Positions 1 to 64,000 of a DNA stretch of 64,000 nucleotides are shown here, piece after piece. Origin of the DNA: Agarophyton chilense (taxonomy: Eukaryota > Rhodophyta > Florideophyceae > Gracilariales > Gracilariaceae); NCBI GenBank assembly GCA_030374765.1, contig JARGXX010000071.1:620001-684000 (forward strand). The letters run 5' to 3'. The position numbers and the translations under genes are program-made. The notes under the pieces are model-generated. The model saw only the letters and a list, made by a program, of their open reading frames with translations, had not been told where the DNA came from and searched no databases. The stretch's first letter is position 1; every line of letters begins with the position of its first letter.

Positions 1-318
1 ACGGTAGTTGAGATAGAGTTCTGATTCGAATGCATTGGTGCTTTGAGCGGCGATAAGTGCATCGCATTGAGCAGGTGTGAGCAAGTCTGGTACACGGAGC
101 AAGGGAGGTTGAACATTGAGCGAGGATATTGAATCAAAGTCGTCCTGCGGATCGATAGTTAGCCCCCATTCCGCTACACTCTGCTGCAGGGCGTGGTTTT
201 TGGGCAGTGCCATCCACAACGATGCCTTCCTTTGTTTTCTGATGTTGTCTCGAGCATGATGGGTTTTTGCAAGAACTACTGAGGTTGTAAAGGCTAGCCG
301 TGGACTGCATCCGATCAT
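1..318 (-). CDS. Partial gene, N-terminus of a putative 2-oxoglutarate/Fe(II) oxygenase (prolyl 4-hydroxylase-like)
   Basis: An open frame of 106 codons runs from an ATG at 318-316 to the window edge without a stop, so the gene continues to the left. The first 35 residues are rich in Ala, Thr, Arg and Lys and poor in acidic residues, as in an organelle presequence. Near the edge the protein reads QPPLLRVPDLLTPAQCDALI. This resembles the opening of prolyl 4-hydroxylase type oxygenases, where a short 'P-x-hydrophobic-xxx-LTPxEC' segment precedes the catalytic fold. The iron and 2-oxoglutarate ligands lie outside the window, so the family call is an inference from a short stretch. It could be another protein with a similar opening. 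It is divergent from the photolyase gene. Confidence 0.5.
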   Translation of the reverse strand, partial: MIGCSPRLAFTTSVVLAKTHHARDNIRKQRKASLWMALPKNHALQQSVAEWGLTIDPQDDFDSISSLNVQPPLLRVPDLLTPAQCDALIAAQSTNAFESELYLNYR

Positions 319-728
319 TTTGGTTAGGCGTATGTGAAGAGATTAGAGCAAAAATCTACGAAGGGTACGTTTCACTTAACAATATCGTTTAAAGGGAAGA
401 TGATGTAGACAGGGGTGTCACAGCTACAGTAGCACTGGTCCCGTCCTCCTGACGGGATCAAGCTTTGAGGTCTGTGTTTGTATGATTTGGCAAGGGAACG
501 GCTATGCAATACATACTGTACCATAACAAAACCTTATCCCATACGAAGCTGTTTCCCTCCACAGATTTGCGGATGAGCAGGGAGCACCAAACGAGGACAA
601 GTGTTCCGTGCGCCGAACGGTTGGTTTATTTGAGCGGTGTTCATTGATTGGACAAGGGAGGGAAGCTACACATTTTAAGAAGACCCACTTTGTTGAGCCA
701 CCAGCTCTTCTTTGCCACGGGTCCCGTC
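319..728. promoter_or_regulatory. Divergent intergenic region between the oxygenase-like gene and the photolyase
   Basis: About 410 bp separate the two divergent start codons, so both promoters should lie here. I see no unambiguous TATA box or other element. The photolyase frame stays open back to about 648 but has no ATG before 729, so the 5' UTR probably begins in this interval. Confidence 0.35.
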
Positions 729-2465
729 ATGATCTGGTCTTTCATCAGCCCGTTCGTCTCCAATTCACGCTCGCTCCTTGTTCCTCAGAAGGCGTTTACC
801 GTAAAGACGACCCGGTTCACCAGGGTAACCAAAAGGCGCGTCTCTATGACAACCACATCATCTCCAGCCGCAGCTTCCCGAGTTCATACTCTGAACTCTA
901 ATGACTCCAACAAGTCCGGCACATTCGTCCTTTACTGGATGTCCAACTCAGTGCGCACGCGCTACAATTTTGCCCTCGGGCATGCGATCTATCTTTGTGA
1001 AAAATATCAGAAACCTTTGAGAGTTGCCCATGTCTTTGACACCGTTGCGCAAGATGGACAGCCGCTTCCCGAGCGGCATGCGGCATTTCAGTTAGAGAGT
1101 CTTTTGGATGTCGAGCAAGACCTGCGGCAGCAATCAATCCCATTTGCTGTAATTGAGCCAGGGCATGACACATGCAATACGATTACTGCATTGGCTGCGC
1201 AAGCCGCCGTGGTCGTCACGGATACTTCTTATCTTCGTCTCGGCAGAGCAGATAGAGAGGCAGTTGCGTCCTCCATAAAGGTTCCTCTTCATGTCGTTGA
1301 GGCTGACGTGGTCGTCCCTGTCGAGGAAGCATCAAACAAATCTGAATACGCGGCCCGAACAATTCGCCCAAAGATAACTCGGGCTCTGAAAGAATTTCTA
1401 GTCCCCATGAAGGAAATTGACCTTACTCAGCAATCAATGTGCGATGTAAAAGGCTGGATAAAATCTGTTGGTCCTGATCTGCACTTACTTGATTTGAGCG
1501 ACTTAGACGCAGCGCTCAAGCACATGGACGGGATAGATCGCGGTGCTCCGCGAGTGAGCTTCTTCCGTGGCGGTCAGAGAGAAGCGGAATCCCGTCTAGA
1601 AACATTTGTCACAAAACGGCTGAGAGAATACGGTTCGGGGCGAAATGAACCAGCGAAACAGTTACAATCGGATCTTAGTCCTTTTCTTCGAGCAGGAAAC
1701 ATATCACCGATAGATATTGCATTGCGAACGAAGGAAAGTGCGGCAAAAAAATCATCTATGAAGGAAAGTGAAGAATCCTTCTTGGAAGAGCTTATCGTGC
1801 GTCGTGAGCTAGCCGTAAATGCTTGTTGGTTCAATCCAAAGGGTTATGACAAATACGAACAGATTGTTCCCAATTTTGCTAAAGAATCTCTTGCTTTACA
1901 CCAGAGCGACAAGAGACCAAAGATACACACTTACGACGAACTCGAAGCAGCTTTGACATCAGACCCATTCTGGAACGCCGCCCAGCTTGAAATGATTGTC
2001 AGAGGGAAAATGCACGGATACATGAGAATGTACTGGGTGAAACGAATCATTGGATGGGTCGGGAACCCTGAGGATGCTATGGACTATGCCCTGCGACTAA
2101 ATAACAGATGGGAGTTGGATGCGGTGGACCCAAACTCGTACACCGGGGTAATCTGGTGTTTTGGACTTCATGATCGCGGGTGGACAGAACGACCGATATG
2201 GGGGAAGGTGAGGTACATGAACGAGAGCGGTTTAAAACGGAAGTTCAACATGGATGCATACATTGCCCATGTGGACGAAATGGTCGCCAAAGAAGGACTT
2301 CCAGCTCACATTGCGGAACTCAGGCAAAAAAATGGAAAGGGGAAACGACAACAAACGATAGAAGGTACTCGTAAACGTCGCATCACAAGCAACAACTCCG
2401 CTAACACTTCAAAAGCCCAGAAGCGCGTGAAAGCTAAAACTGTCTCCAAAAAAAAGAAAACATGA
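729..2465 (+). CDS. PHR: Class II CPD photolyase (deoxyribodipyrimidine photolyase)
   Basis: Light-driven repair of cyclobutane pyrimidine dimers by an FAD enzyme. The N-terminal antenna domain has the class II opening YWMSNSVRTRYNFALGHA and the signature EYAARTIRPKI. The C-terminal FAD/DNA domain carries FWNAAQLEM, GKMHGYMRMYWVKR, LNNRWELDAVDPN and HDRGWTERPIWGKVRYM, all in class II order, and ends in a Lys/Arg-rich tail that could be a nuclear signal. The start is ambiguous. ATG 729 gives 578 aa with a basic, Ser-rich presequence of about 40 residues; ATG 846 (MTTTSSPAA) gives a shorter form. Two starts could serve organelle and nucleus, which is an inference. The domain is complete, and no intron is needed. 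The downstream minus-strand neighbour converges on it. Confidence 0.93.
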   Translation: MIWSFISPFVSNSRSLLVPQKAFTVKTTRFTRVTKRRVSMTTTSSPAAASRVHTLNSNDSNKSGTFVLYWMSNSVRTRYNFALGHAIYLCEKYQKPLRVAHVFDTVAQDGQPLPERHAAFQLESLLDVEQDLRQQSIPFAVIEPGHDTCNTITALAAQAAVVVTDTSYLRLGRADREAVASSIKVPLHVVEADVVVPVEEASNKSEYAARTIRPKITRALKEFLVPMKEIDLTQQSMCDVKGWIKSVGPDLHLLDLSDLDAALKHMDGIDRGAPRVSFFRGGQREAESRLETFVTKRLREYGSGRNEPAKQLQSDLSPFLRAGNISPIDIALRTKESAAKKSSMKESEESFLEELIVRRELAVNACWFNPKGYDKYEQIVPNFAKESLALHQSDKRPKIHTYDELEAALTSDPFWNAAQLEMIVRGKMHGYMRMYWVKRIIGWVGNPEDAMDYALRLNNRWELDAVDPNSYTGVIWCFGLHDRGWTERPIWGKVRYMNESGLKRKFNMDAYIAHVDEMVAKEGLPAHIAELRQKNGKGKRQQTIEGTRKRRITSNNSANTSKAQKRVKAKTVSKKKKT

Positions 2466-2606
2466 GTTTCTGAAAACGTTACGAAAAGGGCCATGATATA
2501 CAAGAGCATTGGTGGTGTGAACCGAACCCCACTCATCGCGAGAAGTAGCCGCGTGTTTCGCGTGAAATGAAACAACAATAGCATATCCTAACTTTTGGGA
2601 TGAGGT

Positions 2607-3386
2607 TTAAGAGTTTTCGCACCACTCGCACGCCCGTTTCCCTTTCAGACAATCACATTTGAATTTCTCACGAGAACCCACTCCACCACATTTGAAACAT
2701 CTAACCTTTCCCGTCCCGGCGCAAAGTCGACATTCTTTTCGCCTCGTAAACTGAATTGGTGCCATCCTCTTCATGAACGAACTCCATTCCCTGTCCACAT
2801 CATCTTTGGCATCTATCTGTTCATATTCAGCCCATCTCGCTTGTGGATCGGTTTCGTCCCGAAATTCTACCATATTCCTTGGCCATCGCGAGCCGACAGC
2901 GTCCGTAGGTCTTGGGTACTTGTAGACCTCCTTCAGAGCAAACGCGCTTGTTCGAAGTACCATGTACTCGACGCCAGGTTCTTCCAGTCTCTTAGCGACC
3001 GTCGTACACTCTTCTAGAGAGTTGAATTGAAGTACTGTTTCACCTTGACGTAGGCGAGCTACTGTGCCATCTGGGCGTTCAACAGCTCTTGAAGCGGGTA
3101 CTGTGACTTGTAAAAGGTACGATACTGAGGACTTTGCCCTTTTTGGTCCAATGTCCGCGAACGAGAATAAAACAGCTGTTCCAGATACAAGAAACGCAGC
3201 GGTGGCAACAATTCCAGGACCGGAGAGAGCAAACGATAGCATATCAAGAGCCGTATCATCCGGAAGCACAGTCATCTGTGTTTGGGCTGTTGGGCGACGT
3301 GTGCATTTGGAAGACGTTCTCACAATTTGAGGACGTAACAGGCATGGGCTAAGAAAAGACATTGGAACCATTTTGATGAAAGGCAT
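2607..3386 (-). CDS. Membrane protein with C-terminal DnaJ-type CxxCxGxG zinc finger, probably plastid-targeted
   Basis: A protein of 259 aa, intronless, from an ATG. Residues 1-45 are rich in Ser, Thr, Arg and Pro with no acidic residue until about 43, like a plastid transit peptide. One hydrophobic segment (about residues 48-76, GPGIVATAAFLVSGTAVLF) is a likely transmembrane helix. The last 45 residues hold paired cysteines, CRLCAGTGKVRCFKCGGVGS and then CDCLKGKRACEWC, a DnaJ-like zinc-binding fold without a J domain. Such small DnaJ-finger proteins are common in chloroplasts as thiol or assembly factors. That is family knowledge, and the specific role here is unknown. It is convergent with the photolyase; the stops are about 140 bp apart. 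Confidence 0.75.
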   Translation of the reverse strand: MPFIKMVPMSFLSPCLLRPQIVRTSSKCTRRPTAQTQMTVLPDDTALDMLSFALSGPGIVATAAFLVSGTAVLFSFADIGPKRAKSSVSYLLQVTVPASRAVERPDGTVARLRQGETVLQFNSLEECTTVAKRLEEPGVEYMVLRTSAFALKEVYKYPRPTDAVGSRWPRNMVEFRDETDPQARWAEYEQIDAKDDVDREWSSFMKRMAPIQFTRRKECRLCAGTGKVRCFKCGGVGSREKFKCDCLKGKRACEWCENS

Positions 3387-3527
3387 TCCGTCAGAAAATC
3401 GCGCACTTCATTCAGTCCTGTTTTACTCCACGCTCAATCAAGGCAACGCAATGGACTGTAAAAGGAAGATTTCGAAAGGAGAACCTGTGGGAACGTGAAG
3501 TTCGTCAATAGTTACTGAAACCGAGAT

Positions 3528-4042
3528 ATGTTTCCAAGTTCTTGTTCACTTTTCACCAGCCTGGCGGCAATGCGTACCGTGGGTGGTTCGCTCTTGATGA
3601 TTATCGCAGCAAATACGTCGAATGAACGACAGGCACACACTCAACAAGACCATGCCGAGACAACGGAGATAAACATCACATCACGCAGCTTATTATCAGA
3701 ACTGAAAGAGAACCTGTGGATGGTCATTGGCTTACCGCGATATGCAAAGAACCAATCAGACACGTAGGGTTCCATGGCTATAGCAGTGATGGGTACATAT
3801 CTGGAAGTGACCAAATCCTAGAAAACGCTCAGAGGCGTAAAACCAAGCATCAGATTCTTAATTTGGGACAATTCTTGGAAAATATCGAGTTCCGAAGTCA
3901 CTATTCTACACACGCGAACAAAAATTTGCCTGGTTACGCTTTGTTTAGGGGAAAAAATAATACTAGTATGAAGGTGGAGGAGTACGAATTATTCTGCTAC
4001 AATCGTTTGATGACCACGTCATTTCAAACAAACAGAATCTAA
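3528..4042 (+). CDS. Possible small secreted protein, two overlapping frames (uncertain)
   Basis: An ATG at 3528 opens 79 codons that begin with a signal-like hydrophobic segment (about residues 8-28, ending MIIAAN). Near 3716 a second frame continues for 108 codons (GHWLTAICKEPIRHVGFHGY onward) to 4042. Joining them needs a frameshift or an unseen intron. I recognise neither part. It lies head to tail between two minus-strand genes. It may be real, a decayed gene, or chance; the composition is only weakly coding-like. Confidence 0.22.
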
Positions 4043-4114
4043 AAGCTTCAATCTTTCGGTTGCAATCTAGCCGGAAGAACATATATTACGCTTATAGCGA
4101 CTGAATCCGGCAGC

Positions 4115-5110
4115 TTAAATGTTGACGTTGATGACACGCTTCTTGATTTCCTCAATCTTCGAAAGTAAGTTTTGCTTTCCCTCTTGAGCTCTGGAGCGGT
4201 GTTCCAGAACTTTGTCATGGTATCCACCTGCGTTCCCGTTGTATTCACGACTCTTTCTTGATATATCTGCTGCTTTCAGGACGGCTTCCTTACGGACCTT
4301 CTCAATGCCTTCGAGTTCAGCCTTTGGGGAATCGCACTGTGTGCACTTTTCATTGCTCCTCTCTGCACGTTTCTGAGCTTCATTCAGAGTTTGCTTGACA
4401 GTCTTGGCCCTCACATCAGCTTTCTTTATGTCATCACGTAGCTCAGCGACATCGCGACTTGCTTGGTAGACTTTTTCTGCCTCATGGCTTGCCTTGAGAG
4501 CTAGCTGGCCAGAATCAGCCACAGACGAGATGACAGCTTCCGCTTGTTTCTCGATATCATCCTTCTCCTGTTGGGTCATTTGGTTTCTGGATGATTCAAT
4601 ATTCCTCAGAGCATCATTTACGGCAATGATATCGGATTCAATCGCTGCTACAGTTTCATACGCTTCCATAGCCAAGGTATAAGCTTCGTCATTTGCACTG
4701 ATGATGGCAGTGTACATGTTCTCTACAGCCTCGGTTGTGTCCATTACGTGATCAAATGTGGTACACACTGCATTTGAGTCGATGAGAATAAGATGGCACC
4801 CGAACAAATCAGTGCCACTTGGAACGACATCTTTGTTCTTGGAGTAAATTGAGCATGGAGATCGCTTGCACATTTCATACCCCAGACAGTCACATCGATA
4901 TGAAGGCGTGCATGCTTCCATGGAGCACATGTTGTTTCCTTTGTGTTTGACGCATGTACCGGGGCCCTGCATCTGAGCACAAGGGCAGGAAGTCTCCGTC
5001 ATCACACATGCCCCAGCCTCACCTGGTTCGGTAGACTGTCCATGGACCAAAACAGCAATCCCAAACGTATACATAATACCAACGACGAACAAGCTCAAAT
5101 ATGAAGTCAT
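4115..5110 (-). CDS. Secreted protein: Cys-rich N-terminal domain plus long coiled coil
   Basis: The frame is open upstream, but the first ATG (5110) gives 331 aa and places a signal peptide at the start (MTSYLSLFVVGIMYTFGIAV, cleaved near residue 25). Residues about 30-110 contain some fifteen cysteines with spacings such as CPCAQ, CDC and CKRSPC, suggesting a compact disulfide domain. Residues about 120-331 are Ala/Glu/Lys/Gln-rich with heptad periodicity and one CTQC pair, as in an extracellular coiled coil. I know no family with this combination. A cell-wall or extracellular-matrix structural role is an inference from layout only. There is no intron. Confidence 0.7.
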   Translation of the reverse strand: MTSYLSLFVVGIMYTFGIAVLVHGQSTEPGEAGACVMTETSCPCAQMQGPGTCVKHKGNNMCSMEACTPSYRCDCLGYEMCKRSPCSIYSKNKDVVPSGTDLFGCHLILIDSNAVCTTFDHVMDTTEAVENMYTAIISANDEAYTLAMEAYETVAAIESDIIAVNDALRNIESSRNQMTQQEKDDIEKQAEAVISSVADSGQLALKASHEAEKVYQASRDVAELRDDIKKADVRAKTVKQTLNEAQKRAERSNEKCTQCDSPKAELEGIEKVRKEAVLKAADISRKSREYNGNAGGYHDKVLEHRSRAQEGKQNLLSKIEEIKKRVINVNI

Positions 5111-5998
5111 GATTGGTTCCAGGCGGGTGATGCTATGTATTGTTGGACTGCACAATGAGTTTGATACGCAGATATGGAAAGTGTATGAGGGTCATGAGGC
5201 TAGCTACCCTGGCTTAAGTATGCAAAATCTGTTCACAATTTGGGTGAAGATGAGATGATTGATTCGAAGCATTCTTCGCAGTTGTCTTTGTGAAAATCAG
5301 TGACGCAATGTGACGAAGAGATCTTGCCCCTGTTAGTCTCGGGTCTTGAGGGAGGAGAACGAAGGTTGGAGCCAAGTCGATGGACAGCGTGTTTAATTCG
5401 AAAGTGCTTAGCGCGATTCGTCACTTTGCGCCCGCTGAATGTACCCTTGTAACCCTTACTGTTGTAACCTACGTGATGGTGAAATGAACAGCGCGCCAGC
5501 ACTTCAATTTTATGAAACTGGGAGCGAGTGTAGCTGGGCGGACCCACGACCAGTTCTCATGCGGTCCTCACACAAAATAATGGTTAAAAACGAAGGCAAT
5601 CTCCCGTGTTACCGTCGGTACTCAAGTATCTCTTTAGTAATAGCATATTCACAAGAGATATGTACAATATCGCGAGCGATGAAACGCTTCTTATCGGATG
5701 ACGCATACCTGCCAGGATCTTCTGATGGCAACGTACGGTTTCATCGAAATCAACATTTATCTAAACCTCTGGACGACATTTGATTAAATCGTTGGCGAAG
5801 AAGTACTAAGTAAGGAACGGGAGTGCTGTTTGTCGTGAGGGGCAAGAGACAAAGTGTATTTTCGGCTCTTGCCCGTAGGACGTATGTGTAGTACTGGCAA
5901 ATCGAATGATCGACGTGCGCTGTAGAAAGTAATCTGGAAATCAGAACGAGGGAATATTTCGCTTTGAAGACCTGGTTATAAACCAATTTCTTGCATGA
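5111..5998. other. Intergenic stretch, no convincing gene
   Basis: This contains only short open frames (longest about 100 codons, for example 5233-5547 on the minus strand) without recognisable domains. The left part must hold the promoter of the secreted protein gene. The right part abuts the aspartylglucosaminidase-like coding segment and could hide its first exon, because that segment begins without an in-frame ATG. Confidence 0.4.
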
Positions 5999-6905
5999 GT
6001 AGTTGCAAATGGCGTCAGTGGAGTCAACACGGGGTTTTCCAAGGAAGGCGTTAAATCCGCGTCTACTGCGCTTTTGAACTCATATTCCTCAGCAATAGCT
6101 GTCAAAATTGGGATCAAGGTTGTTGAACTGGACGAAAGTGTTACCTCAGCTGGTGACGGTGGTCTCTCAAATGCTGCCGGAATTCTACAACTCGACGCAG
6201 CCATGATGACTTCCAAAGGAAAAATGGATCCGTCACAACACCGACGGGCTATTGTTCAGCAATCGATTTCGCCCATGCCGTGCTCTACCATTCAACACAT
6301 CCCATTATGGTCGGAGATGACGCAGCTTTGCTCGCCCAACTGCACGGGTTTCTTGCGAGAAGTGATTTAAATTCGCCCCATGCAAAAAAACGCCATCAAC
6401 AGTTTTTGGCAAGCAAAAGCAAACGACCAGGGTATCATAAAAGCAATGGTATGAAACATACAGACACTGTTGGTATGATTACCAGAGATTCTTCTGGTGT
6501 GATAACTGCTGGATGTGCTGCGAGCTGTATGCAGTTAAATCAATGGGCAGGGTTGACGATAGTCCTACAATTGGTGCTGGTCTCAACGTTGCGGAGAGCG
6601 GGGCTGCAGTAGCATCTGGGGATAGGGACATGATGATAAGATTTTGCCTTGCTTTTCTCACAGTTGAAAGTGTAAGCAAAGGTTATTCCGCGTCCCAAGC
6701 TTGTTGTTTCGCGATCCAATGTGTTCGAAGGATGGATATAAGTTGCCAGATGGCCGTTGTTGCCATGTCTGTGGGTGGCGTAAACGGGGCAGCGTGCTCC
6801 AATGACGGCTTTAGAGCAGTTGGATGGCGCAGTGGTATGAAAGAAACGGGGAACATAGAAATAAAAGGAGAACTCTCTGTCTCCTGGGAACGTACATGCG
6901 TGTAG
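5999..6905 (+). pseudogene. Aspartylglucosaminidase-like (glycosylasparaginase, Ntn hydrolase) with two apparent frameshifts
   Basis: Glycosylasparaginases cut the GlcNAc-Asn bond in lysosomal or vacuolar glycoprotein breakdown and mature by self-cleavage before a Thr. Three consecutive frames together read like one such protein. Frame one, to about 6225, has VVELDESVTSAGDGGLSNAA and LDAAMM. Frame two, about 6226-6545, has GSVTTPTG, PIMVGDDAALL and HTDTVGMITRDSSGVITAGC, whose DT carries the expected nucleophile Thr. Frame three, to the stop at 6905, has GRVDDSPTIGAGLNVAESGA and GDRDMMIRF. Each shift looks like one missing base (near 6226 and 6540-6548). No in-frame ATG precedes the first segment because TGA lies at 5996, so a 5' exon is missing or lost. 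It may be a recent pseudogene or an intact gene with assembly indels. It converges on cardiolipin synthase with about 20 bp between stops. Confidence 0.75.
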
Positions 6906-6926
6906 CCCATTTTCTGCATCGAGCAA

Positions 6927-7874
6927 TCAAATACGGTTCCAGCGCGTCCAAAATAGTCGCCCGTACGAGAGACCCGATGCACATGTCGTAACCGCAGTGG
7001 CAACCACAACGGTATGCAAGGTACTATCACCCAGAGCACCCATCTCGCCAGCGTTGAGAATCCCTGCGAAGGCAAGTGCTATTTGAAAAGATGTGTTGAG
7101 CTTTGAGATGAAAATCGGTTCCACCGCAGTTTTCCGAAACACTTGGAAGAAATCTCGAACAGATGCCTTCGGATGGCTTTTACGAGTGAGAGCCACCCAC
7201 CCAGCTACTAAACCAATATCTCGGCCGATTATTAGGGAGACAAGCCATATAGGAATAATGTGTTGTGATGCGAGGCCTAGAGATGCAACGATGATAAGCA
7301 GCTTATCGGCAGCTGGGTCCAAATAGGAACCAAGGACTGTGTGCAGCTTAAGCCTTCTAGCCAGAATACCGTCAAGCCAATCAGACATGGCGGCAAACAT
7401 GAGCCCGCCCAGCGCAACATCGAACTCATCATTTACGATGCAATAACCAATTGCAGGGGCTATTGCTATACGTCCGCAGGTGATCATATTAGCTATGTTC
7501 CAGGGACTCGCTTCAGAATGACGAGGATGATCTCGTTCGGTTCTCGTGTGACTGTAGCGAAGACCATTGCTGTACAGTAATGGATCTCGGGGACAGTATG
7601 GGGCACGTCCGCCGACTCCGGCTTGCCGTGCGCGACAATCACAACCAGGAGAAATGGATCTTGGATGGACTTGATTTTCTACCAGGGTATACACTTCTCT
7701 GAGCGGAAAGGAAATACGTCGAGTTTGGGACGATAGATTCCGGAAACATGAAGCGAATAAAGTCCCCATACCTTTGTTCTTAACTTCCTCGATACAAACG
7801 GCGCCACCATAAACTGCGAGTGACCTCGGGATTGAGGTTCCTCTCTCTACACAGGTTGATACGCAAAGCTTCAT
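6927..7874 (-). CDS. CLS: Cardiolipin synthase (CMP-forming), mitochondrial type
   Basis: A CDP-alcohol phosphatidyltransferase that joins CDP-diacylglycerol and phosphatidylglycerol in the mitochondrial inner membrane. The protein has 315 aa from an ATG. Residues 1-120 form a basic, Ser/Arg-rich presequence. The conserved domain begins at PWNIANMITCGRIAIAPAIG. The signature D-x2-DG-x2-AR-x8-G-x3-D-x3-D is complete around residues 165-190 (SDWLDGILARRLKL, GSYLDPAADKLL). The segment KTAVEPIFISKLNTSFQ is typical of eukaryotic cardiolipin synthases rather than of PGP synthases. Four or five hydrophobic helices follow. No intron is needed. A PGP-synthase-like assignment is the main alternative, but it is less likely. 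Confidence 0.88.
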   Translation of the reverse strand: MKLCVSTCVERGTSIPRSLAVYGGAVCIEEVKNKGMGTLFASCFRNLSSQTRRISFPLREVYTLVENQVHPRSISPGCDCRARQAGVGGRAPYCPRDPLLYSNGLRYSHTRTERDHPRHSEASPWNIANMITCGRIAIAPAIGYCIVNDEFDVALGGLMFAAMSDWLDGILARRLKLHTVLGSYLDPAADKLLIIVASLGLASQHIIPIWLVSLIIGRDIGLVAGWVALTRKSHPKASVRDFFQVFRKTAVEPIFISKLNTSFQIALAFAGILNAGEMGALGDSTLHTVVVATAVTTCASGLSYGRLFWTRWNRI

Positions 7875-9873
7875 AAATACAAGTAAATTGGTGTCGGCAC
7901 AAGTAATCTATTTTGTCTGCAAAATAACTGTGGGTAATTTGGGTAAACTTCAAAAACCAGAGTATGCTATAGCAGTTTTCGCGTTTTTGATTTTATTACA
8001 TCTGTGCTCTATTCTCGACTCGCCGAAGAAGCCCGTCAGTTCAGTTTATAAAATTAGAATATCGTTCTTCTATGTCGGTGCCATGTTTGGTGTAATGTAG
8101 ACTCTTTATGTGCATGAAACGCACTACACATGGGTAGTGTGGGCGCCATCTTCGGATGTGGGCCAGACTTTACAGTCAACTTCCGCGTAAATAAGCATTC
8201 TCCGTTATTGAATGGCCCAAGTAGATGAATGAGATATAAGTATCCGAAATAGAATAAATCTTCTTAGTCTTCTTTAACCAAAGAAACGAAAGACTTATGT
8301 CAGTAGTCACTAGGGCTCAGACTTCTTGGCTTCCAGTCAGACACTCCAGATGTGTGACTATTTTTTAAACCTTTCCACTTCTTCTTTCCACAGAAATAGA
8401 CGTGTTAAAGTCTTAAAAGGATCTCTGAAAACAGGTAATAACAAAAAATATGCTTTTACTATATATAAAAGGCTAGTCTTTTGTAGGAACGAATACGTGT
8501 AACCACTTTTGGCAGCTTCCAGTTCAGTGCTTTATTACAAATCTTAACAAAGTCTTTACAAAAGATACAAGTTTTTTACTCTATGGGGCTTTCCAGATAG
8601 ACAAAGAATTATTATAACACACAGGCAATCTCCCTTTAACTCTGAGAGCGCTTCAAACGATATAGTGAAATGACAGCAAGTGCTCCGTTCAGCTGCTAAC
8701 GCCTCACTGATTTCGTGCACTTCTGCAAACGCATCAAAATGTTTTATAATATATAGGGTTTCTGTTTCTGCTTCAGTCACCTCAGTGTATTATAGAATTC
8801 AAGCACCTCACTTTTTTATAAATATGAAGGGCCCGAAGCCAAAATAAAGTGATATTTTTGGGTGTCATACGTTTGTTAAAGCCGCCCGAAAGAGAAATTG
8901 GAGACATCAAAGCCTGTTCTATAGAAATCTAAAACATCCAAAACAGAGCTGAAACGCATTACTACTCGATAGGTACTGCTTTGTGCTTCTAGGTTACTCT
9001 AATCGCTGTTAGCAGCGTTTAAAGCATCAAACAAACCAATAAAATACATCAACTGGATTATTTTTGCTCATGCGCCATGATAGCTTTTGACTCCAACGAT
9101 GGAATAGAAAGTGCAGGCCCTGCTTTCAAGATTTTCCAAAAATGAATTTTTCAACGAGGCGCGAAGGAAAGTGTAACGTCGCTGAAATAATTTCCGATCC
9201 CGTTGCATTGATCAAAATTTGATCTATGCTACCAGTGTAATAAAGAAACGCACAAAACGAAATCTCACAGACTACAAGTTTACAGCTACTTAGCCGAACT
9301 GTATAAGTGACAGTTTTGACGGAAAGTGGGTTCATGCCAGATGCCCCATTTTTGTATGTCAACAATGCTTTTACGAAAGCCGTGAACTTTTTCTTCCTCG
9401 ACACTTCTTTGGGCCAAAAAAACAAAACCATCTATGTGCGCGACTGCGTGCAAGGCGACCGGGTGGCACGGCGGCGGCAGCGTGGGAGCGCACGCCGTAC
9501 GCTTTGCTCCAGGAGTGCCAAACAACGATTTTCAAAGCGGCGTCCTCAAATCGGATGCGCCGCCGTGCAACGCGCCGAAAAGAGCGGCAGCGGACAGCGG
9601 CATCGGACAACGGCAGCATCTGCCCGGGGCGCAGTGTTTTCTGCAAAAAATGTCAAAGACGAGGAGCGTGTGGTTAAAATGGGAAAATGATTTCCGGTCA
9701 GGTTTGGTGAAGAAATGATTATGGCGTATGAAAAGGAATATTAGCACAATCTTTACAATAACATAAATATTGAGGATGTGTGATGAACGTAGAGATGAGT
9801 CGCGACGCATCAGCATCGAAGACAAACACTGCACGCTAATCGCCCGCGTTGAAAGCCGAAGTGGAGGTAAGAA
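7875..9873. other. AT-rich intergenic region with a GC-rich island at about 9430-9640
   Basis: I find no supported gene in this 2 kb. Open frames are short, overlap on both strands and show no domains. The DNA is AT-rich except for a sharply GC-rich patch at about 9430-9640 (GGCACGGCGGCGGCAGCG, CTGCCCGGGGCGCAG). The patch could be a CpG-rich promoter, an RNA gene or an older gene remnant. Confidence 0.4.
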
Positions 9874-10368
9874 CTATTCGGCGACTGAATAGTGCATGGA
9901 AACGAACGGCTGAAAACCCCTCTCATTCAACAGCAGCACCAAAGCTTTCTGTGCAACGCTATAGGATTCAAGGAGCGGAATAATACCCAGCATAGTCAGT
10001 CTCTGCTGCTCCGCTTGCGTCACCCCATCGCCCTCTGCAAACTTCGACAGCTGAAACGCCAGGTCTAAAAGAGCACTACATGAATGAACACACCGCATGT
10101 GGAGACAAAGTATAAAAGAGCCAAAACAACGCCTCTGCTGATATTCGAGTGCAGCGAAAGCAGCCAGAATGGAAATGAGAAGGACGACGCGCAGCGCGGC
10201 GTCAAGTGTGGCGGTCATCACGATGAAGGGCGCGTTGCGCAGGTTGCACTTGGCGGAGATCGTTTCGATTGCACGTTCTTGTGTTATGATGGCACGGAGC
10301 GCGAAGTGCGTAGCGCACAGAACCCTGTGGCGACTCTTACCTGCTTCTTCAGAGGTGTAGAACTGCAC
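9874..10368 (-). CDS. Hypothetical ORF with a hydrophobic helix, possible 3' exon
   Basis: An open frame of about 164 codons opened by GTG; the first ATG lies internally (MTATLDAALRVVLLISILAA). A likely transmembrane helix is followed by LLDLAFQLSKFAEGDG and AQKALVLLLNERGFQPF, which look coding-like. Just upstream on the same strand a Lys/Arg/Glu-rich frame ends in ...GCSSTPLKKQ followed by GTAAGA, a good splice donor. This ORF may therefore be a later exon of that gene. I do not recognise the protein. Confidence 0.35.
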   Translation of the reverse strand: MQFYTSEEAGKSRHRVLCATHFALRAIITQERAIETISAKCNLRNAPFIVMTATLDAALRVVLLISILAAFAALEYQQRRCFGSFILCLHMRCVHSCSALLDLAFQLSKFAEGDGVTQAEQQRLTMLGIIPLLESYSVAQKALVLLLNERGFQPFVSMHYSVAE

Positions 10369-10905
10369 CCTGAGCTACTATCGCTGACTGACTCACCCAG
10401 TGACCTCAGACGATCCTTCATTGATTTGCTTTTGCGCTTTTCGTGTCTCCGCTTTCCCTTCTCGACCCGTCCCAGCTCCTATTCCTCCTTTGTCTGTTTC
10501 TCGGCCATAATTCGCTGCTCCTTTTCTCGCTGCTCCCGCTTTTCTGCCTTCTTCCGCTGTTTCATTTCTCGTTGCTCTCGCTTCTCAGCCTTCTTTCACT
10601 GCTTCTTCTGTCGCTTACCCTGCACCTCAGCCTTCTTTCACTGCTTCTTTTGTCGCTCACCCTGCTCTTCAGCCTTCTTTCGCTGCTCCTTTTCTTGTTG
10701 CTCCCGCTCCTCAGCCTTCCTTCGCGGCTTCTTTTTTCGCTGCTCCCGCTCCTCAGCCTTCCTTCGCGGCTTCTTTTCTCGCGGCTTCCGCTCCTCTGCC
10801 TTCTTTTGCTGCTTATGATCTTTCTCTCGCTTGCTCACCTCCTTTTCAGGTTTTCAACTCTCTTCAAGTATGCTTTTATGCAACGTATGAGATGAACGCG
10901 GTGGG
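10369..10905 (-). pseudogene. Lys/Arg/Glu/Gln-rich coiled-coil reading frame, interrupted, 3' part of the gene cut by RT1
   Basis: On the minus strand a frame with a repeated charged unit (KAEEREQRKKKPRRKAEERE and variants) runs through several stops, ending in ESVSDSSSGCSSTPLKKQ before a GTAAGA donor. The DNA is imperfect tandem repeats of a unit of about 45-60 bp. Its left-of-RT1 edge (10854-10905) continues in frame the ORF lying at 21611-21718 on the far side of RT1 once the element and one TSD copy are removed. The gene identity is unknown. The stops suggest decay. Confidence 0.4.
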
Positions 10906-10910
10906 TTAAG
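10906..10910. repeat. RT1 target-site duplication, left copy (TTAAG)
   Basis: TTAAG abuts the left LTR, and the same 5 bp follow the right LTR at 21606-21610. A 5-bp duplication is the normal product of Ty3/gypsy integration. Confidence 0.92.
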
Positions 10911-11579
10911 TGTAGTATCCGCTCTAACGGAGAAAGAACAGACACCTGCGACAGCGTTCGTACTGCCGATGGGTCGCTTGCGGAGATGGAAAAGGGGTGG
11001 TAGAGCTACAACACTAGCGAGCTGGAAGTGGGGTGTAAGGCCCCTACTCGCCAGCGAGGGTGAACAGTGCAACTGTAAAACGTTGATGGAACGTAGGTAC
11101 GAGACGGCTCGTGAAGTGGTTGGGGGCTGAATATCTATTATAGCTCGTCCGGATCTCCGGTTAAGGAATCCTAAGCGAGGAACAGAATAGTCATGATGCC
11201 CATGTTGTCTCCTTTACTTGGAGTCGGCGCTCACCTCTGGTACACTATATACTGTGTACCAGGGTGAGTGCCCAAATAAATACATAAATAATACCCAGTG
11301 GTCAGCCACTTAGCCAAACCACTGTATGGGTATGGTCCCTAATGGACGTCTAGCTACAAAGGGTAGTACAACCAGCCAAGTGGATCGCCACTACATGCGC
11401 CGTTGCAAGCCACTCCACTCGTGATACCACGTGTCCCACTAAGACAGTCTGCCTCTAGGCATCCTATGCGGGATGCCGTTTCATATCACAATGTTGATGA
11501 TATCACTCACTTATGAGTTCCAACCGCGACTTCGCGAAAACCCAACATATCGGATTCCCCGACATAATAGAATACTACA
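10911..11579 (-). repeat. RT1 left LTR (3' LTR of gag-pol)
   Basis: Starts TGTAGTATCC and ends GAATACTACA, giving a terminal inverted repeat of about 9-10 bp. It carries a strong hairpin at 11226-11272 followed by an AATAAATACATAAATAAT stretch. Its right edge is also the upstream side of the plus-strand accessory ORF. Confidence 0.94.
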
Positions 11580-11589
11580 TACCCCCCTC
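11580..11589 (-). promoter_or_regulatory. RT1 polypurine tract
   Basis: On the coding (minus) strand GAGGGGGGTA lies directly before the 3' LTR, where plus-strand DNA synthesis is primed. The related element RT3 has the same kind of tract at the same place. Confidence 0.75.
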
Positions 11590-11747
11590 GTTAAGCGCGA
11601 ACCGTGGGGGACACGAGAAGCGTTTATACGCAGTCGGACCGGTGTTCCGGGTACTCATCGTCATCACAAATTCCTTGCCGCCCGACCAACTCTTACAGTT
11701 CTCAACAGCATTCTGTTCCTCACCGCTCTTCAGCTCGATCTCTCGCG

Positions 11748-13415
11748 ATGAATCCGAACGCCGGGTCCAACCTGTTTCAGCCCTCCTCTGAGGATGTGCC
11801 TTCTGGGGCTCCGTCCAACACTGCTGGTTATGCGTCGCAGCCTACTGCTCAACTCGGTCCATACCGTTCGTTCCCCACACCGTACACCGGATTCCGGTCG
11901 GTACCGTTACCTCAGCCAACCGTGGCTCCGATGCCGAACGCGGCTTAAGTCGCCTCTGCTCCTTCTCGTCTTGCTCAGCGGAGCTACCCGCACCCTGCGG
12001 ATTTCTATGGACGAGAACCTCTCGACAACGTTGAACTTTTCGCGCAAGCGCCCTGGTTTGATCCAGTTGATATCCACGATGACGCGTTGATACAACAGTA
12101 TGTACACGGTGGGTACTTCCCTGATGGTATTCCGGAACACGCGATTTATAGCGACGACTGGGCGAGCCATATTTCTTTTCCAGACAACGCGATTGCGCGG
12201 TATTCAACGGAAACCTTGTCCGAAGCCCGTACGCGGTTCACCAAGCTGATTTACCATCGTCTTCACCGATTCATCAGTACGGTTCTCCTCCCGCAGGACT
12301 GGGAACTGGATACCTGGAAAGCCCGTACCGACGGTGAAGGTTACTCGTATATCGAGACACTCGTTGAAGTCGATGTTAGCAGTTGGCGCGGTGTGCGCGG
12401 TGTGCGTGATGCAGCTCTCTGCTTTCAGCAACCTCTTCTCCGTGCGGAGTTCCGATTCCTTCGAAAGCGTGACATTCCCTATTGGGATTATTCCCGTTGG
12501 GAACGTCGTACTCGATCACGTTTGGGCTATTTGGTGCCGTATCAAATGATCGAGATTGACTGCATCCGACAGAACGCGCGCTTCGGGCGCTACATCGGTA
12601 TTCCAGAGCATTGGGCGGCGATCGAGAGTCCTCGTGGTTGCCCTGTGGAGCTCCCACCGGCGATCTCCTACATCGGGTCCGCGTTGGTTAACGACCCGTT
12701 CTCGGGATATTGGACGGTGATTTATACCGAGTTTATCGCCAAGATGGCCGTCTTCCTCCTGTGGGATGCTTATGATACCTTTAGAGTTTGGTACATGTCG
12801 CCCACAGTGCGAAAGTATGCGAGAGAACTCGATCTTTCCCTTGTCCTGGGAACCCGTGCGAACAATGCCGACTTCCTCCATCTTGTGGATTTGATCGACA
12901 GTGTCGATTGGTCTGGAGTGCCAGCTGATCAATCCGCTCGCGGAACCCGTGCAAGACACTACGACCATTCCCTTGGACGAACAGCAAGTGCTGGAGATTT
13001 CGATTGGTACGACCCCTGGACGCGCCAGTTGATCACCTCCGAGCAGGCTCGCTTTCTTCGGGAGAACCTGCGTGACATGCCACCGAACCAGCTTACTGGA
13101 TACGTGTACGATGCTACTCCATCCGAGAACGGAGAGGAACCGTATGAGGAAGCGCCGGGAGCTGAGGCTGAACTCGGTTACGAGGACGAGCCAGAGCTAG
13201 CAGGCGTAGCGACTTCCGTCGATCAATCCGCAGCAGCGGGAGTTGCTCAAGAGTACTTTCATGGGTTTACCCAACAACCGAGTGCAGTGCCGGTTGAAGA
13301 TCCAGGCTTGGATCCACTGAGGCAGTTCCTCTTAGATGCGGGCTTTCCCGTGGACCAAGTTGAGGGTGATCGCGCACAGCTTCTTGCGAACCTGCGTGAT
13401 CGCACGTCTCTTTGA
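11748..13415 (+). CDS. RT1 convergent accessory ORF (antisense to gag-pol), unknown function
   Basis: One frame from ATG 11748 (MNPNAGSNLFQPSSEDV) to TGA 13415, about 556 codons, with a single in-frame TAA at 11946. Residues 1-80 are Pro/Ser/Gln-rich. The core, about 100-420, is aromatic-rich with PWFDPVDIHDD, GYFPDGIPEHAI, DGEGYSYIETL, KRDIPYWDYSRWERR, PPAISYIGSALV and AGDFDWYDPWTRQLIT. The tail is acidic (EEPYEEAPGAEAELGYEDEP). I see no zinc finger, signal peptide or transmembrane segment. RT3 encodes a close relative, and RT2 and RT4 encode distant ones in the same position, all opposite to gag-pol. The ATG lies about 170 bp inside the gag-pol 3' LTR, so that LTR or the flank must provide the promoter. 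An AATAAA at 13466-13471 could serve its 3' end. The function is unknown. Confidence 0.8.
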
Positions 13416-13749
13416 TGATCCTATAAAAGACTCCTAGTTAACACCCTTTCGGTGGTATCTTGATACCAATAAAACTCCGGTGACTTCGTGTCTTCACGTT
13501 CCCTTCTTATCTTCTAGTCTTCATCTCTTCTCGCTTCTCGAGTTCTTAACTTCTTCTTCTCGCTTCTCGAGTTTCATACTTCCCTTCACGCTTCTCGAGT
13601 TCTTCAATCATCTCTTCTCGCTTCTCGAGTTCTTCAATCCTAGGTGATAATCAGTAAATGTCCTGTGCTTGCGTGTTTTCACGTTTCTTCCACATGATTT
13701 CTTGTTTTCTTCTCGCCTTTCGAGTTTTTACTACCTTTGTAGCCCATAC
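13416..13749. repeat. Convergent spacer with CTTCTCGAGTTCTT-type tandem repeats
   Basis: Between the accessory ORF stop and the chromodomain stop lies a pyrimidine-rich stretch on the plus strand. It contains four or more imperfect copies of a unit of about 27-35 bp with CGCTTCTCGAGTTCTT (about 13520-13640). On the gag-pol strand it is purine-rich. RT3 has an equivalent at about 34660-34820. It may hold 3'-end signals for both transcripts or act as an internal purine tract. Confidence 0.6.
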
Positions 13750-15768
13750 TTAGAAATGGGATGTGCCCATGAGCCCGACTATCGAGGAGTGGATCTCCCT
13801 GGGGAGTGGTAATCGCATGCGTCGATGATTTCGCACGAGCTGCGAACGGGGGATATGAGCTATAGGTTCCCACGTATCCGCTTCTGGAGGAAAACCGTAC
13901 CAACGGAGTTGATACAGTAATTCTCTAGTATCTTCATGCTCGCCATGTTCACATATGTGATCCATAACATATTCCTGGGCGTTTTCCAATGCTTTCGCTG
14001 TTGGCACGAGACTCCTGTTAACAGGTTTGAAATGCCTTAGGGATGACCCAAGCGTCTCTGTGTTAGCAGTCTCAGCGTCGCTAAGCGTTCGCTCGTCGAC
14101 TAACTGTCGTTCTGCCCGAAGGGGCAGTGTACTCATTCCTTTAGAACCTTTCTCAGATAAAGAGCTATCCTGTTTTCCAGGTTCCATAGAAGCGTACTTC
14201 TTGCTACGTCTCAATTCCATTCGTGGATGAACTTCCTTCGATTTATCCGATTCTGACCGCTGTTCGGTGGACGATGGTGCTTGCACCACGACAGGAGGCG
14301 GTACCTCTTCTTCTTCCTGTCCACGAGGGATGGGAGCCGATATCGGCTGAACAGCGAGTGGCGCTTCACCTGACGGTTCAGCCTGAAGCGGCAACAGCGC
14401 GTTTTCGCGTGCACTCGTTTCCAAGTCCTTGGGGCCAAATTCCAAAACATCTTTCCTGCTTTCAGGTTCCATTTCTGTACTTACGGGTGTTCTCGTGCCA
14501 CGGGGCGTATCCCGATACTTCGAAAGCTGTCCGTGATTGGCGTACGCAACCGCCGGCGGTTGGAGACCAGAAGCTTTCTCCTCCGCTCGAGCCATTGGTG
14601 GCGGTTCACTCTCCCCAGAGTCACTTGGGCTTTTGCCTTGACGTTCCGTCGCACTTGCCTCCTTAGTTCTACCAGATACCTGGACTTCCACTTGCGGGTC
14701 AGGCGCGACTTCAACGCGATCGCGCGATACACGTTCAACTTCCACACCTGTCTTGATGACCACTGTGTCTTCATTAAGGTCCACCACTTTGAAGGGTCCA
14801 GCCGCTATCGGCAACAACTTGTGACGAGATTCTTCCTGTTTGTCAGGTGTTTCGACTCGCACGAAGACGTGACCTCCTACTCGGATTGCCGGATTTTTTC
14901 TTCGCCTTCTGGCGTCATAGTTTCGCTTATAGCGAGCTTGCGTCTTTGATAACTCCTTAGCGGCTTCTTCCGCTCTGGCCTTCAGGTCATTCCTCCATTT
15001 CAGATGGTACTTAGCCGGGGTCGGCGCGTCCAATTCTGTCTCGTCGTCGAGCGCAACCGGTAAAGCCGGAGGGTTACGTGACAGCACGAGGTCGAACGGT
15101 GCCGTCTTTGTAGAGTTATGCACTTGCGTATTGTACGCGTAGCACAGAGTATCTGTAAACATGTCCCATTCTTTCGGGTGGTCCGCGATGTAGTGTGGTA
15201 GTGCTGCTATCAGCGTGCGGTTGAAACGCTCCACCTGACCGTTGCATTGCGGATGATAGGTCGTGGTAAACACGATTCGAATGCCCATAATGCGGCAAAC
15301 ATTCTGAAAGAACTTCGCAACGAATTGCTTCCCATTATCTGATGACAGAACTTCTGGTGGTCCGTATATAAATACCCAGTGTTTGATAAACGCCTGTGCA
15401 ATTACGGTTGCGGTTATCCGCTTCAGCGGCACAGTCCGCACTAGCTTCGAGAAGCGGTCGGTGATTCCCAATAGGTAGCGATAACCTCGCCTTAAGCGAA
15501 TCAATTCCCCTAGGGTGTCGATACTGACGTATTGTAAAGGCGCGTTCGCCTGGAATAACGTCATCGGTTTCCGCTTCCTGTAAAGCTTCACGCGATTCTT
15601 CGCACATGTTGTGTAAAACCTCACTGTAGCATGGCAGTCCATTGCCAAAGTAGGCCAGTACAAATCTCTTCTTAGAGTCATGAACAACTTCTTTCCTCCT
15701 GGATGACCAGACAGCCTGCTGTAGTGTGCCAGATGGAGTAATCGACTCTTCAAGACGTGTGGAATCAC
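13750..15768 (-). CDS. RT1 integrase with C-terminal chromodomain (part of pol)
   Basis: An open frame of about 670 codons. The N-terminal HHCC region has HLAH and SGHPGG, but the first Cys of the CxxC pair appears replaced (RFYTTCAK). The catalytic core shows the D,D,E triad: YVSIDTLGEL, LSSDNGKQF and GQVERFNRT. A Pro/Glu/Ser-rich linker of over 200 residues leads to a chromodomain at the end (YQLRWYGFPPEADTWEPIAH), which in chromoviruses directs insertion to marked chromatin. It continues the same frame as RT/RNase H across a TGA at 15808-15810. Confidence 0.92.
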   Translation of the reverse strand: MIPHVLKSRLLHLAHYSRLSGHPGGKKLFMTLRRDLYWPTLAMDCHATVRFYTTCAKNRVKLYRKRKPMTLFQANAPLQYVSIDTLGELIRLRRGYRYLLGITDRFSKLVRTVPLKRITATVIAQAFIKHWVFIYGPPEVLSSDNGKQFVAKFFQNVCRIMGIRIVFTTTYHPQCNGQVERFNRTLIAALPHYIADHPKEWDMFTDTLCYAYNTQVHNSTKTAPFDLVLSRNPPALPVALDDETELDAPTPAKYHLKWRNDLKARAEEAAKELSKTQARYKRNYDARRRRKNPAIRVGGHVFVRVETPDKQEESRHKLLPIAAGPFKVVDLNEDTVVIKTGVEVERVSRDRVEVAPDPQVEVQVSGRTKEASATERQGKSPSDSGESEPPPMARAEEKASGLQPPAVAYANHGQLSKYRDTPRGTRTPVSTEMEPESRKDVLEFGPKDLETSARENALLPLQAEPSGEAPLAVQPISAPIPRGQEEEEVPPPVVVQAPSSTEQRSESDKSKEVHPRMELRRSKKYASMEPGKQDSSLSEKGSKGMSTLPLRAERQLVDERTLSDAETANTETLGSSLRHFKPVNRSLVPTAKALENAQEYVMDHICEHGEHEDTRELLYQLRWYGFPPEADTWEPIAHIPRSQLVRNHRRMRLPLPREIHSSIVGLMGTSHF

Positions 15769-15807
15769 GATTTGATCATGCTTTTCGACATGTCTTAACA
15801 GTATTTC

Positions 15808-17751
15808 TCATGAATCGAGTGAAAAGGGGAGCTCCTCCCCCCCGTTAAGACGAGATCGTATCGACGCACAAAACGTATCGGCTTGTTGCTCATTGAGGAG
15901 CTCAGTGCACGAGATTCGCTCGAGTTGAACTGAAGGGTCATTGTCTGCTAATGCAAGGAACGGGTCTGCATCCGAATAATCATCAAGGGTCTCTTGTTCC
16001 TCTTCATCAAAAGATGTTGAATGGGTCTCCATGTAGAAGCAAGGTATCTCTTCATCTATTTCGCCTTGGGATTCGCCCAGTGTTTTGAGTCGCGATAGCG
16101 CGTCAGCTTGGACATTGGCCAATCCCTTCTTATACTTCACTTCGAAATCGAATTCAGAAAGGCGTAAGCGCCATCGTGTGAGACGACGAGACGGGTCTGT
16201 AATAGACAGTAACCATCGTAGAGACGAATGATCCGTGTTGACGGTAAAACGTTCTCCTTGGAGATACGGTCACATTGTGGTTAGAGCCCAAACGACTGCA
16301 AGGCATTCCTTTTCTGAAACTGAATACTTCTTCTCAGCTGCGTTCAGCGATCTTGACCACTAACCAATGGGTTTGCGTTCACCATCAGGGTGTGTTTGAA
16401 AAAGGGCACACCCTACTTGGTACTCGCTAGAGTCCGTATCCACTGAGTATGGCATGTTGGGGATGGGCAGCGCCAAGACTGGGGCTGTAATAATCTTTGT
16501 CTTCAGCGTGTCGAACGCTTCCACTTCAGCTTGTCTGAATTGTTCCATCTGTACTGGTCGTCCTTTACGCAGCTTTGCGTTGAGCGGTGCCACTATATGC
16601 GAGTATCGCGGCACGAATCGTCGGTAAACGTTGCACAAGCCGAGGAAAGAACGCAATTGCTTCTGTGTCGACGGAGGTTGTACTTCGCGGAGAGCCGCTG
16701 ATTGTGCCTCTTGAATGGCAAGCTGTCCCGGCTTGATCACATGTCCTAAGTACCGGACGGTGCCAGCAAACCATTCGCATTTCTTGAACTTGAAGGTGAT
16801 ACCTGCGCTCTGTAGTGCTTTGAGGATATCCTCGACATGCCGTAAATGGCTTTCCACATCCTGGGAAAAGATGATCACATCGTCCAAATAGACTAAACAA
16901 GTCTTCAACTTGTATCTTGAGAGCAAGATGTCCAGAGTACTCTGAAAAGTAGCCGGAGCATTCCTTAAGCCAAAAGGCATCCTTTTGAAACGGTAGAGAC
17001 CGGCGTGACACGCAAATGCGGTTTTATCTTGGTTTTCTTCCGCTACAGGCTCCTGCCAATAGCCAGAGTGGGCGTCCAACGTGGTGAACACGTTCGCTTC
17101 TCCTAAGCTGTCAATACATTCGTCCATTCGAGGCAACGGGTATGTATCCCGAACTGTAACTGCGTTCAGTTTTCGATAATCGATACAGAATCGTAAAGAA
17201 CCATCAGGTGTCGGAACCAGCACCACTGGTGAGGCCCAAGCAGATTGAGCTGCTTCGATTACTCCTTCTTCCAGCATTTTGCTGACATTCTCCTCCTCTA
17301 TTTGGCGAGTTCGCGGTCCCGCTCTGTAGGGTGGTTGGGAGATGGGTCGTGACCCTGGAACCAAATCAATATGGTGTTCCGTAGCGGAGATCTCTCCTAG
17401 TTTTCCACTCCACATGGATGTATACTTCTTCAGCATAGACCTGATCTTCGTTCTGTATTGTTCCAACACATGTGCTAAGTCTAGCTCATCGACCAGGCTC
17501 TGTAGATCCTTTGCCGTTTGCAATTGATCTCCAGACGGAGTTTGCAGTTCTTCGTCTGTGTCACCGACATGGGTTAATCCCAATACTTCTGCAGTACAAA
17601 TATGAGTAGGGACTACCACTGTGGGACGAGGCAAAGCTGTTGCAACAACCTGATTCTTCGGTATATGATAATCGTTATCGGTGAAGTTACTCACTAGTAT
17701 CCAAAAGGGGCTACCAGGATCAACCTGAACGATGCCGTTAGCGACTAGCAA
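15808..17751 (-). pseudogene. RT1 reverse transcriptase and RNase H (pol, with stops)
   Basis: The RT domain includes WASPVVLVPTPDGSLRFCID, FTTLDAHSGYWQ, RMPFGLRNAPATFQ and the catalytic YLDD (LVYLDDVIIFSQ). It is followed by RNase H with SVDTDSSEYQVGCALF and TDHSSLRWLLS. The frame is stopped by TAG at 16360-16362, between RT and RNase H where RT4 has Tyr, and by a TGA near 16268. RT3 carries the same TAG at the same codon. All segments share one frame with protease and integrase. Confidence 0.9.
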
Positions 17752-18528
17752 TCCACGGGATTCCTACATCCGAGTATTCGGTTGAATTACCACGAGTCCG
17801 TGTCGTTCTGTTCTTACTTGAATCCAAGTTTGGGTTTGCGCCTTCAGCATGGCACTCTTCGCTACTCGATTCCTCGGCGAGACACGTCCTCGGGATTTCC
17901 CGTATTCCATAGATAGTGGAAGTGGAGGTGCTTCGGGGCAACGACACATTGGCTTGCGAACAATTGGTACCATTGATCCATCATCTAGTTACACTAGTTT
18001 TCTTCGCGGGCGAATGGCTTCGGCAAACTTGTCGCAATAATTACATCCCAGTACCACTGGCGCAGCTAACGTCTTACAGACGATGAAGTCGACTAGGACT
18101 ACAAAGCGTCCCAAACGCACCACGAGTCGAACTGTTCCCAGTGTCTTCACAGCATTTTTGTTGGCATCCCGGATGTCCGGTAAAGGACCGTATCGAATAC
18201 GTTCTAAGTCAGCAAAAGCGAGCTCCGAATCCCGTATAAAGTTCGGACCAGCACCTGTGTCCAGGATAGTCAATCGACGAGATAACAGATTCCTGTCAGA
18301 GCCGATGTCGGCATAGACCTTATAGTTTCTTTAAGACACCACCATGAGGTAACTTTCCTGTTTTGACGGACAAGAATAACGTCTCCAAGGACGATGTAAC
18401 TCACAGTCAAACTGTACTCGCTTTCCGTCCGGCGGATTGATTCCGTATGGCGGAAATTTTTGAGGCCTCAAGAGAATCTTGTGCTTCCAAGCGCGGGAGC
18501 AGGGAGGCGAGCTCTCCCTGGTCAGCAC
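17752..18528 (-). pseudogene. RT1 protease region (pol N-terminus, with stops)
   Basis: A retropepsin with active site LDTGAGPNFI near 18250, in the same frame as RT. Comparison with RT3 shows that in-frame TAA codons near 18331 and 17989 and a TAG at the end of a segment near 17764 are substitutions. Gag is in a different frame, so synthesis of Pol would have needed frameshifting or reinitiation. Confidence 0.82.
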
Positions 18529-18569
18529 TACGGGATCGACTAGTGTCGACCCCCTAGGGGCTCCCTCAC

Positions 18570-20723
18570 TTAGTTTTCCGGTTGCACCGGCTTATTCGCC
18601 TCAAAGACGCCTCTTTCTACCGCGGTTCCGGGTTGTAACACTTCAGCATTCTGAGCAACCGGTTTGTCCGTCCGGCGCATTGGTGTCTGAGAAAACCAAC
18701 TTTTGGCTTTCCAATACATGCCCGCCGGTACGCGGCTCCTTTCCTCTTCTGAGAGTGCTTCATAATTTGTCATGATACGACTTAGATCCTTTGCAGGAAG
18801 CGTGCATTCTGCACTCAAATGGTGTTTTCCATAACATGAATAACAGATCAAACCGTCACGACGGTTGGTCAACATAGGTTGTGAACGGTAGGCCATGCGA
18901 GTATCCACCCATCCGGGTTTCCCGTTCTTCAAACCTCCTTGTGGAGGCACCGTAGAGGGACGGTACATAGGGCGACGGCCCTCCATATCTATTAGGGCTT
19001 CCTCGTCCTGAGACTCCGAGTGTGAGAGATCCACCGTAGGTACAGAAGAGTCCGTATATTCCATTAAATGGGCCGCCTCCTCATACGAGTCACTCCCTTT
19101 GGGTGCTAACGACGTATCTCGTGAGTGCACTGGAGATTCCGGATGTAGCAGTTTGCTGCGCTGATTAACTCTGGCGGAGATCTTCTCCTTACCCATTGAG
19201 GTTCCAAAAGCCGTTGAACGACGGGGGCTACCACGCGCTCTGGCCGCGTCTCCTTCAGCTTTCACAAACTGAACTAACTCCAAAAAGGAGACTCTTCCAT
19301 GCTTCTCTCGATATCGAGCTACCAACGACTTGATGCTTGGGTCCAGCCCGTCGATGTACAAGGTAATCTTGTCCTCCGTCGAATGGACGTTTCCACAGCG
19401 GACTGAAGCTTTGTTAAGCCTTGAGCTGTACTCAGCTTCGGCCTCCTCAGGCTTTTGGGTCACATCCCTTAGGTCCAGGATCGCCTGACGTATCGCGTTT
19501 GAAGTCGCGTAACTGCGCAGCAAATACTGCACCGCCTCTGGCCATGAGGTAACGCCGACTTCATCGGCTGTCAATGATCCGCATACGGAACGATATTCCT
19601 CCAAAGCAAAACCCTTCAGGAAGTGTGGTAAATTCACAAATGCCTGTGGTTCACTCATCTCTAGAGTGTCTGTTTCGGCAACGAATCGAGTGAGAAACTC
19701 GATAACGAGAATGGGGGTTTTCCCATCAAATGTTAAATCATTAAGGCCGATCTTCAATCGTTTGATGTGATTCGTCACCTTCGCAGTTTGGCGTCCTGAG
19801 CACTTCTTGCTCTTCACCTTCAGACGGTAATACCCGTAATTCAGGACCTTCCGATAAAGCGGATTCGTGCACGGGAGGACCTTCAATTCTCTGTGAGGTG
19901 AGCCTTTTTTTCTCATTAACCACGAAGACGTGTTCTTCTTCTGAGATTGGAACCTTCGATGACCATCATCACTATCGTCGTCATCTGACGTATCTGAATC
20001 ATCAGAATCATCAGTACTGGAACTGAAACCCTCCGTACTTGACGATTCATCACTCGAATCACGTGCGGACTTCCGCTTCTTACGTCGTGACTTCGACTTC
20101 TTCGAACGAGCTTCCTTCAAAGGAGCTCCTTCCTCTTCCAGCACGACTGGTTTAGCAGCAGTCTGCGCATGAACTGCCGCCTCCAGGCGTTCTAAACGAG
20201 GGTTAACTCGAGTGAAGACTTCCTCTACATCCACGGTTAAGCCGGGTAGCGCATCGGGCGTATTCACGTACCTCTCCAGTAGATGGTTCAAATCCTCATG
20301 TAGTGTTTTCACTGATGCAGAGACCTGCTTCGCATCGTCTTGACGAACGAGTGCTTGATGCGCACTGCGTAATTGTTCGACATCAGCGATAAGAGCAGCG
20401 ATCTGCGATTCCAACGCAACCATGCGCACACGCGAAGCGCTTGACTCAGACTTGAGACGACGCACTTCCCTGCGCAAATCATCCTCTTCTTGAGGTCCGA
20501 CGACCTCAGGGTCAACTACGGCTTCTGTGGTGGGCGTGACTGCCGCTGCCACAGGGGCCGGTACATCCGAGAGATCTCGTTCATCATTCACCGAGCGTGA
20601 GCGCGACATCACTTGACAATACAGCCGCTCTCCGGCTTCAACAGATGAGGCGAGCCTCGGTTTCGGGGGTGGTCTCGCAGGACCGGGGCGACCAGTACAC
20701 GACTGGCTTCGGGTCTTCGGCAT
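18570..20723 (-). CDS. gag: RT1 Gag (capsid plus CCHC zinc knuckle)
   Basis: About 717 aa from the ATG at 20723 (MPKTRSQSCTGRPGP), chosen because RT3 has the matching start MPKKKTQSSTGAPGP. Order: a Pro-rich start; a predicted coiled coil (about residues 90-190); a basic block KKSKSRRKKRKS next to a long Ser/Asp run (about 235-270); a capsid-like region (LTFDGKTPILVIEFLTRF and LPHFLKGFALEEY); and the zinc knuckle CYSCYGKHHLSAEC. The frame is intact in this copy. Confidence 0.9.
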   Translation of the reverse strand: MPKTRSQSCTGRPGPARPPPKPRLASSVEAGERLYCQVMSRSRSVNDERDLSDVPAPVAAAVTPTTEAVVDPEVVGPQEEDDLRREVRRLKSESSASRVRMVALESQIAALIADVEQLRSAHQALVRQDDAKQVSASVKTLHEDLNHLLERYVNTPDALPGLTVDVEEVFTRVNPRLERLEAAVHAQTAAKPVVLEEEGAPLKEARSKKSKSRRKKRKSARDSSDESSSTEGFSSSTDDSDDSDTSDDDDSDDGHRRFQSQKKNTSSWLMRKKGSPHRELKVLPCTNPLYRKVLNYGYYRLKVKSKKCSGRQTAKVTNHIKRLKIGLNDLTFDGKTPILVIEFLTRFVAETDTLEMSEPQAFVNLPHFLKGFALEEYRSVCGSLTADEVGVTSWPEAVQYLLRSYATSNAIRQAILDLRDVTQKPEEAEAEYSSRLNKASVRCGNVHSTEDKITLYIDGLDPSIKSLVARYREKHGRVSFLELVQFVKAEGDAARARGSPRRSTAFGTSMGKEKISARVNQRSKLLHPESPVHSRDTSLAPKGSDSYEEAAHLMEYTDSSVPTVDLSHSESQDEEALIDMEGRRPMYRPSTVPPQGGLKNGKPGWVDTRMAYRSQPMLTNRRDGLICYSCYGKHHLSAECTLPAKDLSRIMTNYEALSEEERSRVPAGMYWKAKSWFSQTPMRRTDKPVAQNAEVLQPGTAVERGVFEANKPVQPEN

Positions 20724-20916
20724 CCTAGACCAAACCTGAGTCCAGGTGCGAACCAAATGGTGTCTTCGACTTCTCGACCAGGTGTTCAACCACGATGAAT
20801 TCTTCAATTGCCGGAGGTGGTTCGATAAACAATAACTGTAGTGATTCCACTTCTTTCAAGTATCGATATCGATTCCACGTTCCAGGAACGAATTGTTCAG
20901 TGCAGCTGACCACAGT

Positions 20917-20936
20917 GGTTCTAAGTCGGAAGACCA
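20917..20936 (-). promoter_or_regulatory. RT1 primer-binding site
   Basis: On the minus strand, 2 nt inside the 5' LTR, the sequence is TGGTCTTCCGACTTAGAACC. It begins TGG, the complement of a tRNA CCA end, and is nearly identical to the sites of RT2, RT3 and RT4. The priming tRNA was not identified. Confidence 0.78.
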
Positions 20937-20938
20937 CT

Positions 20939-21605
20939 TGTATTATCCGCTCTAACGGAGAGAGCAGACACCTGCGACAGCGTTCGGACTGCCGATGGGT
21001 CGCTTGCGGAGAAGGAAAAAGGGTGGTAGAGCTACAACACCAGCGAGCTGGAAGTGGGGTGTAAGGCCCCTACTCGCCAGCGAGGGTGAACAGTGCAACT
21101 GTAAAACGTTGATGGAACGTAGGTACGAGACGGCTCGTGAAGTGGTTGGGGGCTGAATATCTATTATAGCTCGTCCGGATCTCCGGTTAAGGAATCCTAA
21201 GCGAGGAACAGAATAGTCATGATGCCCATGTTGTCTCCTTTACTTGGAGTCGGCGCTCACCTCTGGTACACTATATACTGTGTACCAGGGTGAGTGCCCA
21301 AATAAATACATAAATAATACCCAGTGGTCAGTCACTTAGCCAAACCACTGTATGGGTATGGTCCCTAATGGACGTATAGCTACAAAGGGTAGTAGAACCA
21401 GCCACGTGGATCGCCACTACATGCGCCGTTGCAGGCCAGTCCACTCGTGATACCATGTGTTCCACTAATGTACCCTGCCTCCTGGCATTCTACGCGGTGT
21501 GCCGTTTCATATCACAAGTTTGATGACATCACTCACTTATGAGTTCCAACCGCGACTTCGCGAAAAACCAACCTATCGGATTCCCCGACATAGTAGAATA
21601 CTACA
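20939..21605 (-). repeat. RT1 right LTR (5' LTR of gag-pol)
   Basis: 667 bp, TGTATTATCC to GAATACTACA, closely matching the left LTR, with the hairpin at 21252-21298. One base of the terminal repeat differs (TGTATT against TGTAGT). It should hold the gag-pol promoter reading leftward. Confidence 0.94.
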
Positions 21606-21967
21606 TTAAGAAGCTCACGCACTTCATGTTTTCCAGAAAGACTAATCACAACTTTTTCCGTGTCCCTAAGGGACTTCCCGAGCTTTGCTTTTGCTTTCGA
21701 AATCTTGTCATTGAACACCTTGGGATCATGTTTAATAGGATTGTTTTCATAAGGAAGGTCATTATCAAATACATCATAGTTATGAACCGTTGTTTCTGCG
21801 TACCGCTAAGGCTTCTCCCTCAAGTCTTTTCTCGGTTGTGACTTCAACATTCCCACACTGTATGCAGCTGGGATCCCAAAGGAAATGTTAACTGCATGGA
21901 ACGTAGTGATAAATCGGATCGTTTTTCGGCAGAGAGACTTTCGCCAATGGAAAGATCTGGCACCCTG
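21606..21967 (-). pseudogene. Segment of an interrupted reading frame between RT1 and RT3
   Basis: These 362 bp are not LTR. They begin with the right TSD of RT1 (TTAAG, 21606-21610) and end with the left TSD of RT3 (CCCTG, 21963-21967). On the minus strand they encode KSLRDTEKVVISLSGKHEV (continuing in frame into 10905-10854 when RT1 is removed) and, in another frame, IRFITTFHAVNISFGIPAAY (continuing in frame from 41623 onward when RT3 and the solo LTR are removed). They are parts of one older minus-strand gene or element, with a frameshift inside. I could not identify the family. Confidence 0.5.
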
Positions 21968-22623
21968 TGTAGTATCCGCTCTAACGGAGAGAGCAGACAC
22001 CTGCGACAGTGGTCGCCACTGCCGAATGGCTGCTTGCGGCTAAGGGGAAGATTTGGTAGAGCACAACAATAGCGAGCTAGAATGAGGGTTGCAATGCGCC
22101 ACTCTCCAATGGTTGTGGTTCGTACTATGGAACGGACAAGTACTTGTTGTAGCTTATCCGGATCTCCGGTTAAGGATTTCTGAACAAAGAACAAGTCAGT
22201 TTTGTGAACCCGTTTGTTGTCTTCTTTACTTTGGAGTCGGCGCTCCCCTCTGTGCCTTAAGTACTGTGCACAGGGGTGAGCGCCGTACATAATAATATCT
22301 AGATATAAACTTGGTTAGCCAATTAAGCTCTCTACAGTACGAGATAAAAAGCTCTAAATGGGCGTCCGCCTACGAAGGGTAGGCCTGAATGCCACGTGGC
22401 TACCCCCTTTATACGTCGTTGCCAATCCGGTATTTCCCTACAAAGTTTCGAACCGGATGCGCCGTGGCAGACCGAAATCCCACGTGTAACATACCATCTC
22501 ACGGGCTACCTGCGGGGGGGGCGGCTTCATAACTTCATCCTAGCCGTTGCACTCACTTATGAGTATCATCATACTTAGCCAAAAACATCTTCCATCGGCA
22601 TTCCGACTGTGCAGAATACTACA
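21968..22623 (-). repeat. RT3 left LTR (3' LTR of gag-pol)
   Basis: TGTAGTATCC to GAATACTACA, related to the RT1 LTR at both ends and in the hairpin region (22239-22284). The polypurine tract CAGGGGGGAAG (minus strand) abuts it at 22624-22634. Confidence 0.92.
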
Positions 22624-22746
22624 CTTCCCCCCTGTTGATCGCGAAGCACCGGCGAAGCAAAACGTCTTTCTGTACCCGAGTATGAATCTGCATTCCGAAA
22701 TTCCCTCGTCTCCACGAAAGTACCATCTATTTCGACTTGATCAGCG

Positions 22747-23735
22747 ATGAACCCATACGCGCCGCACAACTCCAACAACGGAGACACACCCTCAGAGGGT
22801 CCTTACGCCAGCAGTGCTTTCAATTCGCAAGCTGCGGCACCTTCGGTTTTCTGATCAACGCGGTCTCCTCGCGTGGATTTTCACTCCCTGCCTTTACAGC
22901 CTTCGGCTTCAGGGGTGATATCAAATGCAGCCTATGTATCTTCCGCTTGAATAATTCGAGCGCCGGCTCTTCAGGCTCAACGCAGCTATCCACATCCCGC
23001 GGACTTGGAGAGACGAGACCCTCTCGACGATTTTGACAACTTCGCACAGGCTCCCTGGTTTGACCCAGTCGCTCTTCGCGATGACACGTTGATCGGCCGA
23101 TACGTCTTCAGCAGTTACCTTCCAGATGGCCTTCCATATGTGGCTATCCGCAGCCACGGTTGGCGTACTCACTGTGCTTTGCCATATAACGCGATTGCCC
23201 GGTATACCAACGAAAGTATTGACGAAGCCCGAACTCGGTCCACCAAGCTGATACACCAGCGTCTGAACCGTTTCATTACCACTGTCGTTCTCACTGGAGA
23301 TTGGATTCTGAATCCCCGGATGGTTCGCACGAATGGCGAGGGGTACTCGTATATCGAGACCTTATACAAAGTCGACGTCGACGAATGACGCGACTTACGC
23401 GATGTACGCGACGCGGCGCTCTGCTTTCGCTGGCCCGTGCTCAGTGCGGACTTCCGCTTTCTCCACGAGAAAGACATTCCTTACTGGGATTATCCTCGTT
23501 GGGAACGACGTGCGAGATCCCACTTTGGTTACCTGGTTCCATACCAAATGATCGAGATTGATCGAATTAGGCGGAGTGCTCGCGTCAGACGCTATGTCGC
23601 GCTGCCAGAACACTGGGCGGAGGTCGAGAGCCCTCTTGGATGTCCGGTGGATCTTCTTCCTGCCATAACCTATATCGGTTCCGTGTTGATTAACGATCCG
23701 TTCTCGGGATACTGAACTGTCGTGTTCTCCGAGTT
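22747..23735 (+). pseudogene. RT3 accessory ORF, 5' half, interrupted by RT2
   Basis: Starts with ATG 22747 (MNPYAPHNSNNGDTPSEGP), matching the MNP start in RT1. One frame runs to 23735 with a few stops. The core is clearly homologous to RT1: NFAQAPWFDPVALRDDTL, YLPDGLPYVAIRSHGW, NGEGYSYIETLYKVDV, EKDIPYWDYPRWERR and LLPAITYIGSVLINDPFSGY. The frame is cut exactly at the RT2 TSD (GAGTT) and resumes at 33882. Confidence 0.85.
23731..23735. repeat. RT2 target-site duplication, left copy (GAGTT)
   Basis: GAGTT is repeated at 33877-33881, immediately after the right LTR of RT2. In both copies it encodes the Glu-Phe of the interrupted RT3 accessory frame. Confidence 0.9.
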
Positions 23736-24181
23736 TGTAACGCAATTTCAGGTGGCTCATCGTACAAGTCTCGACCGGTGGTAGTGTGGTAGAGCGGGTT
23801 CTAAGGTTCTAATCCTTGACGGCGGCACTCCCAGAGTACTTGATGCAATGGGCTGGCCTTTACTGCGTAGTACTACAGGTAGGAGCTACGGAAACGATGG
23901 CTTGAAGACCAATTGGCGAAACTAATATACCAAAGGGGGTTATTTAGTATCCTAACGGTTCCTACCGTACCCTAAGGTAGAAGCGTCACTCGAGCCAAGT
24001 GAATAGTACTGGCGAGGCGCTGGGATCTCCCTGGCATTGTAATGCTAATCTATTAAACTAATTAAAACAAACAAATAATCTACATGAGTCCAGAGGAGGT
24101 CAGCCCGTTCACGTGTCGCCTGTACGATACATCAGGACCCGGCGGATTACAGGTCTCAACCGTTATCGTTGCTCCTTCACA
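23736..24181 (-). repeat. RT2 left LTR (3' LTR of gag-pol)
   Basis: 446 bp from TGTAACGCAA to CTCCTTCACA. On the minus strand the polypurine tract AAGGAGGGAGATA lies directly inside it (24182-24194). Confidence 0.9.
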
Positions 24182-24747
24182 TATCTCCCTCCTTAGGATT
24201 CGATTGTCACGGCGAAATCCAGATTGCCTCATGATTGATCCAGGGGACGCGAGCACTTCGTTCCTCCCGGTACCATGGGGCGTGATGGGACGCCGTGTCG
24301 TCATCGCCTGCGTGGATGCGGGGATGCGGGGATGCGTGAGCTGACCAATGGCGCCGGAGGGCAATTAATTTGCCTAAGGACTGAAACTCTCGCGCGCCGT
24401 GAGCTCTGGGCATAGGTGCATCGCCGGCATATTCCTCGCGTCGCGCTGCCGAGACGGTCCATTGGCTTCTTCGCCCCTGACGGTCCTTGGGGCCTTCCTT
24501 AGTCTCCTTTCTTCCTTTGGCGACCCTCCGCCCTTCGTTTCCCGTCGTTCACGCCTTTCAGTCCGTTCGGGTCAATTCCATCAACTGGTCTTCCCATCTT
24601 GGTACTTTTCCATTTGTCGCGCGTGATGCCTAACTCGCCTTATAAGCATGTCAGCCCGTCGGATACACCGTTCTCCCTCCGGACTATGTCACTTCGATCG
24701 GCTTTTTTTTACATTTCCCGGCGGACCAGCCCGTGGGCAGCGGCATC
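24182..24747. other. RT2 stretch between LTR and accessory ORF
   Basis: Short frames only. By position it is the untranslated leader of the accessory ORF and the gag-pol 3' region. Nothing else is recognised. Confidence 0.4.
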
Positions 24748-26714
24748 ATGGCTTCAAACAACCAAGCAGGGAGCTCCTCGAGATACCAAGTAGCATACGA
24801 ACGTCCCGGGGACCGCAATGACCATACCATCGGACGAAAACAGAGGTTAGTGCGTCATGCCGTTCTTCCGTCCTCTGTTGAAGATTAACAAAGTTTCCGC
24901 CATATTTATCTCGACGCCCGGAGGTTCGCTACATTATCCGATTTCCGGAGGGGTAGCAAAAACGCGCGCAGCCTCACGTGGCACCAACGGTGGTTAAATT
25001 TTCCTGTGGATCCGCGTTCGGCGACTCGCTGTGGCACCCTCATCAAAGCGGAAATGCCGTACGTCCGCTGCGAGCAGGAAGCCCAGTACCAATTCAGCGT
25101 GAATAAACTCCTTTCGGACCTATACACGGACTTCATCTCGCCTCATGGGAGATTTCCTCCGGCGGGTCACAACCTCTTGGCGCTCATGCGCTTTCGACCG
25201 CAGTATGACCACCTGTTCTGGATGTCCAATAGGGTCTATTGGAACGAGATGCATGAGGGTGATGGTCGTTTACGTCGATCCCGGGCGTTCTTCTTTTGCT
25301 GGCACCAGGTGGAATTTCACGACATGAGCGCAGACAAAGGTCTTCGGTTATATCTTTCGCTTCCCCACATGGATGAGAACCAATGGGCCATGTGTTGGCG
25401 GGTCTCGGCGCTCCTTTTGGTTCCTACGCCGTCTGTGGTGGCGTACCACTCGTCCCATCTCATGGGCGATGACAATGACCGAAGGTCGTGGCTGTCCTGG
25501 TAGATACTCTTCGTTGAGTTCGGCGTGATGTCCCCTATGGCCTTCCTGGACACCGCGAAGAACGGAATCCGTGGAATGTCCGTTCGGAAGATTGAAGGTT
25601 ATGGTACGACGAGAACATACCCAGTCCTCGAGGTCGCCTAATCCCGATCCCGTACATCATGATCCGTTTCTTAAGGAACCTGGGCATCCAGAATATCGTT
25701 CGTGGGACCCAGCTCGCCGTCGAGGAGACCGAGGCCCTTTTGGGTCATGTCATACAGGTGGGGTGGGGAAAGACTCCCGGGTTTCTTTGGTATGATCACG
25801 ATACCTACTCGTTCACGCCGATTCCGCTGCATCCACAGGGTTGAGATGATACTCGTGCCTATCCCTCCAAGCCTTTGAGGAATCAATCATCGGATATCCC
25901 GAGGCGTCATGTGCCTGACTATTATCCGAAGACGATTGGTTTCGATTCCCTGTGCTTCGAGCCTGAATTGGAAGCCACGCCGAGTGTTCCTGCTGATATG
26001 TCCGATTGAGAATCTTTCGGGAAATATCTTTTTGTCCTACCTGTGGAGGGCAACAATCCTCCGCTCCAGCTCGCTGTTGTTTTGCCGACCGTTTCCCCTC
26101 CTCCAGCCACTCCGGGCGCTGCTCCTCAGGATGAACTCTCATATGAGCCGCCCTTCGTTCAAGTGGACATCCCTCCGGGCGACGTTAATGTGGAAGCGGA
26201 AAGTCCTGTAGGTGAAGCGCTTCCTCAGACGTCAACTTGGCGCGTCGACATCGCTCCGCCCTCTCCATTGTTGCGTTTTCCCGCTTCGGTTACGGCTGCA
26301 GCCGTGAATCTCCGTCATGTCTGCCGTACCGTTTGTATCACTGCCTCGATTGACATTGCGGCAGTCCTGAGGGAAGCTTGCTTTTGGCTGCGTCGCTCGG
26401 TGCACTACGTCGCGGTTGTCCAACAGGGTTAGGATCTGAAGACCGCCATAGTCAATGTCCTGCAGCAGAATGCCCAAGTAATATCCCAGAGAATTACTGC
26501 CGACTTGGATGCCCGGTATGGTCTAAATTGGAGTGACCGGGAGGCTTCCGATGGTGACAATAGTTCCTCAGGTTAATCTCCGCCGAAGAAGCGTGCTCGG
26601 CTCGCTGGGGCAGGATCAGGTGGTCCAGTTGGCTCCTCGGGTGACCATAGTCCCAGTTTCGCTCCTGAAGGTTCACAGGAGGATGACGGAGTAACTCATG
26701 CGCCGCCCCAGTGA
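24748..26714 (+). pseudogene. RT2 convergent accessory ORF with NLS-like motif
   Basis: Start ATG 24748 (MASNNQAGSSSRYQVAYERP). One frame runs to about 25640 with stops at 24886 and 25501, then a shifted frame to TGA 26712-26714. Segments matching the family are PYVRCEQEAQYQFSVNKLL, LLVPTPSVVAYHSSHLM (RT4: SVPTPPVLAYFGSQI), FVEFGVMSPMAFLDTAKNG (RT1: YTEFIAKMAVFLLWDAYD) and GFLWYDHDTYSFTPIPLHP (RT1: DFDWYDPWTRQLIT). The C-terminal part has SPPKKRARLAG, a classical nuclear-localisation pattern. It is about 650 codons, like the RT4 version. The accessory stop and chromodomain stop are about 180 bp apart. Decayed; function unknown. Confidence 0.72.
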
Positions 26715-26896
26715 GTCCCATTGGTGTTCGGAGCTCTTCCGTGAATCTTGAGGTCATGCCGAGGGCTGTTGTGCCTCTGATAGTTCTTCTAATAAGTTAA
26801 ATAAAGTGGTTCTTGTGCTTTCCCAACGTTTTTCTTGTATCTCAAATGTGCGTGCCATGGGACGGCGTCCAATCTTGAGAGCGTCTCGGGTCTTCC

Positions 26897-28459
26897 TCAG
26901 GTGTCTCCGAAGGACTGACTTTGTTCCCTGATGCGGAAACTACGACGAACCGTCGTGGCAAGAGGCGGTTTGGGAGGCGGTTTGGGAGGCGGTTTGGGAT
27001 TATTCGGACCAATGGTTGCCCCCTCCTGAAGGCCACGTTCTGAGTGGCTGATTCTGCGCCAATAGCGGGCGATAAAATTAGCCAGAATGGTTTTAGGCTC
27101 TTGCCAAGTATCTTCCTCAGGAGTGCAGTCGAACCAACGGACGCTATAGCGCGGAGTTCTATCTTCTTCCAGACCGGCGGAGATGATGCGCTCAATCACA
27201 TACTCCGGTTGATGTTAATCCTCCGGAAGGAGAGTATGGTCCAGAGGGACGAATCCATCGGAATCAGTTGGGAGCGATGGTTCATAGTAGTTGGCACTGA
27301 CCATCGTGTCCGTGGGGCTACTCGAGTCCTCGGGAACTGCCTTAGGTGGTGTGGAGGCTTGAGCGTCGACATGAGGTTGTAGTGCTCCCGTTGGGCTAGG
27401 GGGCTGGTACTTTGGTGGTCCGGAGGAACTGGAAGCTCGTGTCACGCGGTCAATAAACACGGGGTCCTGTAGGCCGTCGAGGAGGAACGTGATGGTGTGT
27501 TCATTGGTCTTAAGGACTTTTTAGGGTCTCGTAGAGCGGAGTAAGAGCTTCCGCGTAGTGTCCTCAAGTTCTTCACCGTCCTTCGGTGGCCATTCCACGT
27601 GAACCAGGTCTCCTTTCCCAAAGGTTGGTGTGTTCCAAACGTCTTTGTCGAAATTGGACTTGTAGCGCCATTGGGCTGTGGTTAGTACAGTTCTAGACGA
27701 TTGGAGAATGCGGTCAATGCGTCGCTGCGAAGAGCGCTTCGCCTGGGTAGGAGTCATCCCTTCGGTTATGTCCTGGGGTATGAAAGACTCCTGAAGGTCA
27801 ACAGCTATCGTCGGTGGCGATCTCGTTAGCGTTAAATCGAAAGGTGTTGTCCCCGTAGAAGCGTGCACTTGCTTGTTGTAGGCATAAACCATTGGCTCAA
27901 TGTATTCGTTCCAGTCCAATTGGTGCTGTGATACGTATTGTGCCAATCGGTCCAGAAGGGTGCGGCGGAATCGTTCGGCTTGGCTTTTGGTTTGCCGGTG
28001 GCACGCCGCGGTGGTCATATGTCTGATACCTAAAGTATCACAAACGTGCGAGAAGAATTTGGATAAAAACTGGATGCCGTTATCCGTAAGGAGGTAGAGT
28101 AGCATGCCATATGGATGTATTCAGTAGGACAAGAAGGCCGTGGCGACATCTGTGGCCGTTGTCTTCCCTAAGGGTAGGGCTCAGGTAACCTCGGTACACA
28201 TATCGGTTATAACGAAGACAAACCGTTTTCCATGGGACGATTTAGGCGAAGGCCCAAGTACATCCATTGTGACAAATTCCATCGGACTTGCGGTGAGGAA
28301 GAGCTTCAATTTGGCCTGATGGTGGGCGCGAGACCCACGGATTTGTGCGCACGATGTACAGTTCCGTGCGGTTTGCCATAGGTCCTGCGCCATTAGTGGC
28401 CAGTAGAGAAACTTCCTTCGGGTCTGGTATATTAGTCGGCCTCCAGGGTGACCAGCCAA
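26897..28459 (-). pseudogene. RT2 integrase and chromodomain
   Basis: Fragments in order: HHCC zinc domain (AGHPGGRLIY, then NCTSCAQIRG), first core Asp (FVTMDVLGPS), second Asp and Glu (LLTDNGIQFLSKFF and QAERFRRTLL), then a chromodomain (YSVRWFDCTPEEDTW) near 27150. It ends in a Pro/Lys repeat (PKPPPKPPPKPP) encoded by a short tandem GGCGGTTTGGGA repeat at about 26964-26999. Frameshifts lie near 28110-28180 and before 27200. Confidence 0.85.
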
Positions 28460-28735
28460 GCGAGGGAAATGGGCGAAATATAGGAATCGCGCCCTTAGAG
28501 AAGTAGGTACTACCCGTTGGAGTGCACCATCCAGCGGTGAGCGGCGACATAGTAGTCCAAATCGGTCATAGTCGAATAGACATCCAGGGGTTCCTATTAA
28601 TTGGGCTGTTTCCTTGCAGTACTCGTCGTCGACCTGCGCCTGTAAGAGTTTTTCAATAGTTATAGGGAGGATTTCTTTTTCCTCCGGGGCTATCGCGTTA
28701 ACCTGAGGTGGTGACGAATTGGGCCGTACTGTCTT

Positions 28736-30382
28736 TCAGTCCAAGAGGTATACCTCATTCTCCTTTACCTCAATATCATCCGATTGCACCTTACCCATAA
28801 GGTCATCTGTTTCTGTGTAGTCTTGAGGTCCGTCATCTGTAAAGGGGGTGGGAATTAGGTCGTCCAATGGGGTGTCATCAGTTCCGTCGGTAATGATTCG
28901 CAACAGGGCATCTGCTGCCTGGTGCTTGATGCCTGGCCTATAGGTTATCTTGTAGTCATATTTTGGCAGCCTGAGGCGCCACCTTGCGAGGCGACTCGAT
29001 GCATCGGTCATATTGAGTAGCCAGCGGAGTGACTCACGGTCTGTCCTAATGGTAAACCTGGTTCCCTCGAGGTACGGACGGAGTATAAATACGGATCATA
29101 CCATGGCTAGACATTCCTTTTCGGTCGTACTGAAGTTTCGCTCCGCGCTGGTGAGCGTTCTGTTCCAGTATTCAATAGATCGATAGCCTTTCGGTGACTC
29201 CTGTTCCTGTAGCGGTGCACATCCCACTTAGACATCAGAGGCGTCTGTATCCAGGACAACAGGCCTATTGGGTTTTGGTAAAGCCAATAGAGGTGAGTTC
29301 AGCAATTTGTCCTTTAGGTTCTAAAATGCCTCGCACTGGTCGTCAGCAAAGGCTTCGAACTCTGAATGTGTTCCCTTCTTCAGCATAGCGTTGAGAGGAA
29401 CCGAGATCTTGGGAAACCCTTGGACGAACCGTCGGTAAACATTGCACAAGCTTACGAAGGATTGTAGTCCCGTGTGGGTCCTAGGAGGCCTAGCCTGGCG
29501 AATCGCATTTGTGGTCCGTGTGGCCACCTTTAGCTTTCCTTGGGAGGCGATGTGATGGACATAGTCCACCGAGGTCTGGAAGAAAGCGCATTTGTGGAGT
29601 TTCAGTGTTACTCCCGCGTCCTTTACGATTGTTAGCACCTTCCTCACGTGGCGAAGCTGTTCCTTTACTGTCCGCGAGAAGATTATCACGTCATCCAAAT
29701 AGAGCTGGGCGAATTTCAATTTGACTCTGAACAGTATGATGTCCATTACCCGTTGGAACGTGGCTGGTGCATTCTTCAAACCAAAGGGAAGCCGAGTAAA
29801 TCTGACCAGACTTTCATGGGTGGTAAAGGTTGTCAGCGCTCTTGCGTTTTCGGCCAAAGGGATTTGCCAGTATCCGGAGTTAGCGTCCAGTGTGGTATAT
29901 ACGACCGCTTCGCCTAAGGAATCCACACAGTCATCCATGCGGGGTATCGGGCATTAGTCCCTCTTGGTTAATGCGTTCAGCTTTCTGTAGTCGACACAGA
30001 ACCTGACGGAGCCATCTTTCTTCGCCACGAGGACACGGGGACTTGCCCATTCGGATTGGTTCGGAAACGCCAGCTCTATGACTTGAGCTTTGCGCATCTT
30101 GTCCATCTGGTCGGCGAAAATTTCCTTACCCTTCAGGCCGGTATGGTGTGGGTACTGGAACTGTGGTCTAGCATCATCCTGAAGGTCAATGCCGTGTGTA
30201 GTGGCTCTGATTTTCCCCAATATACCTGACCAAATAGCCTGGTATTCCCTGATGAGATCAAGTACCTGGTACCTATAGGATTCGAATTCTTCGACGATGG
30301 CGACCGTCCCCTCCCAAGAGTCGACGTGCTCGTCGGGAGTTGGCGTCGCAAGATTATCCATTTGGGCCTCCATAATGGCCAC
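28736..30382 (-). pseudogene. RT2 reverse transcriptase and RNase H
   Basis: RT segments include WASPRVLVAKKDGSVRFCVD, YTTLDANSGYWQIPL, RLPFGLKNAPATFQ and the active site LYLDDVIIFSR. RNase H follows around 29250-28740 with RLARWRLRLPKYDYKI and HQAADALL. A TAA interrupts at KRD*CPIP near 29956, and further stops lie in RNase H. The conserved YWNR motif here has TAC, unlike the TAG in RT1/RT3. Confidence 0.88.
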
Positions 30383-30856
30383 GGGCGCGGGTACAGTGAT
30401 ACCAGTCTCTGTACCTTTAGGTTACGGCACAGGTTTATCTCGGAAGTTGCTGATTGTGACCAAGAAGGACCTGCTGGGGTGGATGTCCATTACTCCATTG
30501 GCCATCAATGTAAGGTGCTTCAGAACCGTTTCCGAGTGGTTCTGAATCGTTACGAGACCTGAGGACTGGGAATGGACCGATACAGCGATTTGGGTCATCG
30601 GCTGTATCGTTATGGCTTTTGACAGCCGAATCTTATTGGACTTCGTGTTTTCGGAGACAACCGCCCGTTTGCGGTTAGCTTCTGACCCTGGGGTTGAACC
30701 AGTTATGTAGATGGAAGGTGCACGGTAAAACGCGACTTTCCTAAGGCCTGGATAAATTGCCTTAAGGTATCGGTCGATAAAGGAGGTCCCTAGGATTGCT
30801 TCAGTGCCTAAGCTAGGACATACAAGGAACCACGTGCGGACTTTGAATTGTCCTGC

Positions 30857-31441
30857 CTAATGGTAAAGTGGTACTATCCCTTTAATGTCCACTGGTCTAC
30901 GAGACGCATCGGTAATCCTTGGGTTCTTCCTTGCCTGAACGAAATCTTGCCAAACCAGTTGGAGCAATTTAGGATGGACCAAGTTGGGACCAGCGCCTGT
31001 GTTCAATATAGCTGTGGTCACTCGAGAGCTGCTAGAACGGGGTCCTAGGGTTACTCCAACTTTATAGTTCTCTTTCCTGAGGATACAGACGGGGTCGTTA
31101 CTGTGTTTCAATTGTGGTTCATCCTGAGTGGTCCATTGTGGGTGGTTTGTATTGGGAGGTGAGAAGCTATTTGGCTCATTACCGTCCAATTGGTTGAGGC
31201 AGGGACTTGAAGAGGGAGGAGTTGCGTCGAGTCGTCCTTCTAGGAGTTTTCCGATGGGGTTTCCGTCTCTTCCTGAGGATAGGGTTCTTCCACGGGGTCG
31301 TCCGTAGGATCCACAATGGCGTGTACCTGTGGGGCTTTGATCGGAGTGTCTGGAGGCGTGGCGTAGCGTGAGCTTCCAGGGGTCTCTGTGGTTTGTTGCT
31401 GTGCCCTGTTGTACATTCCTTCGGATCTCCGCACCCGGCAA
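30857..31441 (-). pseudogene. RT2 protease with Asp-to-Asn change at the active site
   Basis: The retropepsin motif reads ILNTGAGPNLV where the other elements have LDTGAG. The catalytic Asp codon is AAC, so the enzyme would be inactive. The frame is shifted from gag and joins pol. Confidence 0.8.
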
Positions 31442-33396
31442 TTCTCTTCCCTTAAGGCTAGGAAGGTTTTTCGTGCGTCCCCAGGCAGATACCTCGTACA
31501 GTCACAAGGTTGGGTCAGTGACAGGCAGAGGAAGCAGGCCCTTGGGGATCGAACAAAAACGTCCCTGCGGGGCGGAAAGGGAGAATACTTAGGTGTGGAT
31601 GGTCCATTGGTCGCTATAGTTCCCCGGGAGGTGTTTGATGGGGACCCTGACGGAGGAGCACTGAAATTGACCGCGAGGACGTCTCCCGAATCGGCGTAGT
31701 GGAGTGAAGCATCCATGTCCGACACCGTGGAGCTAACCAAATGGGCTTGGTTGGGTTTACGCAATGCAGTTGCGTGTCCTCTGGTTATGTCAGCGTTGCG
31801 CCTGGAGGTCCCGAAGGGTTTGCCGTAACCCTCGGCTTAAGTAACGAGCCTTCGGAAGGAGTGTGCGGGTTTTCCGTACGGTAATTGCGCACATGTGTCC
31901 GAATGGCACAGAGCAATCCCGTGATGGAGTGACGTTTAAGCCGTCCTTCAGAGACCAAGTTTCCACATCGGTAAGCCCTCCTCCTTAGGTCGTCTGCGAA
32001 AGCCGATTCGGTGATGTTGGAGCTCTGCCTAAAGGATATTACTTCTTTGAGGGCATCCATTATAACTTCATCCGTTGCGTAAGTTTCCAAGAGGTAATGA
32101 ACAACCTGAGAGTATGACCTGAGGAGTTCATGGTCTTGAGCATCCATGAGGTCAGTTGCGCCAGATATCTTCGAAACCACTCGGTCACGCGCCTGTCCTG
32201 TAAGGAAGAATTGGACAAGGTAGAGAGCGGCGCCCTCGAGGACACCGTTCTGATCATAGGCCGTACGGAACAAACTGAGAAACCCAAGGACAGAAATGGG
32301 ATCGAAACCCGAGAACTTGTCCGTAATGGTTTGTTGCATTTGTTTGGCCCATTTGGTGATTCTGCGAGCCACCGAACCAAAATATTTCGCGGACCTGTGG
32401 GCCAGACAGTAATTCCGGTAGTCTAGAACCTTACGGAAAAGTTCGTTGGTGGTTTTCGGTGGTTTGAGGCCTCGAAAGACAGCCTCATCCACTTCCGAGT
32501 CGGTCGCTTCGGTCGAGTCCGATTCGGAATCACTCGTGTCCAAATGGTCTTTTCTTTTACTACTTCTGTTTTTCTTTCTCCTGCGGTTACTTCTTTTCTT
32601 TCCAGCGGAACACGTACTTAAAATATCGATCTCTCTATCAGATACGATGGAGCCCTGAGGTCCCTGTACCTCATGTTGTCCTTTGGGAAGGGCAATCTGT
32701 CTCTCTTCTAGACGCTGAGCTTCTCTTCTGCTCCTAGATTGTCTTTCCATTGGATTTTTTTGAGGGTGTTCGCGGCGAAGGGTGGGTTATACCGCCACCT
32801 CTGGGGGTTCGATAGGGGGTGGCCATAGGGAAGCCGGATGGTTGACTTGTGGAGTGGTCCCAGGGACCGCATTGCCTGACTGGCTGGTGACTGCTCGTTG
32901 AACGGCCTGAAGCAGATAGTCTATGAATAGCTCAGACTCCATGACCTTGGAGTCTATTCGAGTGATGAGGTAGTCCATATGGTCAGCGATCCCCGTATCG
33001 AGTCGCATGTCCACAAGGGAATCCACATGGGCTGAGCAGAGCTCACAGAGACGGGGCCAGAGAAGGTTGGAAAGCCCTGGCCCTGGCGAGGCGTTCTTGT
33101 AAATGTGTTGCTACCGTGGGGTCTCGGCGAATCCTTTCAGGGTCGTCCAGGGGAGTCAGTACTCCTCGCGGCTGGCTTCTCGTGCTCCTGCGGTCGAAAG
33201 CGGTATCAACCTGAGGGTCAGGTGACATCGCTGGCGTTGTAGTCGCACCGCGTTCTGCCGTAGGAGTCCTATGGTGGGGTCGGTTGGGTGTGTTTCCTGA
33301 ATCCATAATGGCGGTTGCTTCTGTACTTCTGGTCCGTTGGGGAATTAAACCAAAGGTTAGAATTTGGATAATTCTTCGTTGCAGTGGTCCGTTCAA
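31240..33396 (-). pseudogene. gag: RT2 Gag, broken
   Basis: Consecutive fragments: a Pro/Thr-rich N-terminus (33396-33043), a coiled coil (33026-32787), a Lys/Arg block then Ser/Asp/Glu block (GKKRSNRRRKKNRSSKRK then DTSDSESDSTEATDSE) with a capsid-like region (32750-31785), and a degenerate knuckle region (CFLCLSLTQPCDC, without the expected His). Same layout as the other three Gags. Confidence 0.8.
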
Positions 33397-33408
33397 TTAT
33401 CCCTTGAG

Positions 33409-33428
33409 GTTTCTAAGTCGGGAGACCA
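33409..33428 (-). promoter_or_regulatory. RT2 primer-binding site
   Basis: On the minus strand, 3 nt from the 5' LTR: TGGTCTCCCGACTTAGAAAC. Identical to the RT3 site although the LTRs are unrelated. Confidence 0.8.
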
Positions 33429-33431
33429 AAA

Positions 33432-33876
33432 TGTAACACAATGGCGGGTGGGTCAGCGTACGGGTCTCGACCGGTGGGAGCGTGGTAGAGCGGGTCCTAA
33501 GGTTCAAATCCTTGACGGCGGCTCTCCCAGAGTACTTGGTTCAATGGGCTGGCGTGTACTGCGTAGTCCTACAGGTTGGAGCTACCGAAACGATGGTTTG
33601 AAGACCAATTGGTGGAAGTAATATACCAAAGGTGGTTATATAGTATCTTAACGGTGCCTACCTTACCCTGAGGGAGAAGCGTTACTCGAGCCAAATAAAT
33701 AGTACTGGCGGCGCCCTGGGATCTCCCCGGCACTGCAATTCTAATCTATTAAACTAATTAAAATAAACTAATAATCTACATGAGTCCAGCTGAGGTCGGC
33801 CAGTCCACGTGGGTTTGTAAGAAACCTTAGGCCCCGGCGGCTTATAGGACTCAAAAGTTATCGTTGCTTCGTCACA
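33432..33876 (-). repeat. RT2 right LTR (5' LTR of gag-pol)
   Basis: 445 bp from TGTAACACAA to TCGTCACA, followed by the TSD GAGTT (33877-33881). Differs from the left LTR at many sites. Confidence 0.9.
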
Positions 33877-33881
33877 GAGTT

Positions 33882-34575
33882 CATTGTCAAGATGGGAACG
33901 TAAATCCTCTGCGATGCATACGATACCTATCGAGATTGGTTCATGTCGCCAAAGAGGCGGATATATGCGAAACAACTCGATCTTTCCCTTGTGTTGGGGT
34001 CTCGTGCCAATTATGACGCATTCCTACTCTTGGTAGACTTGATCGACAGTATCGACTGGCATGGCGTTCCATTGGAGCAATCAGCTAGAGGCACAAGGGT
34101 GCGTTATCGAGATCACTCGCCGGGACGCACAGCTAATGCCGGAGATTTTGTATGGTACAACCCCTGGACCAGCCAGATAATCACGTCTGATCAGGCTTGT
34201 AAACTTCGTGCGAATTCTTTGGAGTGCCCTTCATATCAGCATACTGGATATGTGTACGAATCCACAACTTCTGAGTTTGCAGATCAGGAGTATGAAGAAT
34301 GTACAGGTGCTGATGCAGAACTCGATTTCGAGGATGAACCTGAACTATCCGGTACTGCGCCTGTGACGGCTGCTTCGCTACCAACGGCTACGACATCGGG
34401 TGTCAACCCGTCGATGGGATTCCATCAAAGGTTCGCCGAACAACCGAGCGATGCGGAGGATCCCTTTTTGGCACCTTTGAAATTATTCCTCTTAGACGTG
34501 GGGCTCGCCGAAGCACAGCTGCAAGGCCATCGTGCTACGCTTACCGTTATGCTGAATCATCATACCAGCGAGTAA
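33882..34575 (+). pseudogene. RT3 accessory ORF, 3' half
   Basis: Resumes after the second GAGTT with AYDTYRDWFMSPKRRIYAKQ (RT1: AYDTFRVWYMSPTVRKYARE), preceded by one stop. It continues through LDLSLVLGSRANYDAFLLLV, DLIDSIDWHGVPLEQSARGT, GDFVWYNPWTSQIIT and the acidic segment ADAELDFEDEPELSG to a stop at 34575. It ends about 310 bp from the convergent chromodomain stop. Confidence 0.88.
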
Positions 34576-34887
34576 GTTCGTTGACCGTTAGATGTCGTCA
34601 ACACCCTTGAGCAGATAACATAAACCAAATTCTTCTGTTTCCGTGAGTTTACGTTTCCCTAAATACTTCTTATTCTTCTCGAGTCTTCTCTTCTTCTTCT
34701 CTCACATCCTTCTAACATAGTATAATCCAAATTCTTCTGTTTCCACGACTTCACGTTTACCTAAGTAGTTCTTCTTCTTCTCAAGTCTTCTCGTCTTCTT
34801 CTCTTACATCCTCCTTCTTAAGGGAAAGGGAATTTAGCAGTCGCTCCGCGAAATGGCGTCTAAAAAGCCCAGTATCGCGGCGTCGAT
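34576..34887. repeat. RT3 convergent spacer with TTCTTCTTCTC-rich repeats
   Basis: Pyrimidine-rich on the plus strand, with two copies of a segment of about 70 bp containing AATTCTTCTGTTTCC and TTCTTCTTCTC. It is the positional equivalent of the RT1 spacer. Confidence 0.55.
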
Positions 34888-35400
34888 CTACGCAGAGAGT
34901 GATAGTCGAATGCGACGATGATAACGCACAACTTGCGAGCGCGGAATATGAGTTATAGGCTCCCATATATCCGCTTCCGGAGAAAAACTGTACCAACGGA
35001 TACGATACAGTAGTATGTGGGTGTCTTCGTCCTCGGCGTGATCGATGATGCTATCTACGACGTATTCTTGAGCATTTCCCAACGTTTTTGGGGATGGCAG
35101 GAGGTTCCGGATCACCGGCTTATACCCTCTGACCAACGAACGCGTCGAATCCTTACGGGATATGACAACGTTTTCATTTACTTGAACCCCCCGAGAGACC
35201 GCTACGGAAATCCCTATATCTTCAGGTTGAACCTGCATAGTTTGTTTGGACAGCTGAGGGCTTTTTTGTGCCACTGTAGTGCCGTTCTTAGCTTCTGACT
35301 GCATAGTCGTCGGGTCTACGGTTACCCGTTTTTCTTCACATTGCTTGTTCTTTCTGTCCTTCTAAGGGTCTTAAACACCTTTGTTCCTCCTGGGTGTGCA
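34888..35400 (-). pseudogene. RT3 chromodomain and remnant of integrase, catalytic core deleted
   Basis: The C-terminal chromodomain is readable (YRIRWYSFSPEADIWEPITH). Upstream only the start of the zinc domain survives (AHPGGTKVFKTLRR, near 35370-35400). It passes directly into sequence equivalent to the linker after the core. The D,D,E core present in RT1 is absent, so a deletion of several hundred codons removed it. Confidence 0.78.
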
Positions 35401-35409
35401 GATTGCTTC

Positions 35410-37982
35410 TCATAATGGGCCAAGTAGAGTACGGACGCGTGCGTATCGCTGTACAGATGTTATCTGTGAGTTGGTCATTGACGATTTCAGTGATCGAGAT
35501 ACGCTCGAGTTAATCAGGAGATTCAGTTCCATGGGTTGCCATGAGAGGGTCCAATTGGGATTAATCCCTTTCATCTTCTCGATCTTCAAGTTGCGTTTCA
35601 TCTTTGTTCATCTCCATTGAGAAACACGAAAAATCGTGGTCCATTTCTTCTTGGGTTTCCCCTAAAGTTTTCAATCACGATAAAGCGTCGGCTTGTATGT
35701 TAGCCAGTCTCTTCTTATATTTAAATTCAAAATCGAATTCAGGTAGTCGTAAGCGCCAACCTGTTAATCTCCCGGAGTGGTCTGTTATTGATATTAACCA
35801 TCGTAAGGACGAATGATCCGTATGGATGGTAAACGTTTCTGCATGGAGATAAGGTCGGAAAGTAGTCAGCATCAACACTACGGCAAGGCATTACTTTTCT
35901 GATACGGAGTAATTGTTCTCTACAGCATTTAGCGTTCGTGACCACTAACCGATCGGTTTCCTCTGACCGTCCGGATAGGTCCGAAAAAAGGAACCCCCTA
36001 CCTGATACTCACTGGAGTCGGTATCCGAAGAATGGGGTAGGTTAGGTTTGGGCAAGGCCAAGATTGGTGCTGTGATTAGTTTTGTCTTTAAGGTTTTCAA
36101 GGCTTCGTGTTCGGCGGGTCCGAATTCCTCGAGCCTAGCAGGCTCTCTTTTACGCAACAATGCGTTCAATGGATCTGCAATGTGCTAGTAGCGCGAAATG
36201 AATTATCAGTAGACGGTACATAATCCAAGGAAGGATTGAAATTGAGTCTGTGTGGACGGTGGTGGCGATTCGCGGACTGCTGATGCCTGAGCTTCATGAA
36301 TTGCAAGCTGACCAGGCCTAATTATGTGGCTCAAATACTTCACAGTATTAGCAAACCATTCGCATTTCTTGAACTTCACGGTTACACCTGCTGTCTGCCA
36401 CGCTTTGAGGATCTCCTCTACATGTCGCATATGACTTTCCATATCTTGATAGAAGATGATGACATCGTCCAGATAGACTAGAATTGTTTTCCATATATAC
36501 TTCTAGAGTTTTATGTCCAGGGCGCAGTGGAAAGTTTGCAGATCATTGTTAACTCCAAAGGGCATCCGCTTAAAACGGTATAGTTCAGCTTGTGACACAA
36601 ATGCAGTTTTATCATGATCTTTTTCGGCCACAGGAACCTGCCAATAGCCATTGTTAGCGTTAAGTGTGGTAAAACACGTTCGCACCGCCTAAGCTGTCTA
36701 TACAATCCTCCTTTCAAGGCAATGGATAGGTATCTCGTATCGTAACTGCGTTGAGTTTCCGGTAGTAGACACAGAATCGTATAAAACCATCAGGTTTTAG
36801 GACTAACACTACAGGTGAAGCCCAAGCAGATTGTTCTGCTTCTACTACTCCTGCTTCAAGCATCATGGCAACATTGTCCTCTTCGATCCGACAAGTTCGC
36901 GGTCCTGCTCTGTAAGGAGGCTGAAAAATAATACGAGATCCCGAAATAACATCAATATGGTGTTGTTCAGCGGAGATCTCTCCTAGTTTTCCACTCCACA
37001 TAGAGGCATGCTTTTTTAAAACTTGTTTGATTCTTTCGTAATATCCTTCGGGAACGTTCTCGAGAAATAGTTCTTCTACCAGCTTGTCTGGGTCCTTCTG
37101 TTCTTTTGTCGTTTGTGACTGCTCTCTGGGACCTTCATAGGCGCCAGTTGATTCGCCTGACACATTAGAAAACCCTAGCACTTCTGCGGTAGCGACATGA
37201 GTCGGAACCACTGCTATCGGGTGCAGCAGAGCGGCTGCAACGACCTGATTCTTCTGTAAATGATAATCATTATCGGTAACATTACTAATGAATATTCGGA
37301 AGGGTTTGTCCTGTTCAAATTCGGCAATTCCATTTGCTGCGAGAAGTCGTAGATTTTCGTACATTGCAGCATTAGGCTGGACTACTACAACACCGTTTCG
37401 TTGTGTTATCACTTGTACCCAGGTTTTGAATTGAGCCTTTAACACTGTAGGTTTTGACAACCGAATCTCTGGTGATGTACGACCACGAGCAAACTCGTAT
37501 TCCATTGAGGGTGGAAGTGGAGTGGTTGTGGGGACTTTTCGTAGTGTTCTTCTCACTATAGGCACTGTCGAGCCATTGTCTAACGTAATTAGTCGACTCT
37601 GAGGGCGGATTTCTTCGACAAATCTGTGACGATAATCACACCCCAGAACAAATGGTGCAGCCAGTGATTTGCAGACAATAAACGTCGCCTTCACTAAAAA
37701 GTGTCCCTGTCGAACTAACAACTTCACTGTTCCAATTGTTCTCACTTCATTCCTATTAGCATCTCGGATATCCGGCAACGGACCATAACGAACTTGTTCC
37801 TGATCGGTGGGTCCTATTTCGGATATCCGAATAAAGTTCGATCCGGCGCCGGTATCAAGAACTGTCAGGCGGCGTGTCAATAAATCCTTGTCTGAACCGA
37901 TGTCGGTATAAACTTTATAATTCCTCTTCTGCATTATCATAATAAAGTTTCCCGTTTCGACGGACAAGTATGACGTCTCCAA
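35410..37982 (-). pseudogene. RT3 protease, reverse transcriptase and RNase H
   Basis: Protease LDTGAGSNFIR (near 37860), RT with WASPVVLVLKPDGFIRFCVY, FTTLNANNGYWQVPVA and RMPFGVNNDLQTF, then RNase H (TDHSSLRWLISITDHSGRL). The frame is broken in several places (near 36714, 36500, 36206). TAG at 35945-35947 lies at the same codon as in RT1 (PIG-stop-WSR). The RT active-site region is frameshifted. Confidence 0.87.
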
Positions 37983-38209
37983 GGACTCTTGAGTTCACAG
38001 TCACACTGTACTCGCTTTCCAACGGACGAATTCAATCCGCTCGACGGAAGATGATGAGTGCTCATGAGGACCTTGGATCTCAAATCGCGGGAGCGAGGAG
38101 GCGAGTACTCTCTGGTCGGCTGTATTCGATGGAATAGGGCCGACCCCCTAGGGGTTCCCTCACTTAGTTTCCGGACGGAATCGGGTCGTTCGCCCTCGGG
38201 GCGGTTGCT

Positions 38210-40335
38210 TCAAGCTTTCGGATTACTCTGTGGTGCTTCAGTGTTCTGAATTACTGGAGCTCCTGATTGACGTCCAGGATGGTAGCTAAGCCATGCTTTC
38301 ACCCTCCTGTAGGTACCAGGGGGCACTCGGATTCTTTTCTCCTCTGAGAGTGTCTCGTAATTCATGAGGACACGAACTAAATCCTTTGCAGGAAGGGTAA
38401 ATTCTGAAGAGAGATGATGACGGCCATAGCACAGATAGCATATTAAGGCTTCACGGCGTGCTGCCGACATCGGTTGTGATCGATACGCTATTCGCGTGTC
38501 CACGCACCCAGGTTTTCCATTCTTGAATCCTCTTTCCGGGGGTTTCATGTATGCACGGGATTCTGGACGTCTGCCCTCTATAGCCATCAGAGCTTCTTCC
38601 TCCAGGGATTCTGAGTGAGGTAGATCCTCTGTGGGCACCGATGTGTGCCAATTATCCATAAGCTGAATAGAATCTTGTTGCAATTGGTTATCGTGTCTAA
38701 AAAACGACGACTCTCGGGAGTTCGCTGGAGATTCCAGGGGGAACAACTTTCGAGTGGATTTCGCGGCTTGTTTGCGTCTTCCCTCTGCTTTGGATGCACC
38801 AAGTCCTATAGTGTTCCGCGTAGCTCCACGAGCTCTAACCGCGTCACTCTTAGCTTGCGCAAACTGAAACAACTGCAGAAATGAGGTTCTTTCATGCTTC
38901 TCTCGAAACCGAGCCACTAGAGATTTGACAGTGGGATCGAGCCCATCGACGAACAAGGTAATATTGTCTTCCGATGAGTCAACGTTTTCACAGCGCGTGG
39001 CCATTCTGTTAAGCCTCGAGCTGTACTCTGCTCCTTCCTCACCAGGTTTCTGGGTAGCATCACGAAGATCCAGGATAGCCAGTCAGATTGAGTTCGATGT
39101 CGCATAGCTTCGCAGTAAGTACTGCAATGCCTCAGACCAGGATGTCACAACTCCTTCGTCGGCGGTCAGGGATACGCAAACGGAACGATATTGCTCGGAC
39201 ACAAAACACGCCAAGAAATGTGGTAATGAAACCCAAGCTTGAGGTTCACTCATTTCTAAGATGTCCGCCTCGGCAACGGAACGAGTAAGGAACTCGATAA
39301 TGAGAATGTGCGTTTTGTCATCAAAGACTAGATCATCCGTTTAATATTCAACCGCCTAATGTGGTCCGTACCCTTTGCTGTTTCACGACCCGATCGCTTC
39401 TTTCCTCCTATCTTCAGGCGATAATACCTGTATTCCAGGACTTTCCGATACAACGGATTCGTACAAAAAAGTGGCCTGGGACGCTTGTACTTAGGACTTT
39501 TCTTGCTAATAGCCAAGAAGATTTGTTCCTCTTCCTAGAACGAGAACTACGATGATCATCATCACTGGCATCGTCAGTGGACGTAATCGAAGAGTCAGAT
39601 TCGTCAGAACTGGATTCCTCATCCTCTGATCCTGATGAATCATCACACGTGTCCGGCTTGGACCTTCGCTTCTTGCGACGTCTTGACTTCGATCTCCTCG
39701 ATGGCTCTTCCCTCAAGAGGACTTCATTTTCGTGTTTCACGACTTGGGTAGCAGTAGTCTGCGCATGCACTACTGCCTCTAGGCGTTCCAGACGAGGGTT
39801 AACTCGAGTGAGGATTTCCTCCACGTCAACGGTCAGGCCCAGTAAAGGATCCGGAGCATTACCATGCCTTTCCTTTACTTGGTTCGAATCCTCTCGCAGG
39901 GTTCTCACAACTGCGAGTATCGGGTCCCTTTCCCTTCGGAGAGCGAGTACGCCTTGTTCTCGGCGCAAGCGCTCAACTTCTTCGGTAATGATCGCAATAT
40001 GCTATCCCAATCCAATGATTCGCTCAGGATAGGCGTTTGACTCAAATTTGAGACTAAGCACCTGAGCGCCTAAATCATTTTCTCCAACAGGGGTTACGAC
40101 CTGTTGGTCTCTAGGTTCATTATGGGAACCATCGGACTCCGGAATTGGTTCAATTGCCAACTCCACGGGCGTGGGTACATCCGAGAGATCTCCTCTGTCC
40201 GTAACCAAACCAGAGCGTGTCATGGGCTGACGGAATAGTCACTCTCCGGCTTCTGTGGATGAGGCGAGCCTCGGTTGTGGACGTGGGTCTGAAGGACCCG
40301 GGGCTCCAGTACTAGACTGGGTCTTCTTTTTCGGC
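38210..40335 (-). pseudogene. gag: RT3 Gag, broken
   Basis: Starts MPKKKTQSSTGAPGP near 40337. It shows the coiled coil, the basic block (SRRSKSRRRKKRRSKP) and Ser/Asp run near 39600, the capsid-like region, and a knuckle CYLCYGRHHLSSEF whose last Cys is Phe. A long open segment spans 39004-38210; the rest has stops and shifts. Confidence 0.85.
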
Positions 40336-40530
40336 ATTCCGAACAAATTTAATGTTCAGAGACGAAGTTATTGAGGTCTTCACTTGAATACGACAGCATA
40401 GTTAACTACGGAAGTCCGTAGTAGCTGGACGTGTTCGGAAACCGCTTCCAAGATCGTATTCCCCTCGAATTAAAGATCGGTATCGATTTCACGTTCCAGG
40501 TGCGAAATATTTGGAGTTGCCAACCACAGT

Positions 40531-40550
40531 GTTTCTAAGTCGGGAGACCA
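40531..40550 (-). promoter_or_regulatory. RT3 primer-binding site
   Basis: TGGTCTCCCGACTTAGAAAC on the minus strand, 2 nt inside the 5' LTR. Confidence 0.8.
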
Positions 40551-40552
40551 CT

Positions 40553-41172
40553 TGTAGTATCCGCTCTAACGGAGAGAGCAGGCACCTGCGACAGTGTTCG
40601 GGACTGCCGAATGGGTGCTTGCGACAAAGGGGAAGATGTGGTAGAGCACAACACTAGCGAATTAGAATGGGGGTTGTAAGGCCCCACTGGCCCGTGAGGG
40701 TGGTTGGTACTATGGAACGGAAAAATACTTCTTGTACATTGTCTGGATCTTCGTTTAAGGAATCCCGAACAAGAAACAAGTGAGTTGTGAACCCATTTGT
40801 TGTTCTTTTTTGCTTTGGAGTCGGCGCTCTCTTCTGTGTCTTAAGTGCAGTGCACAGGGGTGAGCGCCGCACATAATAATATCTAGATATAAACTTGGTT
40901 TGCCGAATAACCTCTCTACAGTACGGGATAATGGTTGCCACGCGGCTACTCACTACAGTATATGCGCCGTTTCCAATCCGATATTTCCCTAAAAAGGGTC
41001 GAATCGGATGCCCCGTTGCAGACCGAGATCCCAAGTGTAACATACAACCACACGGACTATCGGCGGGGTGCCGCTCCATAACTTCATTCTAGCCGTTGCA
41101 CTCACTTATGAGTATCATCATACTTAGCCAAAAAAAACTTCCATCGGCATTCCGACAGTGCAGAATACTACA
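40553..41172 (-). repeat. RT3 right LTR (5' LTR of gag-pol)
   Basis: 620 bp from TGTAGTATCC to GAATACTACA, with a partly preserved hairpin at 40823-40868. It lacks a segment of about 40 bp present near 22345-22390 in the left LTR. Confidence 0.91.
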
Positions 41173-41175
41173 CCC

Positions 41176-41622
41176 TGAAACGCACGGACTGTTGTGTCAG
41201 TGTTCTGTTCTCAACTTGAGGTAGCCTGGTAAATCGGGTTCTAAGGTCCTTATCCTTGACGGTGGCACTCCCAGAGTACTTGGTGCAATGGGCGGGCGAT
41301 TTCTGCGTAGTCCTACAAGTCGGAGCTTCGGAAGCGATGGCTTGAAGACCAATTGGTGAAACTAATGTACCAAAGGGGATGATTTAGTATCCTAACAAAT
41401 CCTTCCCGATTCTAAGAAAGAAGCGTCACTTGAGCCAAGTAAATATCGATGGCCAGGTGCTGAGATCTTCCTTGCACTGTAAGGCTATTCTATCACAACT
41501 AAATAAAACACAATAATTCACTCAATATGTCTAGTGGAGGTCAGCCAGTCCAAATGGCGTCTGCAAGATACCTCAGGCCCTGGAGAGTTACAGAACTCAA
41601 CCGTAATCGTTGCTTCTTCACA
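41176..41622 (-). repeat. Solo LTR of the RT2 family, at whose edge RT3 inserted
   Basis: Aligns along its length with the RT2 LTRs: TGAAACGCACGG at the left against TGTAACACAATGG, then the CGGGTTCTAAGG, CTCCCAGAGTACTTG and GGCTTGAAGACCAATTGG blocks, ending TTCTTCACA. The RT3 TSD CCCTG includes the first TG of this LTR. Its own flanks are CACCC (now at 21961-21965, beyond RT3) and AACCC (41623-41627), a TSD with one mismatch. It is the oldest datable insertion here. Confidence 0.85.
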
Positions 41623-42108
41623 AACCCAAGAAAGTCAACGTTGTTTGACAAGAAAGGCAGATCTTAGACGACTTATGTACACGTACTCTTGGGTGGTGAA
41701 ATATATCCCCCACGTCACCTTGCCACTCCTCAGCAGTTTCCGTCCCTGCAATATTCATTGAGACCCCGTCTGGGACGCAATAGTGTTCTGCAAGCCCACT
41801 TGGCTTGCAGAAAACTATTATGTCCAAGTGTAAGGGGGCAGTGGAACTGCCCCTTTACGCTTGAACATTCTTTCACACAAAAATTCGTAGTTCGTACAGT
41901 CCCAATTAGAGCCTTTCTTTGTCGCCAAGCTGCGTTCGCCCATAAGAATGTCTTCCGTTTTTTCATATGCCCTACCATGCTGCCTTTCATCGTTTGGGGT
42001 ATAAAACGAAACGGTAGCTGGGGTGTAAAACCTGTCCGTTCTAGGAAGCGCGCAACGGGCTCGATCTAAGAGGTGGAGATTGAATATACCTGTGGGGTGT
42101 GGCACCAC
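41623..42108 (-). pseudogene. Right-hand fragments of the interrupted unknown frame
   Basis: Minus-strand segments such as NWDCTNYEFLCERMFKRKGA (42108-41818) and GVSMNIAGTETAEEWQGDVG, then KICLSCQTTLTFLG (41827-41623), in different frames. The last continues in frame into 21965 (GARSFHWRKSLC) once RT3 and the solo LTR are removed, so this was one locus. The charged, Cys-containing protein is not recognised. A DNA transposon or a host gene are both possible. Confidence 0.42.
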
Positions 42109-42525
42109 CAGTCACTGAAGGGTGCAACAGGAACGGCGGGCGTACTAAGACCACGTTGGAAGACGGTGATACACACCACACGCGGGTCCGGAAAACCGTG
42201 AAGACATTAGACTGGCCTTTATGGTCGGAAATAGAAAATAAACGGGGTAAAAGTAGTCTACTAGGTGCTTAACTTTGCAAAAGTGACCAGAGTGACCATG
42301 TTTGGTGAAGATATATATCTTACCGGCCACCTAACGTACGATGGAGCTCTACGCCACGTGGACATGGGGAGGTGCCATTTACGTGCGCTTCCCTATCTAC
42401 TTAATCCTATATATCTAATACTAAATTAGCGAAAAGCTATTTTAATTGCTAACTAAACCAATGTTGTGCACGGCGCATGCCGGCAACCATCCAGGTCCAA
42501 CAAGTGGCCATCGTTACCTCCTTGG
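42109..42525. other. Unassigned sequence left of RT4
   Basis: No gene seen. The DNA is a mixture of AT-rich runs and GC-rich words and may be a remnant of another LTR. Its right edge (about 42440-42519, minus strand) continues in frame the ORF at 53536-53719 when RT4 is removed. Confidence 0.35.
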
Positions 42526-43159
42526 TGTCGTATAGTGGCACAAGGGATGACCTTTGAGGTTGTCGATATACTACACTGACCTTGTAGGTGATGGATGCGA
42601 GGGATCATCGGCCACGCAGCTCCGGGCGAGCTACCATCTAGGTGTTGTCAGCCACGTGTAGTGTTGACATGTACCTTCTGGTTGAGTAATTATTAGTAAT
42701 AGTAATTGTAATTAGATGTATTTTAGTACAGTAGTGGAGTGGCCACCTGGCACTGTAGCCAGTGTTGCCCAGGTCTCTGACACTAGGTCAGAGACCGTGC
42801 CTTGCTGGCACCTCCCGGGTGATCTGGAGAGTGCAGTCCACTGCATATAGGAAACTGCACCTCCCCCATCCTAATCTGATAAATACAGGCATCACTTGGG
42901 TCACGACCATACCTTTTGGTTCATTGTTTCTCAACTACCACACAGGCTTTCCCGCGCGTCGACACCTACCGTCGTTCACCCACACGGTATAGGCTAGTCG
43001 CCCCGCCGTTGGCCCCTGCAGAATTTCACGGTGCCCTGTTACCATCGAGGATTACTACGTCTACCTTCTAAGGTTGAGCGTCACCACTCTCCCTACAGTT
43101 GAGCGTCACCACGCTTCCGAGACAAGACAGTAGCATACCCCAGAGGTGATTGTACGACA
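42526..43159 (+). repeat. RT4 left LTR (5')
   Basis: 634 bp with TGTCGTA/TACGACA terminal inverted repeat. The family has at least three LTR copies in the window. Confidence 0.93.
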
Positions 43160-43162
43160 TTT

Positions 43163-43182
43163 TGGCCTCCCGATCTAGAAAG
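43163..43182 (+). promoter_or_regulatory. RT4 primer-binding site
   Basis: TGGCCTCCCGATCTAGAAAG, 3 nt after the 5' LTR. It differs from the other elements' site by only a few bases. Confidence 0.75.
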
Positions 43183-43305
43183 TATTTTTAGGTTTCGCCG
43201 TACTTCACGGTTCACGTGAGATTCCGAGAAGGATTGGACGCTCGTACACCTTTTTGGTTTCAGGAAATGCTGCAAAGCAATACAGGATACCACTATTGGT
43301 CACAA

Positions 43306-45330
43306 ATGGAACGACCTAAAAGGAATACGCGTGGTGCGAGCGCCCCGCCAAGCCATAAAAGTTTTAAAGAAGCCCCATCGGCTCACCCGATTCTGGAAAA
43401 CCCCGAGGAGCTGCTCCGGCACCCTCGGGACAAAACCGTAAAGGTACATGGTCCGGCGCCTATGGCAACGGAACCTCAAAGGGAATTACCAATCGAAGTT
43501 GCAGAAGAGGGGCTATGGACTCAGCTCGAAGAGCGAGCGAAAGCGCTCGTCACCCTCGCAGTTGAGGATGCATTAACCATAAAGGAGAAGTCGGGTACCC
43601 AGATGCTTCCGCCCTCAATGAACGTCGATGCATTTACCCGTATTGTGGTTGCTCGAGCAGCTCAAGAGCTATCGGACAGGATATTTGAGATGGTGAAACA
43701 GTGTCTCTTTACAGATGCTAGAGAGCATACCTACCGCGCTGTGCAGGGAATTTGGGTTTCCGAGGGATTCGCAGAATCCTGACCTACACAGGTGAACATC
43801 GCAAAGCGCATACCACAAGGGTTCCAAATGAGTCATTCCACCCATTCCAAACACTTAACTACTGATAGTGAGTACCTACAAGGTCCAAGGCAGAGTCAAG
43901 AGGTCCCGGGGAAGGTAGATCCTCAAGACATTTACCTGCCACCAATTACAGGTCTCGTTCAAAGGGATATCCATGGAGGTGGTCCAAAGGACGATTCGTC
44001 TGACTCGTCGGATGAGCGACGAAGAAACCGAAAAGGGAAGAAGCGGAGGACGAAGAGGGGACAGAATCGAGAGGATGATTCAGACCCCGACTCGTCAGAC
44101 TCAAGTTCCGATACGAGTTCATCGTCGGATGACGACTGTAAAGGTAAAAAGAAGAAGAAAACGAACAGGTCGACGAAGAAGTCGTCGAAAAAGAACCAGA
44201 AGGGTAAAAAGCGATACAATGAGTCGCCCGACTCTGAGTCGGACACCGAAATGGACCTGGAGGGGCACCAACCGTTGAACGATATGTTCACCAAAGCGGT
44301 TGATTACAGGACTTATCGGTTGATCAACAAGTCTTCTGAATACACCCAAGGGGTGGCTCAGAAGATAACTAAGTACCACAAGCAGCTCAGCTTCCAAATG
44401 GGTGACACAACCTTCACATGTACAGATCCTATTGCGATAATTGAGTTTCTACAGAAGTTCAAGCTTGCATGTGCCCAAAATGGGGTTCCTGAGGGCGCTG
44501 CTATGTGGCTATTTCAGTTTTACCTGAAAGGACAAGCATACTACTTGCTTCAGGGTAGGCTCTGCGGCAAAACCTTAGCGATGGATTAGGATGGCACAGA
44601 GATGTTGGAGTCATACCCAGAAGTGGTCAATTTCCTTTTGGAAACATACACCACCGATGAGGTTATCCAAGAGGCTTATTCGGAAGTCCTCGCCTACCAT
44701 CAAAGGTCTGGGCAAACCGAATCGGATTATCGCTAGCGCTGTGGAATCTGGCAACCAGCTGTGCTAATGTGTTCACTACCTCGAGGTTAAAGTCGCTATT
44801 TGCCGACAAAGCCCACAAAGCGATCCGTTCCCAGGTACCCAGCTACCTGGCCACTAACCGAAAGGTAGACTACAATGGGCTGGATCGATACTCCCAGGGC
44901 CTTGGAGATACCTTTCGGCTGGAAAAGAGACCAGCCGTGCCTCCAATCTCGAAGGATAAACCGAAAAGGTCGTTTGCAGGAAGCGAGATCCCATAACTCG
45001 CCGCCCACATCCTACGCCACTGCTCCTACCACCCAGGTTTCGAGGCTCCCGTCAATGGTAACGCGAGAACCCCATACTGGAGGCCTCGTTTGCTGCTTCT
45101 GTCTTGCGACATACCATTTGGCAAACAATTGCGCTAACTTACCTCCAGGGATGAGAGACCAGTTGATTCAGGCTCGCATGCAGAATCACCAACGTTTCTA
45201 TAAGTCTTCAACGCAAGCACCAAATAGGTTCCAACCCCGTACAGCGATACAGGTCAATACCATCGAGGATACACCAAACTTGGACTCAACCCCTCCCATA
45301 CAGGAGGAAAACACCGAACGGTTGGCATAA
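43306..45330 (+). pseudogene. gag: RT4 Gag, with stops and frameshifts
   Basis: Starts MERPKRNTRGASAPPSHKSF at ATG 43306. TGA at 43780-43782 and TAG at 44587-44589 interrupt the same frame. Layout: N-terminal region; Lys/Arg block and Ser/Asp block (DSDPDSSDSSSDTSSSSDDD, about 44080-44130); capsid-like region (FTCTDPIAIIEFLQKFKLAC); zinc knuckle CCFCLATYHLANNC near 45095-45135. The final TAA (45328-45330) overlaps the ATG of pol as TAATG. Confidence 0.85.
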
Positions 45331-46391
45331 TGGCCGAACCCAACCTGCAATGGGAAGGGCAATCGATACCCAGAACCTTGAAGGTGGAAGAGAACACGTC
45401 ACAACCAGTTCCGGTTTGTCATATGAAGTACAATAACTATAAAGTACGTGCTCCAATGTGTTTCTCCGATCGCCTTACGGTTCCGGCCACCTGCGTGTTG
45501 GATACGGGGGCCGGCCCAAACGTCCTGAACTCCCGCGTCATACCTGAGGCGGTACTTCGGAACTTGAGCCGACCTCCCGACAACAACCTGCTGGTGGATG
45601 CAAATGAGCGCCCATTAAACCTTAGAGGTATGCTCACCACTGTGGTGCAGCTCGGACACCTCAAGGTAAGACTGCAATTCTTTGTTGTCGACCGTTTACC
45701 AACAGACTGCCTACTACGTACGAACTTCATTGACAGACATGTCAAAGAAATCCTTCCTGGTTCCCGTACCGTCGCCCTATGTTACGGGGGACGAATTTCC
45801 ATTTTAGGTTATACGGAAACCAAACGGGGATTGTTCGTCAAACCGAAGAAGACAATATCCACCGAAACGGTCTCCAACAAAGTGCGCATTACCAAACAGG
45901 TTGTTATCCCGCCAACGCACCAAATATTGGTACCGATGTCGTATGCGACCCCCGGGCTGGTCATACTACAAAACCATCCGAGATTAGCACATCGACACCT
46001 CAACTTGATGGGCAACGAGATTGTCAACAACATCCCAAATCAACCCTTTAAGGTGTGTCTCAGCAACTTCAGCAGTCATGACGTGAAGTTGCCGGAAAAT
46101 ACCAATGTTGGCATCGCACTACCGGCACTACAAGGGGTCTTCACCATAGCTCACACTGATCTCGGCGAGGTCGCCTTCGATAAGGAAGGGGGGTGCGCAA
46201 ATGCGTCCACAACCACAAAGGTATCGATAAATACCAACTTGGAATCAAAGCTAACCGATAAGGCATCGGTAGACAAAGAAGAGGAACCTGACCCTGAAAC
46301 GCAATGGAAAGATACAGTCCAGATCGGTGAAGAAAACGGCGAACTGCGGCGCAGTATTCTCGACCTTCTGGAGGAGTTCGAAACCATGTAA
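45330..46391 (+). CDS. RT4 protease region (pol N-terminus)
   Basis: 353 codons from ATG 45330 (MAEPNLQWEGQSI), with retropepsin site VLDTGAGPNVLN near 45500. It ends at a TAA at 46389-46391, but the frame continues directly into RT, where RT1 and RT3 have no break, so the stop is probably a mutation. The start overlaps the gag stop. Confidence 0.85.
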   Translation: MAEPNLQWEGQSIPRTLKVEENTSQPVPVCHMKYNNYKVRAPMCFSDRLTVPATCVLDTGAGPNVLNSRVIPEAVLRNLSRPPDNNLLVDANERPLNLRGMLTTVVQLGHLKVRLQFFVVDRLPTDCLLRTNFIDRHVKEILPGSRTVALCYGGRISILGYTETKRGLFVKPKKTISTETVSNKVRITKQVVIPPTHQILVPMSYATPGLVILQNHPRLAHRHLNLMGNEIVNNIPNQPFKVCLSNFSSHDVKLPENTNVGIALPALQGVFTIAHTDLGEVAFDKEGGCANASTTTKVSINTNLESKLTDKASVDKEEEPDPETQWKDTVQIGEENGELRRSILDLLEEFETM

Positions 46392-47864
46392 TCAAGCCAT
46401 CTGGGCCAAATTAAGGCCACACAGCATCGCATCGAGCTCCTCCCTGACTCGAAGACGATTTATCAGCAACCATACCGTGCAGGTCCGAAGGAGAGAGAAG
46501 TAGAACTCAAAGAAGTGGAGCGAATGCTTCAAGAAGGCGTAATTGAACCAGCCAACTCAGATTGGGCTATTCCCGTGGTTCTCGTTCAGAAGAAAGGGGA
46601 TAACCGTATGAGGTTCTGTGTGGACTATAGGAGGCTCAATAGCGTGACCGTCAGGGACTCGTACACAATACCTAGAGTGGATGAGTGCATCGACTCTTTG
46701 GGAGATGCGCAGATATTTACCACGTTGGATGCCAATTGCGGTTATCGCCAGGTACCTCTAGGTGAGGAAAATCGAGTCAAAACGACCTTCACGTGCCATG
46801 CAGGTTTGTTTTGCTTCATGGAGATGCCATTCGGGTTGTGCAATGCTCCAGCCACCTTTCAAAGGGCACTGGACATCATCCTTTCGAAGGTTAAATGGAC
46901 AACCGCTTTGGTATACATCGATGATGTAATCATCTATTCCAGATCGGTAGAAGAGCATTTTTCTCACGTACGCACCGTAGAAACCCTCCTAGCTGAGGCG
47001 GGGGTGATGCTGAAGCTACGCAAATGTGTCTTCTGTACCAGAACGGTTTAATACCTGGGCCCCATCATAGGCCCTGGTACCCTACAGGTTGAGCCGAGCA
47101 ACATTAGAGCCGTACAGGAGGTCAAATTGTCACGATACAAGACAGACGTACGATCCTTTATAGGTTTATGCAACGTCTATCATCGCTTCGTGAAGGGATT
47201 CGCGAAAATAGCGGTTCCCCTTAACAAGAAGCTCCAGAAAGGTGAACCTGAACGGTTTGAGAATCTATCGAACGACGAAATGGATACCTTTGAAGAATTG
47301 AATCGAGCGCTGTTGTCGCCGCCAATCTTAGCGTTACCGAAAACAGGTCTACCGTACACGCTGGATACAGATGCATCCCATGCCCAAATTGGTTGTTGTC
47401 TCATGCAGGAGCAGCACAACGGAGACAAATTACCTATAGGATACTGGAGCCGCGCTATGAATGAGGCGGAGCAGAACTACACGGTAACCGAGAAGGAATG
47501 TCTAGCAGTAGTGTGGAGCATGTTGATGCTCCGTCCATACCTTTATGGTGAGCGCTTTACGGTGCGCACGGACCACGACGCCTTAAGGTGGATCCTCGGA
47601 CTCGCAGATGCGTCTGGTAGACTTGCTCGTTGGAGGTTGAGACTGTCGGAGTTTGAATACGACGTACAGTACCGTCCAGGTATTAAGCACAACATAGCTG
47701 ACGCTATGTCACTCTTAAACACCTCAGGGTTAGAGACAGAACCTGTGGACGATGATATCCCTTGCTTTTTGGTGTCATCAAACCAAAATGGTACCGGCGA
47801 ACACCTAGAAGGATGTTGGGACTTGGTGCCTTGCGGAACACCGACATGGCAACGCAGATACTGA
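46392..47864 (+). pseudogene. RT4 reverse transcriptase and RNase H
   Basis: RT motifs WAIPVVLVQKKGDNRMRFCV, FTTLDANCGYRQVPLG, EMPFGLCNAPATFQ and the active site VYIDDVIIYSR. After one stop (47049-47051) the same frame gives the connection and RNase H: LDTDASHAQIGCCLM, PIGYWSRAMNEAEQNY (Tyr where RT1/RT3 have TAG), TEKECLAVVWSM and RTDHDALRWILG. The frame ends at 47864 and integrase follows in another frame. Confidence 0.9.
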
Positions 47865-48931
47865 CCCTAGAGGAAAGGAACGTCATGCTCGTAACCCGAG
47901 AGGAATTCCTACGAGAACAGGCCCAGGATGCGTACTGCAGGACCCTGGCTGATCAAATTGGTTTCAAAGGATCACCATTCGATGTGGACCACAATGGGTA
48001 CATCGTGAGAAGGTCAACCTTGGATGGTAGCCTTCAGAAGGTGGTTCCGAAGGCTCTGCGCCCGAGAGTCTTGTATCTAGCGCACTACCCGCGACTATCG
48101 GGACACCCTGGTGCCACCAGGATGTATTACACCTTGAGGCAACAGTTCTATCGGCATCATATCGCCCATGATGTCTATACCTTTGTAGGTCAATGCGAAT
48201 CTTGTGTTCGTACCCGCGGCGAAATTCGAAAGCATCGAAAGTATCTCAAGCTGTTTCCAGCAGCTGGTCCGCTGGAGTTTGTTGCGATAGACCTTCTAGG
48301 ACCACTTCTCAAGACGAAGAATGGGTATCAACATATTCTAGTGATCACCGACAGGTTCTCGAAGCTCACGAGAGCGATACCATTAACGGAGACGAAGTCA
48401 AAAACGCTGGAGATCGCGTTCCTCAACAATTGGGTCTACTCGTATGGTGCACCACTGTACCTACTCACCGATAATGGTTCAAACCTGGAATCGAAGTTCC
48501 TCGAAGCAGTCTGTAACCTCTTGGGTATCAAGCACTATTTCACGACTGCCTACCACCCGCAGACAAACGGACAGGTCGAGCGCTTTAACCACAAATTGGT
48601 ATCAAGGCTACGACACTATACAGAAGAGCACCACACTGGGTGGGATGAGCTGGTGCCACCGCTCACCTACTCCTATAACCTTCAGGTGCACCGGTCAACG
48701 CAGACCACTCCCTTTGATTTGGTTTTTTCGCGACACCCCTCAGGTATTGTAGTGCAGGGAGATCATACCACCAGCACTGCAGCTGGCGCACTGACCCCTG
48801 CCCAAGTCAAGCGAAATACCCTTGTGAGGTTGAGGAGGGCTCTCAAACATTCAGAGAGCCGCCTCACTCCAGCCCAGAAGCGGTACAAGGCCGACTACGA
48901 CCGTAGGGTAACCAAATTGGTCTCTGTATAA
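47762..48931 (+). CDS. RT4 integrase
   Basis: About 389 codons. Zinc domain HYPRLSGHPGATRMY then QCESCVRT, a complete HHCC. Core triad: FVAIDLLGPLLK, LLTDNGSNLESKF and GQVERFNHKL. The frame overlaps the end of RNase H and is offset from it, so a frameshift occurred or was programmed. It stops at 48929-48931 but resumes in the same frame downstream. Confidence 0.9.
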   Translation: MLFGVIKPKWYRRTPRRMLGLGALRNTDMATQILTLEERNVMLVTREEFLREQAQDAYCRTLADQIGFKGSPFDVDHNGYIVRRSTLDGSLQKVVPKALRPRVLYLAHYPRLSGHPGATRMYYTLRQQFYRHHIAHDVYTFVGQCESCVRTRGEIRKHRKYLKLFPAAGPLEFVAIDLLGPLLKTKNGYQHILVITDRFSKLTRAIPLTETKSKTLEIAFLNNWVYSYGAPLYLLTDNGSNLESKFLEAVCNLLGIKHYFTTAYHPQTNGQVERFNHKLVSRLRHYTEEHHTGWDELVPPLTYSYNLQVHRSTQTTPFDLVFSRHPSGIVVQGDHTTSTAAGALTPAQVKRNTLVRLRRALKHSESRLTPAQKRYKADYDRRVTKLVSV

Positions 48932-49609
48932 TCGGGACAATATGTCTACATAGACAACCCATCTTCAGGTAAAAGACCACGAACGGGTGATGAAACAGAC
49001 GATGAAGCTATTGACAGAGATATCAATTCGAAGCTTCTACCCAAATCAGTGGGACCTTAAAAGGTATTGAACGCATCAGACCACACCATTACGGTTGACC
49101 AAGATGGAATACCGAATACGATATCAATTGACCGTATTACGGTAGCACCTGAAACGGTTCAACATCGCATGGAGGCGGACACCTCAGCCCGAGAGCCCAG
49201 AGCGGTAGCTCTGCGCACTCGACCCTCGGAGGACCCCACCCCAATTGAGGGGAGTGATGAACTACAACGGGATGGTCTGGGTTATAACCCTCTAACAGGG
49301 ACGAAAATGGAATCTCACACGGTAACAGTGGGAGCTCCCGACTCTGCTCCGACACACGAAGCTCCCAACTCGGAACATATGAACCCTCGACGTAGCGTTC
49401 CCCCGAAAGATCAGGACCAAACCTCAGAGGAATTTCCCACTGACCGTCTGGTGGGCCACACGCGAACCTACAATGGTTTGAAGTACAACGTCAGGTGGTA
49501 CGGCTGGGGCCCAGAAGGGGACACCCTCCAACCCCCAGCCGCATTACCCCCACACTTCCGTATCAGGTATTGGCGCCGTCACAAAGAGCCAATGCCTGCA
49601 GACAACTAA
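48932..49609 (+). pseudogene. RT4 integrase linker and chromodomain
   Basis: The same frame as the integrase after two stops (48929-48931 and near 49058). A polar linker ends in a chromodomain-like segment (NVRWYGWGPEGDTLQPPAAL) near 49490-49540. The usual Trp-Glu-Pro is Leu-Gln-Pro here. Confidence 0.8.
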
Positions 49610-49829
49610 CCTTAGACCTTCGTGGTACTCAGGCCTAGGGAAGGGGGAGAAAAGACGTCGTTTTCCGCAGAAGGTGGACGCATATGCGTGTCAGATTACC
49701 TACAAGGGAGGAAACGAAAGAACAACCGAATGGAACAGTAGAGGAGACAAGAAGAGACAACAATTTACTTGAAGAAGGACCTGTCGGTTTAGGAGCAATG
49801 GAATCAGGAGGACCCGCGTTATTTACTAC

Positions 49830-51770
49830 TCACGGAGGAAAAACTGCGGAAATGCTAGGAGCCATAGACCTAGGAGGTAGCGAAGGAGCGGTAGCCCCGC
49901 CACTGGGGAGAGGAGTCGAAACCAAAAGATGATGAACGAAAGGAACCGCCGGAGCGGGTTGCAAAACCGCAGGGTTCAAGTTAGCCCCTAGAATGGAATC
50001 CGTCAAAGGCTCAGATGGCGCGGCAGCAGAGACGCTTGCCAGCTTGGCAACCTGACGGGTGGCCAGTTGGTACGTGTCCAACTGGAACTAATTCCGGAAC
50101 TCACCAAGTTGGTTCAGCGCCTTCATGTATTGCGCATGGCGCGGCAGCAAACCTTCAAGGAGCGTTAATGCAGCAACCATAGAGGTAGGACTAGCCCTCT
50201 GAAAGTTGGTGACGAAAGACTGGCGAATTCGAGCCAGCAAACCGACCACGGCCGTAGAATCCATCATAGGTTGAGGTGGAGGACGAGCAATACCCGCCAA
50301 CAGAGGTCGAACCGGACCAGCAACCCGCGAGGCGCTCGGTTGAGTAGGAGTCATACCCGTAGAGATAGGCGACTTACGACCTTGAGGTAAAGGCTCGGAC
50401 GAGAAGGGACCAGCATAACGACCAACTGGTGTCTCCACAGTACCGTGATAAGGTTAGGGACTCGCGGGAGTTCCATAAACAGGAGGCTCCGCTGGATAAT
50501 ATTGGGCGTGGCGAGGCACAATCTCCCAAGTTGCGGGATCGAAAGCCTCCCAACCTTGATGGGAATCCCAATGGTAATTCTTGCTCTGCTCGAGATTCGA
50601 GTCTAAATCCTTCACGGTATAATCGGTCCCCTCCACGATTTTCTCGTAACCAAATCGGGAAATATCCTGGGCAACCCTCGGAGGTATGAAGAAGATGCGA
50701 CCTACAGGTTGAACACCATCTCGGTATATGTCAGAGTCGAAATTGCGACAATCCCAATCGATACCGTAACGGGCGGCCTCCAGAGTCAGGATGGCAACCA
50801 ACACGGTCCACTCCGGAAGGGCAATCGACCAAATGAGGTAATACCGCTCTAGATTCCGGGAAATCTGACTCCCGAAGTACGCCAAAACCGGCGGAGTTGG
50901 AACGCTCAGCGATAACGGAACCTCATAGGACTCCCACAACTCTGGTCGAAGCACGTACCAATCTTGACTGCCATTCGTAGGTTGTGAGAAGTAATCGACG
51001 GTATGAAACATATGCATAAAGCGAGTGTAAGAGTTGCGAGTGCGAACGCGACTTTCCGTCGCTGCATCCTTGCCCCACCTACTACGGTCAGCCCAATTGA
51101 TGGTGGTGAAAGGCCGATTCAGGGAAACCAATTCAGGTGAAACCGGAAGGTAAGTCTCCGGAATAGACAGGTACTGGCAGACTTGCACCACCAATCGACG
51201 GTAATAATCCAGATCCGGTTCGATGCGCACATACGGCAAGTCGCTGGGATATATCGGCGGGATAAAATACCTCAAAGGTTTTTGACGCTGCCGACTCTGG
51301 TAACATTCCAGTCGACCTTGACGAGGTTGAGACTCCTGGTCCCGTTTCTTCAAGAGCAATCGAACGGAGCGAAGGCGCTCGCAGTCCCAACGGGACAAAC
51401 CCAAGTAGGTATCCAATTGTGGTCTGGTAAGAGCTCCCGGCAATGACGAATTCCCCACCGCCACAGGCCAATCGTGCTTCAACAGGTCATTGCTCGTTAC
51501 CTGGTTGAAGGTAATACCAAAAGGTCCATACTGCCTCGTCGTCCGGTTCACCGCAAGGAACGCGAGATTGTGAGCCCAATTGGGTTATCTTGTCGGAGGA
51601 AGTCCACCACTGCGTTAGTACGGGTCAGCCGGAGTCCCAGGGGAGAACTGAGTCGCAGGGACAGGCACGCTGCGAAACCCAATGTTGATAGGCGTTCGAG
51701 AAGTCGAACAAGTCACCCTCTTGGTAATACCACCGCGTCCACGGCCACGCGATGGACCGTTACCTGACAT
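49830..51770 (-). CDS. RT4 convergent accessory ORF (antisense to gag-pol)
   Basis: One minus-strand frame from ATG 51770 (MSGNGPSRGRGRGGITKR) to about 49830, about 645 codons. It has a few stops (near 51615 and 51590, and at 50454 and 50088), with one uninterrupted stretch of 365 codons (51551-50454). Core motifs match the other elements: IYPSDLPYVRIEPDLDYY, PELWESYEVPLSLSVPTPPV, LAYFGSQISRNLERYYLI and HWDSHQGWEAFDPATWEIVP (RT1: GDFDWYDPWTRQLIT). The C-terminal part is Pro/Ser/Ala-rich and the N-terminus has an RGRGRGG motif. It ends about 220 bp from the chromodomain stop. The protein family is unrecognised. Confidence 0.75.
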
Positions 51771-52914
51771 GGTTGGGAAGGCCGTAGCTCGACCCGACAA
51801 ACGAGGTGATGACCCAACCTCCATCGCCACGGTGAACACCAGCAGGTATTCATCCTTCTGAAGTGGAGCCTCCTCGGTCCGTTCTGAAGATACGGCCAAC
51901 GTATCCAACCTTTCCGGTAGTACCGAGACCAACCTTTCAGGTGCAACATTGGCCGGCGTACGGTCGCGAGCGGGTCCAGACATTTGAGGTATCGTGGAAC
52001 GGGGCCAATCTGACCTTAAAGGCATAAGTGCAGGGGTATCAATCCCCTCGGAATCGCCGACTTCTTCAACCTCAATGGTAACCGGCATCTCACGTCTCTC
52101 GAGCGCTGGTGCTGCTTGTGGGGACGACCCACCGCTTCGAGGTATCGGTAACGAATCCACGATGCGGCGCGAGGTGCACCGACGTGGCACCGAATGGGTT
52201 CGAACGCGTGCGTGGAGGTGGCGGGATCCTGTCATCGCCTTGAGGGTAAACCGGAATGCAAAACCGGAAAAGATCGCGTAATTACCGACGGGGCCGCTCA
52301 ACACCATTAAGGTCTCACAACCGGAAGCTTCCACCACGGACCCAGGCCAACACCTCGATGGTTGTATCGACGCAGGCTCAGGCCCCACCGGCGCCACGCA
52401 TCAATCCTTACAAGGTAGACAAAACCTGGAAGGTCGAAAAGTCCGGAAACCTTCAGGGAAAGCCGGACAGCCCGGTTACGGTCGCGCCGCCGCCAATTAA
52501 GGGCAGAAATATCTGAAGGGTTGTCAAGCCGTGGGAACGACCAGTCCGGACGGTGCGAGCAGGGACTTAGGAGGGAACTGAAGTTTGAGTACCCGGGAAA
52601 GGTGAGATACCAACTTGGTTCGACAGGGGGCTATGCGAAAGCAGAATTGCAAGCAAGCAGGGCCACTACCGAAAAGGTGTCCGCGAGCGCACTAGTTACA
52701 CTACATCGTCCTTATGACAGTTCCTACCTGAATGGTTGTCGCTCAATTCGTGCGCCGACGTCGTCGAGCGCCCTCCCCAACCGATACTGGCGCCGAGTTC
52801 TGAACCTCAAGGGATCGCGTGTCGCGCACAGACACCACTCCGATGCCCGCGCCGCTGTCGCTCGCTACAACTCTATGGTTTGATGGAAGGAGACACGGGG
52901 CGTGCCTCACGGGT
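51771..52914. other. RT4 stretch between accessory ORF and 3' LTR
   Basis: The accessory frame is also open upstream to 52397 on the minus strand (Glu/Pro/Ser-rich, EVEEVGDSEGIDTPALMPLR). The accessory protein may therefore start earlier, or this may be leader. The rest has only short frames. Confidence 0.4.
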
Positions 52915-52924
52915 AGGAAAGGGG
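52915..52924 (+). promoter_or_regulatory. RT4 polypurine tract
   Basis: AGGAAAGGGG lies 2 bp before the 3' LTR, the expected plus-strand primer site. Confidence 0.72.
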
Positions 52925-52926
52925 TC

Positions 52927-53535
52927 TGTCGTATAGTGGCAGAAGGGTTGACCTTTGAGGTTGTCGATATACTACACTGACCTTGTAGGTGATGGATGCG
53001 AGGGATCATCGACCATGCAGCTCCGGGCGAGCTACCATCTAGGTGTTGTCAGCCACGTGTAGTGTTGACATGTACCTTCTGGTTGAGTAATTGTTAGTAC
53101 TTGTAATTGTAATTATACTTATTTTAGTACAGTAGTGGAGTGGCCACCTGGCACTGTAGCCAGTGTTGCCCAGGTCTCTGAAACTAGGTCAGAGACCGTG
53201 CCTTGCTGGCACCTCCCGGGTGATCTGGAGAGTGCAGTCCACTGCAAATAGAGAACTGCACCTCCCCCATCCTAATCTGATAAATACAGGCATCACTTGG
53301 GTCACGACCATACCTTTTGGTTCATTGTTTCTCAACTACCACACAGGCTTTCCCGCGCGTCGACGCTTACCATCGTTCACCTACACGGTATAGGCTAGTC
53401 GCCCCGCCGTTTGCCCCTGCGGGTTTTCACGGTGCCCTGTTACCATCGAGGTTCACTACGTTTACCTTCTAAAATTGAGCCTCACCATGCTCCCGAGACA
53501 AAACAGTAGCATACCCCAGAGGTGATTGTACGACA
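52927..53535 (+). repeat. RT4 right LTR (3')
   Basis: 609 bp, closely similar to the left LTR apart from scattered substitutions and about 25 bp missing in total. Confidence 0.92.
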
Positions 53536-53719
53536 CCTTGAATATTTTCTGTACAGCTACCACCACTCCCCCTCGCGAGTCGATCTTTTCGCTCTCCGGG
53601 AACACATCAGAACGAACAAAACGCTCTACTTTACGCATAATACGAGCGTCGTGGTCCTTGGAGTCCATGAGTGCGCTGCACAAATCAATAAAGCAGGGCA
53701 CATAGTGCACGTTCTGTAG
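53536..53719 (-). pseudogene. Exon-like frame interrupted by RT4
   Basis: The minus strand reads from a CTACAG acceptor-like site at about 53720 through MDSKDHDARIMRKVERFVRS and DVFPESEKIDSRGGVVVAVQ to the RT4 junction. Removing RT4 and one TSD lets the frame continue about 27 codons (EVTMATCWTWMVAGMRRAQH) to a stop near 42440. I do not recognise the protein. It could be a host gene destroyed by RT4 or an older mobile gene. Confidence 0.42.
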
Positions 53720-55149
53720 TAATGAACGCTTTTGTCAAAGCTCATCGAACAGCGATTCGGAAACTCTCAACGCCTAAAGCCTGCGTTCATAACTGTAGAT
53801 AGATGTTATAAGAAGCAATAAAATATTTTCCGCATCATCATTGTAAGTGGAACGATTTCAGAAATAAGCGAAGCCTCGTTGTCAAAAAGTCGTGTGTACT
53901 GTCGCATAACACGTTTGATATGATGGATATCTAACGCATTATTGTAAGTTCATCATCGTAAATAGTTGCCAATTATCCAACATCGTCCATCAAAAGGTTA
54001 ATTATATGGGTCTGATTTTGACCAGAGACGAGATGATTAGGTCGGCTATGAACTTCTTCTTTGGCTTTCATACAGTTGCTATCATTTTCGCATAGAACGC
54101 CGCAAATATTCTTCATACTTTCAACCTAGTGCATTGTGTCTTCAAAAACCTCCGCGTAATACGTTGAATAACACCTTTGCGAGCCCCTGAATATCGATTT
54201 GAGAAAGAAGGTCGTTCTAGCTGAGTGCGATCCGGTAATCGAATGAAACATTTTAATGACGCTTTCCCCCATTAAATCTGTTCACCCATCAAATAATAAC
54301 GTGTCGAATCTTTCTTTGAGAGCATTGGAAGCAGCTAGTATTACTGCGTTAAGTGTATATCAATAATAATTCGGGAGATGTTGGGAGCTCATTTTTGTAG
54401 GATTTGGTAGTTCCTGGGTATTTGTTGTGTTCAATTGTCTCAAAAGTTGGAAGAATTGGTCCTCCTCAAGAGTGTTACTCAACAACAAAAATAGCAATTG
54501 ATGGGAAACCATGAGCTCGGTTCGAAGCTCTTGCAATTTTGTCCCATTCTCACAGGAGTCAGCAAACTTCGCATTTACTACAGCGCTGGATTAATGCTTG
54601 ACCATTCTCGTTTCAGCGTCGGAATCATGTTAAAAGTGAACGAAAGGTCCTCAGCCGGTCTTTAAACTTCGTTTAGGACTCAGTTGGTGCCCCAAAACGC
54701 TGGATTGGCAGCCTATCACACGATATATGCTCTTAAAACGCTGCTCTTAAGGCAACCGTTTTCGGGTTTTCCTTGTGATTCTTTTTCACTTACGTAAATG
54801 TTCACCAAGGCTAGTGGCATTCGAATTAGCAGCTTAAGATTAAAATACTCATATTTTCATGACAAAAGCGGCCACTCCAGCTCACCGTTATCACGTTCTT
54901 CGCATTTTGGCTCAGACTTTTCCCCGACTGACCACTTCGCTGGCCGACTTCGATGCTCTGATAAACAAGAAGAACGTTTGGAGTTGTTCGTGGAGGAAGT
55001 ATTCATCGAAAAGAGCAGCAAATCTATCCATGCAAAGCACAAGCAAAACAGTTATCGAATTATTTAAGAGGCTCCTTGAGATTATATAGCAACGTCGCAT
55101 TGCTCCAATGCAGTGGTCTGTCAGTATAGGTAATGCTACTAGCAATTTT
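53720..55149. other. AT-rich region without a convincing gene
   Basis: Only short frames and no domains. The right edge carries ATTTT (55145-55149), the left TSD copy of the solo LTR. Confidence 0.4.
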
Positions 55150-55783
55150 TGTCGTACAATCACCTCTGGGGTATGCTACTGTCTTCTCTCGAGAGCGTAG
55201 TGACGCTCAACCGTAGGGAGCGTGTTGACGCTCAACCTTAGAAGATGGGCGTAGTAAACCTCGATGGTAACAGGGCACCGTGAAAACCCGCAGGGGCAAA
55301 CGGCGGGGCGACTAGCCTATACCGTGTAGGTGAACGATGGTAGGCGTCGACGCGCGAGAAAGCCTGTGTGGTAGTTGAGAAACAATAAACCAAAAGGTAT
55401 AGTTGTCACCCAAGTGATGCCCGTCTTTATCAGATTAGGATGAGGGAGGTGCAGTTCCCTATATGCAGTGGACTGCACTCTCCAGATCACCCGGGAGGTG
55501 CCAGCAAGGCACGGTCTCTGACCTAGTTTCGGAGACCTGGCCAACACTGGCTACAGTGCCAAGTGGCCACTCAACTACTGTACTAAAATACACATAATTA
55601 CAATTACCATCACTAACAATTACTAAACCAGAAGGTATATGTCAACAATACACGTGGCTGACAACACCTAGATTGTAGCTCGCCCGGAGCTGCATGGCCG
55701 AAAATCCCTCGCATCCATCACCTACAAAGTCAGTGTAGTATATTGACAACCTCAAGGGTCAAACTTTCTGCCACTATTCGACA
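55150..55783 (-). repeat. Solo LTR of the RT4 family
   Basis: 634 bp in reverse orientation (TGTCGTACAATCACC to CACTATTCGACA), flanked by perfect TSDs ATTTT at 55145-55149 and 55784-55788. It is the product of LTR-LTR recombination that removed an element body. Confidence 0.93.
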
Positions 55784-57117
55784 ATTTTCAATTTTCGATG
55801 AATATGTAACGAGAAAAAACTAACCATGGTGCAGCAGGTAGCGGTCGGCGTTGGTTTTATGATTGATTTTTAAAGATTCTGTGATGGACGTTACAATTTG
55901 ATGACACGAAATCCAAAAAGCAGTGGTGATGTGACTGGTTTGAAATGGCTGTGATGCAATGAAATGGGCGCAAAAGTGATTTAATATGGAGAAAGCACAA
56001 CGAAAGCAGGAGTTTGAGCCGGAAAGTCATCTGAAAAAGTTTCATGTAAAGTAAGGAACGCAAAGGTTTGCGGTTGGAGTGTAAAATAAAATGGAGCAAT
56101 GAATTTTTGAACGTCTGCAAACGTCACAAGGCGAAGAGAAATCATGTTAAGGCGATATCATAACCGCGATGATGATAAGTTTTAGGCATTGCAAAAATAT
56201 AGAGCTTTTTTCTCTTTCAGAAAACTTGAATGGTTTAAGGAGGGGTAGGGCTTAACGGGAGATTTTGACAATGTCAGAATCCGACGTAAGTTTTACGTAC
56301 GTTGCTAGTTGGAACTCTTGATATGCACAAAACCTGTCTGAAAGCCGAGTTTAGATTATTATTTTTGATCTCTATAACGTCTTCAAGTAGAGAAAGGTTT
56401 CGTCAGGGGTTGTGTAAAATACGTTTTGACAAAATCGTGGCCCTGTTGGTACTTCAATACACGTGTGTTCCAGCAATGCTGGAACACTGTACGCATTCCG
56501 GGACCCACACACCACACAGCCCGCTCCGGCATTGCCTTGACCGCAACGGACCACACCTGTACAGAGACTCTCCACCCTCACACCTGACCAAAAATAAAGA
56601 TCGAGCGAAAGATGTTTGTGAAGCGCAAAATAATTGCAATTTCCTTTCGGTTTTGCGTCCAGCTTTCCATACTCATCAACCAAGATGACAGTTTGAGTCA
56701 AAGAGGAGCCAGAATACCGATATTCCAAAGAACCCGCCGTTAAGGACGAGTGTTGCAGTGATCGGGAGTTTCTTTCCGATTGGCAGACGGATGAAAGAAA
56801 ACAAGAAGTGGTGCAGTAGAAAGAATGGTGAAGACAGTGACAGTTAGACTTCAGACATCGCAGGTTATATTCATGACATTCATGACATTCATGACATTCA
56901 TGACATTCATCAATATACATATATATATATGTATATGAAATAACTTAAGTGTGGCGTACTTCAAAAAAGTGGGATCGCGATTGTAGTTTGATAATACTTG
57001 TTTAATGCATAGGTTCGCATCAACACACAAGAGTACTGTTTAGACGTACACAAATGCAGTTGCGAGTGAATGCAAAAACAAGAGGTTTAAGGGAAAACGG
57101 ACTATGGATAACAAAGC
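55784..57117. other. Intergenic region downstream of the NDP kinase gene
   Basis: No supported gene. A minus-strand frame at 56372-56920 is open for 182 codons, but it starts inside a tandem repeat (ECHECHECHECHEY) and shows no domain. Confidence 0.4.
56871..56938. repeat. Nine-bp tandem repeat (ACATTCATG)n followed by a TATATA tract
   Basis: About five copies of ACATTCATG at 56871-56912, followed by CATATATATATATGTATATG, which is self-complementary. Confidence 0.85.
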
Positions 57118-57858
57118 TTATTCATAGACCCATGCTTCAACGTCGGTCTTGTCCCAAGAATTGATCTCCTCTGGTGTGAACCACAGAGAAATTTCAGCTT
57201 CCGCAGACTGCTTAGAATCACTTCCATGACTGTTGAAAAACAAGTTAGTGTGATAGTTTTTGGATATGAAGAAGAGCCATCGAGTGAAAATGCTACCTTA
57301 CATTATGTTCTTTCCAGTAATAATTGAAAGGTCGCCGCGAATTGTTCCAGGGTCAGCAGCAAGCGGACTGGTAGCACCAATCATTCTCCGTCTAGACAAA
57401 AGAGATCATCAGACCAGGTCAGAAACACATCATAGAAAGAATGCATAAAAAAGATGCAAAAGAAGAAAATAGAGGACGAACCCTTGGCGTATGACATCTT
57501 CTCCTTCAAAAACCATAGCTACAACTGGACCACTGCTCAAAAATTTACAGAGAGTCGGGAAAAATGGGCGCTGTTGCAGATCATAGTAATGCTTCTTGGC
57601 CATTTCAAAAGAAGGAGTAACGAGTTTCAGTGCCACAAGTTTGAAACCTCGTTTCTCGAATCGCTGAATGATCTCTCCAACCAAACCACGCTGAACAGCA
57701 TCTGGTTTGAGCATAATGTAGGAACGTTCCGTCTTATCAGCGAACACGGTAGTGCTAGCCGCCGCAGTGGCGGCAGCCACGGAAACGGCAGTCAGTGCAC
57801 GGGTGCCAAACAGATTTCGACCTGCACATAGGGCGGCTCGAGAGATGAAAGAAGCCAT
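57118..57858 (-). CDS. NDK: Nucleoside diphosphate kinase, organelle-targeted, three exons
   Basis: Transfers the gamma-phosphate between NTPs and NDPs through a phosphohistidine. Exons: 57858-57482, 57391-57302 and 57229-57118. Introns are 90 bp (GTTCGT...TAG) and 72 bp (GTAAGG...CAG). The spliced frame gives 192 aa. The start [20 protein letters not shown] opens a basic, Ala-rich presequence like that of mitochondrial NDP kinases. ATG 57984 is also in frame and would add 42 residues. The kinase domain runs from [20 protein letters not shown] through [16 protein letters not shown] to NIIHGSDS with the catalytic His, and ends [18 protein letters not shown]. Splice sites were placed by frame and GT-AG; the first donor (GTTCGT) is weak. 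Confidence 0.92.
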
Positions 57859-60471
57859 CTTTTTTTTCGCGAGCGATCTGGCGAACAACCTACTGATGGA
57901 CGCAATCGGACTACGGGAGGCCGGATGGGCACGAAGGAGGGGAGGCTGTGCCATCAAGCCACACAGGCTTGCGAGGGATCTCATGCAAGCACACGTGGCT
58001 GACGTGCTTGGATTGCATGAACTGTGCTTACACTCCCTCCCCTACCTCCCTCTAGCTCTAGCAACACGAGCACGAACTGGCATTGATTTTTTTTTTTTTC
58101 CGGCGGGACGCAACAATGGAACCGCGCCAGCCGAGTATCTCGAATCGAAATGCGTTTTATATATCCACAGCAACACCCATCACAAAGTCCATCACAGGTT
58201 TGTGCTCGTAGCATCTTTAATGAGCTTTTCAATAATGAGCTCAACCAATTAGAACTCAAAGGGCTGTGGACGCACACGAGCATGTGGTATTCTGATGTTA
58301 AAAATCTCACAATGGTGGAATGCAGCCTACCTATTCATTCGCCGTTTCCCATATCACGGAACCTAGCGAAAGGCTTCCAACAAACGCTAAGAGCCGTTTC
58401 TTGCACTCTGTTCTCAGCCATTGGTAAACAATACATTATAAGACCCTCAGCTTTTTTGGACAACTATTCTGAATTTTGAGACAAGTGAGAGATCTTCAAT
58501 TATAATTTTGTCGCCCCCTTTGTTGTGTCCGATAGAAATGCTTCGATACCAAATTCTTGAATGTCTTGAAACTCAATTTGTTGACAAGAGTCATATAGCA
58601 CTCAGAAAATGACTCAGGCCCTAATCGAAGCAACCCTGAAGAACCACAGTGAAACTGTACCAAGTGAAACTGTACCTCTTCGTGTCTGCTACCATCGACA
58701 AATCATGCGCGAGAGCTTCATTTGGTGACATAGAACACAGGGGTGTAACCAACCCGATGGAGATGGAATTGCACTCTGAAGCACCCTTCCCAAACCGGTT
58801 GCAATCCCCCTCTCTCCGATTTCCATTGAATTGCAATCCCTCTTCTCCAATCTCCATCCAATTGCAATCTCTATCGAATAAATATGGGATTGCAATGTCT
58901 CTTTCATGCCCTAACTGATAAACAAATACCAGTTGCAGTCGGCGCTACTAGCAAATGTTGACTCTTCTACTCTTATTTACCATCCTCCAGCAAATGCTTG
59001 TCCATACATGTCTCGTTTTAGACCTTAGTTAGCTCGATAACTTCCTTCACCAGCTCGAGATCCCAGATTGTAGAATTTACGCGAAGAAATAGAATTGTTT
59101 CAAACAGTTTTGAAGTAGTTCTCGTCCTTGAGTACTTCACGAACGGTTTGATTGATGGTCAGAAATCTAATGGTATGGTCTGAACGTTTAAGCTTGCAAG
59201 ATTGCAACTTGATGGGTTGCAATCTTGCAATCTGATGCGAGAATTGCTGGAACGATTCCCATCTAATTACAATCCTGATAAGGATCGGCAATCTCTGATT
59301 GCAATTCTGGGATTGCCATCGGATTGCAATCCAATCGATTGCGACAAATCCCTGAAAGAAAAGTACTGATACCTAACAACGTTCATCTGCAAACCTTGAA
59401 CAACAGGGAATGCTTTAAAGATGCCAAGCATTAAACCATCTCAAGTCTAAAAAGTGAGCTTCATACACGGGTCATAATGTCACGACCTGCCCTTGTTGAG
59501 CATTATGTCGGGAGCTAATGTACATGAGCATACACGAGACTCGAGAGAGATGACATGTCAGTGAACCTCTCTTGTTCTCCATGAATATGTAACAATGAGC
59601 CCCTTCTGTTGGCAGTCTGGCAATGCAAACTCTTTGAAGCTATCTCTCAATGATGCGGCAGATACTGCCATTACACCTCGCTTTTGATACTTGAAAGTAC
59701 CTGACAGGTCGAAGAAACAATCGTAAGTGGACGGTGGGTGTCCCACTTTCAAAAGCACGGGACAGCTTTGTAGAAAGAAGTCACTACGTCAAAATGAGAG
59801 CCAAAGAGTCTCGAGTTTGATCTCAACCATGTCTTGTCATTTTTGAGTTCATTCCACATGATTCTGGATGTGCAGTTTGTAATACATGCCCAACGGAGGT
59901 ATTTGTCAGCTCACCGACGTTCCGCAGCCGCTCACTCGATGGCAAGCCAGGTTTTCAAAACCTCGTAAAAGCTGTAGCTCTAGTCATTGTGGTGTGGGCA
60001 ACGGTTGTCGAGATGAAAACCGATGAGAAGTAAGGAAACACAATCCGCCTCCCAATGAATGATGCTTCGTTTATAACAATAAATGTCAATAAATGTATGA
60101 TAGCAGGGTCTCCAAACTCTGCACATTTCGCAGGCTCCAAGAAATTGAAACGTGTCTCGCGGGCGTGTCCCTCGTTCGTGAGTACTGTACCGGCCTGTGC
60201 GTGTATCTTAATTACACGAGGGTAGATACGTGCGTCTCATGGAAATTTCCAGTCGCGATGTCAGTAACGTTACTTGGTAGTCACTTTCCTTCACTTTGAG
60301 CACTAAACAACAAAACGATTTCTTTCTACTCACCAGACAACCTTTCTGGGCCTCGCTGCGTGTTTGAAAGCACCGCAAGTATTCGTCATGACAACATATC
60401 ATGGCGTCGCACTTCTAACTTTCGATACCTTCGCAGACTGACAAGTTTCTGCTCAGAACGACAAAAAAAAC
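57859..60471. other. Gene-poor region with a palindrome cluster
   Basis: No convincing gene in about 2.6 kb. It holds a T15 run near 58088, a direct repeat AAGTGAAACTGTACC near 58645-58676, and many ATTGCAAT words at 58797-59343. A minus-strand frame of 66 codons at 59558-59758 (CFFDLSGTFKYQKRGVMAVS) looks mildly coding-like and could be an exon or relic. Confidence 0.4.
58797..59343. repeat. Cluster of ATTGCAAT/GATTGCAATC palindromes
   Basis: At least ten occurrences of TTGCAATC or ATTGCAAT in two groups (58797-58900 and 59205-59345), with related GGGATTGC and AATCGATTGC words. They are irregularly spaced, so this is not a simple tandem array. Confidence 0.7.
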
Positions 60472-62430
60472 TCACAACCGGACAGGTGTCCCGCTGTTTG
60501 CCGCAAGATGGTGCTTCAATGGAGCAAGAACTTGATCGAACTCGAACACCAGTCTTGCAATTGCTACTTCTTGTGATGCGTTCAGCATTACCATATCTGA
60601 GTACGCATCACACAAAACCGATTCCAGCAGGCCGAATCGCGGCGAATGAACCCTGTGCAAATGATCGGCTTTTGATTCTCGACTCCAAACTGCAAAGTGA
60701 ATTTCGGAGCAAATATAAGCTGCCTGCGACAGTCGCAAGAATGCGTGCAAGGCATCCTTTTCAACGGTGGTAAACTCGCATATAGACTCGTGACCCAGAC
60801 GCACAGCGCTGGCTAAACTCAAGAGCGTGCCATCTGGATACCGCCCGCTCACGAGCTGGTACACTTGTCGCTGTGAGTGATTCGCTCCGTGACGCACATA
60901 ATCCAAGAATTGCGCACGTCTGACTTGTTCGTTACACTGGATTGTGTCAAGGATGCAATGGGCATAATGCTGGCTTCTCGTAGACTCAATGATTCGATCA
61001 ACTTGTTGTTTGCTTAAACCCCATTCAGTGCGAGCAGCATCGAGACAGACAGAGTAACATATTTTGGGAATTGCCAGTCTGACCTGTTCAAGTTTAGCTT
61101 GCGATTCGGGCGCGAAGGGCGGGAGAAGTGGCACGCCACGCTTATCAAAGTAAGGTTGATAAGAAGCACTGACACGTTGGCACAAGCGCTTAAAGTAATT
61201 AAAAAGGCCTTTTCTGGTCGTCGAAAATCTCTCAGAACGTCGGACCACCTCGTAAGTGAGCGCATGAGTGCCAGACAGACCGTCACAAATTGTTTGACAT
61301 CTCTTTCCAAAGTCATTGTCACCTAACGCACCAAATTTTCTCTTGGCGAGATATTTTGAAATGCGAATTCCAGTATTCACATCGAGTCGGAGCTTTTCTT
61401 GCCAGTACTGTGCATCAGAAAGCGATGCATCTTGAACAGAGCAAAAGAGGCCATTCGAAATTATTGTAGACTCCTGTCGCACACCGAGTCTGGTCATATC
61501 ACGCTTGGTGGGCAATAGTTTTGGGCATGGGTGCGGTGGTTGCCGCTTTGTAAGCCAGGTGTGGGCCAATTGTCTACGTTGTTCAGCAGAAAGAAGAAAG
61601 GAAGGTGATGGCAGCAAACTATGAACCCGATGCATGATTAAACACGCAGTGGTTGCAACAGCGACGGAAACATTCATACTTTCAACAAATCCCATCATTG
61701 GAATGGTGAAAAAATCGTCAGCGTGCTGCATTATAAGTTGAGTAACTCCATTTCGTTCATTGCCAAAAACAAAAGCGCACTTGGTAGAAAGGTCTATAGA
61801 AGATAATGGCTTTGAAGAGGGGGACACAGAAGAAACAATAACACGATACCCTGCTTGTTTCAAGTTTTTGACACAGTCATGGGCGGCGTTGTGTTCTGCT
61901 ATAGTGAGCCACTTATGGCATCCTTTGCTTACTTGGCGCACACTTTGGTCGTGTTCGAATCGTTGGAGAACGGACATGTTTTGCACGGCTGCTTGTTGGT
62001 GAGTATTCGGGTTGTTTTGTGGGTACGGATTTGTTAAAATGTGCAAATCTTGAATGCCATATGCATCACACGAACGAACAATGGCAGCCAGATTGTGTGC
62101 ACCTTGCACACCATCCAAGACAAAGGTAAAGTGTCGAGTGCGATTGGTCAAGACACGGGAAAACAATTGAGCTCTTGAGGGAGTGAGAGCGTCGAATAGA
62201 CGAGCGTCATCTGGATGTAAGGCGCGAATATTTAGGAGGTGGGTGCGCGTCGTGGAGGTTGGGGTTGCGGGGATTGCGCTGTCGGGTGAACGTTTTGTTC
62301 GGGTTGAATGGTATAGATTACATTTGGTGGATTCGGTGTGGGACCGGGGCGGTTGGTTTTGAAAGGGGCGATTGTGGATAGGCAGTGGGAGGGGAGACGT
62401 GAAGGCGGGGTAGTCGATGGAGGGGGTCAT
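60472..62430 (-). CDS. SpoU/TrmH-family RNA 2'-O-methyltransferase with long C-terminal extension
   Basis: Transfers methyl from SAM to a ribose 2'-OH. The family relative TrmH acts on G18 of tRNA, so a tRNA target is likely but inferred. 652 aa from ATG 62430 (MTPSIDYPAF); the frame is open 57 nt further but starts with GTG. Residues 1-70 are Pro/Thr/Ser-rich, possibly a presequence. The SPOUT domain shows motif 1 (DGVQGAHNLAAIVRSCDAYG, near 106), motif 2 (FVFGNERNG, near 220) and motif 3 (IPMMGFVESMNVSVAVATTA, near 243), the three parts of the SAM-binding knot. About 330 residues follow (from about 320) that I do not recognise, rich in charged and aromatic residues. No intron. Its start is 273 bp from that of the divergent phosphoesterase gene. 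Confidence 0.88.
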   Translation of the reverse strand: MTPSIDYPAFTSPLPLPIHNRPFQNQPPRSHTESTKCNLYHSTRTKRSPDSAIPATPTSTTRTHLLNIRALHPDDARLFDALTPSRAQLFSRVLTNRTRHFTFVLDGVQGAHNLAAIVRSCDAYGIQDLHILTNPYPQNNPNTHQQAAVQNMSVLQRFEHDQSVRQVSKGCHKWLTIAEHNAAHDCVKNLKQAGYRVIVSSVSPSSKPLSSIDLSTKCAFVFGNERNGVTQLIMQHADDFFTIPMMGFVESMNVSVAVATTACLIMHRVHSLLPSPSFLLSAEQRRQLAHTWLTKRQPPHPCPKLLPTKRDMTRLGVRQESTIISNGLFCSVQDASLSDAQYWQEKLRLDVNTGIRISKYLAKRKFGALGDNDFGKRCQTICDGLSGTHALTYEVVRRSERFSTTRKGLFNYFKRLCQRVSASYQPYFDKRGVPLLPPFAPESQAKLEQVRLAIPKICYSVCLDAARTEWGLSKQQVDRIIESTRSQHYAHCILDTIQCNEQVRRAQFLDYVRHGANHSQRQVYQLVSGRYPDGTLLSLASAVRLGHESICEFTTVEKDALHAFLRLSQAAYICSEIHFAVWSRESKADHLHRVHSPRFGLLESVLCDAYSDMVMLNASQEVAIARLVFEFDQVLAPLKHHLAANSGTPVRL

Positions 62431-62703
62431 TGGCAACAGTCTGTTTGCACCTGCGCAACGGTGACTGTGGCGACGGAGGTGACACACAATAAAAATGATG
62501 AAGATGATGACGAGCGGGAGGTCTCGATGACGCTGTCACTTACTGGGATATGTATGTACAGTAACTTGACTTACAAAAGGCATATCACTGTATGTGTACA
62601 AAATGCACTGCAATTTTGCGGTTTACAGAAGAAAGCGAAAGCGTGAAGCGAAAAAAGGGCGTGGGTGCTGGGAGCCATGGCGTGAGCGGTGTAGCGGTGA
62701 CGA
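62431..62703. promoter_or_regulatory. Divergent promoter region of the methyltransferase and phosphoesterase genes
   Basis: 273 bp between two ATGs pointing apart. No clear core element is recognised. Confidence 0.4.
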
Positions 62704-62912
62704 ATGGCAGCAGCGTTCTCGGCGCCGTTGTTAGCGCGGAACAAGGTGGGGCGCAGAGCTAGTAGAGTTGGACGTAACCGTGCGTATACAAGGATGGGCA
62801 GCCGGTACGGCGGGGACGCGCGCACTGGTCGTGGTGCGCCGACGCGCGGAGGCGCGGGTGGCGATGGAGAGGTGGACGAGTGGGGTGTGGGGAGTTGGCG
62901 TTGGCGCGGGCA

Positions 62913-62947
<35 letters not shown>

Positions 62948-63592
62948 TATCGTGGAACGTGAGGCGACCGAGCAGCAGAGAGGCGACGATGAGAGCGGGG
63001 CGGACGGCGGGCGGGTCGAAGGACGCAAAGCTGTTCGTGGCTATTGGACTGGAAGATTCGATGAGGTTGCATCTGTGCGGTTTGCCACTGACACACATTC
63101 CGCGCACGGAGCACATAGATGACAAGGACTATCACATCACTCTAAACTTCATCGGGGTAGAAAGCGTGCACAAGGTGCACGACGCTCTCAAGCAGGTGAA
63201 GTTGGAGCAGGTTGAGCAATTCGAGGTGGAGGTACGGGGGGTGGGGGCGTTCCCGAACAGCGCGCTGCCGCTGACGCTGTGGGCGGGGCTGGAGCAGTCA
63301 GTGCAGCTGATGGAGCTACAGGCAAGTTTGAGCGCAACGCTCAAGGCGAACGGAGTGGCGGTGTCGGAACGCGCGACGTACACGCCGCACATCACGCTGG
63401 CGCGCGTGGTGAAGAGCGCGAGGGGGGTGGCGGCGGCAAGAGAGTTCCTTCAACGCAACGAGCGCTTCGAGGCGGGGAAGCTGCGCGTGCGCGAGGTGCT
63501 GCTAATGGAGACGGTGGTCGGCCGAGCCACGGCCAAGACGGTTGCCGCTGCACCGCGCTACGCCGTGCGCGAACGCTACGCCCTCGGCCGCC

Positions 63593-63628
<36 letters not shown>

Positions 63629-63672
63629 GTTGGTCGCGCGCGCACGCTGGAGCCGCAAGCGGAGCAGTGTAA
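62704..63672 (+). CDS. 2H-phosphoesterase, RNA 2',3'-cyclic phosphodiesterase (ThpR/LigT-like)
   Basis: 322 aa from ATG 62704. The 2H fold is shown by two HxTx motifs, DYHITLNFIG (His144) and YTPHITLARV (His229), with LFVAIGLEDS opening the domain. The family hydrolyses cyclic phosphates at RNA ends. The first 95 residues are Arg/Gly-rich, including an (RG)n run encoded by GGGCGC repeats at 62908-62945; ATG at 62989 (MRAGRTAGG) would omit this part. After residue 290 a polyglutamine tract is encoded by CAG repeats. Codon use is strongly GC-rich. No intron. It pairs with an RNA methyltransferase across a shared promoter, consistent with RNA metabolism (inference). Confidence 0.85.
62905..62945. 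repeat. GGGCGC hexanucleotide repeat in the phosphoesterase coding sequence
   Basis: About six copies of GGGCGC after a GGGCAC variant, in frame as alternating Arg and Gly. Length polymorphism in multiples of six would keep the frame. Confidence 0.9.
63595..63627. repeat. CAG repeat coding polyglutamine
   Basis: About eleven CAG units near the C-terminus of the phosphoesterase, giving about eleven Gln in the plus frame. Confidence 0.9.
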
Positions 63673-64000
63673 AGCGACGACATCGTTTTGGTGTGGGTAT
63701 GCCTTTTTTTTATATTCTTTTTCATTTTTGCACTCGCTTTCGAAATTACAAAAAATGCCGCGCATTGGCGCTGTAATTGTGGCGCGCGCTTTCGCGTGTC
63801 AGCCACGCTGACAACACGGCGGTGGCAGAGGCGGAGGGTGTGTGTGTTAGGGCGGACGGGCGCAAGCAGCGCGCACGCACGCACGCACGCACGCACGTGT
63901 GGTACACGCGCCAAACTTGGCGCACGTGCCGCGTCGATCGAGCGCGGCCGCACACAGGCGTGCAAAGAAACGACATGCGACGCGCGACGTGCGGCGTGAG
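63673..64000. other. GC-rich 3' flank with GCAC microsatellite
   Basis: No gene is supported. A (GCAC)n run lies at about 63870-63895, and T-rich stretches at 63702-63730 may be part of the phosphoesterase 3' UTR. Confidence 0.5.

Follow-up and report, generated by a model that had tools for sequence, protein, structure and literature searches.

Antisense open reading frames placed between pol and the 3′ LTR are known from plants. Passages of PMC7264820 and PMC11963269 describe them in maize Grande (gene23), rice RIRE2 and Silene Retand (ORF4/TRP28), all of unknown function, and the former traces the description of such extra ORFs back to 1997. Outside plants, an antisense ORF occupies the same place in Boty, an element of Botrytis cinerea/Sclerotinia sclerotiorum (part of PMC7264820). 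The initial annotation of the locus studied here had rightly pointed to plant precedents for the antisense position. Since this position is known in plants and, from one element, in fungi, the novelty lies in the protein and its setting, not in the architecture.

A third gene opposite gag-pol in red-algal chromodomain elements

We analysed a window of 64,000 nucleotides (G000:C71:620001-684000) in the 79.8 Mb, 135-contig genome of the red alga Agarophyton chilense. Comparison of this window with itself delimited four LTR elements, RT1, RT2, RT3 and RT4 (Table 1), RT3 being split by the insertion of RT2. The end of pol in RT1 matched the chromodomain profile PF00385 with 26.5 bits (cut-off 25.1), which is the feature of chromoviruses, i.e. 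Ty3/gypsy elements with a chromodomain. The chromodomains of RT3, RT4 and RT2 were recognised by similarity to that of RT1 (59%, 32.5% and 33%; E = 1e-34, 2e-9 and 5e-7, respectively); the RT4 piece alone had no Pfam match. The RT1 region carrying the DTGA motif presumably encodes the protease. Most of the RT3 integrase is lost (34888-36700), with matches to RT1 limited to 25 residues and the chromodomain part.

Table 1. Position of the LTRs, gag-pol domains and antisense genes within the window.
Feature	Position	Strand	Remarks
RT1 3′ LTR	10911..11580	-	95.1% identity with 20939-21606
RT1 antisense gene	11748..13415	+	555 codons from ATG to stop; codon 67 (11946-11948) is an in-frame stop
RT1 integrase and C-terminal chromodomain	13750..15807	-	PF17921, PF00665, PF00385
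RT1 RNase H part	15808..16269	-	position and similarity between elements
RT1 reverse transcriptase and start of RNase H	16360..17763	-	PF00078
RT1 presumed protease region	17989..18330	-	DTGA motif
RT1 gag	18570..20855	-	PF03732
RT1 5′ LTR	20939..21606	-	pair of the 3′ LTR, self-comparison
RT3 3′ LTR	21968..22624	-	80.2% identity with 40553-41173
RT3 antisense gene, first part	22747..23735	+	four in-frame stops; interrupted by RT2
RT2 3′ LTR	23736..24181	-	85.7% identity with 33432-33876
RT2 antisense gene	24748..26714	+	extent of the initial annotation; decayed over two frames, several stops
RT2 5′ LTR	33432..33876	-	self-comparison
RT3 antisense gene, second part	33882..34575	+	open 33904-34575
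RT3 5′ LTR	40553..41173	-	self-comparison
RT4 5′ LTR	42526..43159	+	91.3% identity with 52927-53535
RT4 C-terminal pol, stretch like RT1 chromodomain	49061..49609	+	convergent with antisense gene
RT4 antisense frame	49830..52400	-	four in-frame stops before the end stop at 49830
RT4 3′ LTR	52927..53535	+	self-comparison

Reverse transcriptase identity is 61-67% between RT1 and RT3 and, depending on the stretch, 44-58% among RT1, RT2 and RT4; the gag proteins of the latter three share 28-31% identity. The elements therefore form three groups, RT1/RT3, RT2 and RT4, in agreement with the earlier count of at least three families. The LTRs of RT1 and RT3 have short stretches in common, at 76-82% identity.

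A group of red-algal Ty3/gypsy chromodomain elements carries a third gene opposite gag-pol, at the same place, and this gene is homologous in three families. In all four elements of the window it lies between the chromodomain and the 3′ LTR, and the position, strand and coordinates first assigned to it were confirmed. The initial annotation had described open frames of 550-650 codons, but none of the four copies is intact: stops are present in RT1, RT3 and RT4, and a frame shift with stops in RT2. In RT1, the gene begins 167 bases inward of the 3′ LTR, is open over 488 codons (11949-13415), and ends 334 bases from the stop of pol (13750). It encodes the motifs APWFDP (12048-12065), RWERRTR (12495-12515), PPAISYIGS (12654-12680), TEFIAKMA (12726-12749), WYDPWT (13005-13022) and LRQFLLDAG (13317-13343). 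The copy in RT3 is cut in two along with its element, that of RT2 retains an open piece (24889-25503) and a PPKKR stretch at 26580, and the RT4 frame has candidate starts at 52235 (MTGSRH) and at 51770, the latter chosen in the initial annotation.

Other features of the window were noted in passing. Tandem repeats separate the convergent genes in RT1 (13521-13639, 30-base units) and RT3 (34620-34812, 102-base units), and an array of about seven units of 42 bases lies just outside the RT1 3′ LTR (10511-10814). There are two apparent solo LTRs, one RT2-like (41209-41622) and one RT4-like and inverted (55150-55783). Beside the nest of elements stands a host gene with a photolyase domain (648-2465; PF00875), which we take to be of the class II type; other flanking host genes encode a CDP-alcohol phosphatidyltransferase, a nucleoside diphosphate kinase and a SpoU methylase.

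Relatives of the gene were found in other copies of these families across the genome, where the initial annotation had reckoned with the chance of finding none. The places scored were the best of the candidates: 88 of 1785 for RT1, 109 of 1471 for RT4 and 150 of 591 for RT2. All of them matched, at 88-100% identity with the RT1 protein (88/88; in 20 the part that matched is free of stops), at 78-100% with the RT4 protein (109/109; 14 without a stop, two of these partial) and at 67-100% with a 204-codon RT2 query (150/150). With P0009, a distant database relative, as the query, all 82 of the places scored matched, at 37-43%. Open relatives measured from stop to stop reach 611 codons in the RT1 family (L006, L011, L012, L015 and L020-L023), 698 in the RT2 family (L072) and 842 in the RT4 family (L039); since L020-L022 have identical reading frames, not every one of these loci is independent. 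Counted from the methionine at which two A. chilense gene models begin, the RT1-type length is 560.

The position of the gene was assessed in the best 30 of the 88 RT1 loci, the best 20 of the 109 RT4 loci and the best 20 of the 150 RT2 loci plus L072, the window copies included. The end of pol with the chromodomain was found on the opposite strand at 30/30 RT1, 20/20 RT4 and 13/21 RT2 loci; the RT2 loci had short flanks, so that misses there are not absences. At these same loci, C-terminal pol was never the best match on the antisense gene's own strand. An LTR was detected at 30/30 RT1, 18/20 RT4 and 19/21 RT2 loci, and among the loci listed it lay upstream. Another chromodomain family, represented by L074 (G000:C113:592400-593700; positions 181-801 and 927-1301), has a 206-codon sense ORF after the chromodomain; its sole antisense frame of note (124 codons) is cut off where the stretch ends, and looks by eye like a chromodomain, apparently of a second element.

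Purifying selection on the antisense frame

The coding capacity of the antisense strand was assessed by comparing RT1 with RT3 in all six frames (NG86, codons with stops or gaps left out). The antisense frame gave an ω of 0.132 over 255 codons in the first part of the gene and of 0.189 over 220 codons in the second. The mirror frame on the other strand followed with 0.26 and 0.39, and the remaining four frames ranged from 1.25 to 2.6. Mismatches fell preferentially on third codon positions, with rates of 0.237/0.160/0.537 in the first part (p = 6e-15) and 0.268/0.265/0.522 in the second (p = 9e-7). In the same RT1/RT3 comparison, the gap that separates the convergent genes displayed no codon signal (p = 0.92; ω 0.58-1.2).

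These values are close to those of the core proteins of the same pair, 0.157 for reverse transcriptase and 0.150 for gag. The dS between RT1 and RT3 was 1.6-2.2 in the values used, which is near saturation, and a comparison with a dS of 5.9 (ω 0.056) was not used. YN00 gave 0.15 and 0.18, in two of six family comparisons, and since it yielded values in these two only, ω rests mainly on NG86. These findings demonstrate that the antisense gene is a protein gene on which purifying selection has acted between RT1 and RT3; the ω of 0.13-0.19 lies well away from the neutral value that the initial annotation had considered.

Variation within families was also examined. Pairs of RT2 copies gave an ω of 0.21-0.70 with two methods. 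When variants shared between copies were compared with singletons, dropping sites with other than two states and leaving out codons with stops or gaps, amino-acid changes were less frequent among the shared variants of RT2 (p = 7e-11; 2e-7 without a majority reference). The result was borderline for RT4 (p = 0.0008 in one form of the test, 0.059 in the other), and no contrast was seen for RT1 (p = 0.67 and 0.29; 0.27 without near-identical copies). The RT1 result was unchanged when one duplicate locus, and then two more near-identical ones, were dropped. It may reflect a shortage of inherited variants in recent copies, or selection that has recently been weak, and it lends an element function no support.

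Homology between families and the predicted protein

The shuffle comparison proposed in the initial annotation came out in favour of homology, though only once database relatives had been added. With profiles built from the A. chilense genome alone, RT2 and RT4 were linked with a probability of 97.7%, and RT1 was not linked to RT2 (0.08%) or to RT4 (0.05%). With the relatives included, the scores rose above every shuffle: RT1-RT4 scored 65.4, RT1-RT2 57.3 and RT2-RT4 90.3, against best values of 31.8, 23.0 and 26.9, respectively, in 60 trials each with column-shuffled profiles, and of at most 20 with reversed ones. By this sequence comparison, the antisense proteins of RT1, RT2 and RT4 are homologous.

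The shared blocks originally listed fared unequally. PPxxxYxGS and the predicted helix that follows it stand in the same register in all three families, and WYDPxT aligns RT1 with RT2 and, less surely, RT4. The (F/Y)xxDxPYxxI block is common to RT2 and RT4, but does not extend to RT1, where RDIPYW stands in another register.

Database searches yielded nine relatives with the RT1 query, three with RT2 and twelve with a mixed profile, one of the latter having been found before. Those with a named source came from A. chilense (nine, i.e. 6/9 of the RT1 hits and 3/3 of the RT2 hits; best identity 90%) and G. chorda (two, BWQ96_03215 and BWQ96_08668), the rest being nameless. Two scans of viral contigs with single proteins returned no relatives.

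By the antisense protein, RT2 and RT4 are the nearest pair. They are also the nearest by integrase (RT2-RT4 44%, RT1-RT4 41-43%, RT1-RT2 38%) and by gag (31%, 29-30% and 28%, respectively), the margins being small for all three proteins. The reverse transcriptase core gives a different order, with 58.0% for RT1-RT4 and 52.3% for RT2-RT4 (RT1 16360-17763, RT4 46392-47051, RT2 29321-30421), so that the gene may have descended together with pol, or may have been exchanged between families.

No family in Pfam, PHROGs or the PDB matched the protein above chance. Pfam gave no match above chance for the four antisense proteins (E up to 1) or for 17 members (E up to 0.1), and PHROG none better than E = 0.09. 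Searches of PDB sequences retrieved none for RT1 or the 17-protein profile and, for RT4, two at E = 0.33 and 0.53. Hits to MBD (E = 0.074), E3_binding (E = 0.16 and 0.029) and two PHROGs (E = 0.19 and 0.09) were taken as chance. A SAP/Ish1-like nature of the C-terminal helix pair was treated as a guess: one of 17 members hit Ish1, at E = 0.09, and the tails of RT1 and RT2 alone hit nothing.

A structural model of the RT1 type (P0005, 17 sequences) was weak overall (mean pLDDT 53.5, pTM 0.48), with better blocks at 311-380 (pLDDT 75-90) and 401-430 (pLDDT 75-91). It predicts a helix over YxGS (pLDDT 59-68) and a long one spanning TEFIAKMA, followed by short helices, by two paired strands at WYDPxT and, at the C-terminus, by a pair of helices (pLDDT 62-79). 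The RT4 model (pLDDT 46.8) repeats this order of helices and strands after PPxxxYxGS; its alignment held RT1-type rows, so that it is not independent. The initial annotation had proposed structure prediction and fold search; Foldseek with the weak RT1-type model produced no match above chance: none in the PDB, none among 16 with VIA-align, and five in a viral library, all at E of at least 3.6. Because no match of any kind was found, the protein looks non-enzymatic; it is also predicted to be mostly helical and, in RT1 (Kyte-Doolittle maximum 1.22), without a membrane-like segment.

Proposed role and comparison with known systems

The element function put forward in the initial annotation is supported by selection that, between RT1 and RT3, is strongest in the antisense frame and at the level of reverse transcriptase and gag, by an unvarying position at 50/50 loci of the RT1 and RT4 families, and by the homology of the proteins from three families. 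We propose that the gene would be read from an antisense transcript of its own, and that such convergent transcription would permit expression independent of gag-pol. The protein, with a predicted disordered N-terminal arm, a mostly helical core, an acidic tail and a C-terminal helix pair, would act in trans as a non-enzymatic accessory, most probably as a nuclear regulator aiding the element's own transcription, silencing or targeting. We give this reading, a trans-acting nuclear accessory made from its own antisense transcript, an even chance. Nuclear action and regulation are suppositions here, the former weakly founded, since a K[KR]x[KR] stretch occurs in only one of ten proteins scanned (that of RT2).

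We considered the possibility that the antisense RNA, rather than a protein, limits or silences the element, the ORF being incidental. The convergence of the RT1 genes, 334 bases apart, means that read-through would give double-stranded RNA, and the idea of an antisense RNA is raised for plants in a passage of PMC7264820. Yet neither the codon-position pattern nor an ω of 0.13-0.19 would be expected from a role of the RNA alone, which makes this explanation very improbable, though as an added effect it may hold. Still harder to credit is a captured host gene without function for the element. Captures are known in plant elements (part of PMC7264820), but the homologues across three families and the selection at reverse transcriptase level argue against one here, and none of the 9, 3 and 12 database hits bears the name of a host gene, the names being 'unnamed' or 'hypothetical' and many hits nameless, so that a host copy may exist.

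The place between pol and the 3′ LTR is that of env, and a structural or envelope-like protein, i.e. a component of the particle or of cell-to-cell passage encoded in antisense, would agree with the hydrophobic stretches of RT4, P0008 and P0018 (Kyte-Doolittle maxima 2.09, 1.86 and 1.85). We consider it unlikely: the gene is on the opposite strand, the sense orientation of env-like genes being absent at the loci examined, where the end of pol lies opposite. Moreover, RT1, P0005 and P0009 attain only 1.0-1.3, and the hydrophobic stretch (TEFIAKMA) contains both acidic and basic residues and is modelled as a long helix, in the region predicted with better confidence. In the RT4 family, given its value of 2.09, a transmembrane segment may be present. 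A helper of integration or nuclear entry, which would join the integration complex and steer it together with the chromodomain, is a more serious alternative, though a rather doubtful one. It would fit the adjoining C-terminal pol with its chromodomain (50/50 RT1 and RT4 loci and 13/21 RT2 loci examined) and an order of closeness that follows integrase, an order from which the reverse transcriptase core departs.

We tentatively suggest, with somewhat less confidence than in the reading as a nuclear accessory, and with an estimate lowered by the deviating order of the reverse transcriptase core, that the gene is an old third gene of a group of red-algal chromoviruses, which would predate both the families and the split between Agarophyton/Gracilaria and Gracilariopsis, would have a new fold and be needed as much as reverse transcriptase, and would be an independently evolved counterpart of the antisense gene of plant Retand.

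The likeness to Grande, RIRE2 and Retand lies in position, strand, presence in most copies and unknown function (as far as described in parts of PMC7264820 and PMC11963269). Two traits of the plant aORF-3R class recur here: an antisense ORF between pol and the 3′ LTR (30/30, 20/20 and 13/21 loci), and a degree of conservation on a par with the element's other proteins (RT1 versus RT3, ω 0.13-0.19 against 0.157 and 0.150). Genes of the Grande type are further marked by an antisense promoter of their own and a nuclear protein, which for the algal gene are suppositions. PF04195 (Transposase_28), the domain of Retand TRP28, had no match in the four antisense proteins (E up to 1) or in 17 members (E up to 0.1); its one match in the whole genome lay elsewhere, with 20.2 bits against a cut-off of 26.2. 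The protein is therefore distinct from TRP28 by sequence, and a distant relation at the level of the fold may exist. The hosts and elements differ too, Retand being classed as a non-chromovirus of flowering plants in the literature, whereas the red-algal elements carry a chromodomain. Boty shares the position; among the database hits of the antisense proteins, none bore the name of a fungal protein. The sunflower Tekay chromovirus has a chromodomain and, in many copies, an extra protein, but its ORF stands at the 5′ end (part of PMC11728184). HBZ of HTLV-1, a minus-strand gene with promoters in the 3′ LTR (passage of PMC10186651) and a nuclear product (passage of PMC11963269), resembles the present gene in its way of working, a likeness drawn apart from sequence.

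In searches of open-licence papers, we noticed no description of the present gene from red algae. It extends the antisense genes of LTR elements to a distant lineage, the red algae, and to elements with a chromodomain; selection on it, resolved by strand and frame, is at about the level of reverse transcriptase between RT1 and RT3. As a high-copy family without a Pfam, PHROG or PDB match, it may inflate gene counts in red-algal annotations. Should convergent antisense genes have arisen repeatedly at this location, it may meet a need common to LTR elements.
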